The position numbers and the translations under genes are program-made. A stretch of DNA of 64,000 bases from Thraustochytrium sp. TN22. Lineage: Eukaryota > Sar > Bigyra > Thraustochytrida > Thraustochytriidae. The notes below the pieces were generated by a model, which saw only the letters and a program-made list of their open reading frames with translations, did not search any database and was not told where the DNA came from. The stretch covers positions 194,416-258,415 of the forward strand of contig JABLUY010000005.1 of NCBI GenBank assembly GCA_013306675.1, written 5' to 3'. Numbering within the stretch: position 1 is the stretch's first letter; each line of letters starts with the position of its first letter. Below, piece after piece: positions 1-64,000 of the stretch.

Positions 1-1505
1 TCGTCCGAGATTGGCACGACCAGCGCTCTAAAGTACCTGTACCTTTTGGACAACAGCAACTTGCAGAGAATCGCAGCCGAAATTTCACGCCTCACCGACC
101 TGAAAGAACTGTACGTTGCTCTCACCATGAGACCGATCCTCGCGCTCTGCAAAGATTTGAGCTAACCACGCTGCTCCACAGCGAGATCGACTCCTGCGCG
201 CTGACGGCCTTGCCGGACGCCATCGGAAACCTGACGGCGCTCACCAAGCTGACCTTGCGCGACAATTATTTGACCTCGCTCCCGGACTCCATTACCAACC
301 TCGTCTCGCTCACCATGCTCGATCTTCGCTCGAACTACATCACGGATCTTCCGGAGAACATCGTTGACACTCTCAGCAACCTCGAGGATATAGAGTTGCT
401 GGGCGAGCAGCTGCAGTGGCCAACGGAGTCGCCAACGGAGTCGCCCACGGAGTCGCCCACGGAGTCGCCCACGGAGTCGCCAACGGAGTCGCCAACGGAG
501 TCGCCCACGGAGTCACCCACGGAGTCGCCAGCGATCGTGGCACCAACGGAGTCGCCGATATCATCGGTCGAAACAACGCAAAGCAAGTGCAGTCCCGGCC
601 CAGAGATCAATGGCGCGTGCGCCTTCGTCACAGACTCGGATGGTTCTGCGGCCTCAGCACTCCTCGTCATTTGCTTCCTGCTGCCCATGCCGGGGATACT
701 GACCCTGATTATCCTCTTGCGCTCCCGGGGTCTGCACGTGCTCCCGAACATGGTGCTGTCCGCAGGCGACCTTGCCAGCGACCTTTACTACGTGGTTCAG
801 GGTCTCTACGTGAGCCAGGGGCTCATGCTCGTGAGCCTTTTGCTGGCCCTTCGCCTCGTCCCTTTCGCCGCCTGGCTGATGCGGAACCCAATGCGCGGGG
901 AGCCCAACCCGAGGATGGGAACTGTGGCGATCCGTATTCTCTCGGTGACTGGCCATTGCGCACGCGTCGCGGCCGGCATCGTCCTCTATAACCTCAGGTT
1001 GCTCCCGTTCCGGCGACCGAAGCAGCTCGCTCTACTTGACCCAGACGTGATACCAGCCTATGGGCGCCTGTGGCAAACAGTGACCAGGTATGACCCGGTT
1101 GTTATTGCAAAGACTACTGTGGCCATTGCGGTCGATGTGGACAGCGAGCAGCAGCCTCAGATCAGAGCCGAGCTGTACGAGGACGACCAGGACTATGGAG
1201 AGGAGCTGGTCATCGCACGAAAGCAGGAGGAGCCGCGGTTTGACGATGAGGCTTTTCGCATCATGTGCAAGTGGGATGCTGCTGCTGTGAGCGTGCCACA
1301 GCTCCTCATCCAGTGCGTCAATGGCGTGCTCCTGGGCGAGGATGCCCTCACAAGCCATGCCTACCAGGTGACGGTCACCTTTTCTGTCCTCTTCATGGTC
1401 TCAACTTGTGCGACAGTCTGGGCGGAACGCCGGTCGGCACCGGAGTCTTCCGACGATGTGGAGGGGACCCCGCAAGTTGGATCACTCGTGTCGTCAAGGT
1501 CGTAA
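1..1505 (+). CDS. LRR ectodomain protein with XKR-like multi-pass membrane module (5' partial, two visible exons)
   Basis: The gene is cut by the left window edge. The visible exons are <1..110 and 182..1505, with a 71 nt GT-AG intron between them. The splice restores a normal leucine-rich repeat (LKEL followed by EIDSCALTALP). About 477 residues are visible. They begin with some five LRRs of the LxxLxLxxNxLxxLP plant/protist type, followed by a stalk of nine PTES units plus one separated unit. A cysteine-bearing D-S-D-G-S motif comes next, then a membrane module of about four hydrophobic segments. The module holds SAGDLASDLYYVVQG, a LRLLPF segment, and SVPQLLIQCVNG near the C-terminus. It matches the C-terminal half of the two neighbouring genes, which suggests one paralogous family. 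The GDLxSD and SxPQxxxQ motifs resemble XK-related scramblase-like proteins; this is inference, and transport activity is unproven. The C-terminus ends earlier than in the paralogs and lacks their GRSxxxxPVG tail. Confidence 0.75.
   Translation, partial: VRDWHDQRSKVPVPFGQQQLAENRSRNFTPHRPERTVRCSHHETDPRALQRFELTTLLHSEIDSCALTALPDAIGNLTALTKLTLRDNYLTSLPDSITNLVSLTMLDLRSNYITDLPENIVDTLSNLEDIELLGEQLQWPTESPTESPTESPTESPTESPTESPTESPTESPTESPAIVAPTESPISSVETTQSKCSPGPEINGACAFVTDSDGSAASALLVICFLLPMPGILTLIILLRSRGLHVLPNMVLSAGDLASDLYYVVQGLYVSQGLMLVSLLLALRLVPFAAWLMRNPMRGEPNPRMGTVAIRILSVTGHCARVAAGIVLYNLRLLPFRRPKQLALLDPDVIPAYGRLWQTVTRYDPVVIAKTTVAIAVDVDSEQQPQIRAELYEDDQDYGEELVIARKQEEPRFDDEAFRIMCKWDAAAVSVPQLLIQCVNGVLLGEDALTSHAYQVTVTFSVLFMVSTCATVWAERRSAPESSDDVEGTPQVGSLVSSRS
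420..554 (+). repeat. 12-bp minisatellite encoding PTES repeats
   Basis: Nine tandem 12-bp units of the form CCMACGGAGTCR run in frame inside the LRR gene. A 15-bp interruption follows, then a tenth unit. They encode a Pro/Thr/Glu/Ser stalk between the LRRs and the membrane module. The only variation is at wobble positions, so the array expanded recently or is under protein-level selection. The length is probably polymorphic between strains. Confidence 0.9.
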
Positions 1506-4161
1506 AGGTCCAATCAGGCGATCAGATCGCGACGACTTGTTGCGAACGATTTGCTGCGACGGCCCATGTTCATGCTGTGTGCTCCCAACAAGAGCCATGT
1601 CCTTACACCTTTTCAAGTTCTCCGCTGGTGAGTGCGCTCTTCACACGAAGCACCCGTCGTCGCCAATGCCGAGGCCCATGGCACGCGCGCGCCTGCCGAA
1701 GCTCGGCAGGGCGCGATTTCATGCGACCAGTGGTGATTGCCGCAAACGTTGGGCATGCGCCAGATCATGCTCCGGTTCGTGCAATCGGTACGTACGAGAC
1801 GTTCTTCGCCAAGAGGCGACCGATCTTCCGAGCTGCCGCCACCCAGGCTTGGGGGAAACCGCAGTCCGCCGGAGAATATGCGTTCATGCAGCGAAGCCAT
1901 GCTGCGACCCGTGTGCATCACGTGCGTCGCTCGTTCCAGCGTCGCTAGCTAGGAAGTAGGCTCTTTGCCCGTGTAAGCGATACTCCTAACAAGTGATGAA
2001 GCACTGATCCAGGTGAATCGGTGAAAGATGGAGAGGTCTTAGAAACGCAAGAAAGCCCCGCCTCCGCGCACGCCGAGGTGGCCAGGCGAGGAACGGCGTG
2101 ATACGGGTTGAGATGTAGCCGAGAGCTGGAAAGCCAGGTCGACAGAGTTGCGAGTCTGTTGTGCGGCGCAGGACGGCGCGGTGCCAGACTGTATGTTGCA
2201 AGGCTTACGCAGTGGATGCTGCCTACCGGTAGGACTTTGTACAGGGTACAAATTGATGAGCGCCTTGGTTGGCGCAGAGCTGGTCGGGGAGCAGCTCGTG
2301 GATCTGTGCGATCAGGCGCTGGGAACCTTCTCGGCAGCGTGTGAAGTATTTGGTGTCGAGCTAGGTCTCGATGAGATTTTGCCACTTGCCCGGAGTCGCC
2401 CTGAAGTCGCCCGAGCTGTGCGCGTCCGGCAGGCCGGGCATCCAGGCGTCGTTCTTGTTGAAGTTCCGCCTTCGGATCCTGCCGCACGCCGTCCCTTGAT
2501 ACCACCGCACGAAACGAATTTTTGAGTCGAAGTGGTTGTTGAGTCGAAGGGGTTGTTGATGCTCAGCGGGAGCTGCTTGGCGGGAGATGCTCGGCGGAAG
2601 TGCAGTGATAGGTCTTGCAGCGCGGGCCTCCGGGTCAGATTGCCCCCATGCGGCGATCCTGTGGGACTGCGATGCAAAACGAGCGTTGCTAATTTGTAAG
2701 CCCAAAAAATGGTGCTACACCGTGGCAAGCCCGCCTTGAGCCGCCGCGCTTTGTCGAAGGCGGCGTGGACAGCTGAGCCTCGAGTTGCGGCCAGCGGGCA
2801 AATTCTGGCTCGGGACTTCCATTGTTGGTGCGGGCGATAAAGCGCGCCGTGGCGGCGCTCGCGTACGAGGCTCAGCGCAACCACAATTGGCAAAACGACG
2901 AGCCGCAAAGAGAGTCCATGAAGGCCATGTGCGCTCCGTTCGCCCTTGTATGCGCGCGCCGTGGGGACTCGGAGGAGCTGGCAGGCTAGCGGTTAGCAAC
3001 TGACTGCCTCGGGCGAGGTGCGAGGTACCAAGCGTGTTGGCAAGCGGGGTGATGAGGAGCATCCCTAGTCTGGCACATCGGCGCTCCTCCGCTGCGCCAC
3101 TGGCGGCGCCCGCATTTCTGAGAGTCGTCAGTGAATGCAGTGAATGGACCAGTATTGTTCGGGTACCACTGGCAGCCATAGTCCTTGATTTGGTACCTGG
3201 TACAATAAAAGGGTACCCTGGGTTCACATGACACCGGTACCCGTACTACTGTACCAGGTCAGGTGGAATGCACTGGCATGCGCAGGCACCGTGCGATTTG
3301 GAGACGACTCGGACGCATCGCGAGCCACACCGAACCGACCGTGACTGCGTGACGGCCGCTGTCCGAGTACGAGCGAGTTGACGTCGCTTCAAGTCAGCGT
3401 ACCTCCCCTTTCCATACACTCACAGCCAGGCTGCCAGTGGCAAAATGGAAGTGCCAATGCGGAGCGAGCGTGTCACAGGCCTGCCGCTAGCTCCCCCCCA
3501 GCGTTTTTCGGCACTGCGCAGGGTAAAAAGATCATCTTCTCGAGGTGGGGTTGCGGGAACCGCAGGACGGTGACAGGACGGTGCGTCGTTCGTGTTGTTG
3601 TCTGCTTGACTCAAGGCTTGCCAATGAACTGCTGCTTCCGATCTCAAGGCGCCGAAAAGAGACGCGTCCGCGCTCAGCTGGACTCGGAGCGGCGAGCACA
3701 CTGGCAGTGCCATCTCATTCAGTCACGTGCCAGCGGAAGAACCTGCTATGCCCGCCTATGCCAAGCCCACGACCTAGTCTCACTGGGCTTCCGAGTCCCA
3801 GGCACCAGGAACAACTACCCCAACAGGCTCAGCCCGAGGCAGGCCAGCCCCGCCGCCCAGCGTCGGCCACAATCCGGCTGTGAGGGCCGCAGTGCCCGTC
3901 GCAAGCCTCAGATCATGATTGGTTTGGCGTTCGAGTCGTGGTCGAAGCTAGCTGAGTCCATGCTGGCTGCGCGAGGGCCGGCCCCGGCGGCCGCGGGCTG
4001 CAGTGCAGTCAGGGGAAGCGCGCGAGGGGTCCGCGTCACGCTGGCAGCGGCCAGCTGCCGGCCCACGCGAAGAACGCGAGCAGACTTCGAACGTGCAGTG
4101 CAAGCGCCCGGGCTTCAAGAGGCTCGCGCGGGCGGGGCACCGCAGGCAGCACGGCGGCGCC
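1506..4161. other. Long intergenic region between the two LRR genes
   Basis: No intact gene is visible in these 2.65 kb. The stretch holds one coding-like relic on the minus strand near 2.2-2.5 kb, listed separately. Five GGTACC palindromes sit at 3024, 3162, 3192, 3212 and 3236. An AATAAA hexamer lies near 3203. GCTAGCT palindromes occur at 1944 and 3947. Base composition is less GC-rich than in the flanking genes. The right end should contain the promoter of the LRR gene that starts at 4162. Confidence 0.6.
2223..2520 (-). pseudogene. Coding-like relic of unidentified protein
   Basis: On the minus strand about 95 codons read like real protein with strongly G/C-ending codons. They include the segments GRIRRRNFNKNDAWMPGLPD and LIAQIHELLPDQLCANQG. 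The reading is broken at least once, so it is unlikely to be an active gene as it stands. No convincing start or flanking exons were found. I do not recognise the family. It could be a decayed host gene or a fragment of a mobile element, and no terminal repeats are visible to decide. Confidence 0.35.
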
Positions 4162-6718
4162 ATGGGCGTGGACCGGCGCAAGGGCGCCGGCGCTGGCACG
4201 GCGCTGCTGGCCGCGACGGTGGGGTGGGTGATGATGGCACTCGCAGGGTCCGCGCTGCTTGCGGTCCCTGCGGCAGCCGAGTGCGTGTGCTCGGGCGAGG
4301 GATCGCCGACAACGAGGATCACGTGCAGCTCGTGCGAGGGCCAGGTGCCGGATCTCACGGCGTACCTCGGCGACGTATCAACAGTAACCTTCCTCGACAT
4401 CAGTTCCAATCAACTCACAAGCCTGCCCGACGTCATGACCGCCTTCACGGCGCTCACAAGCCTCAACATGAGGAGTAACTCGCTCGTCGAGCTCCCTGAC
4501 TGGTTCACGACCATGAAATCGCTCACTTATCTCTTACTGGCGGGGAACCTCCTCACGACACTCCCTGAAGATATCGGGTCGCTCAATCGGCTCAGCGCCC
4601 TGGAATTGCGGCAGAATGCGCTCTCGGCCCTGCCAGCCTCCATCCGAGAGCTGCGCGACATGACGAACCTTATGGTGACCAGCAACCAGCTCGGCAGCCT
4701 TCCGAATAGCTTTTGCGTGGGCGGCAGGTGGCGGGGACTGTATGCAGGCAACAATAAACTCAGGAGCCTCGATGAGGTTATTCAAGAATGCACGTCGCTG
4801 ACGCTGGTCTCCCTGGAAAACAATCTCTTCACCTCTCCCCCCAAGCTGCCGGCGAGCGTGCAGACTCTGCGCTTGGAAGGCAATCTCCTCGAGGACTTCT
4901 ACAATCTGGAATCCCTTACCAACCTCAGGAGCTTGGACCTCTCCTCGAACAGCCTCTACTTCGTCATGGACCAGATCAGTGCGGCCAGTCGGCTGACCAA
5001 CCTGAATCTCGCCTCCAATGCACGGCTTCGAGGAATCTCTGAAACGGTCGATGCCCTCACCGCCCTCACCAGTCTGTAAGTGCTTCGCGCGCGCTCCCAG
5101 CGTGCTCGTCTCTCACAGGCATGAAATCTAACCTCGGATGCGAGCCAGCGACCTCCACAGCGGTGGTCTTACGAGACTACCCACGAGCATTGGGGCTCTC
5201 ACCAGTCTCACAAACCTTGAGGTCCAATTCAATCGCCTCTCGGAACTTCCCTCCACCATTGGGGCCCTGACGAACTTAATCACCCTCAGGGCCCAATCCA
5301 ACATGCTCACGGCGCTGCCCAACACCATCGGCAATCTCGTCAAGCTCACGGAGCTCAACATTCAGTACAACTTCATCAGCTCGCTCCCGGAAAGCATCAG
5401 CGAGCTCGAAGTTCTCAAGGATCTCGAGCTGCTGGGAGAACAGAGGGAGGCGCCCCCAGCGTCTTCGTCAGCCCCGACCACGACGCACCCGTCACCAGCA
5501 CCGACGGATACCCCCACCAACGTCACGCCATATCCATCGAACAAGCTGACCAGCGTCTGCCCCGCCGGCCCGGAGGACGCCATGAGTATCAACGAGTGCT
5601 TCTTCATCCTGGACGAGGATGGCTCATTCAAAGTCGCGATTATTGTCCTCTGCGTCCTCATGGTGCTGCCAGTGCTCATTGCGCTCGCCTGCCTCGGCTG
5701 GAAAGGCCTCGATCTGGCCCCAGATGTGCTCATGTCTTCCGGCGACCTCGCGAGCGACGTTTACTACCTGGTCGAAGGCCCTTTCTTCACCAAGACCTAC
5801 TTCTACGTGAGCTGTTCCTTTCTCGGCATCCATTGCCTTTCGCTCATCCTTTGGCTGTGCGAGAACCCGCCTCGCTGGACACCACACATGAAAGTCTTGA
5901 AGACTACAGAGCGCACCCTGGTCGCTGGCATTGGCATGTTGCTGTGGTTCTTCATCAGCTTCGTGTTTTACCAACTCAGGCTGCTCCCGTTTCGAGCCTT
6001 CAAGAAGCTCGCCCTTCTCGACCCCGTTGCGTTTGCCCCCTGTGCAAGTGTGTGTCACTCGTGTCGCGGAGGCATGCAGCGCAAACTTGGGCTCGAGAAA
6101 ACATTCCACGCGGATTCACGCCCAACCTCGCAAACCTCGCAGCATGCAGGCCAGGACCCTGCCCTTCCAGATGCAGCTCATGACCCAGGCCCCCAACCTG
6201 CAGCTCAAGACCCACCTTCACTCGCGCCTCAAGACGACGACGAGCCGGAGAGCCAGATCACCAATACTCAGCTCGAAGATGAGCCCTTCGACACCAGAGC
6301 CTTCAACCACATGCGCTGCTGTGAGCTCAGCCTCGAGAGTATTCCGCAATTCGTCATGCAGGTCTTGAACGGCTTCTATCTGGCCGACTATGAGAATTCC
6401 GCTTGGTGGGTCGCCATTGCGTTCTCCTTCTTCCTCATTCTACGCTCTGTGCAGCAGTTGACCTACCATGTATTATACGAGGGTCGGAGTATCTGCGACC
6501 TTCCCGTTGGCATTGACCTGTTCGCGTCGAGATGCTCACGGAATGGTTTCTCGGTGCAAGGAAAGGGCATCGATCAAGACACCCCGGGAACTGCAACCAG
6601 CTCCGCGCAAGAGCGTGGGCCCACCGATCCAGGGTCCCTCCCGGCAGACCCGCCATCCGAAGGACCTGGCACGCCACCACTGCCAGAGCCAATTGGTACT
6701 CGTATCAATGTGACTTGA
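4162..6718 (+). CDS. LRR receptor-like protein with XKR-like membrane module
   Basis: Exons 4162..5075 and 5149..6718 flank a 73 nt GT-AG intron and encode 827 residues. The intron sits in phase 2 inside an LRR, exactly as in the upstream paralog. The acceptor after GCGAGCCAG is preferred because it gives the perfect repeat LTSLDLHSGGLTRLP; a downstream CACAG would shorten the repeat. The chosen ATG has GGCGCCATGG context and is followed by a signal peptide of about 33 residues. About 14 LRRs fill residues 60-410. A short Thr/Pro stalk follows, then the shared module from about residue 452: LDEDGSFKVAI, SSGDLASDVYYLVEG, a LRLLPF segment, FNHMRCCELSLESIPQFVM, and a GRSxxDLPVG tail. The protein should sit at the plasma membrane with LRRs outside. 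The LRRs suggest ligand or partner binding. The module resembles XK-related proteins, by inference. Confidence 0.85.
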
Positions 6719-6739
6719 AAGAACACTGCAAAACTCAGA

Positions 6740-6934
6740 GATCCGGCCATCGATCCCAGAACCTCCAGTCACATGCGCCGGTGGAAACTCGTGCGCGAGA
6801 GCGCACCTCAGATCATGATATACAAAGGCATTCACAACGGCCGAGCGAGGAGTCCCACCTGGATGACTTCCGTTGCCTTCTCCATCTTCTACAACACGCG
6901 GCATGACGCGTTACGCGCAGAAGCTCATCGATAA
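6740..6934 (+). pseudogene. Relic of a fourth XKR-like module
   Basis: One plus-strand frame gives about 64 codons that match the end of the shared membrane module. The visible pieces are an Asp-Pro then a His-Met-Arg, the segment RESAPQIMIYKGIHNG, and a hydrophobic TWMTSVAFSIFYN, ending at a stop codon. Compare FNHMRCCELSLESIPQFVM in the gene ending at 6718 and FNRMRLLEVAVESVPQFSV in the gene ending at 7414. No LRR, stalk or first membrane segments precede it, so it is a fragment. Nucleotide identity to the neighbours is low, so the duplication is old. Confidence 0.55.
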
Positions 6935-7497
6935 CAAGCTCTGAGATTCGCGGAGCTTGAAGTTTCTCGCCCGCCATGAGATGTTCGCGGCGAAGGACCG
7001 ATGGCCCTGTCGCAGCGGGAATCGCTCGCGCGGACGAACGATGCCGTGGAGGAGGGTCCTCGTGCGGAGGAAGCGAGTGCAGAGCCGCGTTTATCATCAA
7101 CCCTTGGTCATCTGGGAGGACACAGATCACCACCACCGCTGATCAATTCATCTTTGTGAGGCTATTCCACATGCGCCGTTGCCGGATGCACGGTCTCAAA
7201 ATCAGAGTCGTCGTCACCGTTCCCATCGTCGTCGCGATCTTCCATCGATAACAAGCTCTGAGATTCGCGGAGCTTGAAGTTCTTCGCCCGCCATGAGATG
7301 TTCGCGGCGAAGGACCGATGGCCCTGTCGCAGCGGGAGTCGCGCGAACGAACGATGCCGAGGAGATGGGCACAGATCACCACCACCGCTGATCGATTCAT
7401 ATTTGTGAGGCTATTATACATGCGCCGTTGCCTGATGAACGGTCTCAAAGTCAGAGTCGTCGTCACCGTTCCCATCGTCGTCCCGATCTTCCGTCTC
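6926..7497. repeat. Tandem duplication of about 317 bp covering the 3' end of the vWA-XKR gene
   Basis: Copy 1 spans about 6926-7242 and copy 2 about 7243-7497. Both begin with ATCGATAACAAGCTCTGAG and both end near GATCTTCC. Copy 2 contains the last ~28 codons and the 3' flank of the minus-strand gene. Copy 1 carries a near-identical duplicate of those codons (an EDRDDDGNGDDDSDFETV tail) with no gene body attached. Copy 2 lacks about 60 bp present in copy 1. The high identity shows a recent event. Confidence 0.85.
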
Positions 7498-9552
7498 ACC
7501 GAGGGCGAGGCGATGGTCCGCCTCAGGCCGGCTGGCGACGTCCTCGAACTTGATCGGTCCAGCGCGCGAGAAAGACGCCGCCTGGGAGCGCGTCAGCGAG
7601 ACGGCGCGCAGGGGCTCGGCAAAGAGCCCGAGGCCAACCGGCATCTCTTCGGGTGAGCGGCCGACCATGCACACGTAGACGATGAGGTGCTGAAGCACGC
7701 GAAAAATGAGGAAACCAGAGAAACCGATGGAGAGCCCCGAGGCGACGCTCCAGCTGTTCATGAGCAGGCCGTTGGCCAGCTGCACGCTGAACTGCGGGAC
7801 ACTCTCGACCGCAACCTCGAGCAGGCGCATGCGGTTGAATGCCGCCGGATCGAAGGGAAGATCGGGCCCGATACGCGAGGTCGCACTCTGCGCGCCCTCC
7901 GCCTCAGGCGGCTCCTCCGGGTCGCGCAACGCAGCGTTGTTCCGCTGCAGCCAGCGGTCAGCCAGACCGCAAAGCGCGCCACTCTCGGGGTCAAGCAAAA
8001 AGACGCGCTTGATGCGCCCAAATGGGAGCACCTTCATGGAGTACAGCACAAAGCCGACCACCCACCACAGCACGCCGGCGCTAAAGGCCGCCATGGTGCG
8101 CTCGGTGCGCAGGAGCACCGCATGGCCCAGATGTAAGCGCACCGGGTTCTCCTTGAGCCAATGCACATACGGGCCGACCGTGACGAGCAGGGATGTGCAA
8201 CTGAGTGCAAAAAGCGCCACGTTGTAGTACGGCTCTTGCGTCAGGTAAAAGATGTCCGTCATGAGGTCACCGGTGGACGCCACCACGTCAAGCGAGATGT
8301 CCAGGCCAACCCAGCCCAGACTTCGCAGCGCTACGAGCACCGGCACGAGGAGGAGCAGGCAGACGGCCAGGACAACCGGCCGCGCGCTCCCGTCGCGGTC
8401 CCACACGAAGTAACACCCCCCGTCGTCGTCTACGTACGCCCCCGAGGGGCACGTCGAAGGCAATGACGAGTCGGCCGAGCCGCTGCCCGTGCTCGCCGAC
8501 TCATTGCCCACCCCCGTCGTCGGTTGCGGCGTGCTGGAATTCGGCCCAGGGTCCGCGGTCGGCGAGACGGCCTGGGTGGGCGCCGAGGTTGCGCGGGTAG
8601 GCGCCGAAGTCGACAGAGCGGTCGGGCTTGGCGTGTCTCCCGCCTTGCTCGGCCTGGCCGTGGGCGCAGCTGTAGGTCTCTGCGACGGCGCCGGCGTGGT
8701 TGGCTTAGGCGTCGGGGCGAGCGTGGGCGCGCTCGTTGGGGAGGTTGGCGCGGCCGTGGGAGCCAAGGAGGGAATGGTGGGCACTGGCGTCGGCTCGACG
8801 CGAATCGGCAGCTCGGGCGTCGGGCTCGCCGACGGCTGCGGCGTGGGCAGATTCACGGTCAGGCCGAGGTCTTGCAGATGCAAGTTGGCCGCGTCGCGGA
8901 AGTCGAGCACGCTGACCGCGCCCAGCTCGCTCGCCAGACCGGACGCCCTGCTCACGTTGAGCGCGACGACAGCCACCCAGGCCTCGGCCAGGATGCTCGC
9001 GGCCGCGTCTTGGAGGTCGTCGCTGCCGGCGTCGCTAAAGCGGCGGTCCGAAAACACCAGTATGCGCGGGTCTCGCTTACTGGAGAGCCAATTCTCCACA
9101 GCCTCCAAGGCGAACTCGCCGCACGCGGGCCCGCTCGGATTGGCCGCGAGGACAATATCGAGGGCGTCCGCGATGGCCTGCGTGCTCCTGGTAGGCTCCA
9201 GCAGTACCAACGGCGCCGTGGTATTCTCGTCGTCATTGCACCGTAGCGCAGTCAGCGAGAGCCGCGCGCCTCGCGCGCTTGCGTCTGCCGCCACGCATCC
9301 GTCCTCCAGGACCTGAAGCGCCGCCTCGATGAAGTCCACGTAGACGCCCGGGCAAGCGGACGACTCCGCGTCGCCCATGACCGCTGCGAGCCCGGCGCAT
9401 TGCGCGGTCTCCTCGGCCGCGCGCTCGCTCAGGTCCAGCACGACATGCAGGTCCACGTCACAGGCCGTCGTCTCCGCGCCGTCGGCCCGCGACACCGCGG
9501 CGGCGGCCATCACAGCCGCCGCGATGCTGGTCATCAGGCCGGCGACCCTCAT
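7414..9552 (-). CDS. vWA-like ectodomain protein with mucin-like stalk and XKR-like membrane module
   Basis: The protein has 712 residues. The start is the ATG giving MRVAGLMTSIAAAVMAAAAV, a clear signal peptide; upstream in-frame codons lack a better ATG. Residues ~30-225 look like a von Willebrand A fold: a DVDLHVVLDLS first strand, later RILVFSDRRFSDAG, and a final VSVLDF strand. The usual metal site D-x-S-x-S reads D-L-S-E-R, so the MIDAS is incomplete. Residues ~235-365 are a Ser/Thr/Pro/Ala stalk with repeated APTxxP units, probably heavily O-glycosylated. The rest is the shared module: VWDRDGSARPVVLAV, STGDLMTDIFYLTQE, a KVLPF segment, FNRMRLLEVAVESVPQFSV, a GRSPEEMPVGLGLF tail, and an acidic C-terminus. 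It is a paralog of the LRR genes with the ectodomain swapped. The vWA call is from pattern only; the shared module is certain. Confidence 0.8.
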   Translation of the reverse strand: MRVAGLMTSIAAAVMAAAAVSRADGAETTACDVDLHVVLDLSERAAEETAQCAGLAAVMGDAESSACPGVYVDFIEAALQVLEDGCVAADASARGARLSLTALRCNDDENTTAPLVLLEPTRSTQAIADALDIVLAANPSGPACGEFALEAVENWLSSKRDPRILVFSDRRFSDAGSDDLQDAAASILAEAWVAVVALNVSRASGLASELGAVSVLDFRDAANLHLQDLGLTVNLPTPQPSASPTPELPIRVEPTPVPTIPSLAPTAAPTSPTSAPTLAPTPKPTTPAPSQRPTAAPTARPSKAGDTPSPTALSTSAPTRATSAPTQAVSPTADPGPNSSTPQPTTGVGNESASTGSGSADSSLPSTCPSGAYVDDDGGCYFVWDRDGSARPVVLAVCLLLLVPVLVALRSLGWVGLDISLDVVASTGDLMTDIFYLTQEPYYNVALFALSCTSLLVTVGPYVHWLKENPVRLHLGHAVLLRTERTMAAFSAGVLWWVVGFVLYSMKVLPFGRIKRVFLLDPESGALCGLADRWLQRNNAALRDPEEPPEAEGAQSATSRIGPDLPFDPAAFNRMRLLEVAVESVPQFSVQLANGLLMNSWSVASGLSIGFSGFLIFRVLQHLIVYVCMVGRSPEEMPVGLGLFAEPLRAVSLTRSQAASFSRAGPIKFEDVASRPEADHRLALGETEDRDDDGNGDDDSDFETVHQATAHV

Positions 9553-10800
9553 CACGGTCCTGTCAGTGAGCACGGCGTGGCCCTCACCGGCCCCGCGGGC
9601 ACGCAAGTTGATCGGGTTCTACCGTTGGTTTGGTCGCAGCCCTGAGCTCGCAGTCAGAGCGATTAGCTCTCTGTGCAATGTCGCGCACGCAGGTGGTAGC
9701 GCGAAGCTCTAAGCTACCTAGCAAGCCTGAGAGCTACTTGCTTACTTGATTGATCATTGGTAGGTTGGTGATTGGTTGATTGCTCCCAGCACCCCGGGCC
9801 CTGTGCCGAGTTTCCCGCACGCGCACGCCACGCGCCTCTCGCCGTCATTGTGAGGCGCTCAGGCTCGCGCGTGGCCTGCGCTCTTGTGCGACCGCTGGCT
9901 CAAATCAAGACCGCGCGGCGCACGGAGCGACCGCCCGAGCACGGACGCGCGCGCAGGCTCCTGCCTCGGCGCTCCTCCGCCATCACCCATCAGGTTCACG
10001 CCCCTCCGGCCTCCACATCCGCGACGCCCGGGTCCTCCGTAGCCGCCGTGGCGGCCGGCGGGAGCATGGACGGCGCTCATGCCGCCATGCCGCAGGGCGC
10101 CGCAGGGCGGCCCGGCGAGAGGCGGCGCGCCGGCCGGCCCCTGGCCGCCTAGCCGGCCGCCTGGCCCCGGCCGTTTTCCCGCAGCGCTCCGGCCGGCCAC
10201 CGCGCGGCTCCGCGCGCTGCGCTGGCCGCCTGGCCGCGCGCCGGCTCGAGTTGGGGCTTTAGCAGCTGTGCGCGCCTGCGCTGACCACCGCGACGCCGCA
10301 GGCCGACTAGCTGCGCGCCGCTGCTCTGCGCAGGACTGCCAGGACGCCCCAGAACTGCGCTGCGGCCGCTGCGCTGCGCTGCACTGGACGCGCCTGCTGG
10401 CTGGCTGGCATGGCGGCTCCGAGTCGCTCTCTCGCGTCAGCCGGCTGGCAGCCGTGGCAAGCGTCACCAAGCTTGCAAGGCGTTGCGCAGCTTGGCGTGT
10501 TCTAGGCTACTACGACGAGCGCGGATCATGTGACTGTCGCTTGGTGCGCACGTGGCAAGCGTCACCAACCTTGCAAGTCGTGTGCGCAGCATTGCGCAGC
10601 CACTGCACCCAGAGGCTCGCCTCTGGAAAGCTGGCCATCTGGGAATCGGGGTGCTCGGTTGGCTTGGTTGGCTTGCTGGGCTTGGACGCCACCAGCTGCA
10701 GATGCACAAGGTGATCCAAAGTACAACAAGATCGTCATCATTAACAACTCTCGCACGCGTGCGCGCGGCAGAGAGGGCGGTGGTAGCCAAAAGAAACGTC
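9553..10800. other. Intergenic region with direct repeats and no gene
   Basis: This is the upstream region of the vWA gene and the downstream region of Ddi1; both genes are on the minus strand. It is GC-rich, and any open frames are low-complexity Arg/Ala/Pro. A ~26 bp direct repeat (GTGGCAAGCGTCACCAA...) occurs at about 10454 and 10552, 98 bp apart. No RNA gene was recognised. Confidence 0.6.
9756..9775 (-). promoter_or_regulatory. Paired CCAAT boxes upstream of the vWA gene
   Basis: Two ATTGG pentamers on the plus strand (9756-9760 and 9771-9775) read as CCAAT on the minus strand. They lie 205-220 bp before the ATG at 9552, in a locally AT-rich patch within GC-rich DNA. CCAAT boxes bind the NF-Y complex in many eukaryotes. 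Position and pairing make a promoter role plausible but unproven. Confidence 0.35.
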
Positions 10801-11619
10801 TTAGTGCAGGCGCGCGTGCTCTGGGACGTCGGCCTCGGAGAGAAAGGGGATGAGTTCCTCGGGTTCGCCCATGTGCAGGCAGTCGTTGCGCAGGTCGATC
10901 AGGGCCTGGTGCTTCTTGAGCATGTCGAGGCCGAGGAGGAGCTCCATCTTCTGCTGGCCGTCAAGCACAGTGAAACTGCAGCCGTAAATCTGCGTGCCGA
11001 TCTTGATGGGCGCGAGGTGCACGCGGCCGATGATGACTGCCTGGCCCACGCCGACGGCGACACCCTGGAAGCGGCGGTCCACAAGACGCATGATGCCGCA
11101 GCGCTCGGCGCACTCGCGCGACATGACGGTGGTCTGCGCGCCTGAGTCCACAAAGGTCTTGACAGGCACGCCGTTGACCTCAGCGTCAATGTAGAGCATG
11201 AGCACACTGGCGAAAGACTCCGGCGACTCCTCCATGGCGCGCTCCAGGTTCTCATTGACGTTCTGCGCGGCAATCTGCTGCTCGATCAGCGCCTGCTGCT
11301 CCATGTCCTGCCTGTTGAAGCGCGGCATTGACCTCCGCAGCAGCGCGCCCAGGCCGCCGCCGCCGCCGCTACGGCGCGCGCCGGCCCTCGCGCCGGGGTC
11401 CACCACGCGCAGCGCCATGAGGTCATCGTCCGCGACACCCACATCGGTCAGCACGGCCTCGTCCGGGAGCACCTCGCCGGCGAAGCTCAGCTCCAGCTGT
11501 TCCGGCGGCACGCCCAGCTCCGCGCTCGCGACGGCCTTGAGGTCCTCCACCTGCGCGCCCGCGCCCACCTCGGCGCGCACCATGGCGTCCGAGTCCGTCA
11601 CCGCCAGCGTCACGTGCAT
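10801..11619 (-). CDS. DDI1: Ddi1-type ubiquitin-like / aspartic protease shuttle protein
   Basis: The protein has 272 residues. Residues 1-73 form a ubiquitin-like domain. A glycine-rich linker and a helical segment follow (FNRQDMEQQALIEQQIAAQN). A retropepsin-fold domain then occupies residues ~138-262, with the catalytic motif TFVDSGAQTT (Asp158) and a second-half LLLGLDMLKKHQALIDL. Ddi1 proteins are cytosolic and nuclear, and they act with the proteasome on heavily ubiquitinated substrates; in animals they activate NFE2L1. This is a normal cellular gene, not a viral one. The protein stops soon after the protease domain, so there is no C-terminal UBA domain. That is also the case in several other lineages. 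The ATG at 11619 is directly followed by the UBL first strand. Confidence 0.95.
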   Translation of the reverse strand: MHVTLAVTDSDAMVRAEVGAGAQVEDLKAVASAELGVPPEQLELSFAGEVLPDEAVLTDVGVADDDLMALRVVDPGARAGARRSGGGGGLGALLRRSMPRFNRQDMEQQALIEQQIAAQNVNENLERAMEESPESFASVLMLYIDAEVNGVPVKTFVDSGAQTTVMSRECAERCGIMRLVDRRFQGVAVGVGQAVIIGRVHLAPIKIGTQIYGCSFTVLDGQQKMELLLGLDMLKKHQALIDLRNDCLHMGEPEELIPFLSEADVPEHARLH

Positions 11620-12388
11620 CTTGCCGCGCGCCGCGGCCCTGTCGCGCCCGCGGCCTCCTGCCGAGCTCCTGCCGGCTTACACCTGCCTCGCCTCGCCTCG
11701 CCTCGCCTCGCCTCGCCTCGCTCGCTCGGGGTTTGTCTGCACGCGCTTCGTGCCGTGGTCGATCGCGCCGCGCTCGATCGAATTCGCCGCTTGCGCGCAA
11801 AAGGCCCACTTGCGCGCGCCGGGCCCACTTGCGCCGCCGACTTGCGCGGGCCAGCCGCCACTGCGGCACGCGCCGCGCCCGCCAGCGGCAAGCTGGACTC
11901 GGCCGGGTTCGACGAAGACGGGCTTTCGGCCTCGCCCGTGCAGGCGCCGAGCGAGCGAGCGAGCCTGCGCTCCGTCGGCCAGGCCTCTACCAACGGAGAG
12001 GGCTCTGGGTTCGATGGCGAGCGTGATGGAGATGGCTACAACTTAGCTCCTGAGACGCTCCTGAGCTTGGGCGCGCGCCAGGAGAGTTGCGCTGGTCGCT
12101 CGGACGGCCGGCCGCCGGAGAGTTGTGCTGCTCACGCTACTTCCTGTCGTTTGCCGACCTTCGCGAGCTTCCGATGGCTGCCGGAGAACGGCGGGACTGG
12201 TTCTTTGCCAGTTTGCACAGTTTGCAGGCCTTTGTCACCCGCATCGAAGCCACGTGTGGTGGGAGAGTGGGACCGGCGACGCCGCAGCCAGGCTTTCAAG
12301 TTCAAGCCCGTCATTCGAAGGCGTTCAAAGAAGCCCGCCATTCGAAGGCGTTCGAAGAAGCCCTTATTTACCAAAGTACAACCTGCTT
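11620..12388. other. Intergenic region with simple repeats
   Basis: This lies upstream of Ddi1 and downstream of the giant Tudor/TBCC gene. It carries a (CCTCG)n run at about 11686-11722. It also has a repeated block of about 25 bp containing CATTCGAAGGCGTTC at about 12310-12360. No gene is visible. Confidence 0.6.
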
Positions 12389-15300
12389 TTAGGAGAGAAG
12401 GACAGCGTGAAGGTCGGCGAGAGCAGCCCGCGAAGCGGCGGCCGCAGCATCGCGTGTAGCGGCGCCGGGCTTCGTGGTCGTAGCGGAGGAGAACTTGGCC
12501 CACTTGCGATCCATCATGGCATCCATGTCGGCGAGCGCAAACCCCATCTGCACTAGCTGAGACCACTTCTGAGATTGGAGCACCCAGGCTCGCCAGAGCC
12601 CGCGCCAGGGGCACTCGACCGGGCTCTTCTCATCGTGGTCGGCGTCCGTGTCCTCTTTGGTTTCGGCGCGCGGCTCGTCAACGAGCACGCCAGTGCGGCG
12701 CCAGCAACTAGCGGCGCGAGCGAGAGTGCGGCCCACACGGTCCAGGTGCTCACCCACCACCTCATCCGGAACCGGTGCGCCCTTGCCGAGAAGCAAGGCC
12801 CGAAAGGCCGCCAGCGCCGCGTCGTGGTCCGCCGCCAGCGCCACTCTGGCCTCGATGGCGGCCGCAGACGCAGACGATGCGCGCCGCGCCTCCTCTTCCT
12901 CCGCGAGCGCCGCCAGAGCGCCGCTCAGTGCCCGCGCGAAGACTTGCGCACCCGGCAGAAGAAACATATCAAAGGACGGGTTCTCCGACAGCGGCACGCG
13001 CGGGTCGCGCAGCCGCACGACCGCGGCCTGCAACAGGTTGCCGAGGTGCACGACATGCTCATCCTCGCGCCCGGCGAACGCACCGCGATCCTCGTCCTCG
13101 TTGTCCTCGTCCTCCGCCTCGTCATGAGCATCGTCGCGAAAGCGGACTCGATACACGAGCGCCCCGTCACCTGCGGCGCGCACGCAGCGCTCGCGTACCA
13201 GCGAGACAGTCGACTTGACCATGCACAAGGAGGTAACCCGGTACCACAGCGAGCCGCGGTGCCAGGTCGCGCGCAGGTCCCCGTCGGGCGGCGCATTCAT
13301 GCAGACGAGGTCGCCCACGCGCAGGCCTGCAGGCCGTGGCTCGCTGCCGCTGACAGGGGCGCCCTTGCCGTCGACTGGCACCATGGTGGCCGTCTCGAGG
13401 CCGTACTCGGCCAGGACGACCTCGTCCGTGGCTAGTGCCGGGTTCTGCAGCACAACGGGCCAGAGGCGGGCCAGACGCCGCCGCACCGCCACGGCCGCCG
13501 CGGCAGCCCCGCTCGCCTCCAGCCACCGCGCGCGCAGCTTCTCGCTCGTCTGCATTCGGCGAAACTTGCGCACCTCAGCCACCAAGAGCGCCTCGTCCTC
13601 GGCCGCAAGCCGCGCCGCGAACCAGCGCGTACCGGGGACGAACTTGCGCCACTGCTCAGCACACAGCGTGCGCACGTGGATGGCCAGCTTGTGCTGGTCG
13701 CGCAGCCTGCCCGTGAGCTGGCCACTGCCACTGCCGCTGCTGCCGCCCTTGAGCAGAATCCGCGCGAGCAGGTCCGGCAGCGCGTACGCGTAGACCACCG
13801 CGCCGTCCCGGGCCACCACGCGCTGGCACGCACACTCCAGGCGCTTCGCCTTGGCGCCAGCGCTCGCCTCGGGCCCTGCCACAGCCAGCTCGCCGCTGCC
13901 GCGTTCCAAGAGGACCGCAAGGCTCTCGGGGGCTAGCCGCCCGCCCGCCCGCGCTGCGGGTTCGCGCATCAGAAAGAGCAGCTGGCCCTCCCCAAGGGCC
14001 TGACTCCCGGCGCCTTCCGCTTCCAGCGCCAGCACGCCCTTGGCCGGCACACGCATGGTGCAGCGCACGAAGCCGAGCAGCGGCTTGGCGAGTGCCGCCT
14101 CCACGCCGCGTGCCGTCCAGTCGGACCACACGCCCAGGAGAGACCGTGGCTGCGCATGGTGCACGGCGTGCAGAGCGCGTCCGACGAGCAGCCAGCGCTC
14201 GAGGCCATCGCCACCCAGGCAGTGCGTTGCGAAGTCGAGCGCGCCCACGGCCTGCTCCACGCGCTGCTCCACCTTGACCGCATCCTCCCACGCGAGGAAT
14301 TCACGCTTTGACTGCGCAGCGCGCCGCGCTTCGGCCGCCTCCTGTGCGGCCAGCTGCGCGTCCACCTGCTTGAGCTCCGCTTCAGCCGCCTGGACGTTCT
14401 TCCACGGGTTCTGGAGGTCCTGCACGCGCGCGGCGTGTACCACCTGGGACGGCGGGCCCCTGGACGTCAGCGCGTGCATCAGCGGTCCGCCCGCCGGGAG
14501 CGACTCGCGCTGGCCGTGCTCGCCGCCCACGTACCGCAGGGGCAGCGCCCGGTCCGGCGCGAGCGCCGCGGCGACGCTCGATGGCGCCCCCGCCGGCCTC
14601 GGGAAGGGGGTCCTGCGCTCCCCGCCCGGCCCGCCCGCCTCGCGCAGCTGCCGCACAGCGTCGCCCGTTGCCACCTGCGTGCGCTGCTTGAGGTCCTTCC
14701 ATTGCGCGAAGTCGCGCGCCGCCTGCGCTTTGTGCTCCGCGGCGCGCTGCGCCGCCTCGGCGTTCTTCGCGTCCTGGTCCTCGCGTGCCCACGCCCGCAG
14801 CATCTGCAGCGCCGCCGCGGACGTCACCGGCACCTCGGGCTCGTCCTTCTCCTGGACCTGCCGGTCCTCCTCGTACTCCTGTTCCTCCTCCACGCGCCGC
14901 AGGAGCCGCGCCCACTCGTCGCGGCAGACCTTCTTGTACAGCGCATTCTGTAAGCGCACCTCGGGCGCCAGCGGCACGTCCGGCACGATGTGCGCGCGCG
15001 CAAAGTCGCCGCTCTGCTCGCGCCGCGACGACTTGAGCACGCGCCGCTCGCAGTGCCGGTGTGTAAAGCACAGGCCGTCGAACTCCACATCCTCCTCCTC
15101 CGAGCCGGCGCCCGCGTTCACGCAGCTTGCCGGGTCCAGGATGTGCAGCTTGCGCGCAAGCGCCGCGCTCACGCGCGTCGCGTGCAGCTCCTTGTTGCTC
15201 GCGATGGTCCAGTCGACCCAAGCACGCTCCAGCGGCGCCAGCGCCTGGCCGCGATGCATGGCGCCCGCCTCGCATCCCAGCTTGGCGCCCTCCAGCTGCA

Positions 15301-18300
15301 CGCGGGCTAGCGCCAGCCCCACGCGCCGCCACGCGCTGTCCTCGTGTGCGCGCGACCGGAAACGCAAGGGCTTGAGCCGCAGTTCCGACACCTTTTGCGC
15401 CCACTGCGGCGTGCTCACCTCCGCCGGTGAAGGCGCGCGCACCACCTTGTCCGTCCGCTCCGATGCGTAGCCCTCGTAGAGCGCCAGCACCAGCTTCGTC
15501 GCACGCTCCACGTCCCCCTTGTACGCCGCGATACGTTGGCCCAGATCGCTACCCTCGCCGCCGCTGCCGCCGCCACCGCCACCGCGCCGTGTCCCAAGAC
15601 CGCCTGCCACCTGCTGGCGCCGGTCGCGTTCCAGCGCCAGGGCGAAGTCTGCACGCTGTTTGCGCGCCGCCTCCAGCTCCTCCATCGCCTCCGCCAGCGC
15701 AGCGGACTCCACGCGGTCCGCCGCTGTCGTCGCCGCCGCCGAGACCGCTGCATTTTCTGCACCCCGCGTCCCGCCGCGTCCCGCCGCGCCCCTGCCCCGG
15801 ACGGAGCGCCGCCGCCCTGAGCCAGCATTCCACCCGCGTTCCAGCTCCTTCTCGCGCGCAAGCTTCTCCATCTGCCGCGCATGGGCCGCCGCCGCACGCA
15901 TGTCCTGCTGCAGCGCAACGCGCGACTCCTGAATCTCCGCTCGGATCGCCTCGATCTCCTCGTACTGCGCCACCTGCTCGCGCGTTGCGCCGCCCGTCTG
16001 CAGCGCCATCGCCACCGAGGCCCGACGCGAGGACGATGACGACAGCGCGTCCGCCGGTCCGGGCGCCCAGGCCTCCTCGGTGGGCATTTCCAGCAGCCGT
16101 TGCTGCAGCCGCTCCATCGCCTCGTGGTGCTGCCGCATCAGCTGCTGTTGGAACTCGCGCTGCTGCCCAATCTCCTGCTGCAGCGTCTGCACAAGCTCCT
16201 CCTGCCGGGCCTGCGACCGAGATGCCGCTACGGCGCGCGACTGTCGCCGCCGCTCCTCTAGGATTCGCGTCTCCTGCGCCTTGCGCTCCTTGCGCATGCG
16301 CAGCTGGTCCGTACGCTGTTCCTCGCGCAGCTTCGCCAGCTCCTGCCGCAGAAGCTGCAGCGCCGACTGAGACGGCGCGCTCTGGGCAGCTCGAGCTGCG
16401 CGCCGCGCACGCGGTGACGCTGCGACGCGGCCCACCAGCACGTGCACTTGCGACCAGTGCACGGTGCTGTCCACCTCTCCATTCTCAAAGGCTACCTCTA
16501 CCGTCTCGTCGCTGTTCACCGCCACAACCGTGCCTTTGGCGAGTGCCGTGAGATCCACCGTCTCCGCCTCCACGTCGCGGTTCACCAGCACCGAATCAGC
16601 CTGCGCGGCCTCCTCCAGAGATCGCGCCTCGCGAAGGGTCAGCGCCCCAGCACTAGGGCGCTTCGTCTGCGTCGTCGTCAAGTGCGGGCCGCTTGCACCG
16701 CGTTTTGACCTTTTGCTGCTGCGGCGGTCTCCCGAGAGATCTTCCAACGTCACAGCCGCGTGGACGACGCTGCTCCCCTTCTTCTTCTTCTTCTTCTTCT
16801 TCTTCTCCTCCTCCTCCACCCCCACCCCCACCTCCTCCTCCTCCTCCTCCTCCTCCTCGTCCTCCTCATTCATTCTCAGCTCGAACCCGGCCTCCGCGGT
16901 TTGCACTGAGTCTGCGTCAACCTTGGTCGATGTGGAGTCCACCTCGGGCATTGCAACCTGCATAAACTCGAGCTGGCAGTCCTGCTCCACATCACCATCG
17001 TCATACGCAACGAAGAAGGTGCCGTCGTCGTTGACATTCATGATGCGACCAGTGTACAGGTCCTCTTCTGCAGGCGTCTGTGTGCTTCGATTAAAGTTCA
17101 CGCGCACCATGGAGCCCGTCTGCAGAAGCGAATTTTCCACATCCTTGGCCCAAACATACCTGGTGGATTCCGTGGGCAGCACAGACGTTTCGAGTTGTTT
17201 GGACGACGCAGGCGTTTCAAGCCGCTCGGATGGTTTGCACGCAGGTAGTTCGCTCGCCAGGGGCTCGATCTTTTCAGCTGGCGACTCGGGCTTTTCGGGG
17301 GCCGGCGGCTTGTCGGCTGCTGGCGGCGCTTCCACGGGCGTCTCCGAATTTTTCGCAGGAGGCTTTGCGGCTGGTTCAGGCTTCTCCATAAACTTCTGCG
17401 CTTCATCCACGGCAACCTTGATAAAGTCGGCCTTGCAGTCCTTCTCAATATCCCCATCATCGTAGGCGATGGCAAAGGTGCCGTCAGCGTTGACCGCGTC
17501 AATCTTGCCAAGGTAAAAGTCTGCGGCGCGAGGACGACTCGACTCTCGGTTGAAGTTGACGTTGACGCGAGCGCCGGCACGCAGAATGCCGGCGGGTGCC
17601 TCCTTGGCCCATACGAACGCGGGTTCTGGCTGCGGCGCGCCAGCCGCTGCGCCTTCTTCCGTGAACTGGCCCTGGTGCGTTGCGCCGCCGTCGGATTCGG
17701 TGATTGCAACAGCGTCCGGTGCGACCGGGTTGACGCACCCGCCAGGCCCTGCGATGCCATCGTGAGTCCAGGTTGAGACCAGCTGGCCACCCTGAGCCTC
17801 TTCAAGACGGTAGTGCGGGTCCGGAACGCCGTAGCCGTCGCACCCGTTCTTGTTGAAGTCGAAGATAAGCCTCCAGTGGTTATCGCGCGGGTCCAGCTTA
17901 GCCTTGGCAAAGTGCTCGCCCAGGCCCGCGTATGCGCCGTTGAAAGGGCGAAAGACCAAATCGGTGCTCGTCTCAATAACCGGGTCCACATTTGAGAAGA
18001 GATTGAACGTGCAGTTGCGGCAGTCGCGCAGGCGCAGCTGCCGGCAGGCGATGGTGAATTCAGTGTCCGAACAGTCGCGCACAAAGACGGAGCTCTCGCA
18101 CGGCCCGATGAAGACCTTGCTCCGCGTTACCTTGTCCACCTGCACCTGTGTGGACCAGCACAGCACACGCACGGTGCAATCGTCGAGGGTGTGCAGGTCA
18201 AACGGCTGGCCCTCGACTGACCCGGGCGTCTTGAGGAGCGACTCGTGGTCACCCTGGACGTTCTTGAAGCAAAAGTACGTCTCGTACATGTATTGCTTGT

Positions 18301-21300
18301 AAGCCCCGCGGTCCGCAAATGTCTTGCCGTCGGGCGCCATAAAGGCAGCTTTCTGACCGGCGGCGTCGGTCTTGCGAGTCACGATGGAAACGATGGCCTC
18401 CTTGGGCACGGAGTTGACCGCCTCGCCATCGTCGAAGATGACCTTAAAAGACCCGTCTTTGGCGTTGCGGCGCTTCACCGTGCCGCGGTACGGCTGCTTC
18501 CAGGTCGCCAGCTGCGCCATGACGACGTCGCCCGGCGCCGGCTCGACGGAGGCGTCTGTGGAGTCGAGTTTGGGCTCGGATCTTGTCGTGGACGATGCCG
18601 GCTTGGACGTCGACTCCGACGCGGCGCACTCCTGCTCGTCGTTCAGAAAGGCCAGTAGATCCTCATCGTTGGCCACGTCCCCGGCGCGTCGTGGACTCAG
18701 CTCATCCACCAGATCCTCCGGTGAGACGGACTGCACGATTTCCCCATCGTCAAATTCCACGTGCAGACTTCCATCCGCGTTTACAGCGCGAATCGTCCCC
18801 GAGTAGGCCTCCTTCCACTCCTTGAGGCGCGCCCGCACGCGCTCACCAGGGACCAGACGCGCCTCTTCGCTGGGCAGGACCTCCACAATCTCGGCGCGCG
18901 TGACGCGGCTCTGCACCTCGCCATCATCGAAAACTACGCGAAATGTAGCGTCTGCGTTCACTGCAGCAACCGTGCCTGCATAGGCCTGCTTCCAGCTCTC
19001 AAGGCGGGCCATAACACGCCGGCCGAGTTGAGGAGAGCCATCTGCGCCAGAACGCGGCGAGCCGCTTGCACATGAACCAGGCGAGGGGTTCGTACCTTCC
19101 TCTGTAGGCGGCTCCTCACTCTTGATCTCTTCCGGTGAGACGCGCCCCTGCACCTCGCCGTCGTCAAAGACAACCTTGTACGTGCCGTCTCCATTGCCGG
19201 CCTCGATGACTCCGGCGTAGGCCTGCTTCCAGCCCTTGAGCTTGGCCGTAATGCGCGTGCCTGGCAGCAGAGTAGCAGCTTCACTGGCCCGGTCAACGCA
19301 TGCCTCTGCGTCGCACACCTCCTCCACCATGGCTGGCTCGACCTCTTCCTGCACCTCGCCGTCTTCGAAGACAACTCGGTATGTGCCTTTCGGGTTGATG
19401 CTGTCGATGACACCGGCGTAGGCCTTCTTCCAGCCCTTGAGCTTGGCCTTGACACGCGTACCTGGCTGCAAAGAAGCATCGCGACTCGCCTGCTTGGCGC
19501 CCGGCTCTGATGTACCGACCTCCTCAATCTCGTTGGACTCGACCTTTTCCTGCACCTCGCCGTCGTCGAAGACCACCTTGTATGTGCCGTCCGGGTTTGC
19601 CTTTTCAACCACACCGGGATACGCCTGCTTCCAGCCATTCAGCTTGGCTTTGACACGCGTGCCCGGCTGCAGAGAAGCATCGTCACTCGCCTGCTCAGCG
19701 CTTGCCTCTGCGTCGCTGATCTCCTCGATCATGGTTGGCTCGACCTCTTCGTGCACCTCGCCGTCGTCGAAGACCACCTTGTATGTGCCGTCCGGGTTTG
19801 CCTTTTCAACCACACCGGGATACGCCTGCTTCCAGCCATTCAGCTTGGCTTTGACACGCGCGCCCGGCTGCAGAGAAGCATCGCCACTCGCCTGCTCAGC
19901 GCTTGCCTCTGCGTCGCTGATCTCCTCGATCATGGTTGGCTCGACCTCTTCGTGCACCTCGCCGTCGTCGAAGACCACCTTGTATGTGCCGTCCGGGTTT
20001 GCCTTTTCAACCACACCGGGATACGCCTGCTTCCAGCCACTGAGCTTGGCCTTGACACGCGTGCCCGGCTGCAGAGAAGCATCGCCACTCGCCTGCTCAG
20101 CGCTTGACATTGTTTCGCCGACCTCCTCAATCTCGCCAGACCCCACCCTTTCCTGCACCTCGCCGTCGTCGAAAATCACCTTGTATGTGCCATCTGGATT
20201 GACCTCCTCAAGCACACCGGAGTAAGCCTGCTTCCAACCCTCAAGCTTGGCCTTGACACGCGTGCCTGGCTGCAGCAGAGCATCGGCATCTTTGCTGCCG
20301 TCGGGCTGGGCCTCCAGGACCGTGCAGATCTCATCCGCCTGCACATCATCAATCACCTCACCGTCGTCAAAGGTCACCTCGTAGACCTGACTGGGCTCCA
20401 CGATGCGCGTGACCTTGCCCCCGTAGGCCTTTTTCCAACCCGCGACCTTGGCCTCCACGCGCATGCCCACATCGATGGCTGGTCGACGGCTAGCGGCAAC
20501 GGGCCGCGGCGAAGGAGACTTGCCCGCGACGGGCTTTGGCTCTGAAAGTATCTCAGTAGGCAAAACTGAGTCGACGATCTCGCCGTCGTCGAAGCGAACT
20601 TTAAGCGAGCCGTCGGCGTTGGTGGCTACAACGACGCCCTCGTACGCCTGCTTCCAGCCGGTGATCTGTGCCTTGACGCGGTCCCCACGCGCAAAGCGAG
20701 CACTCTTGGCCTCCACCTCCAGGAGCTCAATGTCCGCTGCAGCAACGCGTGGTTGTATCTCGCCATCGTCGAAGTGAACCTCGTACTCATCACCTCGACG
20801 CTTGGCAATCTTGCCGGTGTAGGCTTCCTTCCAGCCCGGGATCTTGGCGCGCACGCGCTGACCGACGTCGAAGGTGGCGGCTGGCCGTGCCGCAGCGCTG
20901 GCTAGGACCTCCACGATCTCGCTGCGCTGCACGTCGTCGATCACCTCGCCGTCGTCGAACTTGACCTCGAAGACCTTGTCGGCCTCAACGACACGTGCGA
21001 CGATACCCGCGTAGGGCTTTTTCCAGCCTGCCACGCGTGCAAGGACGCGCGCGCCTGCGTCGACACGCTCGCCAGCCGCGCGCTTGGGCGGCACGTCCTC
21101 GTCCCCGTCCCCGTCCTCATCGGAGGCCGGCGCCGAGCCGAGGACTTCGAGCACCTCCTCAAAGCGGACCTCGTCCACGACCTCTCCGTCATCAAAGACG
21201 ACGCGACAGGTCTCTGCGTCCTTGTCCACGCTGTCTACGCGGCCTTCGTAGCCCTGCTTCCAGCCTTTGATCTTCGCTACGACTTTGTCCTGCGGGCGCG

Positions 21301-21403
21301 GCGCGCGGGCGCTGTGCTGCTGCCCCTGCTTCTTGGCGTTGTTGCGCCCGAGGCCTGCGCGCAGCGCTTGCATCTTGGCCAGGGCGTCGCCGCCAGCGAA
21401 CAT
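12389..21403 (-). CDS. Giant protein with 14 Tudor-like repeats, TBCC/C-CAP (RP2-like) domain and coiled coils
   Basis: One uninterrupted frame encodes 3004 residues from the ATG giving MFAGGDALAKMQAL. Residues ~38-1010 hold 14 repeats of 60-70 residues, each with a GWKQAY...G core and a VxFDDGEV strand, like Tudor/SH3-like barrels. Two diverged copies follow near 1278-1334 and 1428-1484 (AYDDGDIE type) and another near 1620-1657. Residues ~1075-1200 match the TBCC/C-CAP domain of RP2 (XRP2): SKVFIGPCESSVFVRDC, then IACRQLRLRDCRNC, which keeps the Q-x-R arginine that acts as the GAP finger on ARL2/ARL3 in RP2. A Glu-then-Lys run lies near 1515-1540, coiled coils near 1675-1855, and a long unrecognised region reaches the C-terminus. 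Likely roles are tubulin or ARL GTPase handling and scaffolding, by inference. I cannot exclude that the far C-terminal half is misassigned to this gene, but no stop or intron signal divides it. Confidence 0.8.
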   Translation of the reverse strand: MFAGGDALAKMQALRAGLGRNNAKKQGQQHSARAPRPQDKVVAKIKGWKQGYEGRVDSVDKDAETCRVVFDDGEVVDEVRFEEVLEVLGSAPASDEDGDGDEDVPPKRAAGERVDAGARVLARVAGWKKPYAGIVARVVEADKVFEVKFDDGEVIDDVQRSEIVEVLASAAARPAATFDVGQRVRAKIPGWKEAYTGKIAKRRGDEYEVHFDDGEIQPRVAAADIELLEVEAKSARFARGDRVKAQITGWKQAYEGVVVATNADGSLKVRFDDGEIVDSVLPTEILSEPKPVAGKSPSPRPVAASRRPAIDVGMRVEAKVAGWKKAYGGKVTRIVEPSQVYEVTFDDGEVIDDVQADEICTVLEAQPDGSKDADALLQPGTRVKAKLEGWKQAYSGVLEEVNPDGTYKVIFDDGEVQERVGSGEIEEVGETMSSAEQASGDASLQPGTRVKAKLSGWKQAYPGVVEKANPDGTYKVVFDDGEVHEEVEPTMIEEISDAEASAEQASGDASLQPGARVKAKLNGWKQAYPGVVEKANPDGTYKVVFDDGEVHEEVEPTMIEEISDAEASAEQASDDASLQPGTRVKAKLNGWKQAYPGVVEKANPDGTYKVVFDDGEVQEKVESNEIEEVGTSEPGAKQASRDASLQPGTRVKAKLKGWKKAYAGVIDSINPKGTYRVVFEDGEVQEEVEPAMVEEVCDAEACVDRASEAATLLPGTRITAKLKGWKQAYAGVIEAGNGDGTYKVVFDDGEVQGRVSPEEIKSEEPPTEEGTNPSPGSCASGSPRSGADGSPQLGRRVMARLESWKQAYAGTVAAVNADATFRVVFDDGEVQSRVTRAEIVEVLPSEEARLVPGERVRARLKEWKEAYSGTIRAVNADGSLHVEFDDGEIVQSVSPEDLVDELSPRRAGDVANDEDLLAFLNDEQECAASESTSKPASSTTRSEPKLDSTDASVEPAPGDVVMAQLATWKQPYRGTVKRRNAKDGSFKVIFDDGEAVNSVPKEAIVSIVTRKTDAAGQKAAFMAPDGKTFADRGAYKQYMYETYFCFKNVQGDHESLLKTPGSVEGQPFDLHTLDDCTVRVLCWSTQVQVDKVTRSKVFIGPCESSVFVRDCSDTEFTIACRQLRLRDCRNCTFNLFSNVDPVIETSTDLVFRPFNGAYAGLGEHFAKAKLDPRDNHWRLIFDFNKNGCDGYGVPDPHYRLEEAQGGQLVSTWTHDGIAGPGGCVNPVAPDAVAITESDGGATHQGQFTEEGAAAGAPQPEPAFVWAKEAPAGILRAGARVNVNFNRESSRPRAADFYLGKIDAVNADGTFAIAYDDGDIEKDCKADFIKVAVDEAQKFMEKPEPAAKPPAKNSETPVEAPPAADKPPAPEKPESPAEKIEPLASELPACKPSERLETPASSKQLETSVLPTESTRYVWAKDVENSLLQTGSMVRVNFNRSTQTPAEEDLYTGRIMNVNDDGTFFVAYDDGDVEQDCQLEFMQVAMPEVDSTSTKVDADSVQTAEAGFELRMNEEDEEEEEEEEEVGVGVEEEEKKKKKKKKKGSSVVHAAVTLEDLSGDRRSSKRSKRGASGPHLTTTQTKRPSAGALTLREARSLEEAAQADSVLVNRDVEAETVDLTALAKGTVVAVNSDETVEVAFENGEVDSTVHWSQVHVLVGRVAASPRARRAARAAQSAPSQSALQLLRQELAKLREEQRTDQLRMRKERKAQETRILEERRRQSRAVAASRSQARQEELVQTLQQEIGQQREFQQQLMRQHHEAMERLQQRLLEMPTEEAWAPGPADALSSSSSRRASVAMALQTGGATREQVAQYEEIEAIRAEIQESRVALQQDMRAAAAHARQMEKLAREKELERGWNAGSGRRRSVRGRGAAGRGGTRGAENAAVSAAATTAADRVESAALAEAMEELEAARKQRADFALALERDRRQQVAGGLGTRRGGGGGGSGGEGSDLGQRIAAYKGDVERATKLVLALYEGYASERTDKVVRAPSPAEVSTPQWAQKVSELRLKPLRFRSRAHEDSAWRRVGLALARVQLEGAKLGCEAGAMHRGQALAPLERAWVDWTIASNKELHATRVSAALARKLHILDPASCVNAGAGSEEEDVEFDGLCFTHRHCERRVLKSSRREQSGDFARAHIVPDVPLAPEVRLQNALYKKVCRDEWARLLRRVEEEQEYEEDRQVQEKDEPEVPVTSAAALQMLRAWAREDQDAKNAEAAQRAAEHKAQAARDFAQWKDLKQRTQVATGDAVRQLREAGGPGGERRTPFPRPAGAPSSVAAALAPDRALPLRYVGGEHGQRESLPAGGPLMHALTSRGPPSQVVHAARVQDLQNPWKNVQAAEAELKQVDAQLAAQEAAEARRAAQSKREFLAWEDAVKVEQRVEQAVGALDFATHCLGGDGLERWLLVGRALHAVHHAQPRSLLGVWSDWTARGVEAALAKPLLGFVRCTMRVPAKGVLALEAEGAGSQALGEGQLLFLMREPAARAGGRLAPESLAVLLERGSGELAVAGPEASAGAKAKRLECACQRVVARDGAVVYAYALPDLLARILLKGGSSGSGSGQLTGRLRDQHKLAIHVRTLCAEQWRKFVPGTRWFAARLAAEDEALLVAEVRKFRRMQTSEKLRARWLEASGAAAAAVAVRRRLARLWPVVLQNPALATDEVVLAEYGLETATMVPVDGKGAPVSGSEPRPAGLRVGDLVCMNAPPDGDLRATWHRGSLWYRVTSLCMVKSTVSLVRERCVRAAGDGALVYRVRFRDDAHDEAEDEDNEDEDRGAFAGREDEHVVHLGNLLQAAVVRLRDPRVPLSENPSFDMFLLPGAQVFARALSGALAALAEEEEARRASSASAAAIEARVALAADHDAALAAFRALLLGKGAPVPDEVVGEHLDRVGRTLARAASCWRRTGVLVDEPRAETKEDTDADHDEKSPVECPWRGLWRAWVLQSQKWSQLVQMGFALADMDAMMDRKWAKFSSATTTKPGAATRDAAAAASRAALADLHAVLLS
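16782..16868. repeat. Long polypyrimidine tract inside the giant gene
   Basis: The plus strand is a nearly pure pyrimidine run: CTT units, then CTC units, a CCCCAC insert, and CTC units again. It encodes the Lys and Glu runs on the minus strand. Such mirror-like tracts can form triplex (H-) DNA and are prone to length change. Confidence 0.8.
19560..20115 (-). repeat. Recently amplified 201-bp Tudor-repeat units
   Basis: Repeats 7, 8 and 9 of the giant protein are nearly identical in DNA, with a period of 201 bp (67 codons); for example, CTTGCCTCTGCGTCGCTGAT recurs at 19701 and 19902. Other repeats in the same gene are far more diverged. This indicates recent unequal crossing-over or gene conversion in this part of the array. 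Confidence 0.85.
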
Positions 21404-21938
21404 GGTGGTGGGCGGTGGCGCGGGCGCGCTCGCGCTCGCCCCCCGCCTCGCCTCTCTCTCGCCTCGCGCCACCTGCACTGCCGCGACGCAGGCTCGGTGC
21501 TGGGACGGGACTCGACGAGCCCGACTCGACTCGGCCTCCTCTCGTTCGCTACTAGCTGGCTGAGGTAGCCGTTGAGTCGAGGCCGGGCCCTGGCTGGGCC
21601 CATAGTCCCTGACAGTAAGTGCGGCGGCACTGCCAAAGGAGCCCGCCCGGCCGACGCCGCGTTCTCCACGCCGGCCGTGCTACACGAAACGGCGCCCCAA
21701 GGTGTGGTCGACCGCCCTCAGGCTCTGCCTTGGCGGCGGCACCGGGCCGTACCTCTAAAACTATGAAGTTCCCTGCAGTAGCACGGCGACGGTCAGCACG
21801 GCTCGACTCGGTCAGCACGGCTCGACTCAGGCTCCGGGCTGGGCTGGGCTGGGCTGATCGTGACTCAATGACTCACATCATTTGATCTGATCTCACTGTC
21901 AGTGAACGTTCTTTAGGCCTATAGAATTTGGTTCGTGA
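21404..21938. other. Intergenic region upstream of the giant gene
   Basis: These 535 bases lie between the start of the Tudor/TBCC gene and the stop of AP-4 epsilon, both on the minus strand. They contain a doubled GTCAGCACGGCTCGACTCG motif near 21790-21830 and a GGGCT run near 21838-21856. No gene is visible. Confidence 0.6.
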
Positions 21939-24900
21939 TCATCGTAAGCGCGAGCGGCAGTTCTTGGAGATGGCGGCTGTGGTCTGGTTGTCCTTGGAGC
22001 GCACGATGAGGTCGGCGCCGGTCGGGCCGCGCTTGGCGTGCAGGAGCGCGAGGTCGTAAGTGGAGGTGTCAGTGCCGGCGAAGATGGCCTCCTGCGTCTG
22101 TTCGATGATCTCGACGCAGGCCAGGCCGAGCTGCGCCTTGACACGTGCGGCGACGTCGTGGATCGTGGAGACGCCCTGAAGCACAACGGCGAAGCGCGCC
22201 TCGGCAGGGTTGGACACCCAGCGCTGACCAAAGTCCTGAGTCTGCAGCTGCACGGGCGCATAGGGGGCGGGCGGAGGCTGCTGGGCGGCGCCATTGCCAG
22301 CGCCCGAACCGCCCGAACCGAAGGAGTCAAGGACGTCGGAGTTGCCGCCATTGCCTCCATTGCCGCCATCCAGCGCGGCCAGTAGGTCGTACGAGTCCTG
22401 AGTCTGCTGCGTGTGCACACCGCCGGAGCCACCGTTCGCGCCGGCGTCATGGGACGACGAGACGTCGTTGCTATCGTCAAACCCGAGGAGGTCAATGCCG
22501 CCGCTGTCGTCGTCAGCATACGCATCCTGCGGCGGAGCCACTGGCGCGGCGGCGGCAGGGGGGGCGCCCGCGCTCGAACGCTTTCGGATCGGGGCTCGAC
22601 GAGGCGCTGACGAGGCTGCCCCGGCGCCGGCGCCGTCACCGCTCGAGACACCACCAAAGAGAGCAGCCGCCATGCGCTCGCGCTCAGAGAGCTCCTTCGG
22701 CTTGGGAGGGGCCGCGGGCGGCGCGGGCGCCGAGGAAGCATAGTCTGGCGTCGCAGCCTCTGGCGCGGCGCTCTGGGCGATGCTCTGCGCGTAGGCGTTG
22801 GTCGGGTTGGTCGCCGCCACTGGCGGCGGCGTGGCGCGCGACTGGTTGGGCACGGCCGTGGCCTGCGCAGAGGGCCGCGGAGGGCCGCCCGAGTAGCCCG
22901 AGGAGCCCCAGACGCTTTTGACGCCCTGCAGGTTGAGCCCATTCGCAGCCTGCGCGCCGCCGCCATTGGCAGCGGCGCCCGTGCCGCCGCCATTCAGCCC
23001 GCCGCTGCCGCCATAGTCGAGCGCCGGGCTCGCGCCCATGCCCATGCCCATGCCCATGCCCATACCCGCGGGTGCCGGGCGCGTGGCCATTTGCGTGGGC
23101 GCCGTCGGCTTCTCATAGGCGTCGTACTTGAGCGCAGGCTCGGCGGTGATCTTGGGCCGCGCTGCGATCTCCTCGTCGTCGTACTCAAGGTCGGCGGCCT
23201 CCTCCACGGAGGGCGGCGCGTAGTCGGGTTTGCCACTGGCGCGCTGGTCGGCGACGAAGCCGTCGAGGAAGCTAAAGTCCGGGTCGCTGAGGTCCTCGCA
23301 CGAGGCGTCGACTGGGAGTACATTGGCCAGTGTGGCAGAGTTGCGCGCGATCTCACGGAACTCATAGCACTTTTGCTGGAGGTCAACGTCGACCGAGGAG
23401 CCGTAGTGGTCGACCAGGTCGGCGGCCTCAGAAGGCAGGCGGCCGAGCTGCGCGCAGATCTTGAGCACGGCAGAGACTGCGTAACCGCGCGTGGAGGCCG
23501 CCATGCCCTGACGACGCGCGGCCTCGCAAATGACCTCCAGCACCTCGGGCACGATGTCAGTACCCATGAGATAGGCGTACTCGCCAAGCGTCCAGAACAT
23601 GACGCGCAGGAGGACGTCGGGCAGCTGCGCGCGCTCGAAGTTGTCGTAGAAGATGATGCAGGCCTCGCGGCGCATAACTTCGTCCGGGTCCTCGCCGTCG
23701 CCGGCGCCGTCGTCCTCGGCATCCTCGCCGGCGCCCTCCGCCAGCAGGCGCAGGAGGTTGTGCGCGACTTCCTCCTCCACCAGGTCGCCGCCAAGCTCGA
23801 ATACCTTGGTGATGATGCGGATGTACCAGAGGTTGTTGGGCGCGTAACGCTCGGCAAGCTGGCAGATGCGCGTGACGAGGTCCTGGCGCAGGTACTTGTC
23901 GACGGCGGTGCGCAAAAAGAAGACGAGCTTGTCGACGACGACCTCGGCGTTGACCGGATTCGTCATCCTAAAGAGCAAATCGAGGGTCTTGCGCTTGAGC
24001 GTCTCGTCCGGGTCCTCCAAGCAGTCGAGCACGATCATCTGGTGCTCGGCCGCGTAGCGTGGGTGGTCGCGCACGATGGCGGCCAGACCTGTGACGCCGA
24101 GGTACTTGAGGTTGTGGCTCTCGTTCTGAATGAAGCGCGAGATGGCGCCTGCTGCGGCGTCCAGCAGCGCCGGGCTCGGGTAGATTGCTGTCACGGTGCG
24201 CACGCACTCATACACGATGGCGAAGCTGACGTAGATGTTGGTGTTGGCACGCTTCATGCAGTCGCCCACAACCTCATACATGTCCTCGCTCGTGCGCTGG
24301 TCGTTGGCGCCCAGCGTGGCAAGAATCTTGAGCAGCTTGATCTGAATCCACGGCGCTGGAATGCGATGGTAGTCAAAGTCCTTGGGCAGTCGGTGCTCGA
24401 TGATCTGCTTGAGAATGGACACGAAGGACGGCACAAGGTCTTTCTGCGCCTGCGGGTCGTCGCGTGCCATGTCGTGCAATAGGCAGAGCGAGGCGCCCAT
24501 GACGGACGGGTCCTTGTCGCAGAGCACGCGGCGGAACTGCTCGTGCATGTGCGCCACGGAGCCGGCGTCGAGCTGGTAGATGCGGTGGAGCGCCAAAATG
24601 GCCTTCTTGCGCACCGCGCTGTTGTCATGGGTCAGCACCTTGGCCACGGACGGCAGCAGCGCCGGGATCATCTCGTTCGTGATGAGCTTGGAAAGCGCCA
24701 TGAGCGCCGTGCCAACCTCGAGAATGTTGGCCGACGCCAGGTCGCGCTGCAGCTGATTCACCAGCATGAACCGAAACTCATTGTCCGGGCTCAACGTGAG
24801 CGCCGCCGTCAGGTAGCCCACCTTTTTCTGCATGAGGTCGCCGGATGCCGTGAGCTGGATCGCGTGCACGTACGCGAAGGACGCGTCGTGGCCCAGCATC

Positions 24901-25085
24901 TCCACATAGATCATGCGCACCAGGCTCTCCTTGATCACCTTCTTGCTCAGGCTCTTGCCGGCGAACCTCGCCTTGAGCGTGCGCACCTCGCCCACGATGA
25001 TGCGGTCCTCCTCCTGCTTGCTCTTCGACTCCCCGATCGCCTTGACCAGGTCGAAGAAGTCCTTCGACAGGTGGGAGCCCGACAT
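21939..25085 (-). CDS. AP4E1: AP-4 adaptor complex subunit epsilon
   Basis: The protein has 1048 residues. The N-terminal ~590 residues are an adaptin alpha-solenoid with AP-4 epsilon signatures: KDFFDLVKAIGESKSKQEED, VEMLGHDASFAYVHAI, KYLGVTGLAAIVRDHP, CLEDPDETLKRKTLDLL, and VAHNLLRLLAEG. These agree with plant and animal epsilon rather than with AP-1 gamma or AP-2 alpha. A long Ala/Pro/Gly/Ser hinge (about 600-930) contains short acidic-hydrophobic motifs such as GIDLLGFDD, typical of accessory-protein binding. The last ~100 residues (from FGQRWVSNPAEARF) look like the ear platform. AP-4 forms a heterotetramer with beta4, mu4 and sigma4 and sorts cargo at the trans-Golgi network. The other subunits are not in this window. 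The ATG at 25085 is followed at once by conserved sequence. Confidence 0.95.
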   Translation of the reverse strand: MSGSHLSKDFFDLVKAIGESKSKQEEDRIIVGEVRTLKARFAGKSLSKKVIKESLVRMIYVEMLGHDASFAYVHAIQLTASGDLMQKKVGYLTAALTLSPDNEFRFMLVNQLQRDLASANILEVGTALMALSKLITNEMIPALLPSVAKVLTHDNSAVRKKAILALHRIYQLDAGSVAHMHEQFRRVLCDKDPSVMGASLCLLHDMARDDPQAQKDLVPSFVSILKQIIEHRLPKDFDYHRIPAPWIQIKLLKILATLGANDQRTSEDMYEVVGDCMKRANTNIYVSFAIVYECVRTVTAIYPSPALLDAAAGAISRFIQNESHNLKYLGVTGLAAIVRDHPRYAAEHQMIVLDCLEDPDETLKRKTLDLLFRMTNPVNAEVVVDKLVFFLRTAVDKYLRQDLVTRICQLAERYAPNNLWYIRIITKVFELGGDLVEEEVAHNLLRLLAEGAGEDAEDDGAGDGEDPDEVMRREACIIFYDNFERAQLPDVLLRVMFWTLGEYAYLMGTDIVPEVLEVICEAARRQGMAASTRGYAVSAVLKICAQLGRLPSEAADLVDHYGSSVDVDLQQKCYEFREIARNSATLANVLPVDASCEDLSDPDFSFLDGFVADQRASGKPDYAPPSVEEAADLEYDDEEIAARPKITAEPALKYDAYEKPTAPTQMATRPAPAGMGMGMGMGMGASPALDYGGSGGLNGGGTGAAANGGGAQAANGLNLQGVKSVWGSSGYSGGPPRPSAQATAVPNQSRATPPPVAATNPTNAYAQSIAQSAAPEAATPDYASSAPAPPAAPPKPKELSERERMAAALFGGVSSGDGAGAGAASSAPRRAPIRKRSSAGAPPAAAAPVAPPQDAYADDDSGGIDLLGFDDSNDVSSSHDAGANGGSGGVHTQQTQDSYDLLAALDGGNGGNGGNSDVLDSFGSGGSGAGNGAAQQPPPAPYAPVQLQTQDFGQRWVSNPAEARFAVVLQGVSTIHDVAARVKAQLGLACVEIIEQTQEAIFAGTDTSTYDLALLHAKRGPTGADLIVRSKDNQTTAAISKNCRSRLR

Positions 25086-25954
25086 CTTGCTCGCCGTGCG
25101 CCGCGCCGCGCCGCGCCGCGCCGCGCCGCAGCCGCCGCCGCCAAGTCGTCCGGAGCGCCGCCGAGCCGCCAGGCCGTGACCAGCTCAAGCTCTGCGCGCC
25201 CGGCGCCGAGCGAAGCCGACCTCGACTTTGATTTCCTTAGATACCGGTCGCACCGCGCGCGCCCCCTCCGGAGCCCCGGTGTGCGCGAGAACACGAGAAC
25301 TAAAGGGACTTCTTAGTTCTGTCCCCTCTTGCAAGCGCGCCGCGCCGCGGCGCCGCGGGCATCATGATGCCATCATAAAAATGGACTGGGACTCGGTCGG
25401 AGGGACATTGTCAGTCAAAGCTGCTGAGCCCGTCTGAGCGCTGATTCGAGGCGCCTTCCTAGGATTTGAAGGCTCGAAGGAGCTACCATGGCCAGTGCAG
25501 CGAGCGGGTCAGCCAGACGCTGATGGACTCCTTGGAAGCCGCGCAAAAAAGGGGCGCCCCGAGAAGGCCTGCGCTGTCAAGCCGCCGCCAGTCCAGGCCC
25601 AGGGAGGTGGGCTCGGCGGTGGGGCTCGACGCAACTGGCCACCTGTGGCGTCGCAGCAGAGCTGTAGCAACCAGCACACCGTCCGCAAGTGGCTGCAACA
25701 GGACGGCACTGCACTGCGCTGCGGTGTGGTGCGGTGGGTGCTGCGCGCTAAATACAGTGAGCGGCCACACGTCGACATTCTTTTGTTGAACCCGTCCAAA
25801 GGCCAGCAAGTGGACTCGAGCGCGGCCTGGGCGCCCCTTCCCGCCAAGTTTCGCCCGCGCAAGCCCCACGCTGGCCTGCTCCCTTTTCAGTCACAAAGGC
25901 TGGAGCACCCTGGCAGCCGAGGCAAACCTTCTTTTTCGCAACGAGGTGCCGCGG
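25086..25954. other. Divergent promoter region between AP-4 epsilon and the CRAL-TRIO gene
   Basis: The two flanking genes point away from each other, so this 869-base gap should hold both promoters. It contains a CGCCG tandem run at about 25099-25130, just upstream of the AP-4 epsilon ATG. No coding signal is convincing on either strand. Confidence 0.55.
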
Positions 25955-27631
25955 ATGCAGCAGCAACGCGATTCCTCGGATGCCGCGCTCGTCTCGCTGG
26001 CAAGCCAATGGGTCTTCGGCACCTGCGCGGCAAGCTTCAGCGCGGCCGTGACCATTCTCAGCGTCGCGATCGTGCTCGAAGATGGCCCTGCCTCCCGCTG
26101 GACCGTCCGAGCGCTGCTGATCCTCGGCGGCCTCGCCCTATTGGCGCAGACGGCTTTCGTCAGGGCCCTCTTGAAGCGAGGCGGCCCGGGCATCGAGCTC
26201 GCGCAGCCGTCGATTCCTGCCACACGTCCTGCAGCGCCGAGCGTCGCCTCAGCGGGCATCGCGACGACAAGCGAGCGCTCGCCCGTCTGTTGCTGCAGCA
26301 ATCCCGCGGACCCCGCGGCCATCTTCAGCCTGCGCTCGCATGCCTCGAGGAGTAGCGACGACAGCTTGCATGACCTGGGCGATCTGATTGCGTGTACCTC
26401 GAGTGGGTCGGTCACGAGCGAGTCCGTGGGGTCGACCTCCGGCATCTCCGAGGACTCCGACGGACTATCTGGCCGCTCGCGCCACTCCCGCTCGCGCCGT
26501 CTGCGCATGATGGCTGCGGGCCAGCTTGTCCGTCAACGCCTGCGCCGCAAGGTCGGCTTCGCGAGCGGTTCAGATGCCATCAACCACTACGATTCGTTCT
26601 CGGAGGAGGCCATGCCAACGACGATGGAAGACGTCGAAGGCGAGCGCGAGCTCGTTGACACCTGCGCCGGGGAGCTTGTGGAGCACAAGGAGGAGCACGA
26701 CCTGTGCGAGGTCGGAGCCACTGACAGCGCAGGGAGCGCCATCCAGCTCGACAGCACGTTAGCGGGCCTCTACCACGGTGAGCGCCAAGCCGTCATGCAG
26801 CTTGCGAGCAGGCTCAGCGACCTCCGCGCGGTTGCCGTGGACCCACCGGCGGATCTTCACGAGACAGTTCTGCTGCGCTTTGTTCGCGCCAACGATTTTG
26901 ACGTGGACTCCGCCGAGACGGCCTTGCGCGACGCAGTGCACTGGCGCCGCAAGCGGCGACCCGACCTCATCTACGCCAAGCTCGAGGCAACCCCCCATCC
27001 GATCACGTCCACGTACATGACTGGCGGTTGTTACGGCTTCGACCGCGACGGTGCCCCCGTCATGTACGACCGCATCGGGCAGCTCGACCTGACCGGACTG
27101 CTCGCGTGCGCCTCGCAGACAGAGATCGAGGAGTTTCACATCTGGAAGCAGGAGACGATCACGCGCAAGCTAGTCGAGGCCGAAACGCGCAGCGGCAAGC
27201 CGCAGCCGCAACTCCTCGTGGTACTAGACATGGCGGGCCTCAGCTGGCGCCACTTCAATCGTCAGGGGCTGCGCATCGTGAAGAGCTGCGTTGCGCTCGA
27301 TGAGCGCTTCTATTGCGAGCGCCTCAAGCGTATGATCATCGTCAACGCCGGCAGCGTCTTCACCAGCATCTGGGCTGTGGTCAAGCGCTTCGTAAACGAC
27401 AAAACACGCGCCAAGATCCAGATCCACCGCACGGTGCCGGCCGACCTCCTGCGCCGCTCCATCGACCCGGACCAGCTCCCGGCCTTTCTCGGCGGCGACC
27501 TCACCGTCGACGGCGACCCGTTTTGCGCACCTTTCGTACGGCCAGGCGGCATTATCCCGCCCGACGTCATCCGCGCGCACAGCATCGATGACGTCCCGGC
27601 GGGCGCTCGTCCCAAGGCTGGCAGTGTATAA
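25955..27631 (+). CDS. CRAL-TRIO (Sec14-like) lipid-transfer protein with N-terminal membrane anchor
   Basis: The protein has 558 residues from ATG 25955 (MQQQRDSSDAALV). Two hydrophobic segments lie at about 19-41 and 49-69, then a Ser-rich acidic linker. A CRAL-TRIO N-terminal helical region starts near 299 (LHETVLLRFVRANDFDVDSA). The lipid-binding domain covers about 345-525: GGCYGFDRDGAPVMYDRIGQ, LVVLDMAGLSWRHF, RLKRMIIVNAGSVFTSIWAV, and DQLPAFLGGDL, the usual LPxxxGG ending. Sec14-type proteins bind and exchange phosphoinositides and other lipids at membranes. The N-terminal anchor is unusual for soluble Sec14 relatives and suggests fixation to a specific membrane. The lipid ligand cannot be told from sequence. 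Confidence 0.9.
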   Translation: MQQQRDSSDAALVSLASQWVFGTCAASFSAAVTILSVAIVLEDGPASRWTVRALLILGGLALLAQTAFVRALLKRGGPGIELAQPSIPATRPAAPSVASAGIATTSERSPVCCCSNPADPAAIFSLRSHASRSSDDSLHDLGDLIACTSSGSVTSESVGSTSGISEDSDGLSGRSRHSRSRRLRMMAAGQLVRQRLRRKVGFASGSDAINHYDSFSEEAMPTTMEDVEGERELVDTCAGELVEHKEEHDLCEVGATDSAGSAIQLDSTLAGLYHGERQAVMQLASRLSDLRAVAVDPPADLHETVLLRFVRANDFDVDSAETALRDAVHWRRKRRPDLIYAKLEATPHPITSTYMTGGCYGFDRDGAPVMYDRIGQLDLTGLLACASQTEIEEFHIWKQETITRKLVEAETRSGKPQPQLLVVLDMAGLSWRHFNRQGLRIVKSCVALDERFYCERLKRMIIVNAGSVFTSIWAVVKRFVNDKTRAKIQIHRTVPADLLRRSIDPDQLPAFLGGDLTVDGDPFCAPFVRPGGIIPPDVIRAHSIDDVPAGARPKAGSV

Positions 27632-28271
27632 AGAAAGTCTTTGTAACATGCTGTACCAACCCTCCTGGTACCAATTCTTTTGTCAAGGTGTAGCAACTCC
27701 TTGCTCGCGGTCCGTCACCGCACGGCTAGGGAAATACGACAGACAGCCCTTCACAATCTCCTCGTGCGTGTCTCGTGCGTCGCAGGGATGCCGTGCGGCG
27801 TCCACGCCGGGCTCCGTCTGCATCGGCGTCGCCAGCGAGCTGTCTGGTCCAAGCCATCCACCCGTCTGGCTCGGCCTGGCCTGGCCCTCCCTCTTGCATG
27901 TGCGCTCCTCCTCGTCCTCGTCCTCGCGTCCTCGTCCTCGCCCTCGCGTCCTCGTCGTCGTCCTCGTCCTCGTCCTCGTCCTCGCCTCCGAGGCCGCCGG
28001 CGACGACTACTCCGAGTTCTCGGCCGCGGGCGGCCAAGACAGCACCTCGACACCGAAGACGCCGACGACCGCAACGAGCACGCTGGCCGCCACGACCAGC
28101 GCGCGCGCTGCGACGGTGGGGGCCGAGGCCATGGTGCGCCTCGCGCGGCGCGGAGTCGCAGTTCTGGGAGTGCCAGTGGACGCAGAAGGCGCGGCCAGAG
28201 AGAGAGAGAGAGAGAGAGAGAGGAGAAGAGGCGCAGAGTCGCCAGCAAACCCCGCCGCGAATGCCGCTGCC
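27632..28271. other. 5' region of the TBC gene with repeats and a tiny uORF
   Basis: This gap holds a CTCGTC-type repeat at about 27904-27990 and a (GA)n run at 28196-28222. A 4-codon upstream ORF at 28261-28275 ends with its TGA overlapping the main ATG at 28272 (CATGA). The frame of the TBC gene stays open upstream through this region into the preceding gene. That extension is low-complexity Ser/Arg/Val and is not treated as protein. Confidence 0.5.
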
Positions 28272-30620
28272 ATGAGCGCGCAGCAGGGTGCGCGGCGCGC
28301 GGAGGTCGTCACACAGCTGCTCTTCGGCGCCGTGCTGCGGTCCGGCGCGGCGCGCTGCGAGGCCTTCCTGGAGTGCGAGGAGCCACCCGCGGCCGCGGAC
28401 CTCGTGCCGGCCGGCAGCAACCACAACGACGACCACGACGCCGCGACCGGCGGCCGGCAGCAACTGGGCGAGGAGCGGCAAGACGTCGCGAACGACTCCT
28501 TCTTGGTGCTGGCCGTGGCGCGGCCCCGAGCCGGCGAGGCGGCCGGCGCGGACCAGTCGCTCGTGTGCCTTTTCCGCTTCGCGGACGCCGAGGACGACCG
28601 CCCGCTGGAGTGCCTGGACGTGCGCGAGGCCTTTGCGGATATCCCTGCAGGCGTGGTCGTCCTCGCCTCCGGCAAGGACCTGCGCTCGCTGCAAAATGCC
28701 TGGGTGCTGCGGCTAGAGACGCGCGCGGAGGCGCAGGCCTGGGCAGACTGCATCACGGACGTCCTGCAGCAGCGCTATGAGCCACATCTGGCCACCGTCA
28801 AGCGCGTGCGCGCCGCTGCAGCCTCGCTTGATGTGAGCGCCCAAAAGGGGCCCGGCGCGGCCGCGCCGGCGCTCTCGCCGCCGACATTTGCCAGGCCAGC
28901 CGTCAAGAAGCCGCTGCGCCCCTCCCTCAGCGTGCCCGAGCTGTCCGAGCGCGCGAGCGCGGCGAACGGCGGGCGCCAGGCGGCGCTGCGCGCGGCGCCG
29001 GGCCGTGTGTGCGTCAAGGTCGCCCTGCCCGACCTTGAGGCCGGTCTGGGTGCTTTGGCGGCCGACTTCGCCGCTCCAGCCGCCCAGGGCGACCTGGCGG
29101 CGAGTGTCCTGGCGGAGCGCGCCGCAGCCGGCCAGCTGTCATCTTCCGGCCTCCGTACCGTCGCGTGGCGGCTCTTCCTCGGCGTGCTCCCGGCGTCGCC
29201 CACGGAGTGGGCCGCGGCGCTGGGCCGCCGTCGCCGCTCCGTCGACGTGCTCATGAGCCAGCACATCATGACACGAGACATGGTCACGCAGCAGCTGGAG
29301 CTACTCGGCCAAAAGACGCTTGACGCCGAGTACGTGGGTGCCGCACTACGCCACGTGCACTACGAGTTCGCCCGGCACGAGACCATCAGCCGGGAGATCT
29401 GGAAGGACGTCACGCGGACCACCGCCATCCATGAGGCCTTTTCGGGCGCCGCCGAAACAGCGGCCCGCGAGATCATGCTCCGCGTCCTCCTTGTATGGGC
29501 CAAGGCGCATCCCGCGGTCGGTTACCGCCAGGGCATGAACGAGCTCCTTGCCGTCATCCTCGTCACGCTGCAGTCCGAATACGCCGCAGCCGCAGCTGCG
29601 CGGGCCGCAGCCCAAGGGCCGTCGTCGCCCTCGCCCTCGCCCTCACCCTCGCACCAGGCTGCAGACGGCTCGCAGCCGGACCAAGCGCGGCTCCTAAGCA
29701 CGCTTCTCGACACGGCCTATGTGGAGCACGACGCCTATCTGCTGCTGGACGCCGTCATGGCGCGGCTCAGGCCGCTCTTCACTGCCGTCGCGGACGCAGA
29801 CGCCGCGTCCGCCGGCCTCCCAGCCAAACTCGAGCACATCCAACACGTTCTATTGCAACGCAACGACCCAGAGCTCGCGGCACAGTTGCACGTGCTTGGC
29901 GTGGAGCCTTCCTTCTTCTTGCTACGTTGGATCAGGCTCATCCTCGTGCGTGACGTCCGCATGCCCGAGCTCCTCGTGCTCTGGGACGCCATCTTTGGCC
30001 TCACACCGACAGACTTTGCTCTCGTCGACACGCTGTGCATTGCCATTCTCACGAACCAGTCCATCATCCGCCGCGCACTCCTCGGTGCCGAGGACTGCGT
30101 TGCGGCCCTCCAGGTCGTGCGGCATCTGCCGCATCTCGACACGGATCTGGTGCTGCAAATTGTTCAGTGCGCGCGCCTCGTCAAGCAGGACTACGACAAG
30201 ACGCTGGCGCAGCTCGAGCTTGCCGTGGCCGCACAGCGTCAGCAGCAGGAGCTCGAGGCAGTGCAGCGCGGGGTCCCGCAGAGGCCTATGAGGCCCAAGT
30301 CGGCCGCTAGCGCCTCCAACGCGGCCCGGACCGCGGCCGCCTCGCGCCTGCGCGTCGGCCTGCCTGCAGAAACGGGGTCTGACGACGACTGGATCCGTAT
30401 CGACACGCTCGCAGGCGGCGGCGAACCGTACGACCCCCGCGACTGCAGCGTCCCGCATCCCCTTAATCAGCCGTCCCCGCGTGGACCTGCACCACGCTCG
30501 TCGCGCTGGGCCTTGCCCGATCAGCTTCGTCGGCTACAGCGTCTGCAAGCGAACGCGTCCAAGCTGCTTCGACAGGGCGTTCAGATTGGCCGCTCCAATG
30601 ATCATCACTACCTTGAATAG
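28272..30620 (+). CDS. Rab-GAP with PH-like and TBC domains
   Basis: The protein has 782 residues from ATG 28272 (MSAQQGARRAEVV). An ATG at 28131 is an alternative start. The first ~170 residues look like a split PH domain: VVTQLLFGAVLRSG opens it and WVLRLETRAEAQAWADCI closes it as the C-terminal helix. A TBC domain runs from about 294 (GLRTVAWRLFLGVLP) to about 640. It keeps both catalytic fingers: Arg382 in IWKDVTRT and Gln420 in YRQGMNE. A Ser/Pro/Ala insert interrupts it after residue ~437. Later helices include LRWIRLILVRDVRMPELLVL. TBC proteins stimulate GTP hydrolysis by Rab GTPases in membrane traffic, and the PH-like domain should help membrane targeting. The layout resembles the TBC1D5/TBC1D15 type, but orthology is not certain. 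Confidence 0.9.
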   Translation: MSAQQGARRAEVVTQLLFGAVLRSGAARCEAFLECEEPPAAADLVPAGSNHNDDHDAATGGRQQLGEERQDVANDSFLVLAVARPRAGEAAGADQSLVCLFRFADAEDDRPLECLDVREAFADIPAGVVVLASGKDLRSLQNAWVLRLETRAEAQAWADCITDVLQQRYEPHLATVKRVRAAAASLDVSAQKGPGAAAPALSPPTFARPAVKKPLRPSLSVPELSERASAANGGRQAALRAAPGRVCVKVALPDLEAGLGALAADFAAPAAQGDLAASVLAERAAAGQLSSSGLRTVAWRLFLGVLPASPTEWAAALGRRRRSVDVLMSQHIMTRDMVTQQLELLGQKTLDAEYVGAALRHVHYEFARHETISREIWKDVTRTTAIHEAFSGAAETAAREIMLRVLLVWAKAHPAVGYRQGMNELLAVILVTLQSEYAAAAAARAAAQGPSSPSPSPSPSHQAADGSQPDQARLLSTLLDTAYVEHDAYLLLDAVMARLRPLFTAVADADAASAGLPAKLEHIQHVLLQRNDPELAAQLHVLGVEPSFFLLRWIRLILVRDVRMPELLVLWDAIFGLTPTDFALVDTLCIAILTNQSIIRRALLGAEDCVAALQVVRHLPHLDTDLVLQIVQCARLVKQDYDKTLAQLELAVAAQRQQQELEAVQRGVPQRPMRPKSAASASNAARTAAASRLRVGLPAETGSDDDWIRIDTLAGGGEPYDPRDCSVPHPLNQPSPRGPAPRSSRWALPDQLRRLQRLQANASKLLRQGVQIGRSNDHHYLE

Positions 30621-30767
30621 CCCTGTCTGCTGCCGCTGCTCATGCTGCAGCTGCGGCAGTGGTCGCGGCGACGGCCGCTGCCATGCCTTCAACGAAGGCT
30701 GATAATTGTAATTTGTGCGAGAGGAGCTCGCGTTCGTCAAGTAATAGTAAGTATGTTCGTGTCCGCG

Positions 30768-33377
30768 TCATGCCGCTTTTGGTCGCTGCGGCTGGAAACT
30801 CTTGTCAAGCGCGGCGCGCAGCGCTGGGGACGGATGTACTCCGCGTCGTGGCTCAAAGTCGATGAATTTGGTATGCTCGCGAAGCTGCGTCTCCAAGACT
30901 GCAGCGACCGCGACAGCACGCTCTCGCGCCCCCGACGCCTTTGCCGCCTTCTCGCGCTGCTCCTGCAGGAGCTCCTGCAGCTCATGTGCGAGCGCCTCGC
31001 GCTCGACATATGCCTGCCCGAGGCGCGTGGCTCGCTGGCGCTCCTCCTCAACGACGCCCTCGAGCTTCACAACTGCCTCGCGGCGCTCGGCGATCTCTGA
31101 CACGGCGCGGCACAGCTCCACCTGCAGTCGCCGGGCCTCTTCATCTTTCGCCACGACGGTGAGTCCTCTTTTGCTGCTGTTGTTGTTGCTGCTTTGCTTC
31201 CCGCTCGCTGAGGCCGTCTCGAGCTCGGGCCGACGAACCCTGGCAGCAGCGGCCGTCACAAGGGCGGTGGAGTGCTCGAGTTTACGGATGCCCTTGCGCA
31301 AGCCTGCATTCTCCCGCGTGAGCTGCGTGTTGGCGTGCCGGAGCCCATTGGCCTCCTCCTCCGCGTGTCGCAGGCGAGTCCGGGCATCCTCGAGAGCAAC
31401 TGCGAGAGAGCGGCCCTTATGATGCTGGATTACCAGCTGGCTCTCGGCCTCCAGCTGCTGGCGTACCACCTCGTGATTTGCGCGCTTTGCGTCGGCTAGC
31501 GATGTCTTCAGAACGTGCATGTGCGACTCGTGCGAGGCCTGCGCAATGCGGAGCCGTGCACTCTCATTTTCAAGCGAGCAAGCCAGCCGCACCTGATCGT
31601 CCTTGAGACGCGCGTGGTCTGCGTTGAGGTGACGCCGCTGCACGTGCGCAAGGTCGAGCTCCACGGCCTGCTGCAGGTTGGCGCGCCGCAGCCCGTCCGC
31701 GTCGGCGCGTTCCTTGGCCCGGGAAACCCGCAGCAGCGCCAGCTCGCTGTCGCGCCGCTCCGAGGGGACACGAAGGTCTGCGTTGGCCTGCACGGCGCGC
31801 AAGGCTTCGTCCTCCGCGCGGTTCCACTGCTTTCGGAGCAGACTCATCTCCTCCTCCTGCTTGTGGATGACCTGCTGTGCCTTGCGTAGCTGCGCCTCGA
31901 GGCTGGCCTGCCTGGTTGCTTGCGGGTCCAGCTGTGCGGCATCGCGAGGAGGGCCTTTGGTCGCGGCCTGGGCACTGCTTGGCTTGCCCGCGCTGCCTGC
32001 GGGGACCCTGTCGAGCTCTGTATCGTCTCGGAGGCGATCCAGGCGGTGCCGAAGCCTTAAATTCTCCGCGTTGAGCTGCCGATTGGCTTCCGCTAGCTCC
32101 TGAAGCTGCGCCGATGCGGCCCGCTCGTTCTCGCCCGCCTCGCGGGCCTTTGTCTGCGCCTCGCTCAGCTCACGATGCAAGTCTTGATTTGCCACGCGCT
32201 GCCTGTTCAACTTGTTGGTGAGCTTGACAGCAGCACGCTCGCCAGATGTCTGGGCGCTGGATTCACTGGCACGGGCCTCGGCCTCGATCTCAGAAGCCAG
32301 GCGGCGCGCTTTTTCCAGTTCGCTCTCTGTGGCAGCCAGCTTCGCTTTGACCTGCGCAAGTTCCGAGATGAGGCCTTGCTTTTCATGCTCCTGACGCTGT
32401 TTGCGCAGGGCCGCATCGACGCCGGCGCGAGCTTGCTCATTCAGGTCTGCAAAGACCTGCCGTGCCCGCGCGCGCTCCTGCTCGAGTTGTGCCCCGCTCG
32501 CCGCGAGCTGCTTTGCCTGGGCCCCTGCCTGGGTCTCGAGCCCACGGCGTGCCTCCTCACTCTGCGCGAGCTGCTTTTCAACATCTGCCAAGCGTAGCTG
32601 CAGCGCCTTGACTGCCTCCGTAGTGCTTCCGGCCGCGCGTAGTTCGTAGTTGAGCTTTGTCTCAGCAGCCTCTCGCTTTCGCTCAGCTTCTTGAAGAACC
32701 TCGTCGCGCTTTGTCATGGCGTGAAGTGAGGCCTGCCACTGCGCCTGCATGACCGCTTTGGAGGCGCTCAGCACTTTGAGGTCCTGCGCCGCTTTCTCTA
32801 CCTGCGTCTGCGCGAGCTTGGTCTCGTGCTCCTGGGCCTGCAACTTGGACTGCAGCGACCTCGCGTTGTTCTCTGCCGCCTGCAAACGTTTGGTGAGCTT
32901 CTCCTGCTGTGCCTTCTCGTCAACAACCTGCGACTCCAAGATGCGTGCGTGCTGCTGCGCGGCACCGTCCGCGAGCTCCTGCATCTTGAAGGCCTCCTTG
33001 AGCTCGCGGCAAACCTGCTGCAGGAGTCGCACCTCCTCCTCCTTGGCCTTGGTTTTGGCCGAGGCTTCCTGCAGCTGCTCCTGCAGAAGCGCCTCGCGCC
33101 GCGCAGTCTTACGCAGCTCACTCTGCGCGCGTGCGGCCTGCGCGGTCGCGTCGCTCGACGAGCGCTCCAGCTCCGCGGCGCGCGCCTCGGCCGTGGTCAG
33201 CGCTGCCTGCGTCCGGACCATACTCTGCTGCAGCCCGAGCATGGTCACGGCCATCTCCTGCTTGCTTCGCGTCGCCTCCTGCAGCTTCTCCTCCGCATCG
33301 TGCACCTGGTCGCGCAGCGATTCGGCGATGCGCGCGTTCGATGCCTGCAACAGGCTACGCAACGAGTCCTCCATCAT
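30768..33377 (-). CDS. Long coiled-coil protein, unknown function
   Basis: The protein has 869 residues from MMEDSLRSLLQASNAR. Nearly the whole length is heptad-patterned coiled coil rich in Ala, Glu, Gln, Arg and Leu, with few breaks. One weak interruption lies near residues 465-500, and a Ser/Lys/Asn patch near 725-735. The C-terminal ~25 residues (FIDFEPRRGVHPSPALRAAL) lose the heptads and could be a short binding motif. No enzymatic domain is visible. Such proteins are often centrosomal, Golgi or cytoskeletal tethers, but nothing here selects among these. Its 3' end lies 147 bp from the convergent TBC gene. Confidence 0.85.
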   Translation of the reverse strand: MMEDSLRSLLQASNARIAESLRDQVHDAEEKLQEATRSKQEMAVTMLGLQQSMVRTQAALTTAEARAAELERSSSDATAQAARAQSELRKTARREALLQEQLQEASAKTKAKEEEVRLLQQVCRELKEAFKMQELADGAAQQHARILESQVVDEKAQQEKLTKRLQAAENNARSLQSKLQAQEHETKLAQTQVEKAAQDLKVLSASKAVMQAQWQASLHAMTKRDEVLQEAERKREAAETKLNYELRAAGSTTEAVKALQLRLADVEKQLAQSEEARRGLETQAGAQAKQLAASGAQLEQERARARQVFADLNEQARAGVDAALRKQRQEHEKQGLISELAQVKAKLAATESELEKARRLASEIEAEARASESSAQTSGERAAVKLTNKLNRQRVANQDLHRELSEAQTKAREAGENERAASAQLQELAEANRQLNAENLRLRHRLDRLRDDTELDRVPAGSAGKPSSAQAATKGPPRDAAQLDPQATRQASLEAQLRKAQQVIHKQEEEMSLLRKQWNRAEDEALRAVQANADLRVPSERRDSELALLRVSRAKERADADGLRRANLQQAVELDLAHVQRRHLNADHARLKDDQVRLACSLENESARLRIAQASHESHMHVLKTSLADAKRANHEVVRQQLEAESQLVIQHHKGRSLAVALEDARTRLRHAEEEANGLRHANTQLTRENAGLRKGIRKLEHSTALVTAAAARVRRPELETASASGKQSSNNNSSKRGLTVVAKDEEARRLQVELCRAVSEIAERREAVVKLEGVVEEERQRATRLGQAYVEREALAHELQELLQEQREKAAKASGARERAVAVAAVLETQLREHTKFIDFEPRRGVHPSPALRAALDKSFQPQRPKAA

Positions 33378-33631
33378 GACGCCACCCGCCGCCGCGCGCT
33401 TGCGCGCGTGCTCCCGGCCTGCCCGCCCGTCGCGGCGCCCCCGCCGCCGCCGCCGTGATGCGCAAACTCAACTCCGCTTCTGCAGTGCACTCCGTGCCGC
33501 CTTCGGGCCTCTAGGCCCGAATCAGGACCTGAGTCAGACCTCACGTCACGACGGTCGATGATTTTCGCACACCGCCGCCGCTTCAGCCTTCAGGGGAGGA
33601 GGGGGGGGGGCGCGCACGGAGAACAGCCGCG
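33378..33631. promoter_or_regulatory. Short divergent promoter between the coiled-coil and IQ-motif genes
   Basis: Only 254 bases separate two divergent ATGs, so the genes probably share a bidirectional promoter. A G-run of ten or more lies near 33600-33610. No TATA box is seen. A shared promoter may mean the two filament-like proteins are co-expressed. Confidence 0.4.
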
Positions 33632-36600
33632 ATGGCAAAAATCGCAGCCTGCCTTCCTGCGCTGGCCGGCAGAACGGATTTTCAAACTCACGCGGCGGGC
33701 GTCGCCGCGGGCGCGCGGGCGCGCGGGCGCGCGGGCGCGCGGGCGCGCAGCGCCATGGAGGCGCTCGCGCAGGACGGCCGCCTGGAGGAGGCCGGCGCGA
33801 CGCCTGGCGCGGCGCCTGGCGCGGCGCCTGGCGCGGCGCCTGGCGCGGCGCCTCGAGGGCGGGCGAGCAAAGCGCGCAAGGCAAGCAAGGAGGCCGGTCG
33901 CACTGCGCAATCGCCAGCCGACAATGCACGACGGCGGGCGAAGTCGCGGGCGGGCAAGCGCGCGCGCAGCGCTACCTGCGAGCTGCGCGCGAGGAGCGCC
34001 GCCCCAGGGACGCAGACGCAGCGGCCGCCACCTAGGACAGCCGTGTCGAGGCAGCGCTCGCGTACCGCCCTGGCGGCAGGAAGCGGACGCCCTTTTACAA
34101 GCGGCGACTGGAAAGGCGCATGGGAGCTGCTCCCGAAGCTGCCGGTGGAGCAGACCCGCGAAGTTTTGATGCAGCGACCTGAGACACGGACGCCTGCCGC
34201 CGCGAAGCACGCGAGGCCTTCAACGAACCAGCGTGCCGAAATGGCAAGGAATGTGCAAAGCAGGCAGACGGGACGGGTGACGCCGCCCGCCACACCATGG
34301 CGCCCCCAATCGACAGCTGCGCTGCAGAAGAGAGCCGTGAACCCCCTCTTTTTGAACGATGAGAGCCCCTTGCGACCCTTCACAACGCAAACCGTCGGGC
34401 TCCCTGTCTCGCGCCAGCCCAAGCGCGCGCTGAGCCCATTGCCTCTACCGAACCTCGACATCTCGGCAGACGCCTGCCGTGGGTGGCTCTTTTGCGCGGG
34501 CCGGTTTGCACATGCTGTCGTGGACGAGGCCGGCGTTCACGCAGATCTTCAGTGGCGACCTGCCTACTATGTGGCAGACTCACAGGCCCGCACACTAATC
34601 GAGCTGAGCGACTTTGATGGTGAGCGCGCACGCCGCGTTGCAAGCCTTGTTGGTGCCCAGATCCGCGCTCGAGGCTTCCGGCGGCTTCCAAATGGCGATG
34701 GTCTCTTCACCATCGAGGTCACCTCTCTGACAGGCGTCAGAGGCGAAACGGAGCGCTGGCTGCTCGGGTGCGGCCTGGAGCGCAGCACGCTGCGCTGGTT
34801 ACAGATGCTCCGTGCCTGTGCTCAGGGCATCTCCCTGGCGGGAGGCGACCCTTTTTCGAACGGCAGCTACGATGCCTTCCCGCCGCCGCCGCATGCCGAC
34901 CCAGAGACGGAGGAGTCTGACGCGGAGAGCGACTTGGAGGACTGCGAGGGCGAGGGCTGCATTGCCCGGCGCGGCGTGACGCCGAGGCTGACCCGCGTGC
35001 CGACCCTGCGCGTCTTTGACGGGGTTCGCTTGGACGCCGAGCTGGAGCAATGCGGGCTGCTGCTTCGCGCCGATGGGAGCGTGGCCTCACGGGAAGTCGA
35101 GGCTGCAACGCGACTGCAGGCATTCTGGAGGGGTTGCGAGGCGCGCGAACTTGTGCACGGGGCCCAGGGCGTCCTGGCGAGGCACCGCGCGGCGATTCGG
35201 CTTCAGGCGTGGGCGCGCAAGGCCGACGCTGAGCGGATCGCCGCCGAGCGCCACACGCGGCGAGATGCGGCGACCTCCATCCAGGCGCAAGCCCGGGCGC
35301 GGCAGGCGCGCCGTGTGGCAATCAGAAAGCGCGCGGAGCGCAACGCGGCCTGTACGGTGCAGGGCGCCTGGCGGTGTTTCGTCGCGCGGCAGCTGGTGCG
35401 AGACCTAGACCGCGCCCGGCGCGCAATCCTCGCAGATGTCCTCAGCGAAATGATGCGGTGCGTCGAAGTGGTCTGCGAGAATTACGAGGAGCTCAAGGCG
35501 GAGCTTCGAATGCGCGACAAGGTCGTCATGCTGCAGGCTTTCTGGCGCCAGCAGGTCGCAGCGCAGGTCGTCCAAGAGAAGCGCGAGGACCGCGCGGCCG
35601 TGCGTGTGCAGAAATTGGTGCGCCGCCGCCAGGACCAGGCAACATACGAGGCGATGCGCAAGGGCGCGCTTCGCGTGCAGGCGCTCGTGCGAGGCCATGC
35701 AGGCCGCGCAGAGGCGCGACAATGGCTGCGCGAGGTGAACGCCGCAACGCGGCTTCAGGCCGTGTGGCGGCAGCAGGTGGCGCGGCGGGACTTCTTGGAG
35801 AAGTGCGTCGCAGCGGGTCGCCTGCTCCAGTTCGGGCGCCGCGTCCTGGCGAAGAAGGCCTTTTTTAGTGCCACAGAAAGGCGCGCGGTGGAGAATTTGG
35901 CCGCCACGTATATTCAGAGGATCCTGCGCGGGTATTTGGCCAGGTGTGCGTTTCATGGTCGCCGCACGGAACATCGTGCGGCGGCCAGGATCCAGTCTTG
36001 GTACCGGTCGCGTGTGCAGGTGATCAAGTGGCTCGGGACGTCACACGCGATTTGTGTCCTTCAGAGCTTTTGGCGCGGAATAGAGGCGAGGAGCCTGGTG
36101 GGCATTCTGCGCGAGGCGCGTCGCGCGGCCACGGCGGCCCGCATCCAGCGTGCGTTCCGCGCACATCAGTCCTGGTCACTTCTCCAGACACGCCGTCAAG
36201 AGCTGACCGAGCGCTGGCGCAAACCGCATCAGTTGCTTTTCCACGGCGCCCTCCGCATTCCGGGACGCAGCGGATCGCCAGTCTTTGTCAAAGCTTGGAC
36301 AGCGGACACAACGCTCAACCTGCGGGTGCTGATGTCGGAGGGCGGCAGCCCGAGCACCGAGCACTTCGTGTCAAATCAAGCATTGCTCCGGGCAGGACCG
36401 CTGCGTGATGTAAACTCACGCGCGGCAGTAGGAACCCTCATTTGGGGGGCGCTGCATGGCCAGGTTGGGACCCACCTCGAGCTCCTGCTGCCCGGTCTTG
36501 CGCGCGAAGCATGCATTTCCGAGTTCATGGCCAGTATTCTTGCGGATCTTGCGGTGCAGAGAAAGACCACGCCGCCGCCGAGTCGCTGCGAGGAGCTGTG

Positions 36601-39016
36601 CAGCGCTGCGCTGAGCGACCTGGGGTGTGAAGCGGAAACGCTCACAACCGTGGCCGCAGGTGAGGTCCATATTCGTCCCGGCTCCGTGCACCCGAGGGAT
36701 CTCTTCGGCTTTGACGTGGAGGCATACGCCGCGGAAGCGCAAGCGCGGGCCGACCAGCTCGCACGAGTCGTGGACGCGGAGGAGCTGGTGCTTCAGGCCA
36801 GTGCAGACGAGTCGGAAGAGGAGCTCTTTGGACCGGCGCTGCGAGAGCAGCGTAGCGCGCTGGCCGCCCTGGGCGAGATGCGCGGCGAGCTCAAGGAGGG
36901 CGTCTCGCGCTGGTCAAGCTCGCTAGAGCAGATCCGGGGAGACCTTGCGGCCGACGCGAGCGAGGATCCGGCACTCGCAGCGTTCCAGGCTCATGAGATA
37001 GTCTTCCTCGAGGAGAAGCTCAAGCTGACGCGCAAGGTGCTTGAAGACTATGAAGAGGCAGGCACGCAGTGGACCGAGGCCCTCGCGGAGCTGGAGGCCT
37101 CTCGGCGTGCCTTTTACCGTGCCAAGCTCCATATTGCGGCGTGCGTGGCGCACTCACGCAAGCTACGCCGCGAGCTGCTCGATGAGGAGCGTAACAGCCT
37201 GGGCGACGCGGCAAACCTCTACCGCGCATGTAAGGATCGCATTGGGCTCTTTTTGGCAGCGCAGCTGTGCACGAGCAAACAGGATGCAGCCTCGGCGGGC
37301 AAGCTGCTCGAGAGCTACCTGGCGCCGACACGGGCAGCGGTGGAGACGTGCCGTGTCACGGCGGCGGTCCTGGGTCGCGCGGTACGCGGTCAGGAGGCCC
37401 GCGTGGAGCACCTCAGTCGCGCCTTGGCCTCGTTCGAGGACGCGGTCCACAAGGAGTCCCAAGCCGCGGAGCAGGTGACGATCCGCACTCAAGCGGCGCT
37501 AGAAGCGAGCCGCGAGCAGCTGCTCGGTCGCCTGGAGGCCGCAGAAAAGGTATTGGAGGGTCACCGCGCTACCTTTGAGCGGCTCCGTTCTGCAGAGGAC
37601 GACGCACGGCAGATCATCGATGAGGAGCAGGCCGCAGTGGAGGCGCACGAGGAGTATGTGCGGCTGAATCGGCCCAAGTCTCGTGAAGAGCGGCTCCAGG
37701 AGCTGGAGGAGGAGCTTTGCGCAACCCTGGAGACGTCGGACCCATTGCGGCGCATTCGACGATTCGCAATTATCGTGGAAGAGTGCGCGAGCTCCGCACA
37801 GCGCACGAGCTTCGACGCGCGGCAGGTGATGATCGCGGCGGAGCGCGCAGAGGAGCTGCAGCAGGCTGCGGATGCAAGGGACTTTGACCTCATGGAAGAT
37901 CAGTGCATCCGCATCGCGAAGCGACTTCGCACGGGTCTCTTCTTGCTTGGCGATCTGCAAGATGCCTTCGAGTTCAAGTACCCGGAGCTTCGGCGGCGGC
38001 TCTTCACACTCAGAGACGAGGCGGAGCATGAGCGCGAGGCGAAGCGCAGAAGCGCGAGCGCGAGCGCGAGCGCGTCGGATCTGGATTCAGACTCGGACGT
38101 GGAATCCGTGTACAGCGTCCCGGAGGAGTTTGCGGAGGGCAAAATGAAGCTGGGCCGCGCAGCGCAGGCGTGCGTGGACGACATCGAGTACCTTGCGGAC
38201 CTGTGCAATGAGTGGGCGGAGCTCATGGGCGAAGACGCCATTCTCCGCCGGCGCCGCGAGGCGGCGGGGCTTGCGGAATTGCCACCTGACGAGACGGGGG
38301 AGGCCCGGTCCGAGAGCAATGGCGCGCCCAGAAGTCTGCTGCGAAGGGCGGCACGAGTGCCTCTGGCCCGCATGGAGAGGTCCTACATCCTGCATGTGAA
38401 TCGGCAGCGGAGATGGCGTCTGCGCGTACTGCGTCCTGCACTGGAGCGCGCATGGGACCCCTTCGGCAGCCGCGAAGCACGACGGCACGAGGCGGCGACC
38501 ACCATCCAGCGCCACGTGCGCGGTTGGCAGTGCAGGCAGCGCCTGCTCCTCGCGGCGGTACTCCGCGTGCAAATGGCGTATCGCAAGTACCGCGCGTACA
38601 AGCGATTCCAGGATGTGCTGTTTGCGAGCACGGCCAAGTACTATGACGTGCTCACTTGCAGGTATTATTACGTTTGGGCAGGCGGCCGCGTCGCGTGGGA
38701 GCCACCAGAGCCTATTGCCGACAGGTACATTCCGTACGGACGGCGTACGAAGCGGCCCAAAGACTATGCCTGGACAGAGGAGGAGGCCGCCACGCTAATT
38801 CAGAGCGTGGCGCGCGCGCGACAGGCGCGCCAGCGCTTCGTGCTGCTGGTGATGGACTCGTTTGAGAAGATCTATGAGCCGAGCCGCCAGGCGTGCTTTT
38901 ATCAGAACCGCTGGACCGGGAACTGCCAGTGGCACAAGCCGCTCGGGCTTGGCAGGTGTGACCTTGCTGTGGCGAACCCGCAGGACATGCCAGTACGCAA
39001 GTCGCGGTACATGTAA
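33632..39016 (+). CDS. Large IQ-motif (calmodulin-binding) protein with WW-like segments
   Basis: The protein has 1794 residues from ATG 33632; an ATG at 33755 with better context (GCGCCATGG) would remove 41 residues. The first ~480 residues are basic and partly low-complexity, with PGAA repeats. From about 491 to 850 there are some 12 IQ motifs of the form AATRLQAFWRG, AATYIQRILRGYLAR, AAARIQSWYRSRV. A globular segment follows (about 870-980), then long acidic coiled coil (about 1040-1500). Three more IQ motifs lie near 1620-1730 (AATTIQRHVRGWQCR, AATLIQSVARARQAR). Two aromatic WW-like pieces are interleaved: CRYYYVWAGGRVAWEPPEP and FYQNRWTGNCQWHKP. IQ arrays bind calmodulin or centrin-like light chains, so a cytoskeletal, spindle or flagellar scaffold is likely. 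The ATP-binding signatures of a myosin motor are absent. Confidence 0.85.
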   Translation: MAKIAACLPALAGRTDFQTHAAGVAAGARARGRAGARARSAMEALAQDGRLEEAGATPGAAPGAAPGAAPGAAPRGRASKARKASKEAGRTAQSPADNARRRAKSRAGKRARSATCELRARSAAPGTQTQRPPPRTAVSRQRSRTALAAGSGRPFTSGDWKGAWELLPKLPVEQTREVLMQRPETRTPAAAKHARPSTNQRAEMARNVQSRQTGRVTPPATPWRPQSTAALQKRAVNPLFLNDESPLRPFTTQTVGLPVSRQPKRALSPLPLPNLDISADACRGWLFCAGRFAHAVVDEAGVHADLQWRPAYYVADSQARTLIELSDFDGERARRVASLVGAQIRARGFRRLPNGDGLFTIEVTSLTGVRGETERWLLGCGLERSTLRWLQMLRACAQGISLAGGDPFSNGSYDAFPPPPHADPETEESDAESDLEDCEGEGCIARRGVTPRLTRVPTLRVFDGVRLDAELEQCGLLLRADGSVASREVEAATRLQAFWRGCEARELVHGAQGVLARHRAAIRLQAWARKADAERIAAERHTRRDAATSIQAQARARQARRVAIRKRAERNAACTVQGAWRCFVARQLVRDLDRARRAILADVLSEMMRCVEVVCENYEELKAELRMRDKVVMLQAFWRQQVAAQVVQEKREDRAAVRVQKLVRRRQDQATYEAMRKGALRVQALVRGHAGRAEARQWLREVNAATRLQAVWRQQVARRDFLEKCVAAGRLLQFGRRVLAKKAFFSATERRAVENLAATYIQRILRGYLARCAFHGRRTEHRAAARIQSWYRSRVQVIKWLGTSHAICVLQSFWRGIEARSLVGILREARRAATAARIQRAFRAHQSWSLLQTRRQELTERWRKPHQLLFHGALRIPGRSGSPVFVKAWTADTTLNLRVLMSEGGSPSTEHFVSNQALLRAGPLRDVNSRAAVGTLIWGALHGQVGTHLELLLPGLAREACISEFMASILADLAVQRKTTPPPSRCEELCSAALSDLGCEAETLTTVAAGEVHIRPGSVHPRDLFGFDVEAYAAEAQARADQLARVVDAEELVLQASADESEEELFGPALREQRSALAALGEMRGELKEGVSRWSSSLEQIRGDLAADASEDPALAAFQAHEIVFLEEKLKLTRKVLEDYEEAGTQWTEALAELEASRRAFYRAKLHIAACVAHSRKLRRELLDEERNSLGDAANLYRACKDRIGLFLAAQLCTSKQDAASAGKLLESYLAPTRAAVETCRVTAAVLGRAVRGQEARVEHLSRALASFEDAVHKESQAAEQVTIRTQAALEASREQLLGRLEAAEKVLEGHRATFERLRSAEDDARQIIDEEQAAVEAHEEYVRLNRPKSREERLQELEEELCATLETSDPLRRIRRFAIIVEECASSAQRTSFDARQVMIAAERAEELQQAADARDFDLMEDQCIRIAKRLRTGLFLLGDLQDAFEFKYPELRRRLFTLRDEAEHEREAKRRSASASASASDLDSDSDVESVYSVPEEFAEGKMKLGRAAQACVDDIEYLADLCNEWAELMGEDAILRRRREAAGLAELPPDETGEARSESNGAPRSLLRRAARVPLARMERSYILHVNRQRRWRLRVLRPALERAWDPFGSREARRHEAATTIQRHVRGWQCRQRLLLAAVLRVQMAYRKYRAYKRFQDVLFASTAKYYDVLTCRYYYVWAGGRVAWEPPEPIADRYIPYGRRTKRPKDYAWTEEEAATLIQSVARARQARQRFVLLVMDSFEKIYEPSRQACFYQNRWTGNCQWHKPLGLGRCDLAVANPQDMPVRKSRYM

Positions 39017-39685
39017 GGATTGGTATCAGCAGGAAAAGAAAAGAAGAAGAGGTTGGAGTTGTTGTTGTTGCTGTTGTTGTTGTTGTTGTTGTTGCTGTCA
39101 AGACGAAGGAGATGATGATGAAGATGGTGCTGAAGGGAAGGGAAGCACGTGAGAGATGCAGAAGGATGATGGCGAGAGAAAATGTAGAAGCAATGCGGGG
39201 CGCAGAATAGAAGACCCCGGGGAGGAAAAGCGGGCGAGAAGAAGGGAAGGAGGTCGACACCTCCAGCGTGGGGCGTCCTCATGCCCCCTTCTGACTTCGC
39301 TCTTCCTACTAAGATCGAAGCGTTGTCGCGGACGAGGACGTGGTCGGCAGTCAGCGATGCAGAGAGAAAGGTGGCCGTGCGGGAGCGATAACTTGCTAGA
39401 ATAGGAAGGCAACGACGAAAGAAGGCGACCGCACAAGCGACGGTGCCTTGCTCGTCGCGTGCAACCGAAAGCGAAGCAGACAAACGGCGAGCCTAGGTTC
39501 CTCGTGTGTCGTCGTACTTGGCCATTCGAACCCTAGGTCACCGTGTGACACAGAGGCGGCCGCAGGTGTCAGTTCAGGGCAGTGAAAAGGGCGCTGCGCG
39601 GCGCGGTGCGGGTGCGGTGCGGCGCGGTGGAGTATAGTGGGATGGGTGCGCGGCGAGGGACTTGGGGTGTGCGAAGCCATGGACC
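39017..39685. other. Convergent 3' intergenic region with TTG microsatellite
   Basis: This region lies between the 3' ends of the IQ gene and the YTH gene. It has a (TTG)n tract with CTG interruptions at about 39056-39098 and a purine-rich stretch just after it. No gene is visible. Confidence 0.6.
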
Positions 39686-42115
39686 TTACTCGCTGGCCTC
39701 GGTCGCGCTGGGGGCCGCGGCGGCGTCCTCCTGACCGGCCGGCTTGATGACGGGACGCTTGGAGCCCTTGCCCCTCTTGACCTGCACCTCGAACTGGTAC
39801 TGGGAACGGAGCGTCTGCGCGCCATCGCTGCCCTCAACCTTGCGCGAAAAAGGGCGACCCCGGGCGCTCTCCTCGCCGCCACTCGAGTCGCGGGTTCGCG
39901 GGCCGGGACGACCCTCCCGCTCGCGGCCGCGCGGCGCCTCGGTGCCGACGGCAGCGCCGGTGCTGCTCTCGCGACCGCGGCCACTGCGGCGTTCATCGAG
40001 GCCGCGCGACCCGCGGCCACGGCCCCTGCCGCGTCCGCGGGTCTTGCCGGCCGCGCCATCGCCGTGCGAGTGCGAGTGCGAGTGCGACTGGTGATGCTGC
40101 GAGGTAGAGGTCGAGGAGGACGTGGCGGTGGACGTGCCGTCGCGGCCGGCACCGGCGCCAGCGCCAGCGCCAGCGCCGGCGTCGCGGCCGCGGCCCGGGC
40201 CCCGCGGGCCAGCGCCACGGCCGCTCGTGTAGCGACTGGTGCCGCGGCCGCGGCCGCGCGAGGTGCCGTTCGGGGCGCGCGGGCGCGGGCCGCCACACAT
40301 GAGCATGTGCTGGCGCGGCGGGCGGCCGGTCTGCTCGGCGTAGACGTACTCCTGGAAGTCGAGCAGGATGCCGCCGTTGAACTTGAAGCGGCCCATGGTG
40401 TCAAAGGCGAAGCCACCGTGCTGCGAGGGCACGGCGTAGACCTTGCTGGCCGGTGTTTCCGGCTCGGTGGGCGCGGCCTCGGCGGCGGGCGCGGCGGCCT
40501 CACTGTCCGCAGCAGCGGGGGCGGCGGCGGCGGCATCAGCAGCGTCAGTTCCCTCCTCAGCAGGCGCGGCGGCCTCGCCAGCGCCGTTGGAGGAAGTCGC
40601 TTCAGGAGTGGCCTCCTTGGTGTCGGCCTCCGCATCGAGGGCAGCCTCCTTGGCCTCAGCGTCGGCGGCAGGCGCGTCGCCGTTGGCCGCCTTATCGTCC
40701 GCAGGCTTGTCATCGTCCGCGGGCTCGGGCTTGGGGTGCATGCGCGAGGGCACGGGCAGGTCGGGGTTGCTGAGGAAGTTGACGGGCTTGAGGTTGTGAA
40801 TAGGGATGTCGCGAATAAAGATCCAGCGCAGCTGCACAAAGTGCTCGCTGGCGCCATCCTTGATGACCGGAGAGAGCACCTGGGCGACGCCGACGAGCTT
40901 GCGCAGCGAGGGGATCTTGAAGAAGAGGATGAGGGCACCGACGCCGACCGTCTCGGCGTAGGCGGCGTTGAGCTTGGCCTCGGTCTCGGGGCTATCCGGG
41001 ACCCAGGCCATGCGCTTGATGGCGTAATAGACCTCCATTTCGTTGTCGCACTCGACAACAAAGTACCTCCGGCCGGTCTGCGCGGCGGGCACCTCATCCG
41101 AGTTGACGTAGGCCAAGAAGCCGAAGTTGCAGATCGTGCGCAGGTGCTTGCACATGACGTCGAGCAGCTCCATCCCAGCCGGCAGCGGCTGGCCAGAGAG
41201 GATCATCGGGTGGTAGCTCGGGTCCACGCCGGCGCACACCACTGCGAAGGGGCTCGTCTGCCAGTGGTTGGCCCAGACGAAGACGCGCTGCGCCTCGGCA
41301 AACTGGCGCGCGCTCGTCTTGACCTCGGCGCTCCAGTTGCGGCTGCCGCTGCTCGCGGACGAGCTGCCGGGCGCGTTGCTGCGGACGCCACGGCCCGCGT
41401 GCGGGGCCTGGCCCTGCTCGCCGCCGCGCGCCTGCGCGGGTTGCGAGGCATCCTGCTGCTGCTGCTGCTGCGCCTGGACTGGCGCGCCACCGGCGGACGC
41501 CGCGGCGGCCTCGCCTTCGTCGGCCTGCGCAGCGGACCCGGCCGCGCTCTGGTCACGCGCGATCTGCGCCCAGCTCATCTGACCGGGCTTGTCCTCGGAC
41601 ACGCTCAGACGGGCCGCGCCCTCGGTGGCGGCGTCGACGCCGTCCTTGCCTGCCTTGCCGGCCTCATCGCCCTTGGCCGCCTCTTGCTGCGGCAGGGGCG
41701 GCTGCTGCTGCGGCTGCTGCGGCGGCGCCGCGCCGCGCTGGCCATCACTGGCCTGCGGCGGTGGCGGCCCGCGCGGCGGCGCCATGGACATTTGCGGATG
41801 GTACATCATCTGCGGCGGGTACATCATGGGCGGCATGGGGTAGCCATGCATACCCGGCGGGTACGGCTGACCATACGCATCGAACATGGGGGGGCCGTAC
41901 GCGCCAGGGTGCGGCGGCCCGCCGTACTGCTGTTGCTGCTGCTGCCCGCCCTGATGCATCATGGGCCCAGGCCCGCCCTCCGGCATGTGCTGCGGCTGCT
42001 GCTGCTGCTGCATCATGTGCTGCTGCTGCTGCTGCTGCTGCTGCGGCATCGGCGGCATGGGCTGCTGCTGCGGCTGCTGCTGCTGCTGCTGCATGCCCCC
42101 ACCCTGCTCCGACAT
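39686..42115 (-). CDS. YTH-domain RNA-binding protein with Gln-rich N-terminus and RGG tail
   Basis: The protein has 809 residues. The N-terminus (1-125) is Gln/Met/Pro-rich, encoded largely by CTG repeats. Residues ~240-330 are conserved-looking (QRVFVWANHWQTSPFAVVCA). Residues ~335-455 match the YTH fold of the YTHDF type: RRYFVVECDNEMEVYYAIKR, MAWVPDSPETEAKLNAAY, a LILFFKIPSLRKLVGVAQVL core, and VQLRWIFIRDIPIHNLKPV. YTH proteins read N6-methyladenosine in RNA through an aromatic cage. The first cage Trp is present (Trp371), but the segment that carries the other two in YTHDF proteins is shortened and has no Trp. The C-terminus has RGG/GRG boxes and a His/Ser patch, suited to RNA binding and condensate formation. 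Methyl-reading ability is therefore uncertain. Confidence 0.75.
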   Translation of the reverse strand: MSEQGGGMQQQQQQPQQQPMPPMPQQQQQQQQHMMQQQQQPQHMPEGGPGPMMHQGGQQQQQQYGGPPHPGAYGPPMFDAYGQPYPPGMHGYPMPPMMYPPQMMYHPQMSMAPPRGPPPPQASDGQRGAAPPQQPQQQPPLPQQEAAKGDEAGKAGKDGVDAATEGAARLSVSEDKPGQMSWAQIARDQSAAGSAAQADEGEAAAASAGGAPVQAQQQQQQDASQPAQARGGEQGQAPHAGRGVRSNAPGSSSASSGSRNWSAEVKTSARQFAEAQRVFVWANHWQTSPFAVVCAGVDPSYHPMILSGQPLPAGMELLDVMCKHLRTICNFGFLAYVNSDEVPAAQTGRRYFVVECDNEMEVYYAIKRMAWVPDSPETEAKLNAAYAETVGVGALILFFKIPSLRKLVGVAQVLSPVIKDGASEHFVQLRWIFIRDIPIHNLKPVNFLSNPDLPVPSRMHPKPEPADDDKPADDKAANGDAPAADAEAKEAALDAEADTKEATPEATSSNGAGEAAAPAEEGTDAADAAAAAPAAADSEAAAPAAEAAPTEPETPASKVYAVPSQHGGFAFDTMGRFKFNGGILLDFQEYVYAEQTGRPPRQHMLMCGGPRPRAPNGTSRGRGRGTSRYTSGRGAGPRGPGRGRDAGAGAGAGAGAGRDGTSTATSSSTSTSQHHQSHSHSHSHGDGAAGKTRGRGRGRGRGSRGLDERRSGRGRESSTGAAVGTEAPRGREREGRPGPRTRDSSGGEESARGRPFSRKVEGSDGAQTLRSQYQFEVQVKRGKGSKRPVIKPAGQEDAAAAPSATEASE

Positions 42116-43109
42116 CTTGCTGGTGCCCTCTGCGTGTGCAACGGCGACTGCCCCTGCACGTGCTCGTTCAATCCTCGCCTACTTCGCCGGCGAATGTCCG
42201 CGCCGGCCGGCCCGTCAGCCAGACAGCACGCCGTTCGTGCTCTCTCTCTCTCTCTCCCTCTCTCTCCTCTCGCGCCCGTCCGCGCGAGCGTCTCGCTGCC
42301 TTCGCAGCTCCCGCCGCCGCCGCGCGCTCCTGCTGCTGCTGCTAGCTGCCGCTGCTGCAACCGGCGCGGGGTGCCGCCGCCACCTCCGTCGCCGCCGCGC
42401 GCTCGCCGGCCGCGGGGGCTGCTGGCGGGCGGGCAGGCAGGCGCCTGGGCCAGGCTGCTGCTGCGCCGGCCGCCGCTCTCGCGCGCCGCCGCCGCCGCCG
42501 CGCGCGCGCCGGGCTCGCCTCTCGCGCAGCCTCGCTTGCTCGGGTCTGCGGGCGCAGCTCGTTCGAGCGAAGCCGCAAGCAGGGCCTGCCTGCCTGCCAG
42601 CCTGCTTGCGCCCTTTGCGCAGCTATCTTTTTTCAAAAAAACCTGGCAGGCCGCCGCCGCCGCCCGCCGCCGCGCCGCGCGCGCGCCGCCGCCTCCGCGC
42701 CTCCGCGCGCCCGCGCGCCCGCTCGCTCGCGCTCCCGCTCGCGCGCCGCCCGCCCCGCCGCGCTGCGCGTCTGCGCGCGCGCGCGCGCAGCCGCGCGCGC
42801 GCGCGCCGCGCGCCGCCCGCGCAGCGCAGCGGGGCAGGCGAGCCGCCGCCGGCGAATCCCGCGCGCCGCGGCGGAACCCGCGCTAAGCCGCGGCTACGCG
42901 ATACCGGAGCCGAGCGGACCGCCCGGCGGGACTCGCCGCAGGCCCCCCGGGCCGGGGTTCACGGGTACTCTCAGAGGGTTACTTTGCGCGCGGGTTAGGG
43001 TACCGCCGGCGGAACTAATCAGGGCTATGCACGCGCACGTGCGCGAGGGGACCCGCATCGGGCCTATGCACCACGCACGCGCGGCGGCTCAGACTTGGGA
43101 CAGAGCTAG
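42116..43109. other. Extremely GC-rich intergenic region with alternating GC tracts
   Basis: This is the 5' flank of the YTH gene. It has a CT-rich run at about 42240-42271, many CCG units, and alternating CG tracts at about 42773-42807 that could adopt Z-DNA. Open frames here are low-complexity Ala/Arg/Pro and were not called. The right end (42900-43109) has lower complexity bias but no gene. Confidence 0.6.
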
Positions 43110-44075
43110 CTAGGGGCGAAAGGGAGAGCGCGGCTTGGCGGCGCCGGCCTTGGCGCGAGAGCGACGCGAGGGAGGGGATCCGCGCCGGGCGTGGTGGTGG
43201 GGGCCGTGCTGCGGCTGGTTGTGCTGGTTCTGGGCACTGTGGAGCTCCCGCAGACGGCGGTTCTGGGACTCGACGCGCTCCAAGTGCTCGCAGACACGCG
43301 CGTGGTCCTCGAGCTTTACCTCAAGCAGGCGGCTCAGCCGGCCGATCTTGCCCTGCGCGCTTGCGAGGCGAACGCGCAGATCCTCGTCACTGGTGCTGGT
43401 GGACGGTGCCGCCTGAGCGCGACTTGCCGCTGCGGCTGCGGGCGGCACCGCCTCGCTCGGGGGGGTGGCGACGCCCCGCCCGCTGCCGACGGAGGAGAGA
43501 GCAAGCGCCTGGCTGCACAAGTCCAGTGCTTTGCTGAGCAGGTCTAGCAGCGCTGGCGCGCCGGGAGAGCTGCGGCCTGCGGACATGCGGCGCGAGGCAC
43601 GCGGATCCCGTGCGCGCGCGCGCACGTCCTCGAGACTGACGAGCACGTTCTGGACAAAGACCTCGACGACCACGTGCGGCGACGCCTTGCAGTAGACGAG
43701 CGTGCGCAGCGCCTCCGTCACAGCCTGTGGGTCGGTCCACGAGGCGTCCCGACTCCGCCCGCCGCGATGGTACGCGAGTAGCAGAATTGCGCAGACGGTC
43801 TCCTCCGGCGTGGCGCGCGTGTTCGCGAAGGCCTCCGGCCACTCCACCTCCACGCTCACGACGCTTGGGTAGATCTTGCACCTGCTGCGCCGCTGCGCGT
43901 TGCACTTGTTCGGAGCGCGCTCGTGCGGGCATCGCGGCGCCGCGCTGCTGCTGGTCTCCTCGAGCGGCCACCAACCCACGGCCTTGCGCAGCACCTCGCT
44001 GTGAACGTGCCACACGTGCTCCGGGATACCTTTGACGCGCAGCATCACGTCGGCGTCGGCTTGGCCCCCGCCCAT
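43110..44075 (-). CDS. Small BTB/POZ-like protein with C-terminal coiled coil
   Basis: The protein has 321 residues from ATG 44075 (MGGGQADADVMLRVKG). An in-frame ATG at 44285 would add 70 low-complexity residues. The start of a BTB/POZ-like fold is suggested by ADADVMLRVKG followed by VWHVHSEVLRKAVGWW, as in substrate adaptors for Cullin-3. A charged loop with several Cys follows, then VEVEWPEAFANTRATPEETV and LRTLVYCKASPHVVVEVFVQ, consistent with the later BTB helices. A short coiled coil lies near 230-290, and the tail is His/Arg/Ser-rich. The BTB call is moderate because the middle is divergent. No Kelch or MATH domain is attached. Confidence 0.65.
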   Translation of the reverse strand: MGGGQADADVMLRVKGIPEHVWHVHSEVLRKAVGWWPLEETSSSAAPRCPHERAPNKCNAQRRSRCKIYPSVVSVEVEWPEAFANTRATPEETVCAILLLAYHRGGRSRDASWTDPQAVTEALRTLVYCKASPHVVVEVFVQNVLVSLEDVRARARDPRASRRMSAGRSSPGAPALLDLLSKALDLCSQALALSSVGSGRGVATPPSEAVPPAAAAASRAQAAPSTSTSDEDLRVRLASAQGKIGRLSRLLEVKLEDHARVCEHLERVESQNRRLRELHSAQNQHNQPQHGPHHHARRGSPPSRRSRAKAGAAKPRSPFRP

Positions 44076-44751
44076 TTTACCTCGTTGAACCTCTGCGAAA
44101 CGTACGCACCTGCACGCTGGCGAGCAGGAGCGCTGGGACCTTTTCGATTGCGATTTGCCCTCGCTGGGGACCTCCACGCTGCACACATCGCGCGTCAAGC
44201 CCGCTGTCCGTCTCCAGCGGCGCGTGCCATCCCAGCTCCAGCGATCTATTACATTCCCAAGAGCCTCCTCACGCTTCCCTCGCATTCAGCTCTCCTCCGC
44301 GCCCGCCCCTCGTCGTCCCATCCCTCTGTTCATGCGCTCCGCTCCTCGCACCCGTGCCGCGCACCGGAGACCATCTCACCTTCCTGCCCGTGCTCCTCCT
44401 CCTCGCGACCTGCGCCCATGGCCCAGCCCGTCCTCTCACGAATCGCCGACCGCCCGCCGAGCTCCCGTGGCATGCGGGTCCGCCTCCACGCCCGCCTCCG
44501 AGTCCAGCTCGGAGCCCAGGATGCCCGTGCCGCGCCGCGCGGCGGGCGGTCCTGATGGACCCCGCGCAGTGGCCTCCGCTGCCCCCTTTCGCCGCCGCGC
44601 CGCCGCCGCGCCCTGCTCGGCCGCGCGGCGCCGGCCTGCGCCGGGGGCGGCGCGCGAGTCCGCGCCGGCCAGCGAGGCCTCTGGCAGTGGCCCAGCCTGC
44701 CAGGCGCCGCGACCTCTCGCGCGGCGCGCCGGCGGGCAGACGCTGCGGCGC

Positions 44752-44787
<36 letters not shown>

Positions 44788-44986
44788 GCGGGCGGGCGGC
44801 GGCGGCGGCGGCGCGCGGCGGCGGCGCGCTGCCGCGCGCGAGGCTGCCGCGGCTCCGGAATCGCGCGCTTCACTCGCAGCGCCAGCGCTGCGCTGCGCGC
44901 GCAAGAGTGCAGCGGCGCGCGGCGCGGCGGCCTGGCGGCGCGCGCGGGCGCGTGCACGGCGCGGCGCGGCGCGGCGCGGCGCAAGG
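44076..44986. other. Divergent promoter region with GGC repeats
   Basis: This lies between the BTB-like gene and the tRNase Z gene, which point away from each other. The tRNase Z frame stays open upstream with an ATG at 44555, but that stretch encodes only Ala/Arg/Gly/Pro. Long GGC runs occur at about 44753-44830. A GGCGC run lies just before the chosen ATG at 44987. Confidence 0.5.
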
Positions 44987-47188
44987 ATGAGCGGCGCGAG
45001 GCTGCCCGCGCAGAGGTCCGTCTGGAGGCGGCCGGGCCGCAGACAACTAGCGGCCGTCGGGGCGCCGGCGCCATGGCGGCCCTTGCTGGTGGCGGCGGGG
45101 CCGCTGGCGGGGCCGCTAGCGGGGCCGCTGGCGGGGCCGCTGGCGGGCAGCGGCGGCGAGACGAAAGGCGCGCTGGGGCTGCGCGTCGTGGCGTTTAGTA
45201 CGGAGGCCGGCAGCGAGTCCGGCGTGAGGAGGGCGCGGCGCAGGCCACTGCGGTCGCCGGCGCTGGGTCCCGCGGAGCGCCAGCGCAGGCTGCTCTCCAG
45301 CAGGGAGATCATGCTGGAGCACGTCGTGGGCGCGCTGGACCAGAGCGTAAACACCGAGACCAACCAGCCGCTCAAGCCGCCCACGCGCGTGCAGCTCGTG
45401 ACGCTCGGCACCGGCAGCATGGTGCCCACGCGCACGCGCAACGTGTCGTCGACAGCGCTCACCTTCGGCGGCTACACGTGGCTCTTCGACTGCGGCGAGA
45501 GCACGCCAACGTCGATCCGCCAGAGCCAGGACGTCAAGCTGGGCAGCGTGAACCGCGTCTACATCACACACTTGCACGGGGACCATTTCTTCGGGCTGCC
45601 CTCGCTCATGTGCGCTCTCTGCGAGACGAAACTCATGACGCACGAGCACAAGCGCGCGCCCACCAGCCCAAATAGCCCGCCGCTGGAAATCTTCGGCCCG
45701 CCCAACCTGCGCGTCGCGCTGCGCACCATGCTTATGGCCTCAGGCGTCGTCTTCCCGTTCAACTACGTGGTCACGGAACTGCACCCGAGCACGACGCCCA
45801 AGGTGGAGTCGCACCAAGACCCGGTCAACGACAATCTGCATCCGTGCGAGATTCTGGGCAAGAACTTGCGTAGCGAGAACAACCGCTGGGATGAGGTTCC
45901 CTTGCACTTTGATCTGGTGCCCAAGGAGAAGTCGTCACGCGCGACGGTGCGTGCGGCGCTCATCCGCCACTCTGGCAATGTCCCGTGCCTAGGCTACGTC
46001 GTCGAGGAGAAGTCGTACCCGGGCGCATTGGACGGCGACCGCGCCAAGCGCATCCTCAAGGATCCGGCGAACCGCGCGCTCTTTCGCGACCTGGGCATCA
46101 ACGAGCCGCTGCGGTCGCTCAGCTACCTCAAGAGGGGCTACGAGCTCAAGCTCGCCACCGGGACGCTGCGGGCGGCGGACGTGGTGGGCCCCGAGAAGCC
46201 CGGTCGCAAGATTGTCATCCTCGGTGACACCTGTGACGCGAGCAACATCGCCGGCATGGCCGCAAACGCCGACGTCCTGGTCCATGAGGCCACCAACGCC
46301 TATCTGCCTGAGCTCGGGCCTCTCTCCGAGCTCGACAGCGAGGAGCGCACCTTAGCGCGCACGCTCTTGCATGGCCACTCCACGCCGCGAATGGCCGGCG
46401 CCTTTGCGCAGGCTATCGGCGCGAAGAGCCTCGTGCTGCGCCACTTCAGCTCGCGCTACGCCGGCATGGTACCGGAGCGTCTGCCCGTCTCGCGAGAAAT
46501 GCTGGACGTGTACGATGCCATTCGCTCCGCCGCACAGCAGACCTTCACCCGCGGCGAGACCTTCGTGGCCAACGACCTCGAGAACTTTGAGATCCTCGGC
46601 GCCTGGCACGAGCAGCGCGTCGAGTCCCGCGTTATCCTGCGCTCCTCTTACGAGGGCTTCGTTGACCTCGCGCGTAGGTTGCTCGCCGCGCACCCGGACG
46701 AGGAGAGCATTGACATGACCAGCCGCCGCCCCGGTTTGCGGCCCTCGCTGGCCGAGCTCAACATCGCGTACGCTAGCGCCAACAGGTACCTCAGTCGCCG
46801 CGTGCTCGATTTTCCCGAGACGGACGGCGAGGACCCGGTGCCTGAGGTCGAGGGTAGCCTCTTTGACGACCCAGATCTGGACGACGAAGACGACGACGAT
46901 GCCAATGACGACGAGGAGGAAGGAGCGGAGGACGACGATGTGACCCCTCAGGGCGACTTCGACGATGCCCACCTGGAGGCTGGCAATGTAGAGGACATGG
47001 CCGACCGCGGCGAGGGCGACGGCCAGCAGGACGTGTCAGATGATGCGCCGGCCGACCAGGAGGCCATCGACCGGGAGGTGACTCCGGCCGAGGCCTACGC
47101 CAACGCGCGCCGCGCGCTCAAGCCGCACTGGCGCATTCTCCGCAAGAAGAGCTTCTTCAACGCCAAGCTCATCCACCGCAAGTCCTAG
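44987..47188 (+). CDS. ELAC1: Short-type tRNase Z (ELAC1-like) with N-terminal presequence and acidic tail
   Basis: The protein has 733 residues from ATG 44987. The first ~45 residues are Arg/Ala/Leu-rich without acidic residues (MSGARLPAQRSVWRRPGRRQ), like an organellar targeting peptide. A GPLA repeat follows. The catalytic beta-lactamase domain starts near 135 (VQLVTLGTGSMVPTRTRN) and carries the metal motif THLHGDHFFGLP (His195, His197, Asp199, His200). It continues with AALIRHSGNVPCLGYVVEE, GRKIVILGDTCDASN, the HEAT box in DVLVHEATNAYL, and the GHSTPRMAG loop. tRNase Z cuts the 3' trailer from tRNA precursors so that CCA can be added. Only one beta-lactamase domain is present, so this is the short form, although the chain is about twice the usual length. 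The extra ~175 residues at the C-terminus are strongly Asp/Glu-rich with a basic end. Confidence 0.93.
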   Translation: MSGARLPAQRSVWRRPGRRQLAAVGAPAPWRPLLVAAGPLAGPLAGPLAGPLAGSGGETKGALGLRVVAFSTEAGSESGVRRARRRPLRSPALGPAERQRRLLSSREIMLEHVVGALDQSVNTETNQPLKPPTRVQLVTLGTGSMVPTRTRNVSSTALTFGGYTWLFDCGESTPTSIRQSQDVKLGSVNRVYITHLHGDHFFGLPSLMCALCETKLMTHEHKRAPTSPNSPPLEIFGPPNLRVALRTMLMASGVVFPFNYVVTELHPSTTPKVESHQDPVNDNLHPCEILGKNLRSENNRWDEVPLHFDLVPKEKSSRATVRAALIRHSGNVPCLGYVVEEKSYPGALDGDRAKRILKDPANRALFRDLGINEPLRSLSYLKRGYELKLATGTLRAADVVGPEKPGRKIVILGDTCDASNIAGMAANADVLVHEATNAYLPELGPLSELDSEERTLARTLLHGHSTPRMAGAFAQAIGAKSLVLRHFSSRYAGMVPERLPVSREMLDVYDAIRSAAQQTFTRGETFVANDLENFEILGAWHEQRVESRVILRSSYEGFVDLARRLLAAHPDEESIDMTSRRPGLRPSLAELNIAYASANRYLSRRVLDFPETDGEDPVPEVEGSLFDDPDLDDEDDDDANDDEEEGAEDDDVTPQGDFDDAHLEAGNVEDMADRGEGDGQQDVSDDAPADQEAIDREVTPAEAYANARRALKPHWRILRKKSFFNAKLIHRKS

Positions 47189-47692
47189 CTCCAGGGACTG
47201 GCCATCCGCTTCGTCCAACCATGCATGCAGCAGACGGGCGAGCGGCATCCACTGATGAAATAGACACAGAACAAACAAAACGAAACAACTTGAAACCCAC
47301 TCTCCCACCCACCGTGACCCACACGCCAAGAAGATTGTGAAATGAGCGACGCAGACAGTGACCGGCTCATTCGCGTGCCGCTTCTCTGGCTCGGACTTCC
47401 GCCACATCGTGATCGTGACTGCTCAGTAGCACCTGCTGCTGTCCGAGTCCGAGACACGCCACGGGTCATCTGTAGGTTGTACTATACCAGTGACAGTGCC
47501 AGGGGCTGAGTGGCCCCGAATCTGTCAGCCCGGCCGCGCCCGGCCGGCGGCGGCTGCTTCTCCGTCGAAGTCACTGCAGGCGCCAACGACCTAACGGTGG
47601 CGGGCGAACCTAACGACCGCGGCGCGCGACGCGAGCAGCTCAAATCGCTCGAGGCGCTCAAATCGCTCTCGAGAGAGAGAGAGAGCAAGAAG
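47189..47692. other. Upstream region of DNA polymerase epsilon
   Basis: These 504 bases hold the 3' flank of tRNase Z and the presumed promoter of the polymerase gene. A GAGAGAGAGAGAGAG run lies at about 47670-47685, just before the ATG at 47693. Upstream in-frame codons exist but no ATG, so the coding start is at 47693. Confidence 0.55.
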
Positions 47693-47702
47693 ATGTTCAG
47701 GC

Positions 47703-47739
<37 letters not shown>

Positions 47740-50700
47740 GCGACGCGGCGGCGGCAGCGGTGGCGGCTGGTCCGGACGGCGGCAGGGCGCGCAGGGCCTC
47801 CGGCGGCGCGGCGGCGGTGGCGGCGGCGGTGGCCGGGGCGGCCGCTCTGGCGGCAGCGATGACCGCGGCGCGGGCGGCGCGGGCGGCGCGCAGCGGCTGA
47901 GGCCGCGCACCAAGGCGAGCCAGGACTTCCGCGACGCGCTGCAGGAACAGAGCGCGCGCGTGGACGAGATGTACGGCTTCGATGAGTTTCGCGAGGGCGC
48001 ACCGCGCGTCGGGTGGCTGCTCAACATGCTCCCGACCTCGGTAAGCCTGGTGGACCCTGCGCTGGAGCGGCCCGTGGAGCTGTCGGCGCTGGAGCTGTAC
48101 TTTTTGCAGCAAGACGGCAACACCTTCAAGGCGACGGTGCTGCACCGGCCGTACTTTTACGTCCTGGTCAAGGACCCCTGGGTGCAGGAGACCAAGGCGA
48201 TGCTGGAGCGGCGCTTCGGGTCGGAGCTGAGCAGCGTCGAGATTGTGGAGCGCGAGGACTTGGACCTGGCGGACCATCTGGCGGGCAAGCGGCGCGTGCT
48301 GCTGCAGCTCTTCTTCCGCAACGTGGGCGACCTCATGAACGTGCGCATGGAGCTGCAGGAGGCCGTCCGCGTCAACAAGGGCCGGTCCAAGGCCGCCGAG
48401 GCGTATGACTTCACGGGCCATGATACGGGCGGCGCCGGCGACCCGCCCGAGGACCTCATGGAGGCGGTGGAGGACCTGCGCGAGTACGACGTGCAGTACC
48501 AGACGCGCGTGTCGATTGACCTGGGCATTAACGTGGGTAGCTGGTATGAGGTGGAGCCGCGGATCTCGGATGGCAGCGGCGCGGATGGTCTGGGCGTGAG
48601 CGTGCGCAAGCTGGACCTCCTGGAGAAGGCCGAGCCGCGCGTGCTGGCCTTTGACATCGAGTGTACCAAGCAGCCGCACAAGTTTCCGGACGCGACCTTT
48701 GACCAGGTCTTCATGATCTCGTACATGTTCGACGGCCAGGGTTACCTCATCATCAACCGCGAGGTGGTGACGGAGGACATCGACTCCTTCGAGTACACAC
48801 CCAAGCCCGAGTACGCCGGCCCGTTCGAGGTGATGAACGAGCCGGACGAGGAGGCGACCTTGCGGCGCTTCTTCGAACATTGCCGTGAGCTGCGGCCCAA
48901 CGTATGGGTCACGTACAACGGCGACTTCTTTGACTGGCCCTTCATTGAAAAGCGCGCGGCCACCTACGACATGGACCTGCGCAACGAGGTGGGCGTCGGC
49001 ATGAACAAGGATAACGAGTACCGCGGGCGCTGCTCGGTGCACATCGACTGCCTGTACTGGGTCAAGCGCGACTCCTACCTGCCGGCCGGCTCGCGCGGCC
49101 TCAAGGCCGTGACCAAGGCGAAACTGGGCTACGATCCTGTCGAGGTGGACCCGGAGGACATGGTGCGCTTCGCTCGCGAGCGGCCGCACCACATGGCATC
49201 ATACTCGGTGTCCGACGCCGTGGCCACGTACTACCTCTTCGACAAGTACATCAACCTCTTCATCTTCTCGCTGTGCACCATCATCCCGCTCAACGCGGAG
49301 GACGTGCTGCGCAAGGGCTCCGGCACGCTGTGCGAGATGCTGCTCATGGTCGAGGCGCGCCAGGTCAACATTCTGTGCCCCAACAAGCAGCAGGACCCGG
49401 CGCAAAAGTTTACAGACAAGGGCCAGCTGCTGGAGCAGGACACCTACATCGGCGGCCACGTCGAATGCCTGGAGACGGGCGTGTACCGTGACGACCTGCC
49501 GGAGAAGTTCCGGCTGGACCCGGCGGCCTTTGACGAGCTCATCGCCAACGTGGACCGCGACCTGACGTTCGCGATCGAGATCGAGTCTGGCATTCCGCGG
49601 CGGGAGGTTACCAACTACGACGAGGTGCGCTGCGAGATCGTAGAGGCGCTGGAGATGCTGCGCGACACGCCCGTGCGCCTGGAGCGCCCCACCATTTACC
49701 ACTTGGACGTGGCGGCCATGTACCCCAACATCATCCTCACGAACCGCCTGCAGCCGAGCGCAATCGTGGACGAGGCGGACTGCGCGTCGTGCTCCTTCAA
49801 CGCCGGGCCCGAGGCCAACTGCAAGCGGCGCATGGACTGGATGTGGCGCGGCGAGTTCTACCCGGCGAAACGGTCCGAGTTCCAGGCCATCAAGACGCAG
49901 CTCGAATATGAGCACGTGGACGGTGTGCCGTACCACGAGCTGCCGCGCGGGGATCGTAATCGCTTGTTGCGGCAGCGCGTCCGCACGTACTCGCAGACTG
50001 TGTACAAGCGCGTCAAGGACACGGAGGTGACGAAGAAGACAGCGACCATTTGCCAGCGCGAGAACTCCTTCTACGTCGACACCATCAAGGCCTTCCGCGA
50101 CCGCCGCTACGAGTACAAGCGGCTGACCAAGAAGTGGTCCAAGCAAAAGTCGAGCGTGGAGCGGCAGCTGGAGACCGGGTCTGCCAAGGTGGACCCGCTG
50201 GCGCTGGACGAGGCGCGCAACAAGGTACTGCTCTTCGACTCCCTGCAGCTCGCGCACAAGTGCATTCTGAACTCCTTCTATGGCTACGTGATGCGCAAGG
50301 GTGCGCGTTGGCACTCGATGGAGATGGCCGGCATCGTGACGCACACTGGCGGTAACATCATCAAGCAGGCGCGCCGCCTGGTGGAGCGCATCGGACGCCC
50401 GCTGGAGCTCGACACGGATGGCATTTGGTGCATCTTGCCGGCAAGCTTTCCGGAGAACTACGCGCTGCGCACGGCATCGGGCGGCAAGATCCCCATCTCC
50501 TACCCGTGCGTCATGCTCAACGCCGACGTGCATGCGAACTTCACGAACCACCAGTACCAGACGCTCGTGGACCCGCAGCGCCTGCAGTACGACACGCGCA
50601 GCGAGTGCTCCATCTACTTTGAGGTTGACGGCCCGTACCGCTGCATGGTGCTGCCAGCGTCGCAGGAGGAGGGCAAGCTACTGAAGAAGCGCTACGCCGT

Positions 50701-53700
50701 CTTCAACCACGACGGCTCGCTGGCCGAGCTCAAGGGCTTCGAGCTGAAGCGTCGCGGCGAGCTCAAGATCATCAAGATCTTCCAGTCGCAGGTCTTCGAG
50801 AAGTTCCTCCTGGGCACCTCGCTGCAGGAGTGCTACGCGGCCGTGGCGGAGATCGCCAACTTTTGGCTCGATGTGCTGTTCACGCGCGGCAAGGACCTCA
50901 GCGACGAGGAGCTCATCGACCTCATCAGCGAGAACCGCTCCATGAGCCGCAAGGCCGAGGAGTACGAGGGCCAGAAGTCCGTGGCCATCACCACGGCGCA
51001 CCGGCTCGCTGAGATCTTTGGCGCTGAGATGATCCGCGACGCCGGCCTCAACTGCAAGCTGCTCATCGCGCGCCAGCCCGTGGGCGAGCAGACAACGGCG
51101 CGCGCCATCCCGGCGGTCATCTTCTCGCTCGGCGAGGAGGCCAAGCGGCAGGCGCTGCGCCGCTGGCTGCGCGACAACTCGCTCACCGATTTCGATGTGC
51201 GTTCCATCGTCGACTGGGACTACTACATCGACCGCCTCGGCAAGGCCGTGCAGAAGATCATCACCATCCCGGCGGCGCTGCAAAACGTGGCCAACCCGGT
51301 CCCGCGGATTGAGCATCCGGACTGGCTTCTGCGCGACGTGCGCGCCAAGGCGGACAAGTTCAAGCAGAAGAAGCTCACCACGCTCTTTGGCCGCTCCGCG
51401 GCCAAGACCCACCCGGGCGACGTCGCGGACATGGAGGACCTCCTTGGCGGCGGCGCCGATGACAAGCACAGCGGCAAGAAAACCAACGCCATCGACAGCA
51501 GCAGGGCTGCCGAGATGGAGATGGACGAGCACGAGGCTGAGAACGAGGAGCCGGCTGGCGAGCCGCAGGACTTTGATGGCTGGCTCGCAGCGCGCAAGCG
51601 CATGTGGCACACGCGCCTGGAGCGGTACAAGGCGGAGCGCAAGGCGGCCGCGGAGGGAGGGTCTGCCGCGGACGGCTCTGCGGTCACGTACAACCTGCGC
51701 AACGGCCTGAGCGGCTTCGTGCAGAGGCGCGAGGGCTTGCAGGCCTTCAACTACCTGCAGGTGCTGGAGGTACGTGCGCAGAAGCAGCCAGGGCTCTTCA
51801 AGGTCTTCGTCATGCCCGAGACGCGCGACGAGGTGCGCACGCTGTATGTGACGGTGAACCGCAGCTTCTTCCTCAACTCGCGCGAGGCCTGCGACCCGGC
51901 GGAGGCGCCGCCGTGGCTCAGCATGCAGCGCGCAGCGCGCTGGAAGCTGCCGCACGCGCACACCAGCGAGCACCTCTACCTCATGGAGGCGCCGGAGCCG
52001 CTCATGCGCAAGCACGCGAAGCTCATGGCGGACCTGCTGGAGCAGCCCAGCGTGGCTGGCGTGTATGAGCTGCAGACGCCCGCGGAGGCTCGCCTACTAC
52101 GCGAGCTTGGCTGCATCGTCTCGGTGCACGGCAAGTCGGCTACCGGCCGCGGCACACCCAAGGAGCCGTACGCGCTCGCTGATCTGCAGCGCGTGCCCAA
52201 GGTGGTCTCCCCGTACCTCCTGGGCTCGGGCGCCTCCTTCCAGCGCTTCTTCCTGTACGTGGGCGGCGTGGCCGGGCGGCGCGTGGTGTTGGTCTTCCGC
52301 GTGGAGCAGTCATCCAACGAGCTGGCCAAGCTAGGCTGGAAGAACCTGCGCCGCGACCAGGCCGAGATGGACATGACGCTGAGCGTGGCGCCGTCCGTGG
52401 TGCGCATCCAGGCCTGGGTGCAGGGCAGCCGCGCGCACGAGGACGAGCGCCCGAGCCTGCGGCGCGCCGTGCGCAGCTACCTGGATGCCTGCGCGCAGGA
52501 TTCCCCGAGCTCCTTCGCCGAGACGCTGCGCGGGTGCGTGCAGCACGCTGAGGTGACGCGCGTGGGGTCGGGGGAGGCGCTCTGGCGCGGCGTCAATGCA
52601 TACCTTGGCGCCCTGAGCCGCGAGTCGGGCAGCGCCCTGGTGGGCGTCGTGCACAGCGCGCTGTCAAAGCGCGACCTGCTCGAGTGTGCGCGGCCCCTGA
52701 GCCAGTTCTCATGCGTGTGGATGTGGGCGCGCGAGTCGGATAGCGGCGTGCTGCCCTCGCTGCAGTGGGAGCGCTTCCTGGTCGACGAGGGCGTCAAGCA
52801 GTACTTTGCGCACGCGCCCTGGCTCTTTGACCGCATGCGCTGTGCGCACTTCTCGCAGATCCCGCTCGCACACCTGGGTGATGACTGTGCGCTCACCACG
52901 ATGGACGTGCTCTTTTTGCGCAGCCTCTCGCGCAACGCACATGTGCAGTGGGCCTCGCCCTCGTGCACGCCGGATCTTGGCGGCCTCGAGTCGGACGCGG
53001 CGGAGGCGGCGCTGCTGGCTGCTGACGAGGTGCCGAACATCGTCTCGCCCGGCACGTACCGGTCGTACTGTGCCGTGCTCTCGGTCAAGCACCTGGCGGT
53101 CAACACCATGCTACATGCGAACGAGGTGCACGACATCGAGTGCGCGGACGGCTCGCTGGCGCTGGAGCAGCACTCGCTCGGCGCGCTCGCGCCGGACGGC
53201 GGCGTGCAGAAGCTCGACGCGGACGGCGCCGTCGTGCGCGCCAAGGTCCACGCCGCGGCCGGCGTGCTGGGCTCCGCTGCCGAATGTCTGGGTGCTTTCA
53301 ACGTCCTGCGCGGCCTCGTGAAGCGCATCTTCAGGGACGCGCTGGAGACCAACGAGGACTACTCGTGGGCGCTGCTGGCCAACTTTTACCGCTGGCTCTG
53401 CTCGCCGCGCAGCCTGCTCTACGACCCGGCGCTGCAGCGCTTCGTGCAGCAGCTCATGGTCAAGGTCTTTTTGCAGCTCGTCGCGGAACTGCGCCGTCTC
53501 GGCGCCACGATTGTGTCGGCTAACTTCCAGCGCATCATCATCTGCACCGGGAAGCGCGACGCACAGGCGGCTTCGGCCTACGTGGACCACGTCGTCAGCA
53601 CGGTGCGCTCCAAGTCGCTCTTTGAGGACGTGGACCTGGACATCACCGATACCTGGGAGTCACTTATTTTCATGGACGACGCCAACTACGGCGTCGTCAA

Positions 53701-53944
53701 GGCAAACCCGACCTACGATGAGGAGCTTCGTGCCTACGAGGCTCGCCAAGCTCGCCGTCTTGAGCGTGAGCAGCAGCGGAACGAGCCTGTGCCCGCCAAA
53801 GCGACCGTCACGGCAGCTGCAAAGAAGACGAAGAAGACGGACAAGACGTTGGCACCTCCTCAAAAGAAGCCTCTGGACAAGGACAGCGACGAGAACGAAG
53901 ACGAAGACGAAGAAGAGGACATGGCCCAGGTCGACGACGAGAAC

Positions 53945-53976
<32 letters not shown>

Positions 53977-55420
53977 CGACGTTGAGGAAAAGAAGGCGAA
54001 GGCACCGGCGGCTGCCCCAGGCCGCAAGCGGCGGCTCCTGCGCAAGGGGGGGCGCAAGGCGGGCGACTCGGACTCGGACTCGGACTCGGATTCGGATCTG
54101 GACGACCCGCTCGTGACGCGCAACGAGAGGAGCAAGACCAACAAGGGCAGCGCGAAGCGCAAGGCCGCAGCCGAGTCGGAGTCAGAGGACAGCGAAAGCG
54201 ACAGTGATGCACACAGCAGCCGCAGTAGCGGTAGCGGCGTGGAGGCGGCGCGTAGGCGCGTCAAGGCGCTGCGTGCCAACAAGCGCGGAGGCAGCCGGCG
54301 CGTGAACCGTGACGTGGAACGCGACCTGGAGCTGGACGAGGCGGAGGACCTGGACAACTTCATTGTAGAGGACGACGGCGACTCGTTCTTTGGCGGGCGC
54401 GCGGCGCGCGACGAGGACGAAGAGGCGCTCCTGGAGGCGGCGCGGCCGCCGTTCAAGCATAGCCTCCTCCTGGAGTGGGACATCGCCACGTACCTGCCGG
54501 AGGAGCTGCAGCGGTACTTTGAGCTGTACGTGGGTGCCTTCCTGCTCAAACCAGTGGAGTTTCGCGCGGAGAAGCTTGCGCAGCAGATGCAGCGCATCAG
54601 CGCGGCCAGCGGCGAGCGCAAGGAGGGCGACCACGGTGAGTCGGCGGCGCCAGAGATGGAGGAGTTCGCGCTGCTGCGCGTGAATGAGGCGGAGCTGGAC
54701 GAGCAGGAGAAGGAGTTCGTGTCGCAGATGCTCAAGACGGAGGTGGTAGGCGAGCTGATGCGGCTCGTGCCGCGCATCACCATGTCCGGCATGGGCGCCG
54801 GCGACTTCCCCAAGCTGGCCGGCTCGCACCTGACGTACTCGAACCCGGCGCTGGAATTCATCAAGACACTTTGTGTGGTGCTGGCGTTGGACCCCAAGGT
54901 GCAGCACCAGGTCCAGGTGGCGAAGCGCCAGCTGCTGCGGCTCCTGCAGGTGCGCGAGTTCGCGCCCGAGGCAGCCTTCCACAACCCGTCCGTGACGCTC
55001 ATGCTGCGCGACGTGGTGTGCGCGCACTGCACGGCGGCCATGGACCTGGACCTGTGCCGCGACCAGGCGCTCGTGCGCGCCCAGATAGCGGCGGAGGACC
55101 CGGAGGAGACGCAGCCGTGGAGCTGCCCCGAGTGCGCGGAGCTGCTCGACATGGCGGCCATTGAGCACCAGCTCATCCGCCGCGTGCAGGACCTCACGCT
55201 CGCCTTTGAGCTGCAAGACATGGAGTGCGCCAAGTGCGGCCAGGTCCGCGCCAGCGCGCTCAGCGCCTCGTGCGCCTGCTCCGGCGAGTGGACGCTCACC
55301 ACGCCGGCGCGCGCCCAGGAAGCGCTCCTGCGCCCCTTTTACAACGTCGCCCGCTTTTACAAGTTCGCTTGGTTGCGCGAAACTGTCAGCTCCGCACTGC
55401 ATGACCTGCGCGCCCACTGA
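47693..55420 (+). CDS. POLE: DNA polymerase epsilon catalytic subunit
   Basis: The protein has 2575 residues in a single exon. A Gly/Arg-rich N-terminus comes first. The 3'-5' exonuclease follows: Exo I VLAFDIECTK with Asp321/Glu323, Exo II VTYNGDFFDWPF, and Exo III YSVSDAVATYYL. The B-family polymerase has motif A LDVAAMYPNIILTN (Asp672), motif B NSFYGYVMRKGARWHSMEM, and motif C LDTDGIW (Asp907, Asp909). Epsilon-specific cysteines for the core Fe-S cluster are present (CASCSFNAGPEANC, then ATICQRENSFY). The C-terminal half is the inactive second polymerase-exonuclease. It is broken near 2057-2226 by an Asp/Glu/Ser/Lys-rich insert. The end carries two zinc-type Cys clusters (CAHC...CPEC near 2444; CAKC...CAC near 2513) that bind the B subunit. 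This enzyme makes the leading strand in nuclear replication. The proofreading and polymerase residues are intact. Confidence 0.98.
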
Positions 55421-55975
55421 TGCATTGCGGTGATGACGATCATGATGCCGCCCGCCCTTCATGATCATGGCGTAAGCAGTAAGATAAATCACACCCCACC
55501 TGGTCACCAAAAGAAGCGTCGATTCGAAAGTCATGAGCAAACCACACTCCAAGATGCGCTTGACACGAGTTGGAAGCACCGGTCGACCGACTGAGCCCTT
55601 CGCCCACGTCGCCCAGCGATGGCGCCAGCAGCTGCGTTGCTTCAACTTGCTTGCAAGTCGCACTAGCAGGTGGCAGAGCCGCAGAGTGCCAGTGGTAACT
55701 TAACGCTACCTGGCGGCTGGCCGCCACCTTTGCAAGGACCTCAGGCTCGTGCCGGGCGCCTCCCATATACTGCCTGGCTCAGCCTGCGCCTCTTCAGGCT
55801 TCCAGCCATCGGGGCCTCGTGCTCTCACGCCAGGGAACGCGGAGGCAAGGGAGGGAGTGGGGACAAGCCGAGGATGCAGGCACGGCTTCATCAGACACTG
55901 CTCGCAGCGCGTGTCGAAGATGCAACGCACGGCTGGATACAGCCCGCTGCGGCTGCGCAGCCGAACGCAACGCGC

Positions 55976-56025
<50 letters not shown>

Positions 56026-57283
56026 GGCATAAAGATCTGAAAACACGCCGCAAAACATCTCCAGCGCGAAGCAGCCCCTACTAGTACAAGCTAGCTAGCT
56101 GGAGGAGGGGAACGTCCCTGGCCTTCGCTTGATGTAAGGCAAGCCTTCCTCCGGCGGGCCGCGGTGACAGCACACTCTTGACAGCCTCGCGCCAGGACGC
56201 GCACACAGGCTGTGGCACAGCACCTCGCCCACAACGACGCGGCCCAGCGCCCGCACCTCGTGCCAGTGCTCCCCTGCCTCGCATAGCCCCGCGCAGGCAG
56301 CGCAGGTCACGCTTGGGCTTGCGCAGCCCTGCTCCATGCCTGTCTCCGATTTCCCGCGCGCCGGCCTCGCAGCGTCGTCCTGCGACGCCGCTGCACTCCC
56401 CTACACTGTGACCGCACCACGCGAGCAAGCTTTTCTCAGGTTTCGACCGCGGTCACCACCGTGACTTCGTCTGGCGAGCCGAGTGCCTTGACGATCAAGT
56501 TCTCCTTGAGCCCGCGGACGTACGACCGCGGACGAACGACGGACAACGCCGGACAACCCGGCAGGGGGCGGCAAGCGCGCGCCTGAGTGACGTCTCCGAA
56601 CACCGGCCACGGCGGCACCTCCTCGCTCAACACTCTCGCTAGAGCATAGACTAGGCTAGCTAGCCTACTAGAGCTCTCGCTATGTAAGCCCCGGCGCCCG
56701 GCGTCCGGCGCTCTGGCCATCGAATCGATCGAACCAGAAGTCCACAACTCCGCCTCCTCCTCGTCGCGTGGCTCGCGAGCTTCGAGCAGCCCTCAAGTTC
56801 TGACAGCTTGCTTGGTCGCGCGACTCGCGCCAGGCTCCGACTCCGACTTCGAGGCGCAATGATCGCCGCAATCCGCGGCTCACGCGCTGGTCGCATCTTG
56901 CCCTCAACGGTCCGGGACGGCGCGCGCGCGTCCCCCGCACGCGCTGTGGGGTGCCGCGCCGGCGCTGTGGTGCGCGGCGCGGCCTCCTGGGGTGTCCGCG
57001 CGGCGCGCGGCCCCTCGGCGCCTCTGCCCCCGGCGGCGCCAGTGGGCGCGGGGGGCGCCCCGCCCCGCACGGCGCTGTTCGGGGCCGGCGAAGATTCGAG
57101 CGGGGCGGCGCGGATTGGACGCCAGGCGCGGCAGGCACGCGGCGGATCGGCGCCGCCGCGGCTACCCGCAACGCTAGGGCCGGCGGGCCGGCGGCGCGAT
57201 GCGAAGCGTGAGCAGCTTCAAGGAGCAGAGCCGCGGCGGCGCCAATCTCGCTTCCCTTCGCTCGGCAGCGGCGGCGGCAGGCA

Positions 57284-57314
<31 letters not shown>

Positions 57315-57925
57315 GCGCGGCGCGCGGCGACGGCGCCGGCGCGGCAGCGCTCGCACGCGGCGCCCGCCTTGCTCGCCCGCTCGCTCGCCCTGTCGGTCTG
57401 TCCGCGCGCGTCGGGCGCGCGGCCATCCCAGGACCAACTCGCCACGCAAGTCGCTTGCTGGCGTACATCGCTCGTCTTGGGTAGCAGCAGGGGCTCGCCG
57501 GCGGCCAGACGCGCGCCTGCCTGCCAGAGCAGCCCCCGGCGTCCGCCTGCGGCCTTGGCTAGCTGGCTGGCCTGGCCTCGCCTGGCCGGGCCCTGGGCTC
57601 CAGAGGCCGAACGAACCACGGGTTACGAGGAAGGCGCGTGCCGCTCCGCCGCGCCTTCGCCCGCGGCGTCCGAGTCGACTCGCGCCCCGCTCTCGCTCTC
57701 TGGTCAAGAAGAAGACCGGGCGTCGGGACGCGCGCCCGGCCCGACTGCGAGGTGGCCTCGCAGGTCCGAGCGAGCGCGAGTGCGAGAGACCGAGCGAGCG
57801 AGCTAGCTCGGCGTGAATCTGCATCCCGATCGGGCTGCATCTCACGTGTGCGCTGAGCGGTTGTCAGCAGGCGCCGGCCTTCGAAGCAAGCGCTGCCTTT
57901 CAGTTCGCGGCAGTCCAAGAGCGCG
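55421..57925. other. Long intergenic region between POLE and the SPX gene
   Basis: No gene was called in these 2.5 kb. The left part holds a weak 56-codon ORF at 55533-55703. A (CTGG)n microsatellite lies at 55977-56024. A Cys-rich 80-codon minus frame lies at 56095-56337. GCTAGCT palindromes occur at 56090, 56655 and 57802. The right part (56900-57800) is extremely GC-rich with GGC runs and low-complexity frames. The SPX promoter must lie at its right end. Confidence 0.5.
55977..56024. repeat. (CTGG)n tetranucleotide microsatellite
   Basis: About twelve perfect tandem copies of a tetranucleotide (GGCT/CTGG) follow POLE at a distance of 550 bp. Perfect tetranucleotide runs of this length are usually length-variable, and this one would serve as a strain marker. 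Confidence 0.9.
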
Positions 57926-59077
57926 ATGAAGTTCGGGAAGAAGATCGCGCACGCGGCGTCGACGTCGACGGCGCTGTGCAAGCCGGAGTGCTGGCTGGAC
58001 TACAAGCAGCTCAAGAAGCTGCTCAAGACCTTTGAGGCAAGCGAGGCGCGCAAGGAGGGCAAGAGCGCGAGACTGCGGCCGGCGGCGGAGATGATGAAGA
58101 ACAAGGACGAGAGGGAATTCTTTCTCTTCTTGCAAAAGGAGCTCGCCAAGGTTTCGCGCATCTTTGCCGAGCTCGAGCGGCGCGCGCTGGCGCAGTTCCT
58201 CCAGCTGCTGCACGTGATTGAGTCGGCGCGCTCGGAGCGCAAGGCGCTGCCCCAGCAGGCCCTCAAGACCATGGTGGAGCGCCTTACCGTCGTGCACAGG
58301 CACCTCGTGCTGCTGCGCAACTTTGCTGTTCTCAACTACTGCGGCTTTACCAAGATCCTCAAGAAGCACGACAAGGTCACCGGCTTCCAGACCATGGACA
58401 AGTACATGCTCAAGCGAGTGAACGACCAGCCTTTCGCCGCTCATCAAACGCTCAAGAAGGCGCTTGAGATCCTCGCCGAGGAGTACGAGGCGCTCAAGTC
58501 CGGCACTCTCCCCATCGCCTCTCGCCGGCACTCGGTGAATGAGTTTGCCAGCTCCATCCGCGCTGTGCAGGACGGCGGCGAGAGCGACGAGGGCGACGAA
58601 GAAGAACAGAAGACCGCGCCTCAGCCGGCGCGCCACCATCAGCGCCGGCGCTCACCGGCCAAAAACGCAAACGCAAACAAACCGCAAGCCACGCGGACAA
58701 TCGCCCCGCCCAAGCGCATCCGCTTGCTCCAGGCGCACTCGACGGACTCCCCGGACGTCGCCACGCGTAAGTCTACCGCGCATGTCGACAAAGCTGCCCG
58801 CGCCGGCGAGCAAACGCACCCACACGGCCTCGCGCGCCCACTCACCGCGCCGGGCGCCCCGCACCCGCCCTTTCTCCAGCAGCAGCAGCAGCAGCAGCAG
58901 CGGTTGCCGCTGCAGCAGGCCCACTCATGCAGTCGCCCGCTAAAGCGCCCGCGCAACATCGCCGCCTTTTTACCCACCGACCCGCTCTCCTCTCTGATGC
59001 ACGCCGCCGAGATGCACGCCCAGATGGAGGAGGACGCCGGCAACCTCAAGGCAGAACCCAAGTCCGCATCGAGCTAA
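57926..59077 (+). CDS. SPX-domain protein (inositol pyrophosphate / phosphate sensing)
   Basis: The protein has 383 residues. Residues 1-~190 form an SPX domain. It starts with MKFGKKI, then WLDYKQLKKLLKTFEA, a DEREFFLFLQKELAKVSRIF helix pair, and the lysine-rich NYCGFTKILKKHDKVTGF helix that forms the inositol (pyro)phosphate pocket. The remainder is low-complexity and basic with a poly-Gln run near 310 and no recognisable catalytic, transporter or EXS domain. Stand-alone SPX proteins report phosphate status by binding inositol pyrophosphates and then a partner such as a transcription factor. The partner here is unknown. The ATG at 57926 coincides with the conserved SPX N-terminus. Confidence 0.93.
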   Translation: MKFGKKIAHAASTSTALCKPECWLDYKQLKKLLKTFEASEARKEGKSARLRPAAEMMKNKDEREFFLFLQKELAKVSRIFAELERRALAQFLQLLHVIESARSERKALPQQALKTMVERLTVVHRHLVLLRNFAVLNYCGFTKILKKHDKVTGFQTMDKYMLKRVNDQPFAAHQTLKKALEILAEEYEALKSGTLPIASRRHSVNEFASSIRAVQDGGESDEGDEEEQKTAPQPARHHQRRRSPAKNANANKPQATRTIAPPKRIRLLQAHSTDSPDVATRKSTAHVDKAARAGEQTHPHGLARPLTAPGAPHPPFLQQQQQQQQRLPLQQAHSCSRPLKRPRNIAAFLPTDPLSSLMHAAEMHAQMEEDAGNLKAEPKSASS

Positions 59078-59183
59078 GTAGCCAGCTCGACCGCGGCTGT
59101 CCCGCCCCAGGCGAATGAGTGTACACAGCAGACCCACCCCGTAGATAGTTTCTCTCACCACCGTAGCCTATGTGTCTTTTCTC

Positions 59184-59604
59184 TCATTTGCGCATGTTAA
59201 TACCCGCCAAGATGCAGAGAGCGAGCGAGCCAGGGCGAGCGAACCTCTCAATTGCAGCACTGGCGATATCCTCATCTAGCGAGGCCAAGCACAGGATACG
59301 CTTTTCGGCACTGTTGGCCTTGAGGCTCGCCTCGGGCAGCTGGACCTTCTTCTTGTGATCACGTTCCGCCGCCGCCATCGTCACGGTGGTTAGTCCCATG
59401 GAGCGGCGCTCGTACTCGTCAACTGCAGATCACAGGTCTTGCATGCCCATCTTCAATGAACAAGTCGAGGTTGCACGCCATTTTGTCGTGGCGAGCCACC
59501 GGCACTCTTGCTCGTGAAGCTGATGAAGGACCGACCGCACAGCCCGCCGCCAGGCGGAACGAAACCAGCTCACTGCCATTTTGCATACCGATCATCATGT
59601 TCAT
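59184..59604 (-). CDS. Small intron-containing gene, 84 residues, unknown
   Basis: Proposed exons on the minus strand are 59604..59589 and 59422..59184, with a 166 nt intron (donor GTATGC, acceptor CTGCAG). Exon 2 reads as real protein well upstream of its first ATG, starting with DEYERRSMGLTTVTMAAAER and continuing with KKKVQLPEASLKANSAEKR and LDEDIASAAIERFARPG. An acceptor there is therefore needed. The phase-1 join to the five codons MNMMI fits, but other donors are possible. An unspliced form from ATG 59378 would give 64 residues. The family is not recognised. The gene lies between the 3' ends of the SPX gene and a membrane-protein gene. Confidence 0.45.
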
Positions 59605-59754
59605 TTTTTCGTTATGTCACTCCTGATTCGCGCGCGACCGCGCGCACATACATGGGTGGCGCAGCATTCGTTTGCTCGACGGCTCCACGCTCGCCGCAAC
59701 AAGTGTTCTCGCTCGGAACCTCCGCTGTTCGGCCGCCCCTTAGCTCGCTAAGCT

Positions 59755-60339
59755 CTAGCCAATGGTGGAAGCGGCCTGCTCGCCAAGGCTGGCAAAGTCG
59801 AGCGACAGGTAGGGTGCGACCATCCAGGTGTGATGCACTCCCCAAAAGACGATCTCGCTAGGATGCTCCCGCGTGCCGACGTTGACGGCAACGCTGAGGA
59901 GCGGGCCGCGGTCGTGGAACATGAGGGTGTTGTTCTCGAGGATGGCGCGCAGCATGACGGTGGACTGGAAGTCCTTGGTGCTCCGCGCCAGCAGGCCCAT
60001 GGCGGAGTTTCCCAGGCTCTGCAAGAATTGGCCCTGCTCGGCCTGCGCGCGCGCGCGGCGCCGGAGGTGGCGCTCTAGCTGCTCGGAGAAGCGCGGGTAA
60101 TACTCGCTGCGGAACCAACCCTCGAAGAAAGGCACGAAGGACTCCGCCGACGGCTTCATCGTCGCCAGGTACACGAGCGCGCACACCGCGAGTGCCATGG
60201 CCTGCCTCGGGAAGGCCGCTACCAGCACGAGCGCAGCGCCGCCAGCCAGGGCGGCGCGCTGCTGGTCCTCCTGCGACAGCCGCTCGAGCATCTCCGAGGC
60301 CCCGCCGGCCCGGCCCGTACTGTCTGCGTGCCGCGCCAT
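59755..60339 (-). CDS. Small membrane protein, unknown function
   Basis: The protein has 194 residues from ATG 60339 (MARHADSTGRAGGASEML). Residues ~29-60 contain one long or two short hydrophobic segments (ALAGGAALVLVAAF, then MALAVCALVYLAT). A soluble part follows with ESFVPFFEGWFRSEYYPRF, a basic amphipathic helix, then LGNSAMGLLARSTKDFQSTV and a beta-like C-terminus (SEIVFWGVHHTWMVAPYL). I do not recognise the family. The even composition and G/C-ending codons support a real gene. It is divergent from pICln with 271 bp between the ATGs. Confidence 0.7.
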   Translation of the reverse strand: MARHADSTGRAGGASEMLERLSQEDQQRAALAGGAALVLVAAFPRQAMALAVCALVYLATMKPSAESFVPFFEGWFRSEYYPRFSEQLERHLRRRARAQAEQGQFLQSLGNSAMGLLARSTKDFQSTVMLRAILENNTLMFHDRGPLLSVAVNVGTREHPSEIVFWGVHHTWMVAPYLSLDFASLGEQAASTIG

Positions 60340-60610
60340 GCGGCGCGCGCGAGAGAGAGGTCGAGCGAGCGAAGCGGTGGGGCTGGGCTGCGCCCGCTGC
60401 CGCACGCCTGCCCCTCGCCGCGGCCGACCTGGTTGCCAGCTAGCTAGCTAGCTAGTTCGGCTCGTACGAGGTCTGGATGCCTGCCTGGCCTGGCTGACCT
60501 TTGGCGAGCTCGTAGCCGCACTTGGCCTCGGCGCCGACCGCCCTGATGACGGCGCGGCGCGCCAGTCCCGCCTCGCCGCGCGCGGGCCGGAGAGCGGTCC
60601 GGGCGGCACC
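60340..60610. promoter_or_regulatory. Bidirectional promoter between the small membrane protein and pICln
   Basis: The divergent ATGs are 271 bp apart. In the middle lies a (CTAG)n-type palindromic tract at 60437-60455. No TATA box is seen. A shared promoter is inferred from spacing only. Confidence 0.45.
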
Positions 60611-61477
60611 ATGGCCCAGGAGGGCGCGGGGCGCGGCCTGCTGCGCGCGCTGCCGGACGATGACCCGCTCGTGTCGCTCGCGCGGCGCGGCGCGGCCGAG
60701 GCGGCCGGCCGCGCCACTGCCGCCGCGACCATCGAGGAGCTCGTCTTCGCGACGCAGCCGCAGACAGAGCTGCTGCTGGCGGAGGGCGGTGAGCAGACGC
60801 CGGAGCCGCGGCCCGGGACGCTGCTGGTCACGAGCGAGCGCATCGTCTGGGTGGCCGAGGACGCGGCGCACGGCGCGGTGCAGATCGACTATGCCGCCGT
60901 GAACATGCACGCCGTCTGCAGGGAGGACGGCCTCGTGCAGCGGCCGTGCATCTACTGCCAACTCGTGGCGCCGGCGGACCGAGCCGAAGGCGACGCGCAG
61001 CTCGTCTTCGCCGGCAGCGGGGCCGTCGGCGAGGAGGGCCCGGACGAGGCGAACGAGTTGGAGGACGAGGAGGACGGCGCTGGCGAAATGGACGAGCTGG
61101 TCGAGGTAAGGTTCGTGCCGCAGGACGAGGCCGCCTTGCAGACGCTCTTCAAGGCGCTCTCGCAGGGCGTCGCGCTCTTCCCGGACGACGACCCAGAGGG
61201 AGAGGATGATCTCGACGAGACCGGGGACGGCGCCTTTGAGGTGCTCATGGGCGCTGGCGCCGTCGCCGGCGGTGAGTGGATCACCGCCGACACTGCGGCT
61301 GGCGCAAGCGCAGAGGACCTGGCTGCCCTGCAGGCGAAGCTGGCGCAGTGGGATGCCAAGTTCGTGGAACCCGGTCAGTTCGACGACGCGCCAGAGCCGC
61401 CCAGCCCACCCGAGCCGACGAACGAGCCGCCAAAGGAACCGACGGAGGAGCTGGTGAACGACAAGGGTATTCAGTGA
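60611..61477 (+). CDS. CLNS1A: Methylosome subunit pICln
   Basis: The protein has 288 residues from an ATG in CACCATGG context. A PH-like fold typical of pICln runs from about residue 45 to 195: RPGTLLVTSERIVWV, an IDYAAVNMHAVCREDG strand pair, then an acidic loop and VEVRFVPQDEAALQTLFKAL. The acidic segment FPDDDPEGEDDLDE and the later AKFVEPGQFDDAP match the family's acidic tail with its conserved QF-D motif. pICln binds Sm proteins, recruits them to the PRMT5 methylosome and hands them to the SMN complex for snRNP assembly in the cytoplasm. The old chloride-channel name is historical. It faces a coiled-coil gene with only 89 bp between the stops. Confidence 0.93.
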   Translation: MAQEGAGRGLLRALPDDDPLVSLARRGAAEAAGRATAAATIEELVFATQPQTELLLAEGGEQTPEPRPGTLLVTSERIVWVAEDAAHGAVQIDYAAVNMHAVCREDGLVQRPCIYCQLVAPADRAEGDAQLVFAGSGAVGEEGPDEANELEDEEDGAGEMDELVEVRFVPQDEAALQTLFKALSQGVALFPDDDPEGEDDLDETGDGAFEVLMGAGAVAGGEWITADTAAGASAEDLAALQAKLAQWDAKFVEPGQFDDAPEPPSPPEPTNEPPKEPTEELVNDKGIQ

Positions 61478-61566
61478 ATATTCACGTCCTTGTCGAGCGA
61501 GCCACGCATGGCTGCGAGATGTTGATATCTTAGTTCACATGGTTCAGTGATTGCTCATTCGTGGTG

Positions 61567-63396
61567 CTATAGCGCGTCGTGGAAGAGCTGCAGTGAATCG
61601 GCGTCCTGCTCGCCATGGTCCAGTGTGAGCTCCGGGGCCGGCAGAGGGCCCGCAGCTTTGGCTGCTAGGCTCTCGAGCAGTCTGTCGCCCGAGCTCGCGA
61701 GGCGGTCCGAACTGGCGACAAGCCTGGCACTCGCCCCCGCGGTGCCCGCCCCCGCGGCCGTGCGGCGCGCGTCTTCGAAGAACGGGTGCTCGAGCGTCTC
61801 CTTGAGCTTGTTCTCCTCGTCGTAGAACTCTTCGAGGATGCGCAGGCGCTCGCGCGAGACCTTGGTGCGTGAGCTGCGCTCCTCCTCGAGCTGGCGCGAG
61901 AGGGAGGCGTTGGTCTGCATCTCCGTGACGAGCTGCGCCTGCAGGTCCTGCACCTTGACGGCGAGGTTCTTGAGCTGGAGCTCCATGCGCCGCCGGTGCG
62001 CGCCGGCGCGCTGCAGGCTGGCCTCGTACTCGGCAAAGTGAGTCTGCGTGCGCTGCGTCTGGTCCTCAGTGATGCGCGAGTCCATGCGTGAGTGCACGAG
62101 GTCGGTGCGCAGCTGCTCCACGAGGCCGTCGGCCTCGGCGAGGCGCGCGAGCGCATCCTTGAGCTGGCGCCGCAGGTCTTGGTCGCCGTGCTCCGTGAGC
62201 TCCACCTGCTCGCGCAGCACATTCAGGTTCTCCTCGAGCTCAGAGATGGTGCCCTGCAGCAAATTCTCGCGGCGCTCCGCCTCTTCCAGAGCCGCGGTCT
62301 TGGCGTCGAGCTGCTCGCGCTGCTTGTTGTTGACCAGCGTCAGACTGTCGGCCTTATCGCGCCACTCGGCCAGCTGCGACTTGCGCGCGGCCGCGAGCCG
62401 CTCCGCCTCCTCGCACCGCTTCTCGGCCGCGGCGGCCGCCGTGCCCTGGCGCGCTTGGGCGCGCTCCAGGTCGCGCGCCTTGTCCTCGAGCGCGCGCTGA
62501 AGCTCCGCCACCTGGTCCTGGAGGGCCTCCTTGTCCGCAAGCAGCCGCACGTTGGACGCGCGTAGCTCCTTGGTCTCCGTTTCGTCGCGCCGCTGCGCCT
62601 CCTGCAGCTCGGCCTGCGTGCGCGCCAGCTCGCATCGGAGCCCGCTCTCGGTCTGCTGTGCCTCCTGTAGCAAGCTTTTGAGTTCCAGCGCCACGGTGGC
62701 CTCGCTGTCGCGCTTGTGCGTCACATCCTGCTCCACGGCTAGCAGGCGCGACCGCAGCGCGCGCTCGCGCTCCAGCGCCTGCAGCGACGCCTGCGACGCC
62801 TGCGACCGCAGCCGCTGCACGAGCAGGTCGAGATCTGCGATGCGTCGATCCTTGGCTTCCGCCTCTAATCTAATGCGCTCTACGATGAGCCGCTGGTCCC
62901 GCAGCCGCTGCACCGACCGCTGGATCTCCTCCAGCTCGCCCGACACACGCTCTACGGCGCGGCCTGGCACGGTCGAAGTCTGCGCTGTCGCATGGAGTCG
63001 GGCGCGATTGGCGCGTGCGAGAAGGCCCTCGGCCCGCCGCCGCGCGAGCGCCGTGGCGCCGCCCGCGTCATCGCCGACGCCCAGGTTCTCCGTGCTCTGC
63101 TGCTGCTGCTCCTCCTCCTCCTCCTCTTCGTCTTGGTCTCCCTCCTCCTCGCGGCTCGGCCGCGCCTTGGCCGGTGCTTTTCTCCGCTGCGACCGACGCA
63201 GCCGTGTCTTGCCGCCCGGCGCCACGGTCTGCGCCTGCGCTGTGGCAGCGCCGCCGCTGCCGGGCGCCGCACGCCGCCGCGAGGTCGTCGCGGTCGTCGT
63301 CGCCGGCACTGCCGCGTTGCCTCCGCCGCCACCGCCGCCGCCACGGCTGCCGCGCGCGCCGCCGCCGCCCTGCTCGCGGGCTGCGCCGCTGCGCAT
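61567..63396 (-). CDS. Coiled-coil protein with Gly-rich N-terminus, unknown function
   Basis: The protein has 609 residues from ATG 63396 (MRSGAAREQ). The first ~75 residues are Gly/Ala/Ser/Arg-rich. A basic stretch (RLRRSQRRKAPAKARPSREE) and a Glu/Gln run follow. From about 150 to 545 the chain is nearly continuous coiled coil. The end of it (RERLRILEEFYDEENKLKET, then HPFFEDARRTA) resembles the distal part of flagellar or centrosomal coiled-coil proteins, but I cannot name a family. The final ~60 residues are Ala/Gly/Ser/Leu-rich and end in LTLDHGEQDADSLQLFHDAL, a possible binding peptide. Confidence 0.8.
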   Translation of the reverse strand: MRSGAAREQGGGGARGSRGGGGGGGGNAAVPATTTATTSRRRAAPGSGGAATAQAQTVAPGGKTRLRRSQRRKAPAKARPSREEEGDQDEEEEEEEQQQQSTENLGVGDDAGGATALARRRAEGLLARANRARLHATAQTSTVPGRAVERVSGELEEIQRSVQRLRDQRLIVERIRLEAEAKDRRIADLDLLVQRLRSQASQASLQALERERALRSRLLAVEQDVTHKRDSEATVALELKSLLQEAQQTESGLRCELARTQAELQEAQRRDETETKELRASNVRLLADKEALQDQVAELQRALEDKARDLERAQARQGTAAAAAEKRCEEAERLAAARKSQLAEWRDKADSLTLVNNKQREQLDAKTAALEEAERRENLLQGTISELEENLNVLREQVELTEHGDQDLRRQLKDALARLAEADGLVEQLRTDLVHSRMDSRITEDQTQRTQTHFAEYEASLQRAGAHRRRMELQLKNLAVKVQDLQAQLVTEMQTNASLSRQLEEERSSRTKVSRERLRILEEFYDEENKLKETLEHPFFEDARRTAAGAGTAGASARLVASSDRLASSGDRLLESLAAKAAGPLPAPELTLDHGEQDADSLQLFHDAL

Positions 63397-63403
63397 CAGC
63401 CCC

Positions 63404-63443
<40 letters not shown>

Positions 63444-64000
63444 GCGCGCGCGCGCGCGCCACCGCCACCGCCGCCGCCGCTCGCCGTTAGGCTCTTGCCA
63501 GGGGCCGTCTTGTTTGCTCGCGTGCGTGCGCGCCGTGCTCTCGCGCGGGGCGGGAAAAATCCGCGTCAAGCGCCGCAGCCTCTAGAGCAAGTGTCAAGAG
63601 GCGCTGTCCGAGCGCGTCGCAAGCTGAGCCTCTATAGCCGCGACGGCGCCCGTGCCGCGCAACGACTCGAGCAGACGAATCAACGTCATCAGGCAGAATT
63701 TATCACGCAGACCTTGGTAACAACCTTCAAGCTCTCTACGTTGCTATGCTGCTACTCTCAGTGTGTCTCGCTTCCTCGCTCAAAGTCGTGAGGAAGCGAC
63801 CAGGGAAGAGCCCTGCGACAGGACCGACCCGCGCTGGAGCCAATCGCTTGCATTGCTCTGACCTCGCTTTGCTCGCCGTTATTTACCTCCCTACGCGGAC
63901 CTGCTCATGCAAGACGGGCCCAAGGGCGCCTGCCTCGCACGGAGCCCACCATCGCGTCTGGGTCGTCTCTCCGTCTCTCTCGTCTCTCTCGTCTTTCTCG
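63397..64000. other. Right-end flank with CCG and CG repeats
   Basis: Just upstream of the coiled-coil gene's ATG is a (CCG)n run followed by alternating CG at about 63406-63460. This run is in frame with the gene but upstream of its first ATG. The rest of the flank holds no recognisable gene. The last 35 bases repeat CTCTCTCGT and continue past the window. Confidence 0.6.

Follow-up and report, generated by a model that had tools for sequence, protein, structure and literature searches.

Tandem genes of Thraustochytrium sp. TN22 join LRR or vWA-like ectodomains to the N-terminal half of an XK-related protein

Three neighbouring genes and their family

Which membrane protein family lies behind the common C-terminal part of three neighbouring genes with different outer parts, and what could this part do there? 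The genes stand at the beginning of the window, the 64,000-nucleotide stretch of DNA analysed in this study. Gene 1 (M1, <1-1505, plus strand) starts upstream of the window; its 3' part comprises an exon with LRR (1-110), an intron (111-181) and an exon (182-1505) that encodes LRRs, a PTES stalk and the membrane module, with the frame and the GT-AG borders read directly. Gene 2 (M2, 4162-6718, plus strand, 827 aa) has exons at 4162-5075 and 5149-6718 around a GT-AG intron (5076-5148), and encodes in order a signal-peptide-like hydrophobic start, an LRR ectodomain, a P/T/S stalk, a first transmembrane helix (TM0) and a module corresponding to half of an XK-related (XKR) protein. Gene 3 (M3, 9552-7414, minus strand) has the same order, with a vWA-like ectodomain in place of the LRRs.

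In pairwise comparison, the modules of genes 2 and 3 were 35% identical over 310 aa (E 3.0e-49/3.7e-58), those of genes 1 and 2 28-29% identical (E 3.6e-31/1.4e-27), and those of genes 1 and 3 29-30% identical (E 1.8e-17/8.9e-23). With E-values from 2e-17 to 4e-58, the original prediction of one C-terminal module in three neighbouring genes was borne out. The motifs proved less uniform than it had described: ExxxESxPQxxxQ is present in genes 2 and 3, but gene 1 reads DAAAVSVPQLLIQ at this place, and gene 3 has GDLMTDIFY and KVLPF.

The genome contains 11 family members (M1-M11), three of which are the window genes; six lie inside 17 kb. All 11 modules are in a single open frame each, and all 11 members have a cysteine pair ahead of the membrane part, found at 588-626 (plus) in gene 1 (CSPGPEINGACAF), 5558-5605 (plus) in gene 2 (CPAGPEDAMSINECFF) and 8407-8451 (minus) in gene 3 (CPSGAYVDDDGGCYF). 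An NxT sequon occurs in the predicted TM1-TM2 outer loop of four members, and a long loop ahead of TM3, probably cytosolic, belongs to the module. Behind the stop of gene 2 (~6728-6898, plus) lie the decayed remains of TM3-TM4 from another module copy, including RESAPQ; the family HMM detected them at E 5e-7 and 3.2e-7 in a set of 1273 segments translated from all six window frames, and they were left out of the count. The match at C409:201032-201316 (window positions 6617-6901; E 4.1e-4, one TGA inside) had been considered an overlap with the tail of gene 2; this was rejected, as the family HMM places it as the same fragment after the stop.

As predicted, the outer parts of genes 1 and 2 match Pfam LRR_8/LRR_4. 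Across the family, 8 of the 11 ORFs match LRR models at E <=0.01, seven of them above the curated cut-off (M10 falls below). In M7 the LRRs were recognised by eye only, the M8 ORF ends at the contig end, and M3 (gene 3) is vWA-like, with no LRR match in Pfam at E 1. The vWA-like domain of gene 3 (8848-9462, minus) has no direct Pfam match, so that this part of the original prediction stands only by way of relatives. Two other ORFs in the genome match the domain (E 9.2e-8 and 1.6e-7); one of them is VWA_2 above cut-off (1.8e-8), the other is without a vWA match. A profile of the three ORFs found 16 PDB sequences at E <=1 (best 4.4e-4), all of them vWA-bearing ANTXR2/ANTXR1 entries. ANTXR2/CMG2 are vWA receptors, and the likeness lies in the outer domain. 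The differences are that the membrane module of gene 3 is multi-pass, whereas ANTXR2 has a single TM, and that the MIDAS motif DxSxS is degenerate in gene 3, because the domain start (VVLDLSER) reads DLSER. The AlphaFold2 model of the domain alone was unusable (pLDDT 41.6). The vWA-like gene sits nested among the LRR genes, which supports the ectodomain swapping proposed earlier and makes a single swap, LRR versus vWA-like, likely.

Scans of viral and prokaryote contig collections revealed no relatives of the family; given the collections scanned, this absence says little on other eukaryotes. Among the literature matches listed, no LRR- or vWA-XKR fusion, half-size XKR or labyrinthulomycete XKR was found, in line with the earlier statement that no such coupling is known.

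The module is the N-terminal half of an XKR protein plus one extra helix

The original prediction linked the module to XKR proteins through two motifs and pointed to a profile search of gene 2. Pfam XK-related (PF09815) matched 2 of the 11 modules above cut-off (E 8.9e-7 and 1.2e-6; 28.2 and 28.6 bits against a cut-off of 24.8, or 26.0 and 27.9 for the whole ORFs) and four more below it, gene 3 included (E 0.02), while the second-best Pfam family over all modules reached 0.0049. Five modules, among them those of genes 1 and 2, had no match at E 1. The predicted link was supported at the level of the family. A whole-genome PF09815 search hit two places, both family members, neither above cut-off in that form.

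Profile comparison by hhalign against XKR8/9/4 gave E 6.1e-7 for all 11 members and 1.1e-7 for seven members termed canonical below. The scores were 54-59; none of the 540 column shuffles exceeded 26.8, and the reversed profile reached 12.9. When both motifs were masked, a weak residual score of 33 (probability 24), or 41 against the N-terminal half alone, still exceeded all 540 shuffles. An unrelated multi-pass membrane family with XKR-like motifs by chance or convergence is very improbable in view of these scores, of the Pfam matches above cut-off and of a colinear TM1-TM4 match confined to the XKR N-terminal domain (ND). What speaks for it is that single members score weakly in hhalign (best 41), with genes 1, 2 and 3 at 13, 19 and 25, inside the shuffle range; that HMMER searches of the PDB with the whole of gene 3, two module profiles and one member retrieved no XKR chains with the threshold relaxed to E 10; that the TM1 register varies between alignments; and that gene 3 alone has a weak match to DuoxA (PF10204, E 0.016). 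The DuoxA match was rejected as not above cut-off, as were other weak Pfam matches, each confined to one or two members and none above cut-off. An AlphaFold2 model of the module from the three window rows was unusable (pLDDT 41.1). Overall, these comparisons establish the module, at the level of sequence, as a homolog of the XKR ND.

The helices TM1, TM2, TM3 and TM4 follow the order of XKR. The ES-PQ motif aligns to XKR TM3 in all alignments made (gene 2 ELSLESIPQFVMQ, with E137, E141 and the PQ kink, 6323-6361, plus; gene 3 EVAVESVPQFSVQ, 7780-7818, minus); the TM3 motif of gene 1 is DAAAVSVPQLLIQ (1275-1313, plus). The GDLxSD motif aligns to XKR TM1 (GDLASDLYY at 765-791, plus, in gene 1; GDLASDVYY at 5741-5767, plus, in gene 2; GDLMTDIFY at 8245-8271, minus, in gene 3), but its exact register relative to XKR8 DLGTD (26-30) differs by alignment. 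One alignment places D-L-x-x-D opposite D26/D30 and follows it with a gap of six, another shifts it by four in two members, and two further alignments begin only behind it; D26/D30 as settled equivalents were withdrawn because of the shift. In gene 2, the Ser of the TM4 segment FSFFLILR (6422-6445, plus) aligns to XKR8 S170 and XKR4 S339, and in gene 3 the profile alignment ends at MPVGLGLF (7621-7644, minus), at about XKR8 residue 197, after TM4.

Comparison by half gave hhalign scores of 49 and 54 for the ND and chance-like scores of 15 and 12 for the C-terminal half (CD). An XKR ND HMM, run over the six-frame translations of the window and of six loci, had matches at E <=5 in family members only: 9 of the 11, with three under 0.001 and the best at 6.6e-7. 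An XKR CD HMM found nothing in the same translations. Judged by these profiles, the module is the N-terminal half of XKR with one extra helix ahead of it, TM0 (gene 2, 5639-5695, plus, hydropathy 3.26; gene 3, 8320-8376, minus, hydropathy 2.68), and the C-terminal half is without a detectable match. XKR8, XKR9 and XKR4 have in common with the family the ND helix order, R-x2-E-x3-E-x2-P-Q on TM3, the TM4 Ser, the long pre-TM3 loop and, in a register varying between alignments, D-x3-D on TM1. The family differs from them in TM0, in the LRR or vWA-like ectodomain and in the lack of a detected CD: XKR proteins have two repeats and eight TM helices, and only the ND aligns. Neither the half-size module nor the two clades described next were foreseen in the earlier reading.

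Two clades, lipid-path residues and selection

Seven of the 11 members, including genes 2 and 3, are identical at the positions of R134, E137, E141, P144 and Q145 of XKR8 TM3 (columns set by hand at the motif, ungapped in the profile alignments), and are termed canonical. In the four degenerate members three of these sites hold Cys, Asp and Val/Ala; gene 1, with C, D and V at the equivalents of R134, E137 and E141, belongs to this clade, which lost the TM3 charges. The PF09815 matches comprise six of the seven canonical members and none of the four degenerate ones, which alone had no match to XKR (score 18.5, E 0.12). D-L-x-x-D is present in nine members, all seven canonical ones included. In 7/7 canonical members the hydropathy scan missed TM3 because of its polarity, as reported for XKR9; in 4/4 degenerate ones it was detected. 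PMC8500837 describes loss of XKR8 scrambling in D26, D30, K134, E137 and E141 mutants and a proposed hydrophilic path along helices 1, 2, 4 and 5, which correspond to TM1-TM4 and thus to the ND. Of the Ca2+ site of XKR4 (D123, D127, E310, T307, S311 and S339; PMC10495444), E310, S311 and S339 have counterparts in the seven canonical members; D123 and D127 are matched there by motif alone, and T307 is without a counterpart. By eye, XKR8 R183 and the R98-D129 salt bridge have no clear counterpart in the module. The TM3 prerequisites of scrambling are present in the seven canonical members, genes 2 and 3 included, and not in gene 1.

The canonical pair M7/M8 showed dN/dS 0.20 (95% 0.13-0.30), and the degenerate pairs 0.52 (0.35-0.79) and 0.77 (M5/M6, 95% 0.49-1.28); M2/M4 (0.41) and M3/M9 (0.32) are near silent-site saturation. 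The other six canonical modules are 38-57% identical to that of gene 3, and their TM3 residues are identical nonetheless. A decaying tandem array, in which XKR pseudogenes were cut short, joined to LRR genes and left without function, would explain the fragment at 6728-6898, the loss of the PQ Pro in M11 and the M5/M6 ratio; it is hard to credit against 11 open modules, the ratios of M7/M8, M2/M4 and M3/M9, and the TM3 identity.

A possible receptor output

The LRR or vWA-like outer parts on half a scramblase, with key path residues kept in most members, suggest receptors with a possible scrambling output. The proteins may be tandemly expanded type-I-like receptors, their canonical members acting as ectodomain-gated scramblases, a reading to which we give close to an even chance. 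Each would be built of a signal peptide, the ectodomain (LRR, in one case vWA-like), a Pro/Thr/Ser stalk, the two-cysteine segment, TM0 and the XKR ND (TM1, TM2, IH1, TM3 and TM4), the CD being absent. TM0, passing from outside to inside, would give the XKR part its normal orientation. Because animal XKR ND and CD are structurally related repeats, the canonical members may form dimers, half-XKR scrambling and the dimer being assumptions. By analogy with XKR4, extracellular Ca2+ could bridge TM1 and TM3; sensing of a ligand or contact by the ectodomain would shift TM0, open the TM1/TM3 path and cause local scrambling. The degenerate members might serve as non-scrambling partners, decoys or adhesion receptors. 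Against a scrambling output stands that, of the nine human XKRs, three were found to scramble in apoptosis (PMC8298096).

A rather doubtful but substantial alternative is that these are receptor or adhesion proteins whose XKR-derived half anchors them in the membrane, mediates oligomerisation or offers a docking site in the cytosol, to a lipid transfer protein of the VPS13 type for instance, and does not scramble by itself. The undetected C-terminal half (hhalign, CD HMM), R183 not being kept by eye, and the four members that keep open frames without TM3 charges are consistent with it, as is the long pre-TM3 loop, which would be cytosolic; VPS13A is bound by the second cytosolic loop of XK (PMC9436381). 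Against it, seven members keep the TM3 path residues, the D-L-x-x-D of TM1 and the Ser of TM4, for which a mere anchor has no use, and M7/M8 are under tighter constraint than the degenerate pairs.

Going further than the receptor reading, half-size XKR dimers might be living counterparts of a single-repeat ancestor whose internal duplication gave rise to the two-repeat XKRs, with canonical and degenerate members, encoded next to each other, pairing as ND-like and CD-like parts and an ectodomain-gated, Ca2+-dependent lipid path that makes scrambling a receptor output. This is unlikely. The degenerate clade as CD equivalent was rejected: it scored 18.0 against the CD and 18.8 against the ND, both inside the shuffle range, so the heterodimer idea is without sequence support.

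Plant and animal LRR receptor proteins likewise have a hydrophobic start, an LRR ectodomain, a stalk and a membrane part, but their output module is a kinase or TIR domain, whereas that of the family would be the multi-pass half-XKR. XKR8-basigin is also a scramblase core with a single-pass ectodomain protein (PMC8500837); it consists of two chains with an immunoglobulin ectodomain, whereas the family has one chain with LRR or vWA-like domains.

The family appears to be a variant of the XKR family not known before. XKR scramblases were characterised in animals: they bring phosphatidylserine to the surface of dying cells, and caspases, phosphorylation and an XRCC4 fragment regulate them from within. 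A half that carries the path and is topped by an extracellular recognition domain would, if true, be a natural minimal scramblase. The family would make it testable whether the lipid path resides in the ND alone, with the degenerate sister clade as an in-family negative control, and lipid scrambling would become a receptor output.

The Shared Module and Its Genomic Setting

The three genes lie where the original prediction placed them: gene 1 (M1, + strand) starts upstream of the window, gene 2 (M2, + strand; exons 4162-5075 and 5149-6718) encodes an 827-aa protein, and gene 3 (M3) runs from 9552 to 7414 on the - strand. Their common C-terminal module was also confirmed, with similarity far above chance (pairwise E 1.8e-17 or better). 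The modules of genes 2 and 3 share 35% identity over 310 aa (E 3.0e-49/3.7e-58), and that of gene 1 is 29% identical to each of them (E 3.6e-31 with gene 2, 1.8e-17 with gene 3). The predicted motifs are present but not uniform, as genes 1 and 3 deviate: gene 1 reads DAAAVSVPQLLIQ where ExxxESxPQxxxQ was named, and gene 3 has GDLMTDIFY and KVLPF. One further module copy is represented by a decayed TM3-TM4 fragment beyond the gene 2 stop, at about 6728-6898 (+), with RESAPQ versus LESIPQ in gene 2; when family HMMs were run against 1273 translated window segments, it ranked next after genes 1-3 (E 5e-7 and 3.2e-7).

The modules of genes 2 and 3, searched against the 37.9 Mb assembly (453 contigs), returned an identical set of at least 11 loci (M1-M11). 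Six, including the three window genes, lie inside 185,723-202,845 of C409, the contig of the window; C119 carries two, and C333, C71 and C88 one each. Elsewhere in the window, the ORF at 12389-21478 (-), 3029 aa long, contains some twelve tandem repeats of around 65 aa each (GxRVxAKLxGWKQAYxGVVxxxNPDGTYKVVFDDGEV), which look Tudor/Agenet-like when judged by eye. Also judged by eye, 10801-11619 (-) encodes a Ddi1-like protein with a ubiquitin-like start and a retropepsin-like site (DSGAQTTV), and the 2636-aa frame at 47510-55420 (+) resembles the DNA polymerase epsilon catalytic subunit. Outside the window, a single 3044-aa ORF (C124:26703-35603, -; L043-L045) matches the PUFA synthase PfaA with 2539.7 bits, over a cut-off that none of 14 control genomes exceeded; a 2083-aa ORF with synthase-like matches adjoins it on the opposite strand. 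This PfaA-type ORF arrangement is typical of thraustochytrids.

Relationship to XK-Related Scramblases

The proposed XKR link was upheld at the level of the family, but not for every member. Against Pfam-A, six of the 11 modules matched XK-related at E 1 or better. Two exceeded the cut-off: the C71 module scored 28.6 bits (E 8.9e-7), its residues 53-255 aligning with positions 16-179 of the 337-position profile, and the C333 module 28.2 bits (E 1.2e-6). Gene 3 gave E 0.02, and genes 1 and 2 gave no XK-related match in this search. PF09815 searched against the whole genome at E 10 hit just two places, both family members and below the cut-off in that form, and HMMER searches of PDB returned no XKR chain. 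Using XKR8, XKR9 and XKR4 from PDB, hhalign gave probability 92 (E 6.1e-7) for the 11-member profile and 94 (E 1.1e-7) for the seven canonical members, which keep the TM3 charges; the four degenerate members alone gave 0.5 (E 0.12), and the two groups match one another at E 2.7e-42. Scores were 49 and 54 (11-member and canonical profiles) for the N-terminal domain (ND), set by us at XKR8 1-190, versus 15 and 12 for the C-terminal domain. The highest score among column shuffles (four sets of 60 and one of 300) was 26.8, and reversing the profile gave 12.9. Taken singly, family sequences scored 13-41, which, like the lack of XKR chains in the PDB searches, counts against the link. Masking the TM1 motif left 53, the TM3 motif 39, and both 33 (probability 24). 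Homology of the module to the XKR ND is, in our judgment, highly probable.

Because the alignment begins at D26 of XKR8 (at 36 after realignment) and stops near residue 197, the module is, as read from sequence, the XKR ND, with predicted TM1, TM2, half-inserted IH1, TM3 with its PQ kink, and TM4. All 11 members carry one strong hydrophobic helix (TM0) ahead of this part and a cysteine pair ahead of TM0, and the predicted outer loop between TM1 and TM2 contains an NxT sequon in four of them. The hydropathy scan misses TM3 in the canonical members, as reported for XKR9 (PMC8298096), and also TM1, except in M7 and M8, where one segment straddles its end.

Key Residues and Two Clades

The positions of XKR8 R134, E137, E141, P144 and Q145 are identical in seven of 11 members, including genes 2 and 3. 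In M1, M5, M6 and M11, R134 is replaced by Cys, E137 by Asp and E141 by Val or Ala, and M11 lacks P144. The tree separates the two clades with support 100/100. The TM1 pattern D-L-x-x-D occurs in all canonical members and M1 (D-F-x-x-D in M11); M5 and M6 have lost the second Asp. It corresponds to D26-L-G-T-D30 of XKR8, and one alignment superposes both with six residues fewer behind the motif. HMMER alignments displace it by four positions in M7 and M8, and differently in M4 and M9; the pairing with D26/D30 is therefore by motif only. Alanine mutants of XKR8 D26, D30, K134, E137, E141 and R183 reportedly reduce scrambling (PMC8500837), and activating extracellular Ca2+ in XKR4 is described as bound by D123, D127 and E310 with T307, S311 and S339 (PMC10495444). 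Canonical members have counterparts to E310, S311 and S339, and to D123/D127 by motif only; T307 has none. By simple pairwise counts, dN/dS was 0.20 (0.13-0.30) for M7/M8, 0.52 (0.35-0.79) for M1/M11 and 0.77 (0.49-1.28) for M5/M6. The M11 module (L025, C88, 3989-5527, -), 81% identical to that of gene 1 and also lacking the Pro of the TM3 PQ, is possibly decaying.

Probable Ectodomain Exchange and Possible Mechanism

Pfam detects LRRs in eight of 11 members; in M7 the LRR pattern was recognised by eye only, M8 is truncated by its contig end, and gene 3 carries a vWA-like domain. In the tree, gene 3 falls with M7/M8 (94/92), and the three join the LRR-bearing M9 and M10 in a clade of five members (100/99); the long-branch warning of the tree concerns M2 and M10, not gene 3. 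Judged from these sequences, the simplest history would be that vWA took the place of LRR just once, on the module's stalk side. Short introns at 111-181 (gene 1) and 5076-5148 (gene 2) both sit at an LRR strand start and fall between the second and third bases of a Leu codon, a likeness that would make it easier for LRR units to exchange exons.

If the N-terminus is outside, TM0 would set TM1 in an XKR9-like orientation. The hydrophilic path proposed for XKR8 uses helices 1, 2, 4 and 5 (PMC8500837), equivalent to TM1-TM4, and the half module therefore contains it. Since XKR9 is described as two structurally related repeats (PMC8298096), two half modules could pair. Ectodomain binding might open the path, by analogy with XKR8-basigin. 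Ectodomain-gated lipid scrambling by an XKR ND module is, as a whole, a tentative proposal that we consider nearly as likely to hold as to fail.
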